Positions 1 to 64,000 of a stretch of 64,000 nucleotides of DNA are shown one piece after another (the first letter of the stretch is position 1; every line of letters starts with the position of its first letter). The DNA comes from Mesostigma viride (taxonomy: Eukaryota > Streptophyta > Mesostigmatophyceae > Mesostigmatales > Mesostigmataceae). A model generated the notes under the pieces. The model did not search any database, was not told the DNA's origin, and saw only the letters and a program-made list of their open reading frames with translations. The stretch spans positions 62,001 through 126,000 of the forward strand of contig RPFO01000338.1 in the NCBI GenBank assembly GCA_009746045.1, written 5' to 3'. The position numbers were made by a program, and so were the translations under genes.

Positions 1-1038
1 CCGGTCCCTCCTCCTTCGGCCTCGCGGTCTTTGGCCGCGGTTGTTCGGTCCACCGGTCAGGATCCTCGCGCCACCCGCGCTGCCGATTCCCTCAGGGAGT
101 TGTCCCAGGGTGATCGGGACAGGGCTCCTTCTGTGGTGCACGCGACGCCGGAGTCGCGTGACACGCCCATTCCGGGGTATGGTATGTCCGCACTCGCCTG
201 CCGACAGTGTGACCTGCCGCGCGCCTCTGCTGAGCTTGCCATCTCTCCCATGTCCTATGGGTTCTCCCAGGTGTGTCGGGCGCCCCGGGATCGTGGCCTA
301 CCCATTGAGACTGATCGGCCTCCGTTCGACATGGTTATTTTAGCTGATCCGGTGTTCGAGGGTGAGATCCTGGTCCGGCGCGTCCTGTATCGCTGGGCGA
401 GGCGCCACAACGACTTGGACACCTACGGTGGGTTTCAGTGGGCTTACCCTCCCCCTCTGGGCATTATGGCTTCGGATGCCCTTACAGTAGAGTTTCCTGC
501 GGTGCCGGGTGCGGCGTACACTACGGTCCTCCAGCCCATCCTTGAGTGGGATGCCCGCCGCCCGGTGCCTATCCCGGGCCAGGGTCTAGACTCCCGCGGT
601 CACCCTCCTCCTCGTGCCAGCGACTACCTAGAGACATTCGGGTCGCGACAGTGTGTTCGTCGGTGGCGCTCCCGCGAGATTCGGCACATCCGGTTGTGGC
701 CGTCCAACGTGGAGCCCCTGGTGGACCTGTTCTTCCCGACGGGTCTGCGCCCTCGGATTCGGTATCATTGCCTCCTCCTGCGGGCCCTTTGCCTGATCGC
801 GGTAGAGCCTTTCCTTCGCCTCTTTGCCTGTGGCTTTCTGGACTGGGCCCGTGGCCAGGTCGTCCTCACGCAGCATAGGTATTACTGGGCCTTCCTGGGC
901 CTCTTTCCTGACGGCGTGTGGGCCGATGTTTTCCTCACTGTAGATAGGCATGACAATGTTGAGGATGTGGCTCACTACCAGGCCTACCTGGAGGTCCTGC
1001 TGGCCTCTCGTGGCACTTACCAGACGGATGGCCACTAG
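1..1038 (+). CDS. Partial ORF of unknown function, upstream of a 3' LTR
   Basis: The frame is open from the window edge to a TAG at 1036-1038 (about 345 residues), so the 5' end is missing. The first in-frame ATG lies near 184. I recognise no protease, reverse transcriptase, RNase H or integrase motif. Residues from about 245 to 275 (around 'LLLRALCLIAVEPFLRLF') form a long hydrophobic stretch that could span a membrane. The ORF ends about 375 bases before a polypurine tract and LTR start, so it occupies the last coding position of an LTR retrotransposon. That position is where env-like or other accessory ORFs occur, but position alone does not prove such a role. It could also be a degenerate pol tail. 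Confidence 0.4.
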   Translation, partial: PVPPPSASRSLAAVVRSTGQDPRATRAADSLRELSQGDRDRAPSVVHATPESRDTPIPGYGMSALACRQCDLPRASAELAISPMSYGFSQVCRAPRDRGLPIETDRPPFDMVILADPVFEGEILVRRVLYRWARRHNDLDTYGGFQWAYPPPLGIMASDALTVEFPAVPGAAYTTVLQPILEWDARRPVPIPGQGLDSRGHPPPRASDYLETFGSRQCVRRWRSREIRHIRLWPSNVEPLVDLFFPTGLRPRIRYHCLLLRALCLIAVEPFLRLFACGFLDWARGQVVLTQHRYYWAFLGLFPDGVWADVFLTVDRHDNVEDVAHYQAYLEVLLASRGTYQTDGH

Positions 1039-1413
1039 ATAGAGGGCCTTAGGCCCGACCTGAGGGTGTTGTCCCTCCGGTATGTAGAGTCGCCCTCATA
1101 TTCTGGCCAGTTGGTTGGCTGTTCTTGGTCCTTAGCGCTGATGTGTTTACTCTGTGTGTCCTGCCCAGTGCCGTCCCCCCCGGCCAGGACTCCGTTCCAG
1201 GCAGTTAGGGGAACCTACCACCAGGCTTGGTGCTGGCTAACCCTACACCACCCGGCGTGGTGGTGGAGACCGTGTGAACTATTGGTGCTTTGTATCTGGG
1301 ATGGTCTATCGATTGTGTTGGTGTGTGCTGGGTGCGTTAGGATTATTTTCCTACCCCTTGGTTCCCTCCTCTCTGCGTAGGGAGAGGGCTCCCTACCTTT
1401 TGTGGGGGGGAGG
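1039..1413 (+). other. 3' untranslated part of LTR element with polypurine tract
   Basis: No supported coding sequence. The segment ends in a G-rich purine run (about 1403-1413, gtggggggga) directly before TGTTACG. That is the expected place of the polypurine tract priming plus-strand synthesis next to a 3' LTR. Confidence 0.5.
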
Positions 1414-1985
1414 TGTTACGTCGCGTAACAATTCGTTGTAGTTACGGACGTAAATTAGGTCCTTGGCCTCGGTTGTTCCTAGGTTACGTGCAGTTCTAGT
1501 TTGGACATGATTGTCCCCGTAACAGTACTGTGGTATATTGGGTGCCTTTGGGCGCCGCGCCGCGTACTATATTAGTGGTCCTTATCCTTTTGTAGAATGT
1601 AGTGGACCGGCGTGCATCTGTGCACCTGCCTGTGTTTCTGTGGTTCTGCAGGCGAGGGCCAGGTCGGCCCGAGCCTGTTGGACCGTTGGTGACCATTTAT
1701 GCACGTTCCACTCCTTGTGTGGTTACTCGGCGTGTGTTAAGTGAATTGACACATTTAGGCTTGGGTCACGGCAGTGTAGTTGTGTTTCCTTCCTCTATTC
1801 CTGGAGTAAACGGGTTTTGGTAAATGGTTGTATGGCGTATTATAGCAACACTTACGTTAATGCATTGAGATCAGCTCCGTCACGTTCGTCTTTCGCCAGA
1901 GGGTTAAGTAGAGGAGGCCTGACCAGTTTAGGTAGTATCAGGCCCATTAGAGGTAGAGGTGGAGGTAGATATCCGCGGCGTAACA
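1414..1985 (+). mobile_element. 3' LTR (TGTTACG...CGTAACA), 572 bp
   Basis: The segment starts TGTTACG right after the polypurine run and ends CGTAACA, giving the inverted TG...CA termini typical of LTRs. The end is placed where a minus-strand LINE reading frame (LINE-H) abruptly begins. The five bases after it, CCAAG at 1986-1990, should be the target duplication, but the partner lies outside the window. A TATA-like stretch (tactatatta) is near 1564. The superfamily is not determinable here, though TGTTACG starts are common in gypsy-type LTRs. Confidence 0.6.
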
Positions 1986-2457
1986 CCAAGTGAGGGATTT
2001 GATCATGCCTAGACTGACCTTAATAAGTTTAGGTCCAAAACCAAGCCCGTGTAGTATAGCCTCGAGGTATTTCCAGCATATGCGGTCGAATGCTTTTTCA
2101 AAATCCCAAAATAAAATAAGACCTATAATATTGTTGCGCCATGCGTCATCAACAATGTCCATGATCATGGTGATGCTGTCGCTGATGTGTAGGTTGGACC
2201 TGAATCCAACTTGTTCCGGGCCGATCAGATATTATCTAGTACACTATAGAAACGGCGTTGCAAGAGTTTGCTGGCTAGTTTGTAAGGGACTGTGAGCATG
2301 CGAATGGGTCTATAATTTTTCCAACTTGTTTTATCCCCTTTTTTGTGTAAGAGGATGAGGATTGTTTCCGACCACTGGCCCACTACAGTTTCGGTGTTCC
2401 AGATTTCCAGGATGCATTGGTATAGATCCCTGCCTATGAGGGGCCAGAACGTTTTAA
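1986..2457 (-). pseudogene. LINE-H reverse transcriptase, N-terminal RT blocks (L1-like)
   Basis: Read on the minus strand this gives typical LINE RT blocks: 'ILILLHKKGD...NYRPIRML' around 2290-2370 and 'DFEKAFDR..W.YL' around 2060-2130. The second frame is separated from the first by a stop and frame change near 2230. The copy is cut at 1986 by the LTR element and at 2457 by the piggyBac element. Its endonuclease part continues at 5309-6525. The catalytic box (YADD) would lie left of the window. Dead copy. Confidence 0.85.
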
Positions 2458-2769
2458 CCCCTCAACCGTCTTTGACTCGTGACTAAAATGAGTCACGAGT
2501 TGCACAGTATGCCACAGGTGCCCCCATTCAGCCTAATTATTTTTTCTAGACCATACTAGGAACCAAGCATAACCATATTAGGGCCCACCTGGGGGTATAG
2601 TGGGTGGTCCCAGTGCTAGCCCCCCCTGCTCTATAAATAGCCCCCCTCTCAGGGGGGTACGGTGAGTGTGCGCGGTGACACCCTTATAATGGATGATGGA
2701 CCCCCTTCCTCAATGAGTTGACCCTGGGGTTGGTTTTGTAGTAGATAGATTTTTTAGTTAGGATGGGAT

Positions 2770-3330
2770 ACAAACACTAAAAATTGTAACTCCCCCAGGG
2801 ACCCATCAGCTGGTGCTAAAAATAACTGGTGACTATTTTGAGTCGCGAGTTTTTTGGGGGCTAAAATAGGCATCCTAGTGCAGTTTTGAACATGGAAACG
2901 ATAGGTAAGCATAGAGTATGGGCAAACATGCATGCTAACACTTATTCCAACCTGTGTGCCACCAATACCTGCCATAACCACTGCAGGTCCCTGCCGGATA
3001 TGATTGGAGACGACTACGCGCGGGCCGCGAGTACGGGGTTCACAACCTTATCATGCATGATGGAGCATGTATACCTTGGATTTCACCCTAGTATTTCAGC
3101 GGGGACTGCAACTGTACCCAAGCACTACATCCAAACACTTACATGTCTTGTTTCACCCAGGGACCCACAAGATAATGCTAAAAATAGCTGGTGACTATTT
3201 TGAGTCACCAGTTTGGGGGGGGCTAGAATAGACATCCTAGTGCAGTTTTGAACATGGAAATGATAGGTAAGCATGAAACATGCATGATTATGTTTATTCC
3301 AGCCTATGTGGCACAAATATATGCCACAAT
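2770..3330 (+). repeat. Diverged direct duplication inside the piggyBac element
   Basis: A block beginning near 2770 (acactaaaaattgtaact, then a gggaccca...gctaaaaataactggtgactattttgagtc region) recurs about 360 bases later from 3131. The copies share the stretch around 'catcctagtgcagttttgaa' (2872 and 3232). No coding potential is apparent. Confidence 0.7.
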
Positions 3331-3566
3331 AAGCGTAAATGCTTGCAGACCCGCTGATACTGTGGTACTTATTTTTACATGCATGATGGACCTTGCACAC
3401 AAAGTCAAAACATCCCAGCACTCCTAGATAAATTAGTGACCAAGGGACCATGCATGCAGTAACACTGAAAATTGCCAACTAGAAATAATAGGTGGCACTG
3501 TGACCATCACGGAGCAGATTTTCAAACTGCACAAGTTATGCATAAACATGAAAGCTAATAAGACAT

Positions 3567-3705
3567 GACCATGAAACAATAACCCATGCAGGCTAACAAC
3601 ATGAAACCAAATAACACATGCACAGGTGGGACCATGAAACAATAACCCAGGCTAACAACATGAAACCAAATAACACATGCACAGGTGGGTCCATGAAACA
3701 ATAAC
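3567..3705 (+). repeat. Tandem repeat, about 62-66-bp unit, two and a bit copies
   Basis: The unit 'accatgaaacaataaccc...ggctaacaacatgaaaccaaataacacatgcacaggtggg' occurs twice head to tail, followed by a partial third copy. It is non-coding and lies just 3' of the transposase relic. Confidence 0.8.
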
Positions 3706-3807
3706 ACACACTTCAAACCATGCCGGCCCATGGTGATACACGGCGCGCATGAGCGCGGGCAGGAAAGGCCAAATGCCATGCCACGTAGGCAACAAATGCT
3801 AGCATTC

Positions 3808-4997
3808 TTAGTCAGCCTCCGTAGGACTATATCCCAGGCGGACATGCTCCGCCCTGAGATGGCGGCGCCGCGCCACCCCCTTGAGCTTCCGGGTGGTGGC
3901 TGCTGCCCCCCTCGTGGTAGTGGCGCCCTTGAAATTCTTGGCGCATTCGCCACGCTGGGAGAGGCGCTGCCATACCCGCTGCTTCGTCACGTTGAAGTCC
4001 AGCCCCTCCACCTGCCCGGAGTGGAAGAGGCCGAAGCAGTTCCGCTCGCTGTTGCTGCAGAACGCCATGTCACAGTGCTCGCACATGACCGAGGTCTTGT
4101 GCTTCCTGCCTTGCGCCCAGCACAGTTGGCACAGCACCTGCTCCACCCAGAAATTTGCCCATCTCATGCATTGTTAAGGGGTGCCACTCACGCTCACCTG
4201 GCTTGCCCGCCCCCTTGAGCTCAGCATAGTCGTTGGTCTCCTTGACAATCTTGGCCACGACATCACGTTGGGACCAGAAAAGGGAGAACAGCCCGAGGGG
4301 CCCAAACTTGAGCTGGGCAGGGGAAAGGTTTTGATAGCAGGCGGTACCCGTCATCGGCGACAGCACCGGAGTATCGGGAAAAGGAAACACACCTGGCATC
4401 GAGCTCAGCCTCACCGCTCGGCACCGGACCCTCCGCACCCTTCTGGTAAACAAAGTCGTCATCGGAAGCGTCCGAGACAACGCTCTCGCTGGCCGCCGCC
4501 TTGGTCTGACGGCGCCTTTTCGGGGCGTGGCTGATGGCTGGATTCTTCTTCGGGTTGCCGACAGCGCGCTTCCCCGGCTCGCGTCGCTTGACCGGTGTGG
4601 GCAGCTCGATATCCTCGGATTTGTCGTCGTCGTCCTCGCCGGCGTCAGAATCGCTATCCTGGCCCTGCTCGCTATCATCGTCACTGCTACCTGCCGTTGG
4701 GACCTTCCTGGCTGCGCATTCTTTCACTAGAGCTTCGTACTCATCTGATCTGCACGAATATATGAAAATCTGCTCACGGGTGAATGGGTACGTGAGCTTG
4801 TCGTCCGGGAAATAGCACCGTGCACCATCTCCGGACCTGTTCACTGTCACTACCTTGCCCGGCAAACGTACCTCGCTGTGTTTTTCCCCATACTGCTCTA
4901 TCGCCCAGTCTAGTCCGAATTTTTCCACAGGCACTGCCATGAAAATGCCCTTCTTTACCTTGAAAGTCCGTATATCTGCCTGCATTTCGTCCGCCAT
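3808..4997 (-). pseudogene. piggyBac transposase relic lacking the DDE core
   Basis: The N-terminal part (4997 down to about 4390, start ATG at 4997) has an acidic Ser/Asp stretch and a Lys/Arg-rich patch. It is followed, after a frame change near 4400-4310 (intron or frameshift; a pyrimidine-rich AG acceptor is visible near 4317), by 'LFSLFWSQRDVV...TNDYAELK' and 'HPLTMHEMGKFLG', which fit the entry to the piggyBac transposase domain. It then jumps, near 4150, to the Cys-rich tail 'CQLCW...HKTSVMCEHCDMAFC...NCFGLFHSG' (C-x2-C, C-x2-C spacing), the family's C-terminal zinc-binding domain. The 250-300 residues holding the catalytic Asp residues are missing. The product could not cut DNA, but it keeps putative DNA-binding parts. 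Confidence 0.75.
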
Positions 4998-5308
4998 GTC
5001 TACGTCCGCGCTCCCCCCTTTTTGCGCATCCTTCGTTTTCGTACGTTTTTGTCAATTTTTTTTACCGCCCAAACCTGCACGCACCAGGGTACCCTGTTGA
5101 CTTTGACCAGGGTTTCCACCCTGATACGGTGGTCAAATACGGTCAGACAAGTGTCCTACGGATAGAGTGAATCTAGATCTTTTCGGTGGTCTAGTTGGTT
5201 CCCGCCAAAACCTTCCCGCCAAATCCCTACAGGGCGCACAAACTCATGCCGAATGTGAGGCATGAGAAAAACTCGCAGTCGAAAATCGGCACGAGGACGG
5301 TTTAGGGG

Positions 5309-6525
5309 TTAAAAAACTCTACTGGAAGGCCATCTGCACCAGGTGCGCTACCGGTTTTCATGAGATGTTGAAGTGCTAGAGATGTTTCTTCCATAGTGGG
5401 GCTGGCGTCTAGTAGAGCTTGTTGTGACGGAGAGAGGCGGTGGGGAATAGCATCGAGGATTAAATTTGTGTGGCTGTATTTGCAGAGGGGTCGGGTTCTG
5501 TCCGGAACAGGGTGGAGAAAAAAGCATGTCCAGATTGTAGGATGTCTTGAGGGGTGGTATGGGTGCCAGTCTCGTCTGTAATTTCAGTGATGGTGGTTTG
5601 TGAGCGCGGGGGTGGGATAAATGCAAAGAATTCCTTATTCATTCGTTCACCTTTGACATGCCACCATGTATTTTCCACATCTAGGGCTTCTGCGTGGCGT
5701 TCAAGGCGTAGCTTATCCATCTCAGTCTGGCACAATTGTAGTCGTGTTAACTCGTGCGGGGCTAGGCGGGGTTTGGATTGCAACATAGTGATAACTCGTT
5801 TGTAGTAATTGTAGTCTTTGCCTTTTATGCGGCGTTGTTCTAGATCGTATGCCTTAGAGGAGTCAAGGATGTGCGAGAGGCATGCTTGCATCCAGAGCGT
5901 AGTGCTTGGGTAGTCTACTTGCTTAGTTTTCCAGTCCCGCCATTGTTCTCGGACTAGGGTGCGAAAGGCGGGGTCAGCCAGCAGCTTTTTATTGAGGCGA
6001 GGGACGCCTGGTCCTCTGGGGGGGCTGGAGTGATACACCATGGTGAGAAGGCAGGGGTAGTGATCAGAAAAAACTGTGGAGCATATGACCTCTGCATGAC
6101 AAATGAGGGATGCCCAAAAGGGTGACATAAATATGTAGTCTAGACGGCTAGTGATGCGGGTGCCCTGACGAGTGGACTCGCGAGTATGCAGATGGTCGCG
6201 AGGTTTGATAACATCCTGTAGTGAGAGGCGTGTGAGGTGGTTGGCTAACGAGGTCGCCTCTCAAGCCCAAGGCCATGGTCTAGGTCAACATTAAAGTCAC
6301 CCATTAGTATGACCTCATGAGATTGGTCCAGGAGGGGGGCAACCATAGCAAACAAATCATCAAAAAATTTTATACGGTCAGAGTGTTCGTTGGGGGCATA
6401 TACCGATATAATATAGCCAGTCTTACCGCCCCAGGAGATGCATTGCCGGGTCCAGCGACCCTGCCATGTGTTGGGAGCAGTATCTATGTGTTGGGCCCAT
6501 GGGTTGGCCCAGTCAGTCCCCCTAG
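5309..6525 (-). pseudogene. LINE-H ORF2: AP-endonuclease and linker to RT (L1-like)
   Basis: On the minus strand, 6520-6250 gives 'GYIISVYAPNEH' and 'VILMGDFNVDLDHG', the apurinic-type endonuclease signature of LINEs. The frame at 6128-5460 gives 'SLICHAEVICSTVFSDHYPC' (the SDH endonuclease end) and a long basic linker with 'ENTWWHVKGERMNKEFFAFIPPP'. The 5313-5360 stretch gives 'GADGLPVEFF', the block just before RT. The frame is broken near 6130-6245. The copy is 5'-truncated at about 6525, where a (GTT)n/(GTA)n tail begins. The RT follows on the far side of the piggyBac element at 1986-2457. Confidence 0.85.
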
Positions 6526-6905
6526 TAGTAGTAGAGTTGTTGTTGTTGTTGTAGTTGTTGTTGTTGTGTCCCACGCCGCCCAAGGGCAGCAGAGTCCCCC
6601 TTAGTTAGACTCTGCCGATACTAAATATATATCCGGCCCTCGGCCACTACAGATTCTCTGCTGCCCCTGTGCGGCGTGGGACAAAACAACAACAACAACA
6701 ACAACAACAACAGTGTTCAGTACATATGTATGTGCGGCGTGGGCACCACCACCACCAACAACCAACAATGTAGAGTAATCGGGGATCTGGATGATCTGGA
6801 TCTAGCTTCCGAGACAAGGACTGAACAGTCTGAACGCTGAAGACTCTCAATTGCAATTTTCCGTGCCCATGTGTGGCGTGGGACACAACAACAACAACAA
6901 TAATC
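6526..6905. repeat. Cluster of four short retroposon 3' tails, GGCGTGGGACA(CAA)n
   Basis: The motif GGCGTGGG(A)CA followed by CAA repeats occurs at 6537-6583 (minus strand), 6674-6715 (plus), 6734-6767 (plus, diverged to CACCACCACC) and 6876-6905 (plus). The first two also share CTCTGCTGCCC upstream and face each other across about 60 bases. A fixed end sequence followed by a simple-repeat tail is the usual 3' end of non-LTR retroposons or SINEs. No bodies long enough to classify remain. Confidence 0.55.
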
Positions 6906-7184
6906 AAAATTGCAGTAGATGTGCTCCACCAGACGAAGCTCAGGTGCCTTGTGCCGTACAGCTGGTACGCGACGCGCGACGCCAATCCTCCTAGCGAATA
7001 CCGGGCAAGAATGGGCACGAGCGGTGCGAAATCTGTGATGATCAGAAGAATCCAAGTTGCCTTGCAGCACGGCCCAGAGGCCAGGGACGTGAACAGATGG
7101 CGACGATGGTACCGCGGAGGTTTGCAATAAACGAGACCTGCCAGCGGGGAAGTAGTGCTGGGGACCCGAGCCATTCTCGAAGCC
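6906..7184 (+). promoter_or_regulatory. 5' flank / leader of the wall glycoprotein gene
   Basis: This stretch, between the retroposon tails and the ATG at 7185, shows no coding signal. I see no clear TATA box. It presumably holds the promoter and 5' UTR of the downstream gene, by position only. Confidence 0.3.
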
Positions 7185-8910
7185 ATGGCCACGGCATGGC
7201 GTGCGGTGGCCTTCGCCGTGGTGCTGCTGTGCGGGGTTGTTGGGGTAAGCGCTCAAGCCTGCCCGGATCGGACAACCTGTCAGCAATGGGAGCAGGAGCT
7301 TTTCGATGCTGTCCTCGCGGTTATCTCGGATGACGCGCTCTTTGCTTGTGGAACGGCGTTTGACCAATTTACCCGCTGCCCCAAGGACACTGGGACGCTG
7401 GCCAATAAATGCGCCTGCTACACAGAACAGCTATCCATTTTCAACTCATTAACGCTCGCGGGTGGCACGAAAGGAACTTACGACGACCAACTGGCGAGAC
7501 TTTCGGGTTGCCCCGCGACTTATCTGGCGGGCTGCTCACCGGATTCTGCTCAATACATTCAAGGCTACGCGCAGTGCAATTTGACGGCCGCATGGGATTC
7601 AATTGTGCAGCGCATTACTGCCAACCCTCTTACAAATTGCACCTGCGGTAACCGATGCCTGCCTCCGCCCCCGCCTCAGCTCGCAGCGCCCCCGCCCCCG
7701 CCAGTCTGCCCGAACCAGACTACCTGCCAGGCATGGGAGACCAAGCTTGCCGATGATGTCCTCGGGGCGATTTCGGACGACGGCTTCACGGCTTGTGGAC
7801 GGGCCTTCGACCAAATTACCCGCTGCCCCAAGGACACCGGATCGCTGGCCAACAAATGCGCCTGCTACCGAGAGCAGATTATCATGTTCAACACGCTTTC
7901 GGATAACGGCAAAGGCACGTATGACGACCAGCTGGTTCAACTGGCGGGTTGCAACACAACTTTCCTGGCGGGCTGTTCCCTGGATTCTCCTCAATACCTC
8001 CAGGGCTACGCGCAGTGCAACTTGACGGCTGAATGGAATGTCGTTGTGCAGCGCATTACTCCCCCCGCTTCGCCAACTTGCTCATGCTCTGGCAAATGCA
8101 TTTCCTCGCCACCAGTGTCGCCCCCACCGTCGCTCCCACCACCTCCTTCGCCACCACCACCACCCCATCCAAGCCCCCCTCCATCCCCTCCTCCATCCCC
8201 TCCTCCTTCGCCACCTCCATCGCCGCCTCCTTCCCCCCCTCCACCATCCCCTTCCCCCCCACCATCCCCCCCTCCGTCCCCCCCTCCACCATCGCCTCCC
8301 CCACCACCTTCACCCCCACCACCTCCATCTCCCCCTTCCCCACGGCCCCCTCCCCCTTCACCTCCCCCTCCGCCCTCACGAAGCCCCCCTCCCCCATCTC
8401 CCCCGCCTCCTCCCCCCTCCCCAACCACCTCCCCTTCCCCACCGTCCCCACCCCCATCCCCATCTCCACCATCACCGTCACCTCCGCCCCTGTCACCTTC
8501 ACCCCCACCCCACCTTCTCCACGCCCCCCTCCTCCCTCCCCCCACCTCCCTCCCCTTTCCCCCTCCTCCGTCTCCCTCCCCTCCCCATCCCCATCCCCCC
8601 CCCACCCCCTCGCCACGGCCCCCTCCCCCCCCCCCTCCTCCATCCCCCTCACCCCCCATCCCCCTCTCCCCCCACCCCCCTCGCCACGGCCGCCTCCCCC
8701 CCCCCCTCCTCCATCCCCCTCCCCCCACCATCCCCCTCCCCCCTCCTCCATCCCCTCCCCCACCATCCCCCTCCCCCACCCCCATCACCATCTCCCCCCC
8801 CTCGCTCCCCGCTGGCTCCAAACCCTCCCCCCAGCGCAGGCATTGCCAACGCAGCCATGGCATTTGGCCTGACCGTGGCGGCCATGGTCTCCCTGCTGCT
8901 AGTCCTGTAA
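7185..8910 (+). CDS. Secreted Cys-rich, Pro-rich (HRGP-like) glycoprotein with hydrophobic C-terminus
   Basis: The ATG at 7185 lies in a good context (gccATGg) and is followed by a signal peptide (MATAWRAVAFAVVLLCGVVG...SAQA). Two tandem Cys-rich domains follow (about residues 26-160 and 175-310). Each has 12 cysteines in the same spacing and shared blocks such as 'RCPKDTG', 'LANKCACY', 'KGTYDDQL' and 'QGYAQCNLTA'. Asn-X-Thr sites are present. A long Ser/Pro shaft (SPPP repeats, about 8100-8800) then runs into a short C-terminus. The original frame ends at 8918 in unconvincing sequence. A +1 shift inside the C-rich tract reads instead into 'IANAAMAFGLTVAAMVSLLLVL' ending at a TAA at 8908-8910, which looks like a GPI-anchor signal or membrane tail. 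The frame change may be an indel in the low-complexity tract. The role as an extracellular matrix or wall protein is inferred from architecture. The Cys domain is not one I can name. No introns are needed. Confidence 0.75.
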
Positions 8911-9567
8911 GACCCTGACTTAGCCTTTGGGGATCTTTGGCGCCGGCCCGTGTCCCTGCGCGTCACTGGCAGCGTGGTCATTGAGTCGGGCCATGTTTCC
9001 TTCTCCGGGACCGACCTGTGCATCGCAGCGAGGAGAGCGCGAGAAAGTCCATGTTTTCTTATTTATGCGAGCCTCTATATTTGTTGGGCAGCACCGGTTT
9101 TCCCTGGGAACTGGAAGATGTTAATTCTGGGTGCGGGAGGTGCACCCAAGAAGAAAAGAGCTTATCAAAAGTTTAAAAGTAGGGCCTATGAATGAGCCAA
9201 TAAGGTTCAAATCAATGGGACTCGGTGTATACTTTAGTGACTGAGTCATTCATTGCTTTCAATGGTCATGCATGCTGGAAGCAGTTGGATCCTAGAAAGG
9301 TCTTAGAACCTGCTAATTATCGGCCTCATCATGCCTTGTGCCGGTGACCGGTGAGCTCCAGAACGCTGCATGGCAAGCAGCCCATGGTTCGGGCTGTTAT
9401 GGCGGCCCTGCAATGCATGACCAGTTTACGCGCTTAGCTTGCCCTTCTGGTGGCATGGTTAGATGCTAATTATGCTTGTTCATGTATCGATATACATTAA
9501 GGGAGACAATCATTCTTTTTCATTAGTGCATGTGACAAACTATTTTACGGTTCATTTGTTGGTATGT
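8911..9567. other. 3' flank of glycoprotein gene; no gene seen
   Basis: No supported coding frame. The sequence is of mixed composition and carries no recognised repeat or RNA gene. Confidence 0.4.
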
Positions 9568-9700
9568 TCATGCCATTAATTAATTAGGAACATAACTCCG
9601 TTGGGAGTAAATGTAGCACATATCCCAGAGAGGGGCATATGGCTTTTAATACATTCTAAGCTACTTCATGCAAGGGTGGGAATTTAAACGACACTTGCTC
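9568..9700 (-). repeat. Short retroposon 3' end, family 2 (TTAATTAA tail)
   Basis: On the minus strand the unit reads GCTTAGAATGTATTAAAAG...CATATGCCCC...GACTCCCAACGGAGTTATGTTCC then TAATTAATTAA. Diverged copies occur at 28105-28245 (plus) and 52640-52800 (minus). The shared order (TACATTCTGAGC box, CATAT-CCCC box, CTCC/GGAG hairpin, TTAA tail) marks a dispersed non-LTR or SINE-like family. Confidence 0.6.
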
Positions 9701-9768
9701 GAGGTGCACCAGGGAACCTGCACCCTCATGATCTATCAAGCTCAACCCAGCTAAGGGGAGCCTGTCAT

Positions 9769-9822
9769 TAAATTAAATTAAATTAAATTATAACATGCCT
9801 CCGTTGGGGGGTCATGTAGCAC
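9769..9822 (-). repeat. LINE-G 3' terminus: hairpin and (AATTT)n tail
   Basis: Minus strand: GTGCTACATGACCCCCCAACGGAGGCATG then AATTTAATTTAATTT running to the TSD at 9760-9768. It is separated from the rest of the LINE-G 3' UTR (11128-11188) by LINE-A. The CCCC-AACG-GGAG type hairpin followed by a T/A repeat is shared with the ends of LINE-A, D and C. Confidence 0.65.
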
Positions 9823-9834
9823 ATATTCCTTGAT

Positions 9835-11115
9835 TAATTAATTAATTAGACTCGTGCTCCCGTTGGGGAGTCACGGAGCATTAACCCAGATGGATGGATG
9901 GATGGATGGATGGATGGATGGATGGATGGATGGATGGATGGATGGATGGGTGCCGAACAGTCCTACCGGTCTCATCTATCTACACCGGCTACATACTAAA
10001 TCTATCTAACAGCATTCTAACTACAACATCTATCTAGGCAGCCGTACGCTGCCCTAGGGGAGCTATCTGGCGTGCCTCCCACGGGATTGCACACGCGGGC
10101 GCTTCCCCACTGGGGGTGGCTCGTTGTCCTCTATGACCTGGGCCCACTTGGCCTTGTCCATCATCTTCTTCCAAATCACAGAGAGGCCTAGGCCCCCCAT
10201 GTCCTCTACTAGCTGTTCTTTGAAGGTGCGGGCCTTGCGGCGGCTAACATCACTGGGCCCAGCCCACGTCAGGAGGTGCCGGCCAGGCTGGGCTGGTCGC
10301 AGTCCTGCGGGGGGGCCACGTGAGGTGTCTACCTGGTTGGTGCGAGCTAGGTGCCCTACTAGCTGCAGGCGTCGTTGCTTAATGGTGCTGGTGATATAGG
10401 GCATGCCCTGGTACAGGTCCTCATTGCGGACATGAGCAGCATATCCTACTCTGAAAATGGAACGCAGCATGTTGGTGACCGCGCCGTCCAGCTTGCGGGC
10501 CAGGTCGGCGGTGAGGGTCCACGTCTCGGCTCCATACGTGAGAACAGGAAGGACGAGGACCTTGAACAGGTCCTGTTTCTCGATCTTGCCCAGGGGCTTG
10601 CGCCACAGGGCCCGGTACTGGCGTAAAGCGTGCCAGGCGAGGGAGATGCGATGGTCCACATCAACCTCGCAGCTGGGGAGCAGGCTGCCCAGCAGCTTAA
10701 CGCGGTCCCGATACAGGACTCGAGAGCCGTCTAGGAGATAGAGGGGCGGCGGTGAGTTGGTGAGCCCAACCGCCAGGGCCTCTGTCTTCTTGCTGACCTC
10801 AAGCCCCACTGCACGGGCCTCAAGAGCCAGGCAGTCGAGCCATGTCTGCACGTGCTCAGTGTCCTCGAAGAGGGTGGTGTCGTCTGCGTAGATGATGTCT
10901 GCCAGCCGAATCTCCGTGTCCGCACCGCCATGCCAGAATTTGTTAGCAACCTGCACTCCTGGTTCCCTGCCCACGATGCGGGCAAATCGCTTGCGCGCCT
11001 GAATCATTACGTATTCGACAACAATAATGAACAGGTAGGGCGACAGCACGCAGCCCTGCCACACACCCTTCTGTAAAGGGCATGGGGGCGTGGTCACGTA
11101 AGAAGTGCGCACCGA
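9835..11115 (-). mobile_element. LINE-A: 5'-truncated LINE with (CCAT)n and TTAA tail
   Basis: A 12-bp duplication ATATTCCTTGAT flanks it (9823-9834 and 11116-11127). On the minus strand it holds the C-terminal part of an RT (see 10063-11115), about 115 bases of 3' UTR, a (CCAT)n run of about 14 units (9891-9948), a hairpin (TGCTCCGTGACTCCCC / GGGAGCAC) and a TTAATTAATTAA tail. It is inserted in the 3' UTR of LINE-G and related to it in sequence. Confidence 0.8.
10063..11115 (-). CDS. LINE-A reverse transcriptase C-terminal half (5'-truncated ORF2)
   Basis: This is an open frame of about 350 residues. 'GVWQGCVLSPYLF' (RT block 4) is followed by the catalytic box 'IIYADDTTLFED', 'VKLLGSLL', then 'LFKVLVLPVLTYGAETWTL', 'MLRSIFRVGYA' and 'RRLQLVGHLAR', the usual C-terminal series of RTE/L1-like algal LINEs. 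The endonuclease and first RT blocks are lost by 5' truncation at insertion. The frame is intact but incomplete, so no functional RT is expected. The ATG reported upstream belongs to the truncated edge rather than a true start. Confidence 0.85.
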   Translation of the reverse strand, partial: SVRTSYVTTPPCPLQKGVWQGCVLSPYLFIIVVEYVMIQARKRFARIVGREPGVQVANKFWHGGADTEIRLADIIYADDTTLFEDTEHVQTWLDCLALEARAVGLEVSKKTEALAVGLTNSPPPLYLLDGSRVLYRDRVKLLGSLLPSCEVDVDHRISLAWHALRQYRALWRKPLGKIEKQDLFKVLVLPVLTYGAETWTLTADLARKLDGAVTNMLRSIFRVGYAAHVRNEDLYQGMPYITSTIKQRRLQLVGHLARTNQVDTSRGPPAGLRPAQPGRHLLTWAGPSDVSRRKARTFKEQLVEDMGGLGLSVIWKKMMDKAKWAQVIEDNEPPPVGKRPRVQSRGRHAR

Positions 11116-11127
11116 ATATTCCTTGAT

Positions 11128-13142
11128 GGCGGGTGGTGGAAAGGAGAGAGCCGCGTAATCGAACTATCCTAACGCTAAGCTACCTAGTCTAGAAAATCCT
11201 AACTGCCCTACTCGTCAAAACGCCTCCTCCTCTTGGGGGGAGGGGGCTTGCCCACAGGGCCGGGCGTGTGAGCCTTGACAATCTTCTGCCACCGTGTCTT
11301 GTTCTGCATGGCAGTCCAAAGAAGGGAGAGAGAGTGGATGCGGTATTCAAACTGGGCTGGGACCAGTAGGTCATCCAGCAGCACCTGTACGTAGTTCGTG
11401 ACATGTTTCCCTACCCTTTTGGGAATGTCCTTGGGGCCCTGGAGGCCAGGTCAGAATGTGCCGCCCTGGCTGGCCAAGCCGCTGGGGGCCTGCCAGACCA
11501 AGGGCGGTGTCGACCTGGCTAGTGCGAGCAAGGTGTCCTACAAATGCTATCCTACGCTGTCTAATCTCGTCCGAAATACGAGGCATGCCCTGATACAAAG
11601 ACTCTGATGACGGGCGCTTGGAAAACCCTACGTTCAAGACCTGTCGGAGCATCCTGTAAACTGTGCCGTCTAGCCTAGCTGCCAGTGTGGGTGTGAGTGT
11701 CCACGCCTCGGCGCCATACGTGAGCACCGTGAGGACGAGGACCTTGAAGAGCATGCGCTTGCGGTGGTCGCCCAGGCCCTTGGAGCGCCAGTAGGTGTTG
11801 AGCGAACGGAGCCTAGCCCAGGCCAGGCCGATGCGGGTGCCCACATCGTCGGCGGTGTCAGGGAGCCAGCTCCCTAACAGCTTGAAGCGATCGATCGCGG
11901 AACGGGACCGTCGTCCCATCGAGCAGGCGCGGCAGTGGCGGTGTACTGGAGGCCCCAATCACCATCGCCTCAGTTTTGACACTAATCTCCTTAACCCCAC
12001 CGCCCTCGCCTCCAGGCCCAGACAGTCCAGCCAGGTCTGAATGTGCTCGGGGCGCGCGATGAGGGTGGTGTCATCCGCATAAATCAGGTCGGCCAGGCGG
12101 TAACCAGGTCGAACCCCGCCATGCTCTTTCTCGTTAAGGATGTCCAAGCCTGGCTCGAACCCCAGCAGTAAAGCGCGCACGTGCTCGGCGCATGACGTGA
12201 TCCACGACAATAATGAACAGGTATGGGGACAGGACACACCCCGTGGTGAAGGGGGAATGGTGGGGTGGTGCCTTCCGCAGTCCGCACTACTGCCTGTGAG
12301 CCCTCATACAGTCGGCGAATGGCAGCAATAAACGCAGGTGGCACTCGATCCAGAGCTAGGATGGCCCAAAGAGCCTCCCAGAGGACCGTGTCCGAAGGCC
12401 TTGATATAGTCAACAAAAATGAAGACCAGCGGCAAACTGTCAGGGGGAAGGCGACGCACCTCCTCCATCAACCGGCGCGCGACAAACACAGCCATGACAG
12501 TGTTACGACCACGACGGAAACCCATCTGAGACTCACCCAGGTGGGGGTCCAGCGCGGCGCGGAGCCTGTGCAGCATCATGCGCATGAAGACCTTCAGCGC
12601 GTCGCTCTGGAGGCAGACACCCCGGTAGTTACCGGGGTCAGCAGCAGAGCCCTTCTTGTACAGACAGCATGACGCGGATGGCCGTCTGCCACTCAGCAGG
12701 CGGAGGCTCGTCAGAAAGCAGGACACGGTTGCAGAGCGCCAGCAGAAGCTAGATCCCTAACCGCCGGATCAGGGGTCTTCAGCAGCTCAGCTAGCAGAAA
12801 GGTGGTTGGCACCGACCGCCGCATCGTACCGCAGGCGAGCAAGGGCGCCGTCCAATTCCTTCAAAGTGAAGGGGGGGACGACGTGGTCAGTGGCAAGGCA
12901 GCCGTCCTGCAAGGCGGGGACTTGGTAGTCCGCGGCCGAGGAGGGGGGCGCTGGCGGCGGCCGGGGTCCGGCAACCCCGACGCGGGCGGCCGTCTCGGGG
13001 TGAAGCGGCGGGGGGAGGGCGCGAGCCCCACCGGTCAAGGAAACATTGTGGGCCAACCAGCGGTCAAGGCTGACCGGCGCCGTGCCGTCCCCCGTGTGCT
13101 CCACCGGGGTGCGCTGCCGCCGGCCGCCGAGCCGGTCGAGGT
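11128..13142 (-). pseudogene. LINE-G ORF2: linker, reverse transcriptase and C-terminus
   Basis: Successive broken frames on the minus strand give 'FTLKELDGALARLRYDAAVGAN' (12800-12870), 'CCLYKKGSAADPGNYRGVCL' and 'GESQMGFRRGRNT' with 'FIFVDYIKAF' (12680-12400), 'LIYADDTTLIARPEH' (12100-12040), 'LLFKVLVLTVLTYGAEAWTL' (11760-11700) and 'MQNKTRW...GKPPPPKRRRRFDE' ending at a TAG near 11207. Three or more frameshifts separate the blocks. The last tail motif recurs in LINE-C at 28370-28460, showing they are one family. The D element lies just upstream. Confidence 0.85.
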
Positions 13143-13152
13143 GGTACCACAT

Positions 13153-14671
13153 TAATTAATTAATTAATTAAACTCGTGCTCCCGTTGGGGAGTCACGGAG
13201 CACCGAAGTGCTTTTAATCCCTGTGTGTGCACTACAGGAGAAAGGGCAGAGACCCCCAGTCTCCTTCATGCCAAAGGCATGCCACAGCTGCAATCGGGCG
13301 CGGCTAGCTAAAAGGACAGGCTAACGATCCGGCAAACTGTGGGTGCAATAAGACCCATGTGAGCATGTCATAGCAAGGAGCGTGGGCAAGTAATCTGAAC
13401 ATAGCCAGGGCGTAGCATGGCTGTACTAGAACTAGGCTAAGGCTATGGCTGGTTGTGTACCGTGCGTTGGCGGCACGTGACTAGGTTTGTTGGCACATGG
13501 CTAGGCAAACATTCTAGGCATGGCTGCCTTAGCGACAGTGACTCCAATGGTTACAAGCTAGGGCTATTGCTATTCTAGCCCGCTGGGGGCGTCCACATCT
13601 TGTGGTTGATCATCAGGTCCCCGCCCCTCCAGTACACCTTGGGCTTCTGGGGGTCCTGCTTATGGCGGAGGTATTCCGGCCACAGGTCGCGTCGCTGCTG
13701 TTGCTGAGCGGGGGTTAGGTCGTCATCCAGCGTCCAGGTGAGGTCGTGCAACCGCTTGCGACGAGAGAGGAACCGCTGCTTATCCTCAGGGGAGAGGAAG
13801 GTGAGCAGGACTGGTGGGGTGGCCGCCTTGTCCCGTGAGTGGGGAAGGCGGTGGCACCCACGCAGTTCTACCTCACCTACCAGGCCCATGAGGGTAAGAA
13901 GCTGTTTCTTGATCTCGTCAGCAAGGGAGGTTGACGTCTCACCTGGCTTCTGGGGGAAGCGACGTAGCACCACTCGGCACTCGCGGCGAGCGCGATCGGT
14001 GACCTCCCGTTGCTGGGCCTGGCGGTGGTCCTCCAGCTCCTGGAGCTTCGTGGCGATGGCGTCGGTGGTGGAGGCGGTCGCTGTCCGCAGCAGGTCCGCG
14101 TAGGAGAGCGGGAGGTCACCAGCATCCTGCCGGGGTGGCTGGGAGGCAATGGTGGCCGTCTGCTCCGCTAGCTTTGGGACCTGTGTGGCCAGGGCCTCGG
14201 TGTGGGCGGTGATGGCCTCAAGCTTCTTCATGAGCACGCCGCACTTGCCTTCCACCTGGTTAAGGCGAGAGACAAGTGCAGCATGCGTTTCCGAAGCCTG
14301 CGCCGCGGTGTGTAGCGCCGTGAACTGTGGTTGTAGCTTGTGGACGACCTTGGTTTCCACGTTGGAGACCCGGGCCTCGACCGTGTTGAGCGTGGTGTTC
14401 AGCGAGGTCATCTTCTCGGCCAGCGGCCAGGTCACGTGCTCCTCCAGCACTGCGCGGATGTCATCCTTGCAGAGGGAGGAAGCCGATGGGGCTGCCGGCT
14501 GTGCGGGGGCTGGGGCGTTGAGTGCGTTCCAAAGTTCTCTGTGGATGGCGCCGAAGCTGCGCTGGTAGTAGCTGGTCAAGATAGACTCGCGTTGGCGGGA
14601 TTCGGCACAGGTGTAGAGCCAGGACGTGTCGCGGTAGTCGATAGCCGCCGGCCTTGTCCAGGGCACAAAGA
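13153..14671 (-). mobile_element. Element D: ORF1-only non-LTR retroposon
   Basis: It is flanked by a 10-bp duplication GGTACCACAT (13143-13152 and 14672-14681). On the minus strand it consists of an ORF1 (14671-13575), a 3' UTR (13574-13200), a terminal hairpin (GTGCTCCGTGACTCCCCAACGGGAGCACG) and a TTAATTAATTAA tail at 13153-13172. The 3' UTR is nearly the same as 29330-29600 (LINE-C). It therefore shares its 3' end with a LINE that has ORF2, but jumps from ORF1 straight to the 3' UTR. It is inserted in the LINE-G linker. Confidence 0.75.
13575..14671 (-). CDS. LINE ORF1 protein (coiled coil, RRM-like domain), 5'-incomplete
   Basis: The open frame covers about 365 residues. A long helical coiled coil (about residues 60-220 from the 5' end, with spaced Leu/Val/Ala as in 'LNTTLNTVEARVSNVETKVV') is followed by a basic RRM-like core ('CRVVLRRFPQKPGETSTSLA', 'VELRGCHRLP', 'PPVLLTFLSPEDKQRFL') and a C-terminal domain ('TWTLDDDLTPAQQQQRRDL', 'KPKVYWRGGDLMIN'). 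This is the layout of L1-type ORF1p, an RNA-binding trimer that packages LINE RNA. The apparent start ATG at 14681 belongs to the target duplication, not to D, so the true N-terminus is lost or was never present. It is homologous to relics at 51215-52402 and 52890-53320. Confidence 0.8.
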
Positions 14672-14681
14672 GGTACCACAT

Positions 14682-14927
14682 GTCCTTGCCCTGGTTGCGA
14701 GCCTGGCAGGCCTTGGCATCCGCGATGCACTGGGCCGCCTGAGTCCGCGTCCTGAGCGTGCTCGTAGGCCTCCACGAGGGCGGCCTTGAGCAATGGTTTC
14801 TGCAGCGGGTCCCGGTTACGCTTGAGGCGGTGCCGGGCGGCCAAGACCTTGGGGTCCTGGCGGTAGAGCGGGCCGGGGCGGCCGGCGGCGGGGCATGGCC
14901 GGCAGGTGCCGGGCCGCCAGCAACGGG
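14682..14927 (-). pseudogene. LINE-G ORF2 linker fragment
   Basis: Minus strand frames 'DPKVLAARHRLKRNRDPLQK' and 'IADAKACQARNQGKDMWY' are typical of the Arg/Lys/Ala-rich linker between LINE endonuclease and RT. The fragment joins 42282-42740 across element X (duplication GCACG) and 13142 downward across element D. It contains a frame change near 14745. Confidence 0.65.
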
Positions 14928-14932
14928 GCACG

Positions 14933-15283
14933 AGTTAACGTAAAGGATTTACGTTAGATGGATAGAGATTGTTACGCTCTTTCCAACGGCACCTTGAACG
15001 CCTCATTTGGTTAAGGAACGTAAAAGTTATGACGTTTCCTAGGCTGTGCCGACAGTACCCGGCGCGCCACTGTGGGCGCGTACGGACACAGGATGTACAA
15101 GTGTCACTTTGATAGTCCGCAGGACGTTGACAGGACTTGTACAGGACTTGATGGTCAATTGATAGGTAGGCGCGCTGTAGCGCGCCAGGACCTATGAGAC
15201 AATTGATGCTGAGCAGTGTACGGATAGGTCCACAGGACTAGCCGTATGGACAATTGATAGATCTGCGCGCCAAAGGCGTGCCA
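14933..15283 (+). repeat. 5' LTR of X, first part
   Basis: It matches the start of the 3' LTR (41655-42005) nearly base for base, from AGTTAACGTAAAGGATTTAC to aaggcgtgcca. It is cut by a CACTA transposon after the CA at 15282-15283. Confidence 0.9.
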
Positions 15284-15700
15284 CACTAGGAGCCGGGTGT
15301 TGACAAAGTGTGACAATGCTTGACATGTCAGGTTGATAAAGTGTGACAAAGTGTGACAAAGTGTGACATGTGGTGTGACAAAGTGTGACAAAAGCTATAC
15401 AAATGTTGACAAAACCATGACATATCAGGTCGATTTTACAAGACAATTCTTGACAAATTATCAAGGTGAAAGTGTCAAAAAATGTCACACATTGTCAACG
15501 TCACGCATTGTCAACATGAGAGTGAGATTTTATCACATTTTATCACACCACAATTAGTGACATTTGTGCACATTTATCACAACACAAACGTTGATATATC
15601 ACAGACAATCCTGAAAATTTATCAGGACTATAAAACAGACAAAAAGTGACAAAAAGTGACAAAAAGTGACAAAAAGTGACAAAAAGTGACAAAAACCAGT
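15284..15700 (+). repeat. Left terminal and sub-terminal repeats of CACTA-1
   Basis: After the TIR, GTGTGACAAA units recur (15298-15390), TTGACA/TGTCA motifs appear in both orientations to about 15560, and an 11-bp unit (gacaaaaagt) repeats about six times at 15637-15695. Arrays like these bind the transposase accessory protein in plant CACTA elements. That function is inferred here. Confidence 0.75.
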
Positions 15701-16269
15701 GAAATTTTTCTTTTTATTACAAAATAAGCATTACTTAATGCTGACAGCAACAACGATTGTCTCGTAGGCAAAGTTCGGACGGCAGCCCATTGCGTTGCGT
15801 GCAGCCCGTTGTGAGCATGACTTCCACGGAAAGCTCTAAATGCTTGCAAAGAATTTGCAGGCAGCCGCCCGTTGGGTATATTGTGTGCAGCCGTCATTTG
15901 CGGATGTCATTTTGATTAAAAGCTCTCGACTCTCCTGTAAAACACAGAAAAAAGATGCAGAGGTGGAAATAACATCAATGTATACATGGTTGTTGTCAGT
16001 TGTGCAACATTAAAGAGGCAGATTACGTTAAAAAACCTGTACAAAAACTTCCCTCTCTTGCTGCAAATGCAAAGAAGAAAGCACTGATCTATTTGGAACA
16101 AAAAAGGTAGCTGCAGGCAAACATACACTGCGCAAAGAAAACACCTCATCACACAGATTCAAAGACAAACCTGAGCAACCCGTGCATGGACCCTAGACGA
16201 GTCCGCCGGCTACGTCGATGACGACGATGGTGAGGATGCATATGGCACCAGAACAGCCGAGACTTCCTG

Positions 16270-18350
16270 CAGAAGAAAAACAAAAATTATGAATGTTTAT
16301 TCGTAGTCAATAACAAATTTATTACGGTATCCATTGTGTACGAAATTTGGAGCATATGTTATGTTAATCGATTAGCTGCGCAAGCACACTTCCTTAAGAG
16401 GGCATAACGATTGCAAGGTGCTTAAAACCCACCACAAGGAATTATAAAGCTGCCCCACCTGCCCCCCATGACAAGGAAAAACTAACCCATTTGCCTACCC
16501 CCATGACGCGGAATAATCTCCCCCCCATACCTGTCCCCCATGACAAGGAACAAGCCCCCCTGCCTGCCCCCCATGACAAGGATTAAACCCCCCTGCCTGC
16601 CCCCCATGACAACGATTAACGCCCCCCGCCTGGCCCCCAATACAAGGAATAATTACGCCCCCTACCTGCCCCGGGCATGACAAGGAATCATTGACCCCCC
16701 CTGCCTGCCCCCCACGACAAGGAACAACTAACCCCCGCTACCTGCCCCCCACGACAAGGAATCATTGCCCCCCCCTGTCTGCCCCCCGTGACAAGGAATA
16801 ATTAACACTCCCTGCCTGCCCCCCACGACAAGAATCATCCCCTCCCCTGCCTGCCCCCCACGACAAGAATCATCCCCCCCCTGCCTGCCCCACATAACAA
16901 GGAACACTTGACGCCCCCTACATGCCCCCCACGACAAGGAATCATTGCCCCCCCCTGCATGTCCCCCATGACAAGGATCAACTACCCCCCCTGCCTGCCC
17001 CTAATTACAAGGAAAAATTACCCACGCAGCCTGCCCCCCATGTGACAAGGATTAGCCCCCTCTGCCTGAACCCCCATGACAAGGGATAATTACCCCCCCC
17101 CCGCCTGCCCCCCATGACAAGGAGTTACCCCCCCCCTGCCTGCCCCCCATGACAATGAATCATTACCCCCCCTGCCTGCACCACATTACAAGGAATAATT
17201 AAGCCCCGGCCCCTGCCTGCCCCCCATGAAAAGGCAATCAACCCCCCCTGCCTGCCCCCCATGACAAGGAGTAACCCCCACCCCTGCCTGCCCCCCATGA
17301 AAAGGCAATCAACCCTCCCTGTCCGCAACAAGACAAATGTAAAAGAAAAACAAAAATGATGAATGTTTGAAAGTAGTCGCCAACAGAAATATAACGCGGT
17401 CCATTGCTACAAGATTTAGAGCATATGCTCTGTTAATCATGTAGCTACAAAATCGCCATTTCGTAAGGGAGGACAACTGACTGTGAGGTGCTTTCAATCC
17501 CATGACAAGAAATTTTTAAGCTTTTCTGCATGCCCCCATGACAAGGAATAATTAACCTGTCCTGCCTGCCCCCATGGCAAGGAAAAATTATTACCCCCGC
17601 CTTCTCCCACCCCACGACAGGAAATCATTTACCTCCCCTGCCTTCCCCTCATGACAAGGAATAAGAAACCCGTCCTGCCTGCCCCCCATGGACACAAGGA
17701 ATCGTTAACCCCCCCTGCCTTCCCCCACCCCATGACAGGGAATCATTAACCCCCCCTGCCTTCGCCCACCCCACTACAGGGTATCATGAGCCCCCCCTGC
17801 CGTCCCCTCATGACAAGAACAATTAACCCGTCCTGCCTGCCCCCCATGACAAGGAATAAATGTATATGCAATGCGCCTGCCCCCCATGACAAGGAATAAG
17901 TAACCCGTCCTGCCTGCCTCCCATGACAAGGAGTGATTAACCCGTTCTGCCTGTCACCATAAAAAGGAATAATTCACCCGCCCTGCCTGCCCCCAAGACA
18001 AGGAATTACTAACCCGTCCCGCCTGCCCCCATGACAAGGAATAATTAACAGGTCCAGCCTGCCCCCCATGACACGGAATAATTGACCCGTCCTGCCTGCC
18101 CCCATGACAAGGAATAAGTGACCCGTCCTGCCTGCCCCCATGACAAGGAATTATTAACCCGTCCTGCCTGCCCCTAATGACAAGGAATAATTAACCCGCC
18201 CTGCCTGCCCCCATGAAAAGGAACAATTAACCCGTCCTGCCTGCCCCCCATGACAAGGAATAATTAACTTGTCCTGCCTGCCCCCATGACAAGGAATAAG
18301 TAACCCGTCCTGTATGCCCCCATGACAAGGAATAATCCTCACCCCTCGGC
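16270..18350 (+). repeat. Two-block minisatellite, about 33-36-bp unit, inside CACTA-1
   Basis: The unit approximates CCTGCCTGCCCCCCATGACAAGGAATAATTAACC and recurs some 50 times with indels. Two arrays (16440-17320 and 17515-18350) are each headed by a related 170-180-bp leader (16270-16440 and 17335-17510; both contain aaaacaaaaat.atgaatgttt and gagcatatg). A larger block was therefore duplicated. Open frames reading GGQAGG...PCHGG on the minus strand are by-products of the repeat. Confidence 0.8.
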
Positions 18351-21762
<3,412 letters not shown>

Positions 21763-22329
21763 CGCTATCTCACTTTCTCGGTCCTAAAATCAAGCCATTA
21801 CTCACAAACAGCCACGCGACTGCTGTGCTCTCACGACGTCTCATTACACACAGCTGATTTCGGGTATTCATCTCACTTAAGATCTTTGTGTGTTCCCTTT
21901 GCTGCTTTGCCGGATAACGCATGTATCCCTTGCATGCAGGCGATCTACCTAACACAACCATGGCGGACACATTGGCCAGCATGGCGGGGAGGGCACCTGC
22001 GGACACAGATTTTGTAGGCTCTGAGCCCTCGTCACATCGCTGTAGCACTGGACATTGTCATGCGATAAATTTCTAGAGAGTCCATTTTTTTCAGCAATGA
22101 TCGCTGGGACAGCCCTATGACGGATGTTATACTGCATTTGTGAGATGCTTGCGGTTGTACATCTTGCACGCCACCCTCGGACTGTGATTGAGTGCACTCT
22201 TCATTCATGTGTTTTGTCAGTAAAGTTTGTCATGCTAATGTAATGCAGAAAACCGCAATTCAGGCAGCAAGGCAGCAGCCATATTGATTTTAATGAAGTA
22301 AGTTTACCTGTGCGTGGTGTTGATTTGTC

Positions 22330-22692
22330 AGTTTGCTATGCCTTTGTTTATCGTGTTGACATTTTGTCATGTTGACATTTGTTGACATTTTTCTTGCGTT
22401 TGGCCTGCGTTTGTAAACGTCTTGACATTTGTTGACAAATCACCTTGGCTTGTCAGTGTTTTGACATTTGTTGACATCAACATAAAGTTGACATGTCAAC
22501 GATTGTCAACGTTTTGTCAACATTGTCAACATTCTGTCAAGTTTTGTCAAGCTGTTGACATTTTTTTGTCTAGTTTTGTCACACTTTGTCACACTTTGTC
22601 AACAATTTGTCAACAAGTTGTCACACTTTGTCAACAAGTTGACAATTGTTGACAAAAATTTGTCACACTTTGTCAACACCCGGCTCCTAGTG
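22330..22692 (+). repeat. Right sub-terminal repeats and TIR of CACTA-1
   Basis: TTGACA, TTGTCA and TTTGTCACAC motifs recur from about 22360 in both orientations, ending in the TIR (TTTGTCAACACCCGGCTCCTAGTG, 22669-22692). Confidence 0.8.
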
Positions 22693-23204
22693 CAGAGTCT
22701 GTGTAATCAATTGATTGATAGTTCAGCTGTGACAGTGCAGCTGAATACTTGGACGCGTGTCACTTTGATAGTCCGCAGGACGTTGACAGGACTTGTACAG
22801 GACTTGATGGTCAATTGATAGGTAGGCGCGCTGTAGCGCGCCAGGACCTATGAGACAATTGATGCTGAGCAGTGTACGGATAGGTCCACAGGACTAGCCG
22901 TATGGACAATTGATAGATCTGCGCGCCAAAGGCGTGCCAGAGTCTGTGTAATCAATTGATTGATAGTTCAGCTGTGACAGTGCAGCTGAATACTTGGACG
23001 CGTCCCTAGCAACCTATATGTGTGACTTGGTAGCACCGGGACGCTAGCTCTTGCGTGCACGCTCTCTTGGCACCGCGACCTTGTCGTCTGTGCTACGTGC
23101 AGTCTTGGACGTGACGTGACTTACGTCTGTGTTCGCTCATTATAATAAAGGCAACTTTCCTGCAAGAGCCATGGATTCCCTCGGGAGTAAACTCTCACTC
23201 AACT
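22693..23204 (+). repeat. 5' LTR of X, second part, with internal tandem duplication
   Basis: After CACTA-1 the LTR resumes (cagagtctgtgtaatc...). At about 22757 it jumps back to tgtcactttgatagtcc, repeating the segment also present at 15104-15283. A stretch of about 245-250 bp is thus present twice in this LTR but once in the 3' LTR. It ends ctctcactcAACT at 23204. An ATAATAAAG poly(A)-like signal is near 23144. Confidence 0.85.
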
Positions 23205-23284
23205 CGTATTACAATCTTCGCCACAAGAAAAATGCCGGACTCGATGGATCGAGCTAGTTCCGCATACCGAGGGATTCTGAAATT

Positions 23285-24027
23285 TTGGGCAGTCCAGCGG
23301 ACATCGCCGAATCTCCGGCTGGTCCTTCGACGACTCCTGTTCGTGAAGATCGTCCGGTTCTTAATCCGGCGTGGCAGCGTGTTGTTGACCAGGCGGTAGC
23401 GTCCAGCTCGGAGCTACGCGCTCAGCAGCAGGCACTGCTGCAAGGCTTACGACTGCCACCCCCGCCTCCGCAACCTTCGATTGTTTCGGGGTTTCGCGAT
23501 TATCTCGATTCCATTCGAGCTTTGCTTGCGGACTTCGAAGTCCATACCCGGGCGGGGTTGCAAGCGCCCAGCGCGGTCGCCGAGGTCTCTGAGGAGATCG
23601 ACAACGCGGTTTCATCGCTTACAGGTTATCAGCGCAATCTCGCTAACTGGCTGTCGGTTCGTTCGGGCGTCATTCCGACGATCACAACCAACCTGTTTCA
23701 AGACCTTGCGATTCTGCAGTTGCTGTCGCGAGGCTTCAGGACGCGTGAGCGGCAATTGCTGCTCAACCTTGTCGCGTTCTTGTCTGCTTTGCGAGAGTGG
23801 GCACCGGACGGGTGGGATTTTCTAACGATTCTTACGTGCAACCCGCTCCGCATCAGTCACCCGCCGCCGACGTCGCCGCATTGATCCGGTGACGGGCCGT
23901 CGGTTGGACCCCATCGTCATCGAAACTCCGGTGACGATTGAGGTTGGGCAAGGCCAGGAGGGGCCTGCGCCTGTCGTCAACGATCCAATTTACGACTACG
24001 ACTACTGCGATTTTCGTGGTCTCGACT
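23285..24027 (+). pseudogene. ORF0 of element X, unknown, upstream of gag
   Basis: An open frame (23285-23884) continues, after a frame change near 23830-23870, to a TGA near 24027 ('RRLDPIVIETPVTIEVGQ', 'DYDYCDFRGLD'). It has a Pro-rich patch (LPPPPPQP), a Leu/Arg-rich helical region and no motif I recognise. No in-frame ATG is seen at its beginning; ATGs at 23232 and 23244 are in another frame. It lies between the 5' LTR and the gag ATG at 24154. An extra 5' ORF is not usual for copia elements. It may be a captured segment or a leader protein. Confidence 0.4.
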
Positions 24028-24153
24028 GAATTCGGCATGGTGGCGCGGTCGGCACCGGGGCAGGCGGCTTTTTGACAGATTGTACATATATACCTGTCTT
24101 TTGTTTTACAGCTGCTTAGCTCAGGGCCATACACACAGCGAGTGTAGTTTACC

Positions 24154-24472
24154 ATGGCTGAGGGACGCCGTAGCAAGGGCCTAGCCAGTGGCAATAATAA
24201 TGGGGGTGCAGGTAGTGGAACTGCCCACGTAGATGACGTGGGGGTTACCGGCGAGATTACCAATGTACCTGTTAATAATAATACACAAGCTGTTCATGGT
24301 TTTGACCTTACCACTCAGGGCTTATTAATTGTTAATCAGCTGCAACCTGTCACATCAGACTCCAAGCCTAAGCAGGCTGAAGAGTTTGTAGAAGGGCTGG
24401 AAGGGTTTCCTAGTTTGTACGGGGGTACCAACTACTATCAGATCTGGATCAACATATATACTAAAGCTTGTA
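24154..24472 (+). pseudogene. Element X gag, N-terminal part
   Basis: The ATG at 24154 lies in a good context (accATGg). The Asn/Gly-rich start ('GLASGNNNGGAGSGTAH') is followed by 'EEFVEGLEGFPSLYGG'. The frame is interrupted after 'IYTKAC' by an 864-bp insertion. It continues at 25337. Confidence 0.6.
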
Positions 24473-25336
24473 AAACGCAGCCTTGGCACAATTTTAGCTA
24501 ACACTCTTTCGAACGGCTTACGGCTCCAGCCACTCAGCGGCGCTACTTACAGTCCGCTTGACGAATGAGCTGCGCGAAATTTCGTTGCGACCAATCACGA
24601 AAAGGTCAAACCACGGCGTCCATATTATCACGGTTTTTGGGCGTTACATCCAGATGAGCCATTTGGCAGAGGTCCGTATGCCCAGATGGCTCCTACTAGA
24701 AAACTCTGCGATTTCCTGTGTTCGCGAGCTCCAGATAAAACCGTCGCAAACTTTTGGGCTGTTGGACCAAACTTTCTGTTGGCGAAATCCCGTTACAAAC
24801 GCGCAGGAAGCTCACACGTGGATTTTCCTCTGCTCCACCTACTGTGAGCGGGTTGTTCCCTGCTTTCTGCGGGTTTGGCGAGGTCACTCATCCCCGCGCG
24901 CATCGCGCTCCCGTGCAGGGGTAGCAGTCAATCTGGAGCTTGAACTCGGCAAGTAGTTCGCGAGCTCCGTCCACTGCGCGGTTAAGCAGTTTGTCCCTTT
25001 TTAGCAATGTACATATTGTGCAATTTCTACTAAATTCGTTTACGTAGACTTCAGGCGCCAAGGCACACCTCATCACACCATTAGTCGTGACGTACCAGGT
25101 TCGAACCTTTATAGGCTTTCCATTGCATTTCGGATTTTTTTCCTTCACCCTTTTGCCAAACTCCATGAATCTTGTGGTCGAAACTCTAAAGCTAGCGCGC
25201 GCTCCTTGGCGGGACTAGCGCCACTTGGCACTCGACGGAGGTACGTGGTGACTCACATCTCCCTAGCCGGGGCTCCCTGGCCGGGGACCGGCCACAAAAA
25301 GTACAAGCTCTAATGTCGCGGGCGAAGCCCGCAAAA
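24473..25336. mobile_element. 864-bp unclassified insertion in X gag
   Basis: It is flanked by CTTGTA on both sides (24467-24472, 25337-25342), consistent with a 6-bp target duplication. The right end has a GC hairpin (gcgggcgaagcccgc, about 25318-25332). No matching terminal inverted repeats and no convincing ORF are visible, so it is probably a non-autonomous element. The superfamily is unclear. Confidence 0.5.
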
Positions 25337-25555
25337 CTTGTAGGCAGCATGCAGCACGTTTGGCAAGTGCACTGATCAGATCAAGGACCTAACCAGGGAA
25401 TGCAAGAAGGCCAACAAGGCCTGGACAGTATATGTAGCTGAGCTGAAGGAGCTGCTTGAAGACCAGCGCAAGAAGGTCGGCATCCATTGGCAAGACAAGT
25501 ATCAAGGGTGGGAGGTCAAGGGGGATCTCATCCAGAATTTCCTTAGCTATTGCAA
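25337..25555 (+). pseudogene. Element X gag, middle part
   Basis: The frame reads 'STFGKCTDQIKDLTRECKK', then 'AWTVYVAELKELLEDQRKK' and 'YQGWEVKGDLIQNFLSYC', a helical gag capsid-like region. It is interrupted at 25556 by CACTA-2 and resumes in frame at 36466 ('MVEEARQGPRF'). A frameshift relative to the first gag part is needed near 25345. Confidence 0.6.
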
Positions 25556-26063
25556 CACTATACTTTTCGTCCGAGGGTAGTAAAAATGATCCGAGGCGTA
25601 AATTACGAGGTCTTATCTTACTACCTAGATACGAGGCGTGAGATCCAACGCCGTAATCATTACTACCTATCATCCTACGTAGTAATTTTACTAGCCGTAA
25701 GTAAGAGTAACGTTACGACTGCACATCTTTGGTAGTACATTACCGACAGAGTAAATTACCGCGACGGGTCTTGGTTGGTAATCTACCACCTGTAGATTAG
25801 GTGCCAGTGATCCGATGCTGTAAGATACGTTTCAGTAAGTTACTTCGGGGATCTTTGCCTGTACACGGCCAGATGGATAATTATATTGTAATGGAGAAGT
25901 GGGAGAACGTGCGTGTCTATTAGCAAATGCAGCGAAATATAAAAATGTAGTTATCAGCCTTTTTCGCCTATTCAGCAGTTGTCGTTGTCGGCCGTTGTCA
26001 GTAAGCGGCTATAGATTATGTGTGCTGGGGCCGGTGAAAAGACGCTAGCAAAGTTCGTCTGAA

Positions 26064-27173
26064 TGGCGTCCAATAGAGGGGATTTTATTCTTAGTGGATT
26101 GTTGGACGAGGAGAAGGCGAGGTTGCTGGCGGAGAATGCGAAAGAGCAGAGGGAAGCAGCGGAAGCCGTGCGTGGAAGATGAGGTAACGGGATGGAGTGT
26201 GGGCCCTGGCTTCTGGTTATGAAATGATGGCGGTTGCAGGCCAGCCGTGCTCGCTGGTAATGGGTGCGTGGTGTTGAAATCCAAGTTCTGCGCGTATTCT
26301 GTTTTTTGGTCAATGATTGAAGGGATGTCGCCTTGTTTTATTTTTGTGCATCTGCGTCCCGTCGTGACTGCCTCGTCATGGACGCCCAGGGGTAGAAGTT
26401 CGAACGAGGGAATGATTTTTCAAACGCCTGGATATGTTATGATAGTACGAATAAATGGTAATGGGTAGAGGCGGCCAAAATTTTGTTGGAAGTGTGCCAA
26501 CGCCGCACATACGACTTGAACAACCCTAGGTATCTTAGGAAAAGGAAACACGGATACGTCGGAGTGGAGGAAGAGGAAGACGATGACGATGGTGAAGACG
26601 GAGAGGTTTACAATGGAGGCCTTGAGAATGGGGAGACATTGAATCAGGAGAGCAGGGTAGCGGTGAGTGGCCCGTCATGAATTACATTGTGGTTGCAGTT
26701 GTTAGCGAGGCGTGTTGATTGCTTCTTGCCGCGGGTAATCGCTAGCGCGCATAACCTTCTTTTTTCAACAGGTGTTCTGGTGCATTGACTGCCGCAAAGC
26801 AATTAATGGGACTGATTATGTGCCTATCATGCCGTTTGGGAATCATACATTGCCAACATTTCGTGTTTAGAAGGCGCGCCTTCAGAAGCATATTCAGCAC
26901 CGCACGAGCCAGGTGCTGAAGGCGTGCTTGGAGAGGAAGGGGTATAAAGTGCGCATGACCGCATCGAAGAAGAAGAAGCAGCAGGAATCGGGCAAGACCA
27001 TGATAACCGAGCCAGGATTGGCTTTCGTGCATGCAGTACATGGTGCGGCGCAGGCAGTGAATGCTGCATCGATTGCAGCGGTGCAGCCTGTGGCCATGGC
27101 GGTGCAGGGCGCGGGTCCTGAAGTGTGGGCGTTGGCGAAGCAGATTCACGATGCTGTCATGGCCACGTTGTGA
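26064..27173 (+). pseudogene. Candidate spliced gene (acidic region plus zinc-finger-like motif) inside CACTA-2
   Basis: A possible first exon starts at ATG 26064 and encodes a charged helix ('LLDEEKARLLAENAKEQRE'). A second (about 26470-26662) encodes 'EVCQRRTYDLNNPRYLRKRK' and a Glu/Asp run. It ends at a consensus donor GTGAGT (26663), and a pyrimidine-rich acceptor TTTTTTCAACAG ends at 26771 in the same phase. The third reads 'VFWCIDCRKAI..TDY' with two His residues later ('KHIQH'), a C-x2-C...H-x3-H spacing like a zinc finger. It then gives a Lys-rich and Ala/Val-rich tail ending at 27173. An in-frame TAG near 26868 interrupts it. It may be the transposon's DNA-binding accessory protein or a captured host gene; I cannot tell which. 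Confidence 0.4.
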
Positions 27174-27240
27174 AGCCAAGGAATGGGTGTTGGTTCCAGT
27201 CAGGTGCCTCGCCCGGAGGAAGCTTTTCTGCTGTAAGCAG

Positions 27241-27345
27241 AGGTGCGGCATCAAGCATTTGCAATCGCCATGAGAGCAGTGGAGATGTCAGCGGCATGAA
27301 GCATTTGCAATCGCCATGAGAGCAGTGGAGATGTCTGCGGCATTG
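27241..27345 (+). repeat. Short tandem duplication, about 49-bp unit
   Basis: The unit gcggcat(c/g)aagcatttgcaatcgccatgagagcagtggagatgt occurs twice head to tail, just 3' of the candidate gene. Confidence 0.85.
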
Positions 27346-27349
27346 GGAG

Positions 27350-28104
27350 ATCTGCAGACAATTGCAGGAGGACATTGTGCGGTACGCTTGTAGGGTGTAT
27401 GCTGTGTTGTTCCGCTCGCTAATGGACATGTGCCCCTGTAACCTCTTCCAGGCTAGTATCTGCTATCCACCTCTTCAGGCTTGAAAAGTAAATTGCTGTA
27501 CGGTTCACAATTGGCATGGCTTGACATGCACGCGTCCTTGACTGTGGTCTGCATGGGTTTGGGGTTTAGCGGTTTACATCAGACTCTGCTGTGTGTCTGC
27601 TTAATCAGCCGACGTGTCACATGGGGACAGCAACGGCGCTGGGATGCAGCCCGGTGTGAATGCGAGTAAGGTACGCGCTGTCATGCATGGCGGATGGGGC
27701 GTGGAAGCCACGACCCACGTTTTTGTGTGTGCACGGGGGGCTAGGGGGCAAGTCGTTGTGTTGCTGCCATCCATATGGCCATGGATATGCGGGAAGCTTT
27801 CCCTGTACCCATACTTAATGATGCATGGACTGGTTGTGACAGCCAAGGGTTTAGCTGTCGTGGGTTTGCTGAGTGATCATGGCAGTCTGCTAGGCTGGTG
27901 CTAGAACAGCAATAGCGCGGTTACTGCTATGTCTTGCCCGTGCTAACTGATGCTGCAGCCATGCGTGGAGCGCGAATCGTCCCGAGAGGAGAAGGAGGAG
28001 GCGGGGCCGGTGCACCCATGGGCAGGGCCGGAGAAGAAGGACGCGGAGCACCCAGTGTGGGAGAAGGAGAAGGCGGGGAAGCACTGAAGCTCCACCCCAT
28101 GTCA
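27350..28104. other. CACTA-2 interior, no gene recognised
   Basis: Short frames only. A Glu/Gly-rich purine stretch (27980-28085) reads open on the plus strand but has no start or motif. Confidence 0.35.
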
Positions 28105-28245
28105 GGCCTCTAGTATAGGTGCCAGTTAACTAAACCCATGCACGTGCAGGTTGTAGCTCAGAATGTATTTAAAATCATATGCCCCTTTTCAGGTATATGT
28201 GTAACAGTGACTCCCAACGGATATATGTTCCTAATTTATTAAATT
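28105..28245 (+). repeat. Short retroposon 3' end, family 2
   Basis: Plus-strand copy of the 9568-9700 family: gctcagaatgtatttaaaatcatatgcccc...gactcccaacggatatatgttcc then taatttattaaatt. It sits just upstream of LINE-C. Confidence 0.6.
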
Positions 28246-28329
28246 CTTACTGAATAATTGTTGTCTTTATGAACCCATGAAGAGCAAAGCCCGGTGGGGA
28301 GTACATGTAACGCATTACCACGAGAAGGG

Positions 28330-29612
28330 GTCCCCACACCGCATTTCTTCGCTCTCTGTTCCTATGCAGAACAAGAAGAGGTGGAAGACCAATGTCCCGG
28401 CTCACACGCCAGCCCATGTGGGTAAGCCCCCTCCCCCAAAGCGGAAGGGGCGCTTTGGGGAGAAGTGTAGTGAGGATTTTGTAGACTAGATAGCACTAAC
28501 TTACTTACACCAGACCTGGCAATAAACAAGCATTGATGGGATGGACCCAGCGATACATAATGGGCGTGCATGCGTAAAAAATATACACTATGCATGGCCC
28601 AATGGGCATGCATTCAAATAATTACAAATGAAGGCCGCCATGAGAGCACTGAAGCTAAACCAGACCGGGCCACAATTAACCCTCCAGCACCAAAGTTCCA
28701 CTGCATCATGTAAGACAAGCCTGACATCCATCCATCCATCCATCCATCCATCCATCCATCCATCCATCCATCCATCCATCCATCCATCCATCCATCCATC
28801 CATCCATCCATCCATCCATCCATCCATCCATCCATCCATCCATCCATCCATCCATCCATCCATCCATCCATCCATCCATCCATCCATCCATCCATCCATC
28901 CATCCATCCATCCATCCATCCATCCATCCATCCATCCATCCATCCATCCATCCATCCATCCATCCATCCATCCATCCATCCATCCATCCATCCATCCATC
29001 CATCCATCCATCCATCCATCCATCCATCCATCCATCCATCCATCCATCCATCCATCCATCCATCCATCCATCCATCCATCCATCCATCCATCCATCCATC
29101 CATCCATCCATCCATCCATCCATCCATCCATCCATCCATCCATCCATCCATCCATCCATCCATCCATCCATCCATCCATCCATCCATCCATCCATCCATC
29201 CATCCATCCATCCATCCATCCATCCATCCATCCATCCATCCATCCATCCATCCATCCATCCATCCATCCATCCATCCATCCATCCATCCATCCATCCATC
29301 CATCCATCCATCCATCCATTGATCGGGGTATAGTCCTAGTACAGCCATGCTACGTCCTGGCTATGATGAGATTACTTGCCCACGCTCCTAGTGTTATGCC
29401 ATGCTCACATGGGTCTTATTGCACCCACAGATTGCCGGATCGTTAGCGTGTCCGTTTAGCTAGCGTTCCCGAATGCAGCTGTGGCATGCCTTAGGCATGA
29501 AGGAGACTGGGGGTCTCTGCCCTTTCTCCTGTTGTGCACACACAGGGATTAAAAGCACTTCGGTGCTCCGTGACTCCCCAACAGGAGCACGTGTTTAATT
29601 AATTAATCGGGG
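28330..29612 (+). mobile_element. LINE-C: 5'-truncated LINE with giant (CCAT)n in its 3' UTR
   Basis: It begins in the last about 50 codons of ORF2: 'RISSLSVPMQNKKRWKTN', 'GKPPPPKRKGRFGEK', TAG at 28487. This is homologous to the LINE-G C-terminus at 11200-11330. The 3' UTR holds the (CCAT)n array, then about 250 bases matching the D element 3' UTR (13200-13460, opposite strand), the terminal hairpin (GTGCTCC...GGAGCAC, 29571-29595) and a TTAATTAATTAAT tail. A second, diverged hairpin and tail (29617-29690) follows directly, as if C landed beside an older copy. Confidence 0.75.
28724..29319 (+). repeat. (CCAT)n microsatellite, about 596 bp (about 149 units)
   Basis: Essentially perfect tetranucleotide array. 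It gives open reading frames on both strands (SIHP or WMDG repeats) that are artefacts of the repeat. The same unit appears about 14 times in the 3' UTR of LINE-A (9891-9948), so it is a LINE component that has expanded. Confidence 0.98.
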
Positions 29613-29616
29613 TTAG

Positions 29617-29800
29617 CTAATGCTCCTTGACTCCCTAATGGGGGCATGAGTTTAATAAATGAATTAAGTAGTTAGTTAATTAATCAGGTTGATTCAGATG
29701 AGGTCTGTGCTGGTTCCTTGTGGACTGGCCAGCCAGGGAGATATCTTCTTACATGGTCAGGCCCTTGCCGACCATGTAAGAACCTGTTAGGCGACGCAGT
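29617..29800 (+). repeat. Older LINE 3' tail and a short ORF2 fragment
   Basis: aatgctccttgactccctaatgggggcatgagtttaataaatgaa... is a diverged copy of the LINE hairpin and tail. The 29725-29780 stretch reads 'GQPGRYLLTWSGP', matching 'AQPGRHLLTWAGP' in LINE-A ORF2. These are fragments only. Confidence 0.55.
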
Positions 29801-31305
29801 GGCCAACATTGGACATACCGCCATATCAAAGAGACAACCAGCGCAGGCCAGAAATCGGGAGAATCCGGACCATGGTAGCTCGAGCCTGCCGTTATCTTTT
29901 CCGCGTTTTCGAGTCGTTCAGGATGATGAAGATGAATGGTGATGGAAATGTGTATCCTTGTGCATTGAAATTATGGCTGGCTTACGTGTGGAGCGACTAG
30001 ATGACCTAGACGGTGGGGCCGGAAACAGCATGCTTGATCAGGGCGTGTGTTTCTAGCCTAACTGGCCGGGAGTGTCTAGTGGTGAGCACCATTGCTGCGA
30101 TCGCTCTCCCACCATTTACGAGGAAATACCCGCAAATGGAAAACCACTGAAAAGGTCTAGCTAGTCAGTCATCACGTTAGCCATGCCATGATTCCAAACG
30201 TCCAAGAACTGCACACGGTGCAAAGGCAAAAAGCCGGAGGACAGCACTTTCAAATGTGCGGCGGGAACCAAAAGCCCGCGGATGCCAGAAAACATCGTGT
30301 TGCGGCAGCGACGCGACGATGTGGACAACGAATCCAGTGCCAAGCTCGGAACGGCCGCAAAGGAGATCTGGCATCACATATGTTTGTCTCCGCGATATGA
30401 TTTTAGCTGACATGCAGAGCACAGACACTGTTGGCGTCATCCGCTCAACCCCTCTTATTCAGACATGGGACCTCGGATGTGTAGGATTAGTAGCGTTGCC
30501 CAGGCGGACATTGTCAAAGACTACGACCCCCCAGTTGTGGGTCCTAGGAAATTTAACAAGCATGATTGTCTCCTTGTTGATAGGCATTAATTAATCCTTG
30601 ATGATAGGCATTGCTTGCGTGCAAGATTAGCTCGAGGCCCATATTTTAGACTACTAGCTGAGCTGTGGACATACATGTTGTTATTGACGTCTTGACGGAT
30701 ATTGACGTCTTGGGGTGACTTCCACTATATCTTCTTTGGGGAATTCAGAGATCCCGGTCCCCCAACATGGACATGAGACTAATTAAAATCAATTAATCAA
30801 TGTCATGAATAGAGCGCGTTCATGACGTTCAGTCATGAACAGAGCCCTAACCTTAAACACATAAGAAAACAATTATGGCGGGCCATGTGACCAATGTAAG
30901 AAGCTTAGCCCCCAAACATATTGTTGTCTCACGTAATGAATCACTTGCTGATCAACAAATCGATGGTTATCTCATAGGCACAATGTACCTCTGACCATCA
31001 TTGCTGGCCCATGCATGCATGCACCAATGGCAGCCTACATGACACATACATCGCTTATTTGCCATGTAAAAAATGCGACAAAGTGTCCATATAGGTACTC
31101 ATAGATTAGCACAAATTCCTTAGCACGATGTGGACAACTTTACTTAACGGTGAAAGCCTGTCTCGCCCTTATTGCCTTGAGGGTTCCCGGCGATAGGTCC
31201 TGTCTGTTGGTCGACATTTTTCTTTTGCAGCTGGCCATCGTCGGTAGGTATGAATGATCTCGATGCTAGCAATTACGATGATGATACCCGAGGTAGTCTA
31301 TACCT
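29801..31305. other. CACTA-2 interior, no gene recognised
   Basis: The segment 29830-29890 is similar to 20195-20255 in CACTA-1, with a 13-base indel. Otherwise there are no motifs, long frames or clear repeats. Confidence 0.35.
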
Positions 31306-31309
31306 AGGA

Positions 31310-32045
31310 TCGAGAGCTTCTTCTTGTATGGCAATGCCGGCAGTTAACTATTACTCCGAATAAAGAGTTAAGAGGTTGGCCCTCGGCAGTCGGCATGGCG
31401 ATCACGGAGCGATGACGGGGCGATGACGGGGCGATGACGGGGCGTTGACGCGCGTGATGAATAGGATCTGTTTGACAGGCGGCGGCTATTGGTAATATAG
31501 ATTGTTGATTAAGAGAAGAGTTTAGATGTTGGCCCGTGGGCGATGACGGTGACGGCGTCACCGTCATCGCCCTCGACGGGCGTCATGAATACGACCTTTT
31601 TGATATGCGGCGGCTATTGGTAATATAGGTCGTTGACTACTACTCCGAATACAAATGTAAAGAGTTAAGAGGTTGGCCCTCGGCTGGCTCGGCATGGCGA
31701 TCACGGGGCGATGACGGGGCGATGACGGGGCGTTGACGCGCGTGATGAATAGGATCTGTTTGATAGGCGGCGGCTATTGGTAATATAGATTGTTGATTAA
31801 GAGAAGAGTTTAGATGTTGGCCCGTCGAGGGCGATGACGGTGACGACCGTCACCGTCATCGCCCTCGACGGGCCCGATGAAAAACCGATGTTTGATATGC
31901 GGCAGCTATTGGTAGTATAGGTCGTTGACTATCACTCCGAATAAACAGTTAACAGGTTAAGGCCCTCGGCCGGGCGATGACGGGGCGATGACGGGGCGTT
32001 GACGCTCGTGATGAATAGGACCTGTTTAATAGGCGGCGGCTATCG
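31310..32045 (+). repeat. Complex tandem repeat with long palindromes, about 300-bp unit
   Basis: The unit (ggcgatgacggggcgatgacggggcgttgacg..., then ggcggcggctattggtaatatag..., then a palindrome) occurs about two and a half times. The 31820-31873 palindrome has 25-bp perfect arms (gcccgtcgagggcgatgacg...) around a 4-base centre. A related imperfect one is at 31537-31580. Confidence 0.85.
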
Positions 32046-32070
32046 CTAATATATAGGTCGGATATTTGTG

Positions 32071-32610
32071 TAGCACCCCCCTCCTTCCCACGGCAGGTAC
32101 GCAGCGACTCGCTGTTGTGCTGGCTGCAGTTGTGTACCACCTGTACGGTTTTTGTGTACCACCTCCCTCCTTCCCACGGCAGGTACGCAGCGACTCGCTG
32201 TTGTGCTGGCTGCAGTTGTGTACCACCTGTACGGTATTTGTGTACCACCCCCCTCCTTCCCACGGCAGGTACGCAGCGACTCGCTGTTGTGCTGGCTGCA
32301 GTTGTGTACCACCTGTACGGTATTTATGTACCACCCCCTCCTTCCCACGGCAGGTACGCAGCGACTCGCTGTTGTGCTGGCTGCAGTTGTGTACCACCTG
32401 TACGGTTTTTGTGTACCACCTCCCTCCTTCCCACGGCAGGTACGCAGCGACTCGCTGTTGTGCTGGCTGCAGTTGTGTACCACCTGTACGGTATTTGTGT
32501 ACCACCCCCCTCCTTCCCACGGCAGGTACGCAGCGCCCGGCTGTTGTCCTGGCTGCAGTTGTGTATGGTACCACCTGTACGGTATTTGTGTACCACCACC
32601 CTCCATGGCC
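32071..32610 (+). repeat. 86-bp tandem repeat, six copies
   Basis: Starts of the ctccttccca core at 32081, 32167, 32253, 32338, 32424 and 32510 give an 85-86-bp period. The last copy is more diverged. The array is free of stops in several frames on both strands, producing frames of up to about 320 codons. Such frames are expected from the repeat and are not called genes. Confidence 0.9.
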
Positions 32611-33600
32611 CATGCAGCCCGGCCCGGCATCGTGCCGTCGCCGACCCGACAACGCTTTCTCGAACAACACGAATTTGAATTTTAGGGACTGGAGCGGCTG
32701 GCACGCTAGCGGCACGACCAACGGAACAAGAGAACCGAGAAACTGTGGCCGCCAGGAGGATAAAGGTTTCAAGGCGCATGCGTTTGAGGCTAGCCAGAAC
32801 CGAATGCGAGGTTTTACTTTATCAAACCGATGTATATCAATGTGGCCAGAATTCTTTTCCAGTTGCGGGGTCGTGTGTCGCCAATTTGTTGTTGGGCCGG
32901 GCACTTCAATCGTGATTGCAAGAAGTCAGTTCACGACGCCGTTAGCGTGGCATTTATGTACAGCAATTCATCGTTCGGCTTCTTTATCCTATCGGCAACT
33001 CCTCACGACGTGTGAGCGTGAGTCGGTTGTCGTGTGAATGGACACTTTCTGGGAAAGTAAGTCACTAGAGTGCCAATTTCACCGATCGCAAAACATTTAC
33101 CCAGTTTGGGCAGATAGACCTGGCTAAATACGAGGGCGAGCGGAAGTAATTGTTGATGCATAGCCATCTGCTTCCTGCGCTTTGTAATTGTAATGAGTTG
33201 TTCGCAAATTGGCGTCTCTAGCGGTTACTCCTCTGTGCACAGCTGGCGACCAAGAAGACTTCATTGGCAGCCGGACTGCGGATGCGCGTCGTTGGAATAT
33301 TAGCAACGTTAACATGTTTGCTGCGTTTTTTGTGAAGCTTGTCTAGCCGACTGCATTTGGGAGACTTGGCAAGGTTGCCTCCAATCGTTGAAGTCACAAC
33401 CTGGGTGTCAATTCACGTTTACTAGCCACGGTCATAGTAACATTCTAATGGCATTTGTCCCAGTTTCAACATGGGTTTTCACTCTGATCTGATGGAGTGA
33501 AGGGCCTAGCTCCGTGGTTTTGTGTCATTGTAGCAGTTTAGTCGCCTGCTAACGTAGTGAATCTTCCATCCCACCTCTCCCACCCCCACCCGCACTTCTC

Positions 33601-33875
<275 letters not shown>

Positions 33876-34609
33876 TCCCACCCCCCGCTCTCTTGTCCCT
33901 CCCGCACCCCTCCTCTCTCTTTCCCTTTTCCTTGGCTGTTGAGAAGGACTGGGGTGAAAACTCCAGACCGTTGGTGGCTGCCTTCAAGCAGGAAGTTTCA
34001 AGGATCAACAAGTTTTTGTGAGCTGTCTGATATGGTCACTGCTGCGACAAAGGTGAGTTATCTTGTTTTTCATGTAATTTTTTTGCTGTAGCTAGGTAAG
34101 CCGGCCATTTTGTACTCCCCTTTCTTTTGCTCTCACGATTTATTCTTGTTGTGGTTTATATGGTCCCGTTAAGTGGCATGCATTATCATTATCCACATTA
34201 GTGTGAGAAACCATCCGCAGTGTTGTAGCTTGCATCTATAACAACAGTTTTTGCTGCCGCCGCCACTGCTATTACCAACATTAAGTCATTCTTGCTTTCT
34301 AAGCACTCTTTTTCCTCTTAGGCTGTTGGTTGGGATACCAGCCACCCTTGCACGCATAAATTCAAGCACCGGGTGCATGTGAAAACACAACCAAGGCAAG
34401 AATGTCCCCCTCTCGCAATATCCCACCCACGCAACGCACCCAATGCAGCAAGAATGGGACCACCTTGTTGCCATGAGCTCTAGCACCGTTGCCACCCCTA
34501 GCTTTCTACTGTTCCCGTCCATCCTTATTTACACTGGCTGCTTTGCTTGCATTTCTGGCTCAGTGCCAGTTTGCACTTGCTAGCTTGCTAAGACAATAAT
34601 GCAGCTTGC

Positions 34610-34975
34610 AAACGGCAAGGGCAAGCACCCGGGTAAGAGCAAAGGCAACCGCACGAGCAAAGGAAAGGGAAACTGGAAGAGCAAGCACAAGGCCAAGGAA
34701 AGGACAAAGGCACTTGTGCTTGCCAAAAGGGCAGGCTCAAGGGAAATGACAAGGGCAAGGGCAGGGGCAGGCACAAGGGAAGCGGATAAGGGCAAGGGCA
34801 GGCGCAAGGGAAAGAGATTAGGACAAGTCAAGCACGAGGGAACGGACAAGGGCAAGGGCAGGCACTAGGGAAAGGATGAGGGCAACGGCAAACACTGGGG
34901 ATCAAAGGATAGGGGCAAGGGCAGATGCTAGGGTAACAGTTAGGGCAAAGGCAGGCACAAGAGAAGAATAAGGGG
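34610..34975 (+). repeat. Degenerate purine-rich repeat (GGCAAGGGCAGGCACAAGGGAA-like)
   Basis: Irregular reiteration of ggcaagggca, aggcacaaggg and aaaggacaagg. It encodes only Lys/Gly-rich or Pro-rich shadow frames. Confidence 0.7.
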
Positions 34976-35204
34976 CCGTGAAGTATAAGTGGAAATGCGG
35001 GTGGCGACATGGGGTTCGATCGGGCCTGCTGATGCAAATGCAGATTTCAACTGCAGTGACAAACACAAGCGTAGGCATAGGCAACGACAAATTCCTTGCA
35101 TGCGTGCCTTGCTCTTCACCGGCTGGCTCGTTTGCTAGTTGTCTAACAGTTTCTACCGATAAACATCACTTGCCATTGTAAGGTCTGCCTTGCTGCCGTG
35201 CTAG

Positions 35205-35430
35205 TGGGTAGCTGGGTGATCGTGCTTGTTCCTTGTCAAGGGAGGGATGCATGTGGAGTAGGTGGGTGGGTGTGCTTGTTCCTTGCCAAGGAAGGGATGC
35301 ACAAAGGTTAGATAGGTGCACGTGCTTGTTTCTTGTCAAGGGAGGGACGCACAAAGGGTAGGTGGGGGCACATGGTTGTGCCTCGTCAAGGGCGGGATGC
35401 ACGAAGGGTAGGTGGGGGCATGTGGTTGGT
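35205..35430 (+). repeat. About 50-bp tandem repeat, four to five copies
   Basis: The unit gtgcttgttccttgtcaagggagggatgcacaaagggtaggtgggggcac recurs with small differences. Confidence 0.8.
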
Positions 35431-35589
35431 CCTTGTCTTTTCACCGCCCAAGCGATGGCGATGTAGCATGCATTATACATTTATTCGTGCATTAAAAATC
35501 ACTTTCCTTACAAGCGGCCTTAGCCGACTCCATCTGCCGTTGCCATTTCTCCGTATTGCATTGTCCGGACACGGTTTTTGTGTCGCAGG

Positions 35590-35863
35590 TCTTCCCCGTA
35601 AAGGCACAAGCTGCCTGCGCGCGGAATTATGTGCAGACACCTCGGTTTCCAACACGACGGCTTCCCGCACATATCGAGCTCTGGATGTACAACATCTTCC
35701 CCCGGCGCACTTGCTCCCGGATGGAGCTTCTGTGCGGTGCCGACATCCCCGGAGCTGTCCTAAGCACCGCATGGAAACAGTATTTCAAGCCACGAAGAGA
35801 AGCCACGAATTTGATATTGACTTGATATTGTCGTCAGAAGACTTGATATGCTATTTTCTGTGA
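35590..35863 (+). other. Unassigned open frame in CACTA-2, possible exon
   Basis: After a plausible acceptor (tgtgtcgcag, 35589) the frame reads 'VFPVKAQAACARNYVQTPRF' and 'HIELWMYNIFPRRTC' to a stop near 35825. No motif is recognised, and with no donor or upstream exon identified this is a weak candidate. Confidence 0.2.
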
Positions 35864-36139
35864 AGGCGTTGGATTTTTGTGCATGACATGTAATCCTGCA
35901 TTTAATAATGAAATTTTTTATGAAATAGGAACTCGTCTTGCATGAGCCTTGCTGCAAATGCCATTCATTTTTTTCCCCCGGGTAAATGGGTGTTAGGGGT
36001 TAGGTTGACCGAAATGATAAGTGAAATCAAAGTGAAATTCTGATAAGTGACATGCGTACTGCAATTCAGAACGACATAGCGACATGATTGTAGTACCGGT
36101 AGTGTACGCGAGAAGCATACGACGTCGTAACCTACGGGA

Positions 36140-36463
36140 CCGAGTACCGGGATCGTAAATTACCAACTCGTAAATTACTACCTCGCAAATTACTACCTCG
36201 TACCTTACTACCTCGTAAATTACTACCTCGTACATTACTACCTCGTACATTACTACCTCGTACATTACTACCTCGTAAATTACTACCTCGTAAATTACTA
36301 CCTCGTAAATTACGACGTCGGATCTTACCTCGGATCTAACTCGTAGCTTACGAGAAAGATCCGAACTCTTATACAAACGGTATACGTAGTCTGTGCCGTA
36401 AATTACCACCTCGTAATTTACGCCTCGGATCATTTTTACTACCCTCGGACGAAAAGTATAGTG
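36140..36463 (-). repeat. Right sub-terminal repeats and TIR of CACTA-2
   Basis: TACTACCTCGTAAAT/TACTACCTCGTACAT units run about ten times from 36165 to 36310, followed by variants and the 55-bp TIR (36405-36463). The left end (25556-25720) has fewer, diverged units (acgaggtcttatcttactacc). These are probable transposase or accessory-protein binding sites. Confidence 0.8.
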
Positions 36464-36465
36464 AA

Positions 36466-37082
36466 AATGGTTGAGGAAGCTAGGCAGGGCCCACGGTTTC
36501 AACGTGGCAGACAACATATAGCCCTGACCAACTGGTTGAAGGTCTCTGCGGGGCTGGATAAGGCCACACGTGGATCTCTAAAGGTCATGTGTGCCCCACA
36601 CTCAACCCTCAAGGCCTACAAGGTCATAATCAAACAAGCACTCGAGGCAGAGGAGCTGTTTGAGGGTGGAGTGCCAGCAGTGAAGGCTACCCAGGCAGGT
36701 GGGCGTACCCAGGGGGCTCCAAACGTCTGAGGCTGACAGAAGCCAAGGAGGGCGTAGGGGCAACCACAACAAGCGGAAGGCCAATCATTCACCCGACCCT
36801 GACGGGAGGTCACACTCCAAGTCGGTGTTCAGGCGGGTGGGTGGTCAGCCCAAGCAGGGCAACGCGTCTGACAACGGGGGCAGTGGCCAGGGCAAGTCAA
36901 AGATCCAATGCTACCTGTGCAAGGGGTGGGGGCACATCAAGAAGGAGTGTCCCAGCTTCAAGAAGACCCAGGGCCAGGGCAGCAACAAGAATAACAACAA
37001 CAACAACAACAAGAACAACAACAAGTCCCAGGCAGGCCAGCCTTCAAAGGGCAGTCAGCAAGAAGACAACAAGGAGCAGTGA
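36466..37082 (+). pseudogene. Element X gag, C-terminal part with zinc knuckle
   Basis: The frame continues from before CACTA-2 ('MVEEARQGPRFQRGRQ', 'LEAEELFEGG'). After a frameshift near 36710 it gives a Lys/Arg/Asn-rich nucleocapsid with 'CYLCKGWGHIKKEC' (C-x2-C-x4-H-x4-C, 36911-36952) and a (AAC)n-encoded Asn run, ending at a TGA at 37080. It binds genomic RNA in active relatives. Confidence 0.8.
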
Positions 37083-37222
37083 CTGTCTGAGGCAACCCCT
37101 ACACACCTTAATTCACCCAAGGGGGAGGCCAGGTGCTCCAATGCAGATTTTATATCTGGGCAACAAGAGGGTGATCTCCAGGTTCAGGTGGCCCCAGGTC
37201 ACCTGGAGAGGTACAGGTTCCT

Positions 37223-38400
37223 ATGAAGACGTCCTTGACAGCTGGTGCAGCTGTAAGAATGTCTGACCCCATGCATCCTCGTGCTGGGCACGAGGGTGGA
37301 CCTCTCATTTTGAGAGAAACCAATGTACAACCACAGAGGGGTGTGAAGGCCTCTGGTGGTATGCATGTGGTCCCTGCTGGCGGTCCAGGTGTTGGGCATG
37401 AGCAGGGTGACTCAGGCTCTGAGTCAGAACAGGATGGAAGTCAGCATGGTGATGCTGGACAACCTGACAGCACAGTCCTGACTGTGCCAGGGACTGCTTC
37501 CTCTGTGTACCAGGAGTTGGGTGCCCGAATCCACAACATGTTTGGGCATGCCACTTCTCTGTCAAACAACTTTGCCTTCCGTATGGGCAGGGCACCCCTT
37601 CTTAAGGCGTGTCAGCAAGCTGCCTCACGGTGTAAGTGCCAGTTGTCCTCCAACAAGCCCAGGAAATCACATGCCAAAGCTCTACCTCAGAGCATTGGTG
37701 ATCTGCAGTGTGATATCCAACACATCAGGGGCATGCAACTGTTGGTGTGCGTGGACAGGTACACAAATACAAGGTGCTGGAGCATTTACCTTCTATGAAG
37801 AACAGGTACTTGCTGGCTGCCCTGCAGAATGTAAGAGCCAAGTTTCCTACCACAAGGATCCAGGTGGACATGCAGTTTCAGCATCTCAAGGGTGATCCAC
37901 CCTTCCTGAGTTGCTGGTTACACCTAGGGAGGCTCATGGGCAGCAGGGTGCTATAGAGAGGGCAATCCAGGAGGTCAAGAAATTGATCATCTCTGAAGAC
38001 TGGGTACCCTTGTCTGCACCTGCACTTGTCAGGAGTGCATGGCTGAGGAACGTGGAGCAGCAGCTGAACAGCAGGGTTAACTTCTACTATGATGGAGTTG
38101 CTGTCAGCCCAATGGGTCTATATCATGGCCTGTGCCCACCACATGTGCTGGAGGGCTGGAAACATGCTGCACATGTCACCTTTGCCAAGCTGAGGGAGAA
38201 GGACCGGGGTTGGAAGATGCTGGAGCCACAAGTGGGTCAGAAGGTCCTAGCTTGGAAGGAACCTAGCCTTTATGGCAAACGTGGTAGCTGGAGTCCTGGG
38301 GTGGTTACCCAGGTTGATGAAGCTAGCCACGCATGCTTGGTCAGCATGGAGGACGAACCAAAGCATGTGCACCGGCTGAGTTGGTCATATGTCAAGCCTA
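37223..38400 (+). pseudogene. Element X integrase
   Basis: Domains in order: HHCC-type zinc region ('HNMFGH' at 37532-37549, then a Cys-rich 'CQQAASRCKC'), the catalytic core with Asp at 37711 ('CDIQ'), Asp at 37867 ('VDMQFQ') and Glu at 37956 ('AIERAIQE'), and a C-terminal domain ('WKEPSLYGKRGSWSPGVV'). Frameshifts occur near 37770 and 37900. Just upstream, 37225-37260 reads 'LTAGAAVRMSD', resembling the copia protease site LDSGAS.HMT but with its Asp missing. Confidence 0.8.
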
Positions 38401-38559
38401 ACCTGATGAATGAGGGCAGTCAGGCACAAGGCTCACAGGATCTGCAGGATTTTCAGGTCCCAAGTGACATCACTGACGCAACGACCACATCTGTTGCAGG
38501 GGAATCTGTCAGCCCTGGCCAGGTTGCAGAGGTACTTGTTGAACAGGCTGCAAGGTCAA

Positions 38560-38935
38560 CAGCTGGGGAGTCAACTGTCAAGCCCAAGGCTCTAACCAAG
38601 CCCAGGGGGACAAGTTTGGCTGGATTGATTGGGGCTCTACAAAGGGCCAAGAAGCAGCCCAAGGTAGCCAAGCTCAGGTGGCATGGCAATCTGGGGCTGG
38701 ACACTGCCTTAGAGGTAGACACTAATTCTCAGGTTTCCATCATTGGGACCAGAGCTGCAGCAGGGTACAGCATGACTGAACCCAGCTATCAGTTTGTGTC
38801 TGACTTCAGTGGCGGGGTACACGTGAAGGTACTGGGTGAGGTATCTATTCCTATCCTTGGACAGGACACTGCTTTTTGTGTCTTGGAGGGCTATCAGGAC
38901 CTGCTCTTCTGGGGCAGAATTTCCTATGCCAGGAT
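38560..38935 (+). pseudogene. Element X retropepsin-like domain between integrase and RT
   Basis: 'LDTALEVDTNSQVSIIG' (Asp-Thr-Asn at 38718-38726) aligns with the active-site strand of retropepsins (usually DTG/DSG followed by A-x-x-S/T-x-I/V). 'ALLGQNFL' about 60 codons later corresponds to the ILG.DFL strand. The domain comes after integrase and before RT, not in the standard copia place before integrase. A frameshift near 38900 separates the two motifs. The same domain, with the same Asn, is in V and Z. Activity is uncertain because the Gly is replaced. Confidence 0.6.
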
Positions 38936-40704
38936 GGGGTAGTGATCACGTCCTCTCTCCTGACTAAGGAAGGGGCTGGTCAGGTCCCACTGATTAATTT
39001 CAGGACCACTCACCTATCACGTGCAGTAACCAGGACGGTTAAGCGTGTGCAAGTGTGCCAGGGGCAGGAGCCCTTGGTTGATGACCTCATATTGCCAGCT
39101 GCTAGTCATCCAAGCAGTTTGGGCATTGGTCCTCACTCACTTGCTGGACACAGCCCTATCAACTACCAAGGCCTGGTGAAGCTCATGTCCTCTCCCATTA
39201 TGTGTCCCCAGGTCACACTGGGTCTGATTAAATCTGGGGAGGACTGGATCTCCAAGAAATGCGTGGAACCTGTCAATGACCTGCCTCCTGCACGACGTCT
39301 ACTCAAGCTCAAGTTTGTCATCAAGATGAAGGAGGTGGACGGGGTCAAGGTACCACATGTCAGGCCAGTGCTGAATGAGTTCAAGGGTACTGGTGAGTGC
39401 ACTGCTGAGGAGTTGTATACCCCTGGCATGCTGCATGACACTTGGAGGCTGCTGCTGTGTGTATTTCTAGGCCTTCTCAACAAGGGCTTGGACTATGGCT
39501 CAGTGGTGGTAGACTTCAAGAGGGCATTTCTGGAGGGGGATGCAGATGTGGCACAGGAAAAGTGGGAGGGCAAGACGCCTTTCTATGTCAGGGTGCCTGC
39601 TGTATGGAAAAGGGACATTCACACTGAGTTCCTTAAAATCCTCAAGGGCCTGGAGGGCCTGAGGTCAAGTCCAATAATCTGGAGGGAGACTCTCAACCGT
39701 TTCCTGAAGGAGCATTGCAACTTGAAGGTCTCTCCTGTAGACCCCTGTCTGTTTCTGGGGCAATGGGAAGGCCTACCAGTGTATGCTTCGCTGCACGGGG
39801 ATGACCTACATCTGATAGCTCCCACGTCGTGGCTTAAGGAGCTGATCTCCATCATTAAGTCCAAGTTTCCTCTGGGTAGGGAGCAATGGCAGGTGGAGAA
39901 TGAGCCTCTGCTGTTTGTGGGCATGGAGGCCACACTGGTGAAGAAGGGGGGGAGTGGCGTATGCTGCTGGTGGGGGGCAATGATTATCAAGAGACCCTCA
40001 TTAGCAAGCTTCCTCCAGTCATCACACAGGCACTGTGTCCCATGGTGAGGGGCATGGTTGCTTGGGTGGCAGGCATTTCCAGGCCAGACCTTATGGTCAT
40101 AGCCAGGTTGCCTGATGACATGCTGATGGAGCTAGGGTCTGCCAAGGTGGCTGATCAGGTCAGGGCTTCATCTGGCATTCTGTTGTCTGCAGTGGATTTA
40201 TCACAACCCATTTGCATGGAGCTGTATGTGGATAGCTCAATGGACAGCAGGCAGGTCTCCAAGGTCAGGGGCAGGGCTGCAGGGCTCTTTGTGCTCAGAC
40301 AGGAAGGCCTGGGGAGTTTGGTGAGCTGGTTTAGTCGCCTGCACAAACGGGTGGCTGTCAGCAGTGATGTGGCAGAATGCAGGGCTATTTGTGAAGGCAT
40401 TCACACAAGCCTTTATCTGAAGGAGTTGCTTCATCAGATGACTTCTAACACTCCTTGGCCACTTCAGGTTACCACTCTTCTAAAAACAGACTCCATGGGG
40501 ATGGTGCAGTTTGTGCACAGGCAGATGGCCAGAAGTAGGGACTTGGATTATCTCCTTCTTAAGGAATTGTCCTCCTTGGCCAATATTGAGCATATCCCTG
40601 GGGTTGACAATCCTGCTGATGCTTTGACCAAGCTAGTGCAGAAGGCAGCAGTGCAATACAAGGTTCTTCAGTCTCTGATGGACCCATCTCAGCAAGCTGT
40701 CTAA
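38936..40704 (+). pseudogene. Element X reverse transcriptase and RNase H
   Basis: Copia-type RT blocks: 'LKFVIKMKEVDG', 'HVRPVLNEFKGTG', the first catalytic Asp in 'VVVDFKRAFLEGD' (39512), 'LKGLEGLRSSPIIW', and the second box 'SLHGDDLHLIAP' (HGDD, 39794-39805) where copia elements usually have YVDD. RNase H: 'DSSMDSRQVSKVRG', 'VAVSSDVAECRAICEGI', 'LDYLLLKELSSL' and 'NPADALTK', ending at a TAA at 40702-40704. There are frameshifts near 38900 and 39955. It makes cDNA in active relatives. Confidence 0.85.
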
Positions 40705-40986
40705 GCTGGTGCCTGGTTATAGGGCATTGGAGAGCAGATTGTGTGGTAGTGTCAGCATTGTGACTGGCATAATACCTGTATTTTAGTCTGTACTAAGGCT
40801 CATGGACCATGGTACACTCACTCTGATTTTAATCAGGATACAGCCAGGTTTTGGCTGGGGTTCATGCTGTTGACTACACAAGGTTGACAGGTCCATTACA
40901 GACCATGTATTCTATTTTAAAAGAAATGTATATTTGTACATACCTCTCACAATGGTCTGGGAACCTTTATTCTGGGGTTTATAGGG

Positions 40987-41003
40987 CGGGGTTCGATTCC
41001 CTG
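40987..41003 (+). promoter_or_regulatory. tRNA T-arm-like hairpin in X 3' UTR
   Basis: CGGGG-TTCGATT-CCCTG has the stem length and the 7-base TTCRANY loop of a tRNA T arm, which is also a Pol III B-box consensus. The same motif occurs in V (49714-49730) and Z (54674-54690), always between RNase H and the 3' LTR. No acceptor, D or anticodon arm can be drawn, so it is not a tRNA gene. Its role is unknown. Confidence 0.65.
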
Positions 41004-41004
41004 G

Positions 41005-41654
41005 TATTATGTTTCTACAAGCTGGCCTGTTCAGGTGTTTGCCTGTTCAGACTTCCCTAGTTCCCCAGGGCAGGATTTAATTGTTGCCTATGTGTTTCAT
41101 TTTGTCATTTGTTTGCTGTGGCAGTTTACCATCTGGCAAGTAGACGGGCGCCGTAAGACGGGCGCCAATAGACCCCTGTTGAGAGAATGACAGGCAAACT
41201 ATTGTAATACGCCTTACTTTGTCAAGTGGTATTTTAATTGTCATGGATTTATTGTACTTATATTGAATATGTACTGGGTTTTATGGGATTAGTATCTGGG
41301 ATTAATGTAACTCACCGCCAGAAGGTCATTGTACTGGAGGCTCTACCGAGGTGATGGGATTAATTCCTGGAGAAGACCTCATAGAATTAACCTGTATGTA
41401 TTTAATTTTGTGTGTTCTAATATCTGGTGGTACTCTGTAATGCCACTTCCATAGGTTTTTATCCATTTCTCATGGAAATGGTTTTCCCTGTGGCAGATCT
41501 GTTTCTTTTCCAGTTCCTTAAAAGAAAGGGCTGGGGGAATGGCATTGGCCATTAAAGACATCTGTTCAAGCTTCAAGCTGGAGTGAAGGACATTTCAAGC
41601 TACTTCAAGGGTCCCTGGCAGGGGATGTGATCCCTAAAGAAAAGAAGGGATTGG
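41005..41654 (+). other. X 3' untranslated region ending in polypurine tract
   Basis: No coding frame is supported. It ends in aaagaaaagaagggattgg (about 41636-41654) directly before the LTR. The same AAAGA(A)AAGGG..TGG tract precedes the 3' LTRs of V and Z. Confidence 0.65.
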
Positions 41655-42276
41655 AGTTAACGTAAAGGATTTACGTTAGATGGATAGAGATTGTTACGCT
41701 CTTTCCAACGGCACCTTGAACGCCTCATTTGGTTAAGGAACGTAAAAGTTATGACGTTTCCTAGGCTGTGCCGACAGTACCCGGCGCGCCACTGTGGGCG
41801 CGTACGGACACAGGATGTACAAGTGTCACTTTGATAGTCCGCAGGACGTTGACAGGACTTGTACAGGACTTGATGGTCAATTGATAGGTAGGCGCGCTGT
41901 AGCGCGCCAGGACCTATGAGACAATTGATGCTGACAGTGTACGGATAGGTCCACAGGACTAGCCGTATGGACAATTGATAGATCTGCGCGCCAAAGGCGT
42001 GCCAGAGTCTGTGTAATCAATTGATTGATAGTTCAGCTGTGACAGTGCAGCTGAATACTTGGACGCGTCCCTAGCAACCTATATGTGTGACTTGGTAGCA
42101 CCGGGACGCTAGCTCTTGCGTGCACGCTCTCTTGGCACCGCGACCTTGTCGTCTGTGCTAGTAACGTGCAGTCTTAATTGGACGTGACGTGACTTAGTCT
42201 GTGTTCGCTCATTATAATAAAGGCAACTTTCCTGCAAGAGCCATGGATTCCCTCGGGAGTAAACTCTCACTCAACT
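41655..42276 (+). repeat. 3' LTR of X, 622 bp
   Basis: It begins AGTTAACG and ends CTCAACT, followed by the duplication GCACG. It differs from the 5' LTR by a few small indels (for example gctagtaacgtgc versus gctacgtgc) and lacks the internal duplication. AATAAA is near 42216. Confidence 0.92.
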
Positions 42277-42281
42277 GCACG

Positions 42282-42740
42282 GGCCGCAAAGCCCGCAAAA
42301 ATGGCGGCGTTGGGGGCACCCTTGTCCAGCTCGTCGACGTCCGCCCGGGCCGGCCCAGGGCCGCCAGGTACTCCCGTCGGCACCGGTTCCGCTCCGACGT
42401 GTTCGGCGTCCGTCCAGTCCTCAGGATCTCCCTTGACCGGACGTAGAGCAGACCAGTCAGGGCGGACCACAGGGGCGCGGCGCGCGGGGACGTCAGTGGA
42501 ACCGGAGCCGAAGGGTCGCGCGCACCAGCCGGTGGTCAGAGCACACCGTGGGCGTGTCAAACACTCGGGCGTCCAGAACCGAGGTGCACCTGGGCTGCCG
42601 TACCACCACGTAGTCCAAACAGGCCTGACGGCCGTTAGGGCCACGAAAAGTGACCAAGTCCTGTGAGGGACGTTGGAAGTGACAGTTGACAGCAACCATC
42701 CCGCTATCCCGCAAAAAGGCAGAAAACAGCTAGGGAGTGT
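42282..42740 (-). pseudogene. LINE-G endonuclease C-terminal half and linker
   Basis: Minus strand: 'FSAFLRDSGMVAVNCHFQRP', 'QACLDYVVVRQ' and 'TPTVCSDHRLVRATL' (SDH catalytic His block of AP endonuclease), then a linker 'PDWSALRPVKGDPEDW'. A closely similar 'TRVFNTPTVCSDHRL' is in relic E at 53366-53425. It joins 43311 upward across the (TTA)n insert. Confidence 0.8.
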
Positions 42741-43302
<562 letters not shown>

Positions 43303-43310
43303 GGGAGTGT

Positions 43311-43955
43311 TGTCGTTAGCTTCCGTGTCAGCAGCTAGGCGCAAAGCGACTGCCAGCAGTGCCCACGGGGAGCGAGGCATTGGCGTCGAGCAGCATAACC
43401 AAAAAGTGGCGGGCCGGAGTGACCCCCTCAAGGCTATGCAAAGACTCGAAGAACTCCTGGCGTTCCGACGCAGGTATAGACCACTATGGCGTGCATAGCC
43501 CACCCCCACCGTGTCAGAGATGGTGCTTAGCCCCGCCCCTCGACGGAGGTGAAATGTGCTACCATAAGGCGTGGTGTTAGAAACTTAAGCGTGCTGAGGC
43601 TAGCAACTGCCAACAGCGAACACAAAAGACCAACACCACCTTGGCCTGGCGTCCCACTTCCAGCGAAGTAGAAACGCCAACCGCCTGCAAGGCGGTTAGT
43701 GCTCACCGTGCCAAATGGCACCTGCATGGCGACGGTGCTCCTGCACGCCTAGAATGGATACACGATGTGCAATGCAAAATGCGACGAGCTCCTCTACCCG
43801 GCAGCTAATAATGGTCGTCATCTGCTAGCAATTTGCGTGTGTTGAAAGTGGCAAGGGCCAAGGATGCCTGCTGGCCCACCAGGGGAGAACGGCGATGGAT
43901 GATGGGGGTGGATGCGGCGGGGGGTGGAGGTGGGGGTGAAACGGAGGGGGGAAGG
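43311..43955 (-). pseudogene. LINE-G endonuclease N-terminal half
   Basis: Minus strand, three interleaved frames give 'LALATFNTRKLL', 'RVEELVAFCIAHRVSILGVQEHRR' (the N-R and E catalytic motifs of AP-type LINE endonuclease), 'GQGGVGLLCSLLA' and 'HFLVMLLDANASLP'. Together with 42282-42740 they complete the domain. Several frameshifts. The 43951-43955 bases GAAGG are the target duplication of element V. Confidence 0.75.
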
Positions 43956-44583
43956 AGTTAATATTGCCTGGCAAGCAATATTATTCTACTAAGCTACTTG
44001 GCTTGTAGAGATTCTACTTCCGGTTACTACAATCCAGAAACGGGTTCATTCTGATGAGTATTGCTCGAGATGTGAGCAAGATACTGTTCTACTACATTCT
44101 ACTTGGATTCGGTGATTCTACGGTGGTTCTTCAAGTGACGCGTGGCATACGGCGTCTTGTCACAGTGTACGATAGGACATTTAGTCTCCGACACTGCGGT
44201 CTATTCAATGCTATTGATTAGACGTAACAAATAGTGACAGGACTTGTGCGACAGGACACTGATGTGACTATTTATGGATAACGAGTCGAGATCTGCTGGT
44301 CCAGAGTGAAGGACAGCAATATTGTGAGATGATCTGTCCTATCAGTCATCTGGATGTGACTGTGTCACAATTAGTATATAACGAGCAGGACGCTGCCACT
44401 TGGTAGCACCACTTTCCCTGCACCTGTGTCCTCGCACCTTCGGCGACGGTTCTCACGTGCCTCGTGCATTCTGTGCTGGTAGCCATAACCAGCAACGTAA
44501 ACCTATTGATTAACATAACTACTTCCTCTGTAGATATTAATCAGTGCAGGCTGAACCACAGTTCAGCCACAGCTTCTTTAACT
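43956..44583 (+). repeat. 5' LTR of V, 628 bp
   Basis: TATA-like TATATAACG at 44375-44383. Just past the LTR end, AACTCG-aattacaag-CGAGTT can fold into a hairpin across the expected primer-binding region (44580-44601). No TGG start of a classical initiator-tRNA primer site is present. Confidence 0.9.
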
Positions 44584-46399
44584 CGAATTACAAGCGAGTT
44601 CGTAATCTACTGATTACGGCATTGATTTCTGGTGTCGTCAAAATTTACGGTGTTGTTCCATTATAATATGGGAACCACGCGTGAATTTCGTGAACCATCT
44701 CTGGAGGCGCGGTGGATCCTTCGTCAAGCCTCGATTTCAACGTCAGCGGAGCAGTTGTCGAATTTCTTATCTCGAAGGTCGTCGGCAAGCATCTACGTAC
44801 GAATCGGCCTGCAGCAGGATGCGCCATATATGAACGTTAAGTTGCGCGTGCAGTGGATTTCAGTTTTATGATCTGAATTTTACGGGAATGTTGTAGCGGA
44901 CTTTTGTATTCCGTTACTGGCCTGTTTTATGTGCACGGACTTCGCAATAAAAGCTTTGGATTTTATTGTTTCAAGGCCGGGATTTTGTGCTGCGAAACTG
45001 GGTTTTGGTTTCGTGAAAATATGTTGTAGTAATTACGTCGTATGCTATACGAAAAACGTAGTTACGAATATGGAGTCGGTGGGGCCTGGTCCGGATTTGT
45101 TGTGTCGCGCTTCTGCGAATGTAATACGAAGTTTGTTTCGTGCCAGAATTGCGCAGTTAGTTCAATATTTTATGTTGGCTGCTGCATGTGCGCAGTTGCG
45201 ATGGAAGCATTGATACGAAAAATTATATATAATTTCGTATGCAGCGGAATTAAGTGTTGTCACTACGACAACATTGGCACTGCTAGCAGGGCATGTCGGA
45301 TATTTGTCATATATATGTCGATGATGATTATACCAAAGTTTATGCTGTATAAATTCTCTTGTGCAGAACAAGCTCATGCTAATTAATGCATTGGCATTAT
45401 TAATGCTGCATGTTAATGACTTGTTTGCAAGGTCAATTTTGAAGGCGAAAGCGTGGCCGGGTCGGCAGCGAAGTCGCAGCAAGCGAACTGAATCGCTGAA
45501 GACAAATGAAGCGCTGATTGCGAGCGGCTGCGAGTGCTGAAGTGATCGGGCAACTGCGAAAGTCGCCAGCGATCTGGAAAGAGCACGAGTATCGCTGTCA
45601 AGAGCGGGAGAGAGCACAAATGTCGCAAGCGGCTGTCAGAATTTGTCGCCATCGACAATGAAGGTCTTCAAGGCAGCTGCTGAGCGTGTTGGGAGCGAAG
45701 GCACCAGTGAGCAGTCGCCCCGGGCGCGAGTGTCGCGAACGACTGAATGCTATAAGCAACAACAAGAGGAGTTACGGTTGATACCTTTGTTGCATGAAGT
45801 GCAGCCTGGCGTGAAGGCGCACTTGCAAGCAAGGTTGTGATTTATTTGATAATCACTTCAACAGGGTAGGTGCCCAGTGGGGAGCACCTGGATCTGCGGT
45901 CGACGCAGGGTAACATGTTATTTCTGCCATGCAAACAGGGTCATATTGCCCTCTTTGGCATTGGCAAGTGAACCGAGGTGGGTATATTAATTTAACCCAA
46001 CCTGACGGATTCTGCCTTCCCTGGGCTTGCTAGGGTCCGCCAGGGAGGGGGCTAAGAGTGACCCCCCCATTACTCTGGATGAAGTTAATTTGCTCCCTGC
46101 ACTGTCAGGTTGAGGGTACATCCATGGAGGAAGAACACAATGGGGTAGTGACTGGGTCTTCCCACGTCACCATGGTGAAAGCAGTTACCACAAGGCAACA
46201 ACGTTCCCACAAGGCTCTTGGAGGTAGTTTGCGTACTCCTTCAATGTTGGAGGGTGGAAGTCCTGCCTTAGGGCAGGAAGCTCCTTTAGAGGAGGAGGAT
46301 GAGGCTGATGGCCTGAATGATGCAATGGGGAGCAAGTTATTATATATTTATAATAACTGAGCATGGTTGTAAGTGATAGTGCTGATCAAAGCACATCAC
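44584..46399 (+). pseudogene. V leader and decayed gag region
   Basis: Only short frames survive (44632-44871, 45643-45840, 46058-46360). A trace of a gag zinc knuckle (CYFC, then QGHI in another frame) is readable around 45918-45955. No intact gag can be assembled by eye. The recent LTRs contrast with this decay, suggesting that gag was supplied by another copy. Confidence 0.5.
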
Positions 46400-47969
46400 C
46401 TAAGCAGTAAAGCAGGTTGCTGAGGCTTGTTCCTGTAGGCTGGTTGCTCTCAAGCCTAAGAAGTCTCATGTCAGACAACCTGTGTTGCAGCCTGGATATG
46501 TGCAATGTGATATCCAAGAAATCAGGAAACTGATTTTGTTGGTTGGTGTTGACAGATACACCAAGTACAAGGTGCTGGAGCTGTTGCAAGACAAATCTAA
46601 GCCATGTTTGGTGGCTGGGCTCCAGGCTATCAGATCCAGAATGAAACCAGTGATCCAGCTGCAGTGTGATTTAGAATTTGAGTGCTGCATGGGGCATGAA
46701 GACCTCCCTGAGTTATTTGTTGTACACAGGGAGTCCCATGGCAGTCAAGGCGTGGTGGAGAGGACAATCAGAGAGATCAAGACTATTTTGCTGACGGAGA
46801 AGAAGATTCCAAGATTGGTTCCAGCTATTATCAAGACGGCCTGGTTAAGGTCAGTTGAGGACAGATTGAATGTCAGGGCATCCATGTATGTTGGAGAGGT
46901 CCCTGTGACTCCATTATCATTGCATCTTCGGGAGCTCCCTACTGAGGTTGAGCAAGCCTGGAAAGATAGCCTTATGTTCAAGTTTGCCAAGTTGAGGCAG
47001 AAAGACAAGGGCTGGAGTGTTCTGAAACCTGTTGTTGGCCAGAGGGTAATTGTGTGGAAAGAGCCCAAGCTTGCAGGCAAGCGTGGTAGCTGGCACCCTG
47101 GAGTAGTGACCAGGGTGGAACTAGCTGGGCACAAGTGCTGGGTGAAGATGGAGGATCCTCCCCAGAATGTGCACCGTCTGTCGTGGTCATATGTACGTCT
47201 AAGGGGTGCTGAAGCAGAGGCAGTAACTCCTGATGTGACAACCTTGCCAGTTGGTCATGACGTCATCCCTGATCATCACGTTCCGGCTGGAAGTAATCCC
47301 CGGGTAAGTCCTGGCCAGACCCCTGGACCGGTTAACTTTCCAGATTTAGAGCAGGCAGATGTGGTCCCCTCTAGCCTCACTAAGCATAGAGGTGTGGGCC
47401 TGAAAGATGTGGTGCTGGCTATGCAAAAAGCCAAGCAAAAGCCTCGGGTGTCCAAGCTCAGCCAGTTGGGGGAGTCCGAGTGCACTGCACTAGAAGTAGA
47501 TACCAATGCAGAGGTCTCAATCATGGGGTCTCAGCATACAGGGCAGCGGCAGATTGGCGAGTCTAGCTGTTCCTGGGTGTCTGACTTTAGTGGCAGGGTT
47601 CATATGAAAGTGGTAGGAGAAATCATCTTGCCATTTATGGGTGTAGATGTTTCCTTCCTAGTGCTAGAAGATTACGATGGCCCTATCATTTTGGGTCAGA
47701 ATTTTCTTTGCACCCCTGGAGTTGTGGTTGTATCTCATAGCCTTATTCGTAAGGGTTGGGGTAGCATTCCACTGACTAACTTCAGGGCCCTGAATCTTAA
47801 TTTTTTCTCTGTGAAAGCGATCAGGAATGTGCAGTGGCCTGAGGATCAGATTCCTGTGGCTTCCAGTCTTGTGATGCCAGCTGCTCTCATCCTAGCAGTA
47901 TTGGTATTACTAAGAGATCACTGGCTGCTCATTCTCCTCTTAGCTATGATCAGCTTGTCCAGGAAATGA
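46400..47969 (+). pseudogene. V integrase followed by retropepsin-like domain
   Basis: The HHCC tail 'ACSCRLVALKPKKSH' (46410-46470) leads into the core: Asp 46509 ('VQCDIQE'), Asp 46668 ('LQCDLEF') and Glu 46758 ('GVVERTIRE'). The C-terminal domain has 'WKEPKLAGKRGSWHPGVV'. After about 100 linker residues comes 'TALEVDTNAEVSIMG' (Asp-Thr-Asn, 47499-47507) and 'GPIILGQNFL' (about 47680-47710), a retropepsin-like fold. The frame shifts by one base near 47886, so the ORF ends 'SLSRK' while the RT frame opens at the overlapping ATGA (47966). Confidence 0.75.
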
Positions 47970-49483
47970 GTTCTCCTCTGATGTTTGAGGCCTGGAGGCT
48001 AGCATTTGCCAAGGCCCTAGAGGAGTGGTTGCAGTTTGACTGCTGTCAGCCTGTGAATGAAGTTCCTCCATACAGTACACGGTTGAAGCTCAGATTCGTC
48101 ATCAAGCGGAAGGAGGTGGAGGGGGTGTCTGTTCCCCATGTGCGTCCAGTTCTTAATGAATACCGTGGTACTGGGGATCTTCTGGGCGAGGAGTTGTATA
48201 CACCTGGGATGCTACATGATACATGGCGTATTTTATTGTGCCTGTATGTCGGTATGCTGAACCAGGGTGCTGATATGTCTTCAGTTCTGCTAGATTTCAA
48301 GAGAGCATTTCTGAAGGGTGATCCCAGTGTGGCTCAGCAGGTGTGGCATTGTGAAACTCCATTTCATGTGCCAGTTCCTGTAGCCTGGCAGGCAGAGCTC
48401 CAGTCTAGCTACCTGCTGATTCTGAAGGGTCTAGAAGGTCTCAGGTCCAGTCCCATCATTTGGAGGCTCACCTTGGAAGACTTCTTGACTAAGCACTGTG
48501 GGTTGAAGGTGTCATCTGTGGACCCATGTTTATTGCTGGGTAGGTGGCATGATTTACCTGTGTATGCTAGCCTGCATGGTGATGACTTGCACTTGATTGC
48601 TCCCACTAAGTGGTTGAGTCAGTTTGTGCCCATCATTAATGATGCATTTCCTTTGGGAAAAGAATTGTGGCAGAAGCCTGGAGAGGCTGTCACGTTCTGT
48701 GGAATGCAGGCTACATTGGTTCAGGAGGGGAGTCAGTGGCTGATTAAGCTGCAGGCGGGCAATGACTACAAGAGTACCATTCTTCAATCTGTTCCAGAGG
48801 TCATGACGTCATCCATTGCACCTGAGCTGAAAGGCAAGTTGGCCTGGTATGGCAGCATTTGTGGGCCTGACATGATGGTCCATAGCAGATCCCCTGATGA
48901 TGTGCTAATTCTGGAGGAGCCTTCCCAGATTATTGCACATGTTAACAAGTCTCCTGGTATTACTTTAGCTGGGATTGATTTGTCTTTGCCATTTTCCTTG
49001 GATATCTATGTTGATAGCTCCATGGATAGCAGGCAAGTTTCTAAGGTCAGAGGCAGGTCAGCTGGCTTGTTTGTGCTTCAGCAACATAGGCCTAGTCTTG
49101 TGGCCTGGTACAGTCGTCTTCAAAGAAGGGTTGCTGTGAGTTCAGATGTCTCTGAGTGCAGAGCCATTTGTGAAGGGATTCAGTCTAGTTTGTACATCAA
49201 GGAGCTGTTGCTAGCTATGGCTTCAGTGACTCCTCATACTCTTCAGCTGGAAACCTTGATCCTTTCAGATAACATGGGTATGGTCCAGTTTGTGCACAAG
49301 CAGTTGGCCAGAAGCAGAGATCTGGATTATCTCCTGTTGAAGGAGTTGGCAGGTCTGGTGGATATTCAACATCTTCCAGGTTCTGAGAATCCTGCTGATG
49401 CCTTGACCAAGTTGCCTCACAAGTCTGCTGAGCAATATAAGCTAGCTTCTTTACAAACTGATGAGCTCCTCTGTGTGAGTTGA
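47966..49483 (+). CDS. V reverse transcriptase and RNase H (open frame)
   Basis: Open frame of 505 residues. 'LKLRFVIKRKEVEG', 'HVRPVLNEYRGTG', the first catalytic Asp in 'LLDFKRAFLKGD' (48292) and the second box 'SLHGDDLHLIAP' (48575-48586), with His where Tyr/Phe is usual. RNase H: 'YVDSSMDSRQVSKVRGRS', 'VAVSSDVSECRAICEGI', 'ENPADALTKLPHK'. It is intact apart from the upstream frameshift. The ATG at 47966 lies inside the conserved pol reading (LVQEMSSP), so translation normally continues from integrase rather than starting here. Confidence 0.85.
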   Translation: MSSPLMFEAWRLAFAKALEEWLQFDCCQPVNEVPPYSTRLKLRFVIKRKEVEGVSVPHVRPVLNEYRGTGDLLGEELYTPGMLHDTWRILLCLYVGMLNQGADMSSVLLDFKRAFLKGDPSVAQQVWHCETPFHVPVPVAWQAELQSSYLLILKGLEGLRSSPIIWRLTLEDFLTKHCGLKVSSVDPCLLLGRWHDLPVYASLHGDDLHLIAPTKWLSQFVPIINDAFPLGKELWQKPGEAVTFCGMQATLVQEGSQWLIKLQAGNDYKSTILQSVPEVMTSSIAPELKGKLAWYGSICGPDMMVHSRSPDDVLILEEPSQIIAHVNKSPGITLAGIDLSLPFSLDIYVDSSMDSRQVSKVRGRSAGLFVLQQHRPSLVAWYSRLQRRVAVSSDVSECRAICEGIQSSLYIKELLLAMASVTPHTLQLETLILSDNMGMVQFVHKQLARSRDLDYLLLKELAGLVDIQHLPGSENPADALTKLPHKSAEQYKLASLQTDELLCVS

Positions 49484-49713
49484 GCAATTCCAGTTGGAGC
49501 TTTGAGCTTGGTGACTGGTTGGGTGAGAAGAGCTAACATTGAGCTGGGCTCTGTTATGCTGAGAGCTGTGATGCTCTGAGGGCAGTAATGCTCTGTGTAC
49601 ATATGTGTATAATACTGTATTCTATGTAATGCTCATGCAGTCATGGAGCATGATGTTGGTTGGGGGTTTGTCCTCAGTTTGAGGTTTGTCTCAACCAAAG
49701 GGATTTTATAGGG

Positions 49714-49730
49714 CAGGGTTCGATTCCCTG
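49714..49730 (+). promoter_or_regulatory. tRNA T-arm-like hairpin in V 3' UTR
   Basis: CAGGG-TTCGATT-CCCTG is a perfect 5-bp stem with a 7-base T-loop sequence. The following about 80 bases (ggcggattttcccggattggctgacc...ggtggcgacaggtcccc) are also shared with Z (54595-54672, opposite strand). Confidence 0.7.
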
Positions 49731-50189
49731 GGGCTGCTTAGGCGGATTTTCCCGGATTGGCTGACCCATCAACCTTGCTGGTGAGGTGGCGACAGGTCCC
49801 CCTAGTTTTGTCCCAGACAGAGGAAGGTAGTTTGTCATGTGCTTAATATATTTTGTGATGTGCTATTTCTCAGTCCATGATGGTGGGCGCCAGTTCTGAT
49901 AACTATCAATGTCTACCTGATAAGGTCTTGTGGGTAACTTGTGGGGTTCCAATCAGGAGCCATTATGGTGGTGATTCCATTTTAATCATTATTCTGGTTA
50001 GCCACAAGCTGCTACTCCAAACACTTGGCTTTCTACTTCCAGTGGATAGGGAATTCATTGTAATTCGTCATGGCTGAGATGTGTTGTGATCTGGTGCTTG
50101 ATTAATCCCGAGCAGAGACTACAGAGAGCTGGGAGGGATGTCAAGTGCTATGCATGTTGTTTCTATATATGTGTTGCCAAGCCTAACAG

Positions 50190-50261
50190 CTCTAAAAGAA
50201 AGAAAGGGCTGGAGTTAATATGGCTGTTATGTCCAAGCTCTAAAAGAGAAGAAAGGGCTGG
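50190..50261 (+). repeat. Duplicated polypurine tract and LTR start in V
   Basis: ctctaaaagaaagaaagggctggAGTTAATAtgg (about 50190-50223) is repeated as ctctaaaagagaagaaagggctggAGTTAATAttgcc (50238-50270). Only the second leads into the full LTR. This looks like a misprimed or slipped plus-strand start that was kept. Confidence 0.7.
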
Positions 50262-50889
50262 AGTTAATATTGCCTGGCAAGCAATATTATTCTACTAAGC
50301 TACTTGGCTTGTAGAGATTCTACTTCCGGTTACTACAATCCAGAAACGGGTTCATTCTGATGAGTATTGCTCGAGATGTGAGCAAGATACTGTTCTACTA
50401 CATTCTACTTGGATTCGGTGATTCTACGGTGGTTCTTCAAGTGACGCGTGGCATACGGCGTCTTGTCACAGTGTACGATAGGACATTTAGTCTCCGACAC
50501 TGCGGTCTATTCAATGCTATTGATTAGACGTAACAAATAGTGACAGGACTTGTGCGACAGGACACTGATGTGACTATTTATGGATAACGAGTCGAGATCT
50601 GCTGGTCCAGAGTGAAGGACAGCAATATTGTGAGATGATCTGTCCTATCAGTCATCTGGATGTGACTGTGTCACAATTAGTATATAACGAGCAGGACGCT
50701 GCCACTTGGTAGCACCACTTTCCCTGCACCTGTGTCCTCGCACCTTCGGCGACCGTTCTCACGTGCCTCGTGCATTCTGTGCTGGTAGCCATAACCAGCA
50801 ACGTAAACCTATTGATTAATATAACTACTTCCTCTGTAGATATTAATCAGTGCAGGCTGAACCACAGTTCAGCCACAGCTTCTTTAACT
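50262..50889 (+). repeat. 3' LTR of V, 628 bp
   Basis: Same sequence as the 5' LTR except for the two substitutions noted for element V. It is followed by the GAAGG duplication. Confidence 0.92.
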
Positions 50890-51133
50890 GAAGGGAAGCG
50901 GTGGAAATAGTGCTTTTCATCGCATTGATTTTGTCCTTCAAGCGTAGGATGCGAGCCTGCCGCTTGCTCGGGGTATTCGGGGTTGGGGCTGATTGCACAA
51001 CGCCGAGGCGTATAGGTACAAACGTGTAATCTAGCAAACGTTGGGTTTTACGAATCTGACAGTTGACAGATGAGGTTGTAGCCCGAAATACCGGCACCAC
51101 CATGGCTTTCACCCGACGGTTAGGTCGAGGCAT
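50890..51133 (-). pseudogene. LINE-G ORF2 N-terminus
   Basis: ATG at 51133 on the minus strand: 'MPRPNRRVKAMVVPVFRA', then 'RQARILRLKDKINAMKST'. The frame runs across the V insertion site into the endonuclease start at about 43870. It lies about 50-80 bases 3' of the ORF1 end. Confidence 0.6.
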
Positions 51134-51179
51134 GGTCTAGTGGAACGGGACTCAGTTTAGAGGCTGTCCCCGAAGCCTG

Positions 51180-52402
51180 TTAGCCGCGAGCCGACGAGGA
51201 AGGTTGTCTACCTACGGACACCACCGGAGGCAGCACAGTGTCCTGCTAGACACCTCACGAGACTCCGCTCCGGGGGTGTTAATCTGAACACCTTTAAGCT
51301 GTTTCCCATCAAAGAATGCTGCGAAGGAGCCATCCTGAAGCAGACGCAGCTTAATGCGCTTACCCGGGGTCTCGAACTGCTTGGTCTCCTGGATGAGGGT
51401 GCTGTTCCACACGTACGCGCTCCTCGCCTTCAGTTGAGCCGGCGTGTAGTCCTCGTCGATCGAGGCTGAAGTCACCGCGCTGGAGCAGACGACGTGCTCC
51501 CAGCACGAGGCGTTTGTCGTGCATGGAGGCCATGGTGACGACGACCAGGCCCAGAGGGCCTGGCAGCCGAATGGCACGTTCAATGGCAACACGGTTCTGG
51601 AGCTGCAGCTTCCCCAGAAACGCTGGGCCGCGCAGCTCCTCGGCAAGGGAGTGTGCTGTCTCATGTGCTGTCGCGCCTTTCGGAAAGCTTTTGATTACCA
51701 TATTGTGTTGGCGTTGCTGCACTGCATTCTGGGTCACCGCAGCGGTAGCTGCAGACTTGGCCGCCTGTTGAACGATGGTAGTCAACTGCTTGCCGGTGAC
51801 ATCGGCAAACGTGGTAGTTTTGGCAGGGGCTGCCATGGCTTTCTTCATCTCCAGCATCGTCTCCTTCATGCAGGACCTTAATGTCGTCCTGCACGGTCGT
51901 AAAAGACTGTGCGAGGTCCTGCAGCGGCACGGTAATATCGGTCGCGGGGGCTGGCCTGGCGATGGACGTCGCCGGCAGCTCGACAAGTTCAGGGCAGCAC
52001 GAAAAAAGACAGGCAAGCCGACGCTGACGCGTATCGATCCCAACCAGACCACTCATCCGAAGGAGCGTCCATAACCTGGCCGGTGTAAGGTTGGCGAATC
52101 GGGGCGTTGTTGTTGTCGATCGCGGAGCTTCAGCACGCTGGTTACGGCGGCGTCGTTGTAGTCGAGTAAGAAGGTAGCGATGTTTGCCAGGCTCAGACGC
52201 TGGCCTGGCATGTAGAATGATGAGGCCGAATGGAGTCCGGCAAGGAGGTTTCAGTATCTATCGGAGTTGCTTCCGAAGTCTTGGGCCGCTTGTGAGCGGC
52301 GTTCTCGGCGGCGACATTGCTGTCGTTGGCGATTTTGTTTGCAGCAAGCTGGGCATCAATAGACTCGGCGACAGGAGCTGAAGACGATGCGGGGGCCTCC
52401 AT
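51180..52402 (-). pseudogene. LINE-G ORF1 protein relic
   Basis: Start ATG at 52402 ('MEAPASSSAPVAESIDAQLA'). After frame changes near 52190 and 51500 the RRM-like core ('NMVIKSFPKGATAHETAHSL', 'GLVVVTMASMHDKRLV') and C-terminal domain ('DEDYTPAQLKARSAYVW', 'LRLLQDGSFAAFFDGKQL') can be read. It resembles the D element ORF1 in layout, with about 30 percent or less identity by eye. Confidence 0.7.
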
Positions 52403-52552
52403 ATGACCATATCTACGTTTTAATATCCATATCTACGGTTAATAGCACCTAGGCGATGGCAGGGGGCGCAGGCACACGGCTCACGTGCGTGGTGCCGCCA
52501 TAACGTGCAGAAAAATAGCGATATCTGCTGGGCAGGCCGCTGGCGATAACTT
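52403..52552 (-). other. LINE-G 5' untranslated leader
   Basis: Non-coding segment between the ORF1 ATG and the target duplication at 52553-52561. It contains two copies of CATATCTACG (52408-52433). Confidence 0.5.
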
Positions 52553-52639
52553 GCCTGTCATGGGGGGTTCATGCCATGTATACATCGTGGATTGGCCGCC
52601 AACATGCCAGGGCAGCTGTTGGGGCAAGGCGCCAGCCTG

Positions 52640-52800
52640 GCACTGATCTCCTAATTAATTAATTAATGAAAATTAATTAATTATGTGTGAGCATACCTCC
52701 GTGGGGAGGCTATATGTAACACATGTGTATATCCCTGAGAAGGGGTATATGGTTTTTAATTAATACATTCTGAGCGATCGACAACCTGCAGGTGTTGGGT
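52640..52800 (-). repeat. Short retroposon 3' end, family 2
   Basis: Minus-strand copy: GCTCAGAATGTATTAATT...CATATACCCC...GCCTCCCCACGGAGG...TTAATTAATTAATTTTCATTAATTAATTAATTAG tail. See 9568-9700 and 28105-28245. Confidence 0.6.
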
Positions 52801-52859
52801 TATAACGGCCACCTACTCTGAGTGCTTGTACAAGGCGCACCTGCACCATGCCACGTATT

Positions 52860-53427
52860 CAGCAGCTAGATTAACGTCATCGCTCAAGTGAGTGAACTTC
52901 GACATTGCGGAAGGTCCACGAGAATTCCGAGAAGCTTGCACATGCGTTTGAGAGCAAAATCCTTGGTCGCATGGGCCTTCTTGGTGAGATCAAGCTGGTC
53001 ACCCACCGCCTCCCCGGGGGAAGGCAGGGGCGCCCCCGCTTCTTCTCATCTTGAAGAGCCCATAGGACAAGATTTCGTTTCTCAGACGCCGCAAGCGGCT
53101 CGAGAAGACTCCCTTCACCTTGGACGACGACTTGACCCTGGCGCAGCAACAACGGCGACGGGAGCTAGATGGCCGACCTACCTCCACTATAGCTCCGGCA
53201 GACCACAGCGGGGTCCAAGCCGGTGTACTGGATTAAGGGGGCGACCATCTACGTCGGCCACAAGCCCTGCATGGCAAGCGACCCCCGCGGCCCCCGCACC
53301 TCCCTAGACGCCCCAGCTTAGGGGAATACAGCAGTAGTAGTGTAGAATAGTCAGGCCTAGCCGTGGCCCTCGGTTCTGGACACCCGAGTGTTCAACACGC
53401 CCACGGTGTGCTCTGACCACCGGTTGG
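52860..53427 (+). pseudogene. LINE relic E: ORF1 fragment joined to endonuclease end
   Basis: Plus strand, in shifting frames: 'ILGRMGLLGEIKLVTHRLP', 'RRRKRLEKTPFTLDDDLT' and 'KPVYWIKGATIYVGHKP' match the D-type ORF1. About 45 bases later 'VLDTRVFNTPTVCSDHRL' (53366-53425) matches the LINE-G endonuclease C-terminus. Most of the endonuclease is missing between them. The relic is cut by the Z LTR at 53428. Confidence 0.7.
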
Positions 53428-54130
53428 AGTTAACGTTTCTAAAACGCAATGTATAAGGATATGGTTGCAATGCAGCAATGTGTGAATGTGGTTGGAACGG
53501 AGCTTTGTTAAAATTGGATAATGTTACAGCGCTCACACACTTGAGGCTTGTACGCGAGTTTGCCAAGTCAAGGCAACACACGTGAGGCGGGCTTGCAAGA
53601 GAACTGCCCAATTGGCACTGGCCTATTCTTTATATACTTGTGCACTGCGCTTTGCTAGTCCTGAGCAGCCTAGGAGGCCTGCTCAGTAATAACACTCCCG
53701 GTACAGTATTCACTACCTGCATGTACAGCGCCCAGTTCCTATATACAGTAGGTCGGTCATACAGGTACAGTGACCACAGAGCACAGTCCACAGTGACTAT
53801 TGCCTCTGCACCTAGAAATCCAGGACTAAGCCTGCGGTACCAACAGACCACAGGTTAAGGTTCCTATTTCCTGCGTACGACGTATTAATCCAATACCGTC
53901 GTAGGTTCAGCACCTAATTCCTGTCAGCCCAGGAATTACTGTCGACCCCATATGTCGTCGGCAAATATTCACGTCCGACTTAGAAGAACAGCCGGCTCAC
54001 GCTCGCGCGCGACCGGGCAGTCGGAACGCCATAACTTTCTTGATACTTGTCGGAATGAACTCGTTCCGGTGCCGCTGGAATCGCAGAGATATGCCGAATC
54101 AGGAACACGCCAATGCGCTTGGCGTTAACT
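53428..54130 (-). repeat. 3' LTR of Z, about 703 bp
   Basis: Both ends carry AGTTAACG in inverted orientation (53428 and 54130). Sequence beyond the termini is not obviously alike to the X or V LTRs, so Z is a different family within the lineage. Confidence 0.7.
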
Positions 54131-54673
54131 CCAATCCTTTCTTTTCTTGAGCTGTAGCAGCTCACACAAGTCTACATACAAACACACACAATGGGTACTG
54201 GACATCCTCCCCGACTACAAGTCACAACCCGCTGGGCATGACAGTCAGCTTGGATTCCTTATTATATGTACATAGCACCCATACTGGTTCAGGAGCACAA
54301 ACAAATGACAATGAGTTCCTATCCCTTCCCGGGAGGCTCGCTGTGTTACCCATGTACAAGAGGTTGGCCAACTGTGGCAGCCCATAGGTGTTCAGTGAAG
54401 AACTTGAGAAGTATGTACAACCTTCAGGACCTTAGGCGAAACCCCACAGTCATCACCCACAACAGCTCATCAGAAAACATTGCTGACCCCCAGACGGGAG
54501 TCGGCGCCGGTCTGCTGCCCCTTATCGAACCAGACACCACATCTAGGCGAAGCACATGCAAAACACAAGCTCCTATACTCATTCCAACCGTGGAAAATCA
54601 GGGGACCTGTCGCCACCTCACCAGCATGGTGGATGGGTCAGCCAGTCCGTGAAACTCCGCCTTAAGACGGCAC

Positions 54674-54690
54674 CAGGGAATCGAACCCCG
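54674..54690 (-). promoter_or_regulatory. tRNA T-arm-like hairpin in Z 3' UTR
   Basis: Minus strand CGGGG-TTCGATT-CCCTG, the same motif and same relative place (between RNase H and polypurine tract) as in X and V. The neighbouring 54595-54672 segment is also conserved with V. Confidence 0.65.
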
Positions 54691-54892
54691 CCCACAAACC
54701 ACAGATCTGGGGAAACCTCAGACTGAGATGAAAACCCCAGATAGACATCTCTCCATCAGAGACAATGTCAGACATTCCCACACCAGAGACATGTCTCACC
54801 CCTCAAGATGTGCTCAGGATTATGTACAATCAAGCTCTCAGCCTGATATCCAGAGACTTTAGCACCCAGCTCTCAGCTTTTAGTAGACAGAT

Positions 54893-55870
54893 ATAGACCG
54901 ACTTGACAGTCAGCATTCATGAGCTTCCTCAGTACCTTGTACTGGGCTGGGGCCTTATGCAGCAGCTTGGTCAATGCATCAGCAGGGTTCTCCTCGCCAG
55001 GGATATGCTTCAAGTCAACCAAACTGGCCAACTCCTTCAGCAACAAGTAATCCAGGTCCCGGCTTCTGGCCAGCTGCTTGTGAACAAACTGGACCATACC
55101 CATGCTGTCTGTTAGCAACAACGTCTCCATCTGCAAGGTCCAAGGGGTAACTGACGCCAGCTCCAGCATTAACTCCTTTATGTACATGCAAGCTGGACTG
55201 GATCCCCTCGCATATGGCCCTGCATTCTGCCACATCTGAACTGATACAGACCCTCTTCTGCAGTCTGCTGTACCAGCTGAACAAACTTGCCCTGCTCTGA
55301 TAAAAAGCAAACAGAGCAGCAGATCTCCCCCTAGGACCTAAGTTGGTAACCTGGCGAGCATCCATGGAACTGTCAACAAAGATCTCCAAGGTGATAGGCT
55401 GGGCAAAGTCAATCCCAGACAAAATCAGATCAGGGGTACTCTCCACCAATCAATCGGGCTATGACTCGAGGCTTCTCATCCTCAAGCACATCATCAGGCA
55501 TTCTGCTATGGACCATCAAAGACGGACCACAGATGCTGGCAAACCAGGCCCACATGCCTCTCAACTCAGGTCCTGCAGCCTGGGTGATCTTCTCTGGCAA
55601 GGCCTTCACAATGGTCTGTTTATAATCTCCTCCAGCCTGAAGCCTGATACTCCACTCCCCATCCCTCCTGAACAGGGTAGCCTGCATTCCACAACAGAAC
55701 ACTACAGGCTTGTTGGGCTCCTGCCACAGCTCCTTGCCCAGTGAAAACTTGCCACTGATGACAGGAATAAACTTCTTCAGCCAGGTCGTGGGGGCTAGCA
55801 AATGCAGATCATCTCCATGCAAACTAGCATACACTGGCAGACCCTCCCATTGGGCCAGCTAGCAGCAAAC
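54893..55870 (-). pseudogene. Z RT C-terminal part and RNase H
   Basis: Minus strand 'YASLHGDDLHLLAPTTW' (HGDD at 55808-55819) and 'LRGMWAWFASICGPSLMV'. After a frame change near 55440: 'FVDSSMDARQVTNLG', 'CISSDVAECRAICEGI', 'LDYLLLKELASL', 'NPADALTK'. Three frames are needed. Confidence 0.8.
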
Positions 55871-55902
55871 AGGGATCAACTGAAGACACTCTCAAGCCAC
55901 AC

Positions 55903-57968
55903 TCACTGATCAGAGCTTCCTGCAGCGTGAGTCTCCAGATGATTGGGCTCGACCTGAGTCCTTCCACTGAGGCCCTTCAGAATAACCAGGAAATGTTGAT
56001 GCAGCTCCAGCTTCCAGATAGCAGGCACCTCAACACAGTAAGGCTCATCCTGCTTCCATACCCTCCTGGCCACTTCTGGATCAGATTTTAAAAATGCCCT
56101 CTTGAAGTCCAGCAGCACTGATGACATAGCTGCTCCCCTGTTCAGCAACCCCACGTAGAGACATAGCAAAATTCTCCATGTGTCGTGTAACATCCCTGGA
56201 GTGTACAGCTCCTCTCCTGGCAGACTCCCCGTGCCGTGATACTCATTCAAGACAGGCCTGACATGGGGCACTGATACCTCATCCACAACCTTCCTCTTCA
56301 GCACAAATCTCAAAGCAAGCTTCCTTGATGCTGGGGGACGCCTGTCTGTTGGTGCAGCACACTCAAACTGCAACCACTCCTCCAATGCCTTGGAGAAGGC
56401 GAGCTTCCAAGCCTCAAACAAAGTAGGCGAGCTCATCTCTTGGACTAGCTGGTCATATGTCAAAGGAGAGTGTGCAGCAAGGCTCCTGTGAGTTATGCCA
56501 ATACTGCTGGGGTGCAACACAGCTGGAATCACCAAACTGGCTGCTGGGGGCACCTCCCCTTCATCCCATTTTACACCCTTGACCGGCTTGGCCCTGCAGC
56601 TGATTGGAAATGTTGTCCTGAAATTTTCTAGGGGATTCATCCCCCAGCCATCTCTTCTCAGAGCTGTAGCTCTGATAGAAATCCCAGGATTGCCCAGAAA
56701 ATTCTGACCCAAAATCACAGGGCCATCATAGTCCTCTAGGACAAGGAAGGTCACATCCACACCCATGACAGGGGATGCAGTAACCTCTCCCAACACCCTT
56801 AGATGCGTCCTACCACTGAAATCAGACACCCAGGGGCAACTTGGTTCTCCGACCAGCAGTTCTCCTGTATGCTGAGGTCCCATGACAGAAACCTGTGCAT
56901 TGGTATCTATTTCCATGGCAGCTACCTCAGGATCATCCAACTGGACAAGCTTGGACACCTTAGACTCCTTTTTGGCTCTTTGCAAAGCCTGTACAATATC
57001 TGATAGACGCACACCCCTAGGCCTGGTGTCGGGCCGTTCCGGAGGTGCAGCCTGTCCGCCTGCTTGCCCAACCACTTTATGTGAAGGTACCCCAGGGGCC
57101 GGGCCAGGGTCACCCTGAGGGCTCGATACAGCTGTAGCACCCTGATCAGGAAGTTCCACGTCACCCCCGCCTTGTACACCAACGGGCACCTGGAAGAGGC
57201 CTCCTTGATTACCTCCCCTTACACGGGGACGGATCTTTGACCAGGACAGACGGTGCACTGCTTGGGAGCCATCAATGGCCACCCAGCACTTATGGCCAGC
57301 GGCTTCTACTCGGGTCACCACCCCATCATGCCAGCTGCCACGTTTCCCTGGAAAGCTTGGCTCCTTCCACACAACAACCTGTTGTCCAACGTTAGGTTCT
57401 ATAGGACACTCCAGCCCTTGTCTTTCTGCCTCAGCTTGAGGAACTTGGCCTCTAGCTTCTCCTTCCATGCCTGCTCAGCATCAGCTGGCAGCATCCTGGT
57501 GTGCAGCATAAGAGGATTGATGGCAATGTCACCAAAGAACACTGAAGTCCTGAGGTTCAGCCTATCCTCCACAGAACGTAGCCATGCAGATGTCACAATG
57601 GCAGATGACGTCCTTGGAATCCTCTCCACCAGCAGCACAGTCTTGATCTCTTGGATGGCTCTCTCCACAACCCCTTTCTGGCCGTGGCTCTCCCTGGGTG
57701 TAATCAGCAACTCTGGAAATTCTGGCAGGTTCTCACAGCACTCAAACTGAATGTCACACTGCAGCAACTCCAACCCAGCTAGGGTACCTGCTCCTTGTCA
57801 ACTTCAGAGCAGCAATTAAGGTAGGCTTCTCCAAGTCAGGCAGGATCTCTAGGGTCTTGTACTTGGTATATCTGTCCACTGCCACCAGCAGCTTCAAACC
57901 CCTGATTCTCTGAATATCTACCTGCACATGGCCTGGCTGCAAAATAGGAGACCTGGCATGAGACTGCT
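55903..57968 (-). pseudogene. Z integrase core, retropepsin-like domain and RT N-terminal part
   Basis: Minus strand from 57968: 'HVQVDIQRIRG' and 'VDRYTKYKTLEIL'. After a frameshift near 57775: 'CDIQFECC', 'GVVERAIQEIK', 'WKEPSFPGKRGSWHDGVV'. Then 'AAMEIDTNAQVSVMG' (Asp-Thr-Asn, 56899-56907), 'GPVILGQNFL' and RT blocks 'LALRFVLKRKVVDE' and 'VLLDFKRAFLKSD'. The order integrase, protease-like, RT is seen here in one open frame of about 520 codons (57468-55903), so it is not an assembly of fragments. Confidence 0.85.
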
Positions 57969-58785
57969 TGTTAGGGATATAATATCCACCTGGCCACAAT
58001 GTATCCCAGCCTGATTTATTTCTTGTTGGATTTATTCCATATGGATTGGGAATTCGATAGCGTTGATAAGCTAGATGGATTGGGCTCAATGAGCTGATCA
58101 ATATTCATGTGCCATAGTCCTATACTTGGACATGGATGACTTGTAACCTGAGTCAGCCTAGTAGCATCACGTATTGGATTGACAAGTGGTGCTATGGCCT
58201 AGTGGACAAGTGTTTGGTCCATGAGCTGACAAGTGTTGAAAGCTCATGATGACACATGTTATGACTTACATGATGACAAGTGGGTAGACTCATTGCATGA
58301 CACTTGTCACTCCAAGGAGAAGAGATGTGTCACTTTATTAATCATGTTATGTGGCACACTATTATGTAGACACTTGGCATCTAGCTATTATGCCAGCTCA
58401 TTGGATCATGTCTAGAATGTTCTAGGAATGTTCTAAGAATATGCCAGGAATATTCCTGGAATATACTGAGAATATGCTGGGAATATGCTAGGAATATGCT
58501 AGGATGTTTCTACAAGCTTCTGTGATGATGTCATTGCTGATGTCATCCTTCCTAGCCTAAAAGGTATAAAAGGAAACTGCCCCCTAAGGGCAGGTACCTC
58601 CATTTCACCTCCATCAACCTCCATTCAAGCTCTTCTCCAACTATTATATTCTAATAAAGCCATTTATTCTTCCACGTAAATTGTCTTCAACCTCTCTTTC
58701 TTTCAGCACCTGCAAGGTGTGTGGGTAGCAAGGCCAAGCACAAGGCATTGTGTAAAACCCATTAGTTCCTCTCCCAATCCAAACA
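57969..58785 (+). repeat. 5' LTR of W
   Basis: TATA box TATAAAA at 58565-58571, AATAAA at about 58653 and a run of GGAATATGCTA-like units (58425-58505). These fit U3 repeats, promoter and poly(A) signal. Confidence 0.9.
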
Positions 58786-58868
58786 TGGTATCGGAGGTTT
58801 GTTACTGAGGAACAAGAAGACCACTGTGAACCCAGAGACATCCAGTTCCATTGGCGACTGAAGACACC

Positions 58869-60077
58869 ATGGCTACCAAGGAAGCGTGCTACAAGCAATT
58901 CCGGGCAACAAGCAAGTCCATCACAACGTTTGATGGGCGGTCTCTGAGGAAATGGGAAGAAATCAAGGCTGTGTTGAAGGCCTTAGCATCGGCCTATTGT
59001 GACCTGGTCAAGGTCCTAACTGGAGAGGAGGATTCGCTAAAGGAGGTCAAGACTGCGCTGCTGGAGGCGGAGGAGCTACTGCACGGAAGGCGTTCTGCTC
59101 AAGCAAAGAAGGAGGGCTCCCCTAACGGCCAGGTTTTCCACACTACTACGAAGAAAAGTGGAGGAAAGAGGCGGTGCAATTACTGCAAGAAGGCCGGGCA
59201 CGTGGACACCCAGTGCTGGGAGAAGCATCCGGAGCTGAAGCAAGAACGCAAGAACAAGGCAACGCGACGGAACCAAGCGAGAAAGGAGCACTCACCAGGT
59301 GCCAGCGAGGCGCGTATCACCGAGGAGGCTGCGGAGCGGTCCGGCTTCGTCTTCGCCACCATCGCCGAGTCGCCATCGCCGTCGGATGCTGCTGCACTCA
59401 CGCAGTATGAAAAGAAAGCACCGACCAGCTGGGTGCTGGATTCCGCAGCGAGCTGTCACATGACGCCATGCCCGTCGGACTTCGTGTGCCTGCACCCTCA
59501 TGACAGGGAAATCGCCGGCTCAGGCGGCCAACTGAAGGCGACAGCCATCGGGACTGTCAAACTGAAGCTGCCGGGTCAGGACGCGGACGTGCACCTCCAA
59601 AACGCGCTGCTCGTTCCCAGGCTGAGCACCCGACTTCTATCAGTCGGCCAGCTCGTCAAGGATGGCCACAAGGCGACCTCGCCCAGCGGGTTGCTGTGCT
59701 GGACAGCAGGCACTGCAGCATCGGACGAGGAACAACACCTACTTTTTGCCCGCGCACGGTGCGGACGCAGCGATGGACGCCATCCCAGAGCTGAAATCGT
59801 CGGCGACGAGCTTCAAGAACGACGCTGCCTGTCAAGGGCAGAAAATGGCGAGCAGCGAGCGCAGCATCTCACGTGCCTCGGGACACGCGGCGGAGTGGCT
59901 GGCCGTGGGCCTAACGGTCATACTGGCCATGCTTGCCCGTGTATGCGGGATCGGGGGCGGCCTACTGGGCATTACTCGCACACTGCGTGGCTTTATATAC
60001 TCTGCGCCGGCCCAGTGGAAGTTCACGCCAATTCGAGAAGTTTCCAGCGCAATGGAGAAGTCCGTGTCAGACGCTGA
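58869..60077 (+). CDS. W gag and protease
   Basis: I chose the ATG at 58869 (accATGg), the first after the primer-binding site. Gag with an acidic/basic capsid region is followed by a zinc knuckle 'CNYCKKAGHVDTQC' (C-x2-C-x4-H-x4-C, about 59175-59217), a Lys/Arg linker and a standard copia protease 'SWVLDSAASCHMTPC' (Asp-Ser-Ala, about 59430-59475) with 'LLVPRLSTRLLSVGQL'. The frame runs on to a stop at 60077, but past about 59690 it loses similarity to anything I know. W therefore has the usual gag-protease order, unlike X, V and Z. Confidence 0.75.
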   Translation: MATKEACYKQFRATSKSITTFDGRSLRKWEEIKAVLKALASAYCDLVKVLTGEEDSLKEVKTALLEAEELLHGRRSAQAKKEGSPNGQVFHTTTKKSGGKRRCNYCKKAGHVDTQCWEKHPELKQERKNKATRRNQARKEHSPGASEARITEEAAERSGFVFATIAESPSPSDAAALTQYEKKAPTSWVLDSAASCHMTPCPSDFVCLHPHDREIAGSGGQLKATAIGTVKLKLPGQDADVHLQNALLVPRLSTRLLSVGQLVKDGHKATSPSGLLCWTAGTAASDEEQHLLFARARCGRSDGRHPRAEIVGDELQERRCLSRAENGEQRAQHLTCLGTRGGVAGRGPNGHTGHACPCMRDRGRPTGHYSHTAWLYILCAGPVEVHANSRSFQRNGEVRVRR

Positions 60078-60519
60078 AGTACTTCCAGAAACCGCGGTCC
60101 AGAACAGCCCAGTGCAGGCGGAGCGCGTTGTCGCCGCCAGCATACCAGGTGCTAGTAACCCAAGTCCGGCGACCAGACCAAAGGCGCGGCGCTCGAACGC
60201 TGCCAGCCTAACTGAGGGGGAACAAATTCGTGGCGCGAGGGCGAAATCGACCAAGCTGCAAATTTTTCTAAGTCCTGGACTGCCAAGTCCGGTGCTGGCG
60301 CGAGGCCTCGAGCGAGCCGACAACGACGTGGACAGCGACCTGTCAGCCAAAGTGCGTCAAGCACCAACGGTCAACTCAGGTGCAAAATGCTGCCAAGGTA
60401 TCACGTCGGTCAGTTTACGGTGTTCGGCCAGGCCATGGCATTTGCAATGCGCTAGCTGCAACGACCCTTGGAAATTGTCGCCCAGGATGCACAGACCCCA
60501 CTTCTCAAGGTTGCCCTAA
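59662..60519 (+). CDS. W unknown ORF with a predicted membrane segment
   Basis: Open for 285 codons in the +1 frame relative to gag-protease, overlapping its end. It contains a hydrophobic segment 'WLAVGLTVILAMLARVCGIG' (about residues 80-100), then a Ser/Ala/Pro-rich soluble part. It stands where integrase and RT should be. It may be acquired host sequence or chance openness in GC-rich DNA; I recognise no family. Confidence 0.4.
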   Translation: MATRRPRPAGCCAGQQALQHRTRNNTYFLPAHGADAAMDAIPELKSSATSFKNDAACQGQKMASSERSISRASGHAAEWLAVGLTVILAMLARVCGIGGGLLGITRTLRGFIYSAPAQWKFTPIREVSSAMEKSVSDAEVLPETAVQNSPVQAERVVAASIPGASNPSPATRPKARRSNAASLTEGEQIRGARAKSTKLQIFLSPGLPSPVLARGLERADNDVDSDLSAKVRQAPTVNSGAKCCQGITSVSLRCSARPWHLQCASCNDPWKLSPRMHRPHFSRLP

Positions 60520-61655
60520 TGTTTTGTCTGTGGGAAATGAACTTGTATGTCGACTTTTGTGTCGTGTTTGCTGGAAATTGTGAGGCGCCGTAAGCCTGCG
60601 TTTTCTGGTTCTTTCTTTGTGTTCTTCCAGCAATTATGTGTTTATTTTGCCATGCGTTCAGTGGCATGGCCCACGCATTTTGGTATTGTTCCCACGAGAC
60701 GTTTTCTACGTACCTGGAGTGTATATCCAGAGTTTTTGCACGCTATTTGTGGCACTGTCTGCGGCGTAGTGAAGCGCCGTTGTATCGTCGTCTACGACTT
60801 GTTTTCGTAAGTTAAGTGCCTGTGACGCGTGTGTTATTTTGTTTTGTGCTGAGAGCATTGCTTGTATGCAAATGTTTACGTCCTTTGTGTCGAATTCGGC
60901 TGTGCATTTCGGCATAGCCTGTAATGTCGGACGTAATGTTTACTCTCGGGCATTGATTTGTGAATCGTGACGAAGTAATCGTTACTGTGTTCGCCTTTGT
61001 GGCGGTAATGTTTTGCACGTCCTGTTTTCTTTGCTATGAACGCGTTTATCTGTTATGGCCACTGTGTTTTGTGTTGAAGGTTGTATTGCACCTTGTTTGT
61101 GTGGCATTTGTTGCCATGTTTGTTTGCTCACCCCGTTTATTTGGCGTAAAACGTGATGTTGGTGTCATTTATTTGTGAGATGGCGTATGTTATGTTGCTC
61201 CGTGTGTGTACAGCACGTGTTGTTGCCGTTACCCTACCTCTATACCGTTTGGGTTAGCTCATAGGGACTTCTTTGTTGGCATGTGTTGCCGTATTATATG
61301 TGTGGGACTGTGTGCCCTATTGTGTCCATGGGCAGCCGCTTTGAGTGAGGGGGGAATGTAGCATCTAGAGCACTTTTTCCAACTAAGGGTTGGGTATCAG
61401 CCATCCAGGATGGGCAGCTAGTGCGTTGCTGCTATGGCAGGACACTCATTCGCGTTGCCGGGGGGGGATCAGTGGCGGTAGTGCGGCTCATGACCGCATG
61501 TTGGAGCTTCAAGCGTTTCACGAGGACGGCATCTTCATTTTCAGTTGCACCATGCTAGCAACTGGACGGCATGCTACGAGCATGTGGTTAAGGGGGGTGT
61601 TGAGATTCCACCTACCCAGTCATCTTTTGCATTGTGCCCATGTGGCTAAGGGGGG
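60520..61655 (+). other. W 3' non-coding region with repeated polypurine-TGT junctions
   Basis: No coding frame is supported. GGGGGG-purine runs followed by TGT occur three times: gaggggggaaTGTAGCATC (about 61349), taaggggggTGTTGAGATTCCACC (about 61590) and taaggggggTGTTAGGGATATT (61648, the true LTR junction). Confidence 0.5.
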
Positions 61656-62471
61656 TGTTAGGGATATTATATCCACCTGGCCACAATGTATCCCAGCCTG
61701 ATTTATTTCTTGTTGGATTTATTCCATATGGACTGGGAATTTGATAGCTTGATAAGCTAGATGGATTGGGCTCAATGAGCTGATCAATATTCATGTGCCA
61801 TAGTCCTATACTTGGACATGGATGACTTGTAACCTGAGTCAGCCTAGTAGCATCACGTATTTGATTGACAAGTGGTGCTATGGCCTATTGGACAAGTGTT
61901 TGGTCCATGAGCTGACAAGTGTTGGAAGCTCATGATGACACATGTTATGACTTACATGATGACAAGTGGGTAGACTCATTGCATGACACTTGTCACTCCA
62001 AGGAGAAGAGATGTGTCACTTTATTAATCATGTTATGTGGCACATTATTACGTAGACACTTGGCATCTAGCTATTATGCCAGCTCATTGGATCATGTCTA
62101 GAATGTTCTAGGAATGTTCTAAGAATATGCCAGGAATATTCCTGGAATATACTGAGAATATGCTGGGAATATGCTAGGAATATGCTAGGATGTTTCTACA
62201 AGCTTCTGTGATGATGTCATTGCTGATGTCATCCTTCCTAGCCTAAAAGGTATAAAAGGAAACTGCCCCCTAAGGGCAGGTACCTCCATTCACCTCCATC
62301 AACCTCCATTCAAGCTCTTCTCCAACTATTATATTCTAATAAAGCCATTTATTCTTCCACGTTAATTGTCTTCAACCTCTCTTTCTTTCAGCACCTGCAA
62401 GGTGTGTGGGTAGCAAGGCCAAGCACAAGGCATTGTGTAAAACCCATTAGTTTCCTCTCCCAATCCAAACA
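61656..62471 (+). repeat. 3' LTR of W
   Basis: Near-identical to 57969-58785, followed by the CTGCT duplication. Confidence 0.92.
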
Positions 62472-62990
62472 CTGCTTGGGCTTTCTAGCAACTAGCCTGC
62501 ACTTGCAAGCTTGAGCAACCTGTTGGCAGATGGAGTACAACTCACTTCCTCCCAGCCGTCTAGCAACTTGCAAAGACTGAGCTGCATGGCCAAACATGGT
62601 ATGCAACCTTGAGGCAATGTCATACAAGAGAGAAAATCTTTTATTGTCATTATTAGCACTCAAGGTATGTACAGATCCCTTATGTACAGGAGGCACCAGG
62701 GTCGTGCCTGTCAGACTGTCTCCAGCCCTATCCTCATCCTGACCATCCTGTGCCAGTCCTGCACGGTCAGAATGCTTCTGAGATCCACCTGGGTCCACAG
62801 CACCAGGTCCTACCTCAGGCTCAGCACCGCCATGGCGGGCACGTTGGCGAGTAACCACTGCAGCTACAGCTGGCATACTCTCTGTGGTAACCAAGCTTGC
62901 CCCATCGTGTCCAATAGGCTCTGTCACTAGAGCATGGGGCTGCCCCTCACTGCCGTCACTAGCAGCTACATTACACACCCCTGGGGGCAC
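62472..62990 (-). pseudogene. Z spacer and integrase zinc region
   Basis: Minus strand: a Gly/Pro/Ala-rich spacer, then 'ASRLHTMFGHAAQSL' and 'ICQQVAQACKCRLVARKPKQ' (HHCC region). This runs in frame into 57968 across W. No protease active-site motif is seen between gag and this region. Confidence 0.75.
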
Positions 62991-63019
62991 CCTCCAGGGT
63001 TCAGGGATGTGTGCAGGCT

Positions 63020-63873
63020 CAAGTCAATGATCAACAGCCTTGCCCTTGCCCTTATCCTGGGATGGACCAGCCTTCTCCTTGCTGCCACCCTGAGCTGGCT
63101 TGCTCTGACCTTCCTGCCTCAGGTACGAGGGACACTCATTCCTGAAGTGACCCTTCCCTTGGCAGAAATAATAACATTCCACCTGACTGATGTCCCGTGA
63201 GGTCCCACTGCTGGGCCCAGCCTTGGGAGGACCACCCACCCTCTTGAAGTCAAACTGGGACTGTGGATGCCCCGACTTCGGAGGTGTCCCCCGTCCAGCC
63301 ATTCTGCCACGCCCCCTCCTGGACCTTCCTCGACCCCTAGACTGAGAGGTCTCAGGCCCCCTCGAGGACGCTGCATGGGCCCCCGTGGCCCGATCCCCTC
63401 ATGGACTTTACTGCAGGCTCAGCAGCCTCCTCGTCCCCTTGACGTGGGCGCTTACCACCTACATATACTTGCCGCTGAAACACTCATACAGCTGGTCCGT
63501 CATGGCAGCCCATGCAGCCATGATGGACTTGGCGCATGTGGATGGTCACGTTATCCATCGTGACAGGATCCAGCTGCAGCGACTTGAGAAAGTCGCCCAT
63601 GGCCAGATCCGGTCTGCAACGAAGAACCCTTTGGCCATGGCGTCCTCCCTCAGCTCAGCTTGACAAAGTCTTCAAAGGCGTGGACCCGCCACTAGCTGCC
63701 CCTTGATGGGCTTGTAGTCCAGGTACTCCTGTTTCAGGTGAGACCCATCTATGGTCCTCTTATCACTCAGGAACACCCTGAGTCGCGTCATAAACGCAGT
63801 CCAGGTATCCCCCGCGGTATGTCGCTCCCGGACGAACTTGAACAGCCTCCTTGCCGACTGCCTTATGTATAGG
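63020..63873 (-). pseudogene. Z gag with zinc knuckle
   Basis: Minus strand 'QSARRLFKFVRERHTAGDTW' near 63860-63790, 'DKRTIDGSHLKQEYLDYKPI' and, in another frame, 'FDFKRVGGPPKAGPSSG' and the knuckle 'CYYFCQGKGHFRNEC' (63180-63136), ending at 63024. Frame changes near 63660 and 63310. It is cut at 63874 by a CACTA-like end. Confidence 0.7.
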
Positions 63874-64000
63874 CACTAGCCCTTAAATGGTGCTCGCGCC
63901 TATTTCTAGGCGCGAGTTCAACTCGCGCCTACAAATAGGCGCGAGATGGGAAGCGGCGCGGCGCGAATGCCAGTAGACATTTCCTTGATATTTTTAGGTC
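63874..64000 (+). mobile_element. Left end of a probable third CACTA-type element
   Basis: CACTAGCCCTTAAATGGTGCT starts exactly where Z gag breaks off. It is followed by GCTCGCGCCTA...TAGGCGCGAG palindromes (63892-63949). The right end is outside the window, so the call rests on the CACTA start, the break in Z and the sub-terminal inverted repeats. Confidence 0.5.

Follow-up and report, generated by a model that had tools for sequence, protein, structure and literature searches.

A retropepsin-like domain between integrase and reverse transcriptase in copia-related retroelements of Mesostigma viride

The DNA analysed was a 64,000-nt stretch of the Mesostigma viride genome, called the window here. 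Three retroelement copies, X, V and Z, lie inside it and are referred to as the window copies. Their features, with window coordinates and strands, are as follows.

36684-37082, +: X, C-terminal part of gag with a CCHC knuckle
37175-37798, +: X, HHCC region, preceded by a linker that contains LTAGAAVRMSD
37896-38942, +: X, integrase and protease-like domain, DTN at 38718-38726
38840-40048, +: X, end of the protease-like domain (ILGQNFL frame) and reverse transcriptase (RT); PF07727 match, E 8.4e-7, 29.3 bits
39904-40704, +: X, end of RT and RNase H
43956-44583, +: V, 5′ LTR; the LTR pair is 99.5% identical over 634 aligned columns
44584-46403, +: V, 5′ region; it lacks the gag A frame that many other copies of the family have at this place, and it passes into a disrupted stretch ahead of integrase
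46404-47372, +: V, integrase with C-terminal GKRGSW domain, then a fast-evolving linker (from the open frame 46404-47969 and segment substitution rates)
47373-47798, +: V, retropepsin-like domain with flanks; DTN at 47499-47507, VSDFSG, ILGQNFL
47388-47885, +: block exchanged between V and V2, ends approximate (from sliding identity of L007 against L055)
47843-49483, +: V, RT (LHGDD) and RNase H (from the open frame, a weak PF07727 match of 15.7 bits and the relatives P0001-P0004)
50262-50889, +: V, 3′ LTR, pairing with the 5′ LTR
55906-57474, -: Z, integrase C-terminal domain, protease-like domain (DTN at 56899-56907) and N-terminal part of RT, in one frame
57399-57797, -: Z, integrase core
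57969-62471, +: nested LTR insertion splitting Z, with direct repeats at 57969-58785 and 61656-62471 (98.5%)
62472-63023, -: Z, pol start with linker and HHCC region, without a protease motif (compare the unbroken copy L093)
63024-63026, -: Z, in-frame TGA between gag and pol, followed by CTTGAG
63027-63398, -: Z, C-terminal part of gag with CCHC

Element V ends in AGTTAA...TTAACT and is flanked by a 5-bp target duplication, GAAGG, at 43951-43955 and 50890-50894. The interval 46400-49483, originally given for V, is only its back part, with the LTRs at 43956-44583 and 50262-50889. The integrase triad of V was read as QCDIQ, QCDLEFEC and VVER. In window X, ILGQNFL is reached only in the next reading frame. 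The pol-start open frame of Z continues into the nested LTR, to 62391, and the nested insertion has a copia gag-protease of the ordinary kind (WVLDSAASCHM ... LLS; Pol_BBD 2.2e-14). The window also holds a tandem array of a 15-base unit (36153-36358), a second tandem array with a frame of repeated DGWM codons (28591-29443) and, on the + strand, a 595-codon open frame whose first Met is followed by a signal-like hydrophobic stretch (7131-8915).

Relatives of the window copies were sought across the whole genome (439,911,974 bases, 2243 contigs). V, X and Z were members of high-copy families, and a fourth family, found with P0003 (a protein with a Mesvir1 name that matches this genome at 100% identity), has the same pol plan. 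The best candidates alone were scored, and the counts are therefore lower bounds: at least 88 rows for V, 80 for the fourth family, 116 for X and 82 for Z. As tallied by eye from the result tables, an open frame of 1197-1198 codons was present in 26 of the 88 V rows (five of the 88 being short second pieces), one of 1320 codons in 15 of the 80 fourth-family rows and one of 1196-1201 codons in 48 of the 82 Z rows. The 116 X rows mostly had 989 codons, and the longest X frame had 1197. The lineage appears to have been active recently.

As the original prediction had stated, DTN in each window copy follows the C-terminal region of integrase and precedes RT (from 47499 in V, 38718 in X and 56907 on the minus strand in Z). 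VSDFSG and ILGQNFL lie downstream of it. The same arrangement was found in unbroken copies. The domain stands within a single open pol frame in V (L007), V2 (L055), X (L092), Z (L093) and the fourth family (L022, L046, L053); the copies of L022 and L046 are represented a second time by L051 and L052, and L001 corresponds to the window V copy (W). The order read in L007, L055, L051-L053, L092 and L093 was linker, HHCC zinc finger, integrase, protease-like domain and start of RT, and RNase H follows RT where the locus extends that far (L007, L055, L022, L046). Because unbroken copies carry the domain in one pol frame, this order was not produced by the broken window copies.

The expectation that better-preserved relatives would have no intact protease upstream was borne out, with D[ST]G before integrase in none of seven unbroken frames from four families. 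The 104-144 residues upstream of HHCC lacked D[ST]G in all seven, and large hydrophobic residues made up 15-28% of this stretch versus 35-39% of the domain (six frames for the domain, L092 left out). D[ST]G[AST] was absent from three gag frames, and D[ST]G[AS] was found nowhere in the pol stretches examined. LTAGAAVRMSD of X had been proposed as the remnant of a protease site; the unbroken X copy has it too, also without Asp, and no counterpart was seen in V, Z or fourth-family frames; this reading is not supported. The domain is the sole protease candidate offered by the unbroken frames examined. The usual copia protease ahead of integrase is missing, and a protease-like domain sits directly before RT.

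The motif was compared among 61 fetched loci. DTNA was present in 46, DTDA in 9, DTNS in one and NTDA in one; DTG was present in none. Four loci had no motif: two (L054, L057) do not cover the region, and in the other two (L021, L042) it was not found. All 57 motif-bearing loci retain the Thr, and 56 of them retain the Asp; two of the 57 repeat copies counted before, and many are near-identical and do not represent independent events. Replacement of the loop Gly by Asn, as originally described, is true of the three window copies yet is not general, since a DTD loop, with Asp, occurs in nine of the 61 loci (8 distinct copies). The Gly following D-[ST] is normally near-invariant in retropepsins. 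Asn and Asp take Gly-like backbone shapes more readily than other residues, which may explain why just these two occur at the loop.

The domains of V, V2, X, Z and two fourth-family branches (one DTN, one DTD) are 37-82% identical in pairs. Seven of eight domain sequences have a spacing of 65-66 residues from D to ILG and end in ILG, the eighth being the truncated piece of window X; unbroken X reads LLG. All 12 gypsy-type proteases compared from the Mesostigma genome had a spacing of 71 residues. ILS is the usual ending of copia proteases, at the place of ILG in other types (PMC2642776), and the ordinary copia protease within the window has LLS. Because the domain has ILG and not ILS, replacement by a protease of another type is favoured over a plain move.

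Comparison with profiles gave weak matches of uneven reach. In a scan of 24,736 Pfam models, every domain match was under its curated cut-off. PF13975 was matched nearly end-to-end (12-14 to 91-92 of 92) by Z (E 0.04), L022 (0.15) and L053 (0.12), and was not matched by X (L092), V, L046 or L055. The best Pfam match of the V domain covered a 25-residue segment of DUF6898, with E 0.0018, also below cut-off. When a domain profile was aligned with the gypsy-type proteases, DTN fell on DTG and ILG on ILG over 93 columns; an earlier comparison that included truncated X had aligned 33 columns. For the 93-column alignment hhalign gave a P of 0.011, with a reported probability of only 3.7%. Column shuffles scored as high in 1 of 200 cases against the 12 gypsy-type proteases (7 of 600 in a second run) and in 15 of 200 against the window copia-type protease, a somewhat worse alignment, in a comparison made unequal by setting a 12-sequence profile against a single copia sequence. 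An HMM of the gypsy-type proteases of this genome scored the domains near or below zero. Per 1000 residue shuffles, 296 scored as high for V, 666 for Z, 257 for L019 and 252 for L055, so the HMM failed on these, and only 2 for window X, 10 for L022, 9 for L053 and 19 for L046, which it separated from shuffles. The domain profile matched none of the PDB proteases. AlphaFold models of the three window sequences, full and trimmed, had mean pLDDT of 36.4 and 45.8, values too low for the fold to be judged. Searches with the trimmed low-confidence model in Foldseek and VIA-align gave no credible fold and no retropepsin in the top rows; one aspartic peptidase (SO1698) stood there at rank 6 with a probability of 0.08, on a model too poor to give it weight.

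The domain is under purifying selection. Its dN/dS was 0.15-0.16 between V and V2 and 0.13 between L022 and L046, compared with 0.69 and 0.44 for the preceding linker. The domain core is 67% identical between V and Z and 47% between V and X, and the preceding linker 25% in both pairs; many dS values were saturated in the segment comparison of V, X and Z.

L007 (V) and L055 (V2) are 99-100% identical in integrase, RT and RNase H, with dS at most 0.05, and identity in the two linkers that precede the block is 95% and 91% (dS 0.03 and 0.07). The domain and the 50 codons after it, on the other hand, each reach only 73% identity, with dS of 0.99 and 0.53. The same picture was obtained with L056 in place of L055. 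At the DNA level the divergent block is bounded at about window positions 47388-47885. Because it sits between near-identical integrase and RT, the domain has passed between elements as a module. The simplest reading is that a protease cassette recombined between V subfamilies, perhaps by template switching. Many copies carry the V-type domain and many the V2-type, and in the samples gag was mostly the same for both.

The 5′ ends of the V family were also compared. In a sample of 23 rows, gag A was present in 12, each with a V-type domain (W and L001 being one copy), and the 5′ end of the three V2-type rows was without gag. A coupling of domain type with gag type was considered and rejected, since in a wider sample 19 of 20 further V2 copies carried gag A (84-99% over a 300-base sample) and one had the gag-less end. 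The gag-less 5′ region (window 44584-46403; L055:1-983) is common to V-type and V2-type copies. Some gag-less copies keep long pol frames (1198 codons in L055, 1191 in L056) and may rely on Gag supplied by others.

In the fourth family, gag and pol form one frame split by TGA CTA G at all three junctions (TGA at L051:2381-2383, L052:2292-2294 and L053:2503-2505). In Z they are split by TGA CTT G, both in the window copy (63024-63026, minus strand) and in L093 (707-709); this context recurred in 10 of 12 further Z copies, of the other two one having TGA TTG and one not being alignable. UGA CUA (G) is among the known readthrough contexts (PMC4973966). The TGA with CTAG or CTTG is a candidate stop-codon readthrough signal in two families. 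A UGA stop also parts gag and pol in Tca2 of Candida albicans (PMC2194720), whereas in Mesostigma the UGA is followed by CUA G or CUU G. V and X had no clear TGA-split gag/pol frame.

As in Ty1/copia, integrase is encoded before RT in the unbroken frames, and HHCC and DDE-type integrase motifs were read by eye. RVT_2 was matched above its cut-off of 31.6 bits by P0003 (48.0), and below it by X (29.3), V (15.7), P0002 (21.3) and P0004 (21.5); P0001 had no match. However, Ty1/copia has its protease between gag and integrase, whereas the Mesostigma families lack it and carry a protease-like domain after integrase, and the ending is usually ILS in Ty1/copia but ILG here. The RT motif of copia elements is usually YVDD. 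In the fetched loci the RT active site was HGDD (54 pattern hits), with YGDD once, and HGDD was invariant in a six-sequence alignment. Clan AA (PF13975, of Ty3/gypsy type) shares with the domain the DT(x)A loop, the ILG end, a similar spacing and, for some members, a weak end-to-end profile match. It differs in having Gly at the loop, where the Mesostigma domain has Asn or Asp, and in its flap motif, most commonly GANG-like (PMC2642776), in place of DFSG. A precedent for shuffled pol order is the Gmr1 lineage of Ty3/gypsy, with a copia-like integrase position (PMC2774666); there the integrase was displaced, while here a protease-like domain lies between integrase and RT of a copia-related element. 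Because the elements are copia-related by integrase position and RT profile, yet depart from that group in protease position and type, we file them, on sequence features, as a variant lineage beside Ty1/copia and not as plain members.

No description of this pol order was found in the open-licence PMC literature searched, as represented by its excerpts. V ORF1 and the Z domain had no protein relatives within the word and length limits of the search. An RT protein search gave four relatives (P0001-P0004), none extending to the protease-like domain, and the viral and prokaryote contigs scanned contained none. The RT fragments P0002 (Mesostigma) and P0004 (labelled Prorocentrum lima) are identical at 238 of 277 residues, a likeness due to either horizontal transfer or contamination. 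A dinoflagellate host for the window had also been considered; a spliced-leader comparison gave no match, and the idea was given up in favour of Mesostigma. In a Pfam scan of four pol stretches, the three from the fourth family, which end soon after the start of RT, gave no match at E up to 10, and that of V gave sub-threshold matches only (RVT_2, 13.3 bits). Pfam annotation thus largely overlooks these elements.

Several explanations of the domain were weighed. That scrambled or nested insertions in the window created a false order would be suggested by the broken state of the three window copies and the nested insertion in Z, but it is refuted by the same order in unbroken frames of other copies and is hardly credible. 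An unrelated all-beta domain, with DTN and ILG coincidental, would accommodate the sub-threshold or missing profile matches and the low-confidence structure models. Yet Z and two fourth-family members only 37-38% identical to Z match the same Pfam model nearly end-to-end, and DTN and ILG stay in register in the profile alignment; we regard coincidence as improbable and judge that the domain very probably has a retropepsin fold. The earlier proposal that the protease moved or was gained from a gypsy-like source stands as to type, in that a non-copia protease fits the ILG end and the somewhat better alignment with the gypsy profile; a gypsy-like origin is what we infer from these.

The main rival grants the retropepsin fold and takes the domain as non-catalytic, a folding, dimerising or substrate-docking module in elements that are processed by a host protease or need no processing. 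The loop Gly is replaced in 57 of 57 motif-bearing loci, and Asp stands for Asn in 9 loci (8 distinct copies), as if strict catalytic demand were absent. A scaffold, though, would not obviously need an Asp retained by 56, and a Thr retained by all, of these 57 loci, across domains down to 37% identity, nor does it fit easily with D[ST]G being found upstream of integrase in 0 of 7 frames and D[ST]G[AS] nowhere in the pol stretches examined. We consider non-catalytic reuse rather unlikely. An active enzyme is favoured because many near-identical copies exist and the unbroken frames hold only this protease candidate. We thus lean, by a modest degree of confidence, towards a copia-related lineage in which a non-copia retropepsin-like domain would serve as the element's own maturation protease with an unusual catalytic loop. 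The domain would dimerise within the Gag-Pol precursor and join two D-T-(N/D) loops, and the paired loops would cut the precursor, with Asn or Asp at the Gly position as an unusual catalytic variant.

Two rules are commonly taken as given: each LTR-element superfamily has its protease at a set position, and retropepsins have Gly in the DTG loop. Our tentative account of the whole, read from sequence comparison, is that a recently active copia-related lineage may have lost its protease and taken up a non-copia retropepsin that would cut with D-T-Asn/Asp and be traded as a cassette. With many near-identical copies breaking both rules, the catalytic needs of the loop become testable, and it is clear that a protease-like module is open to replacement and exchange.
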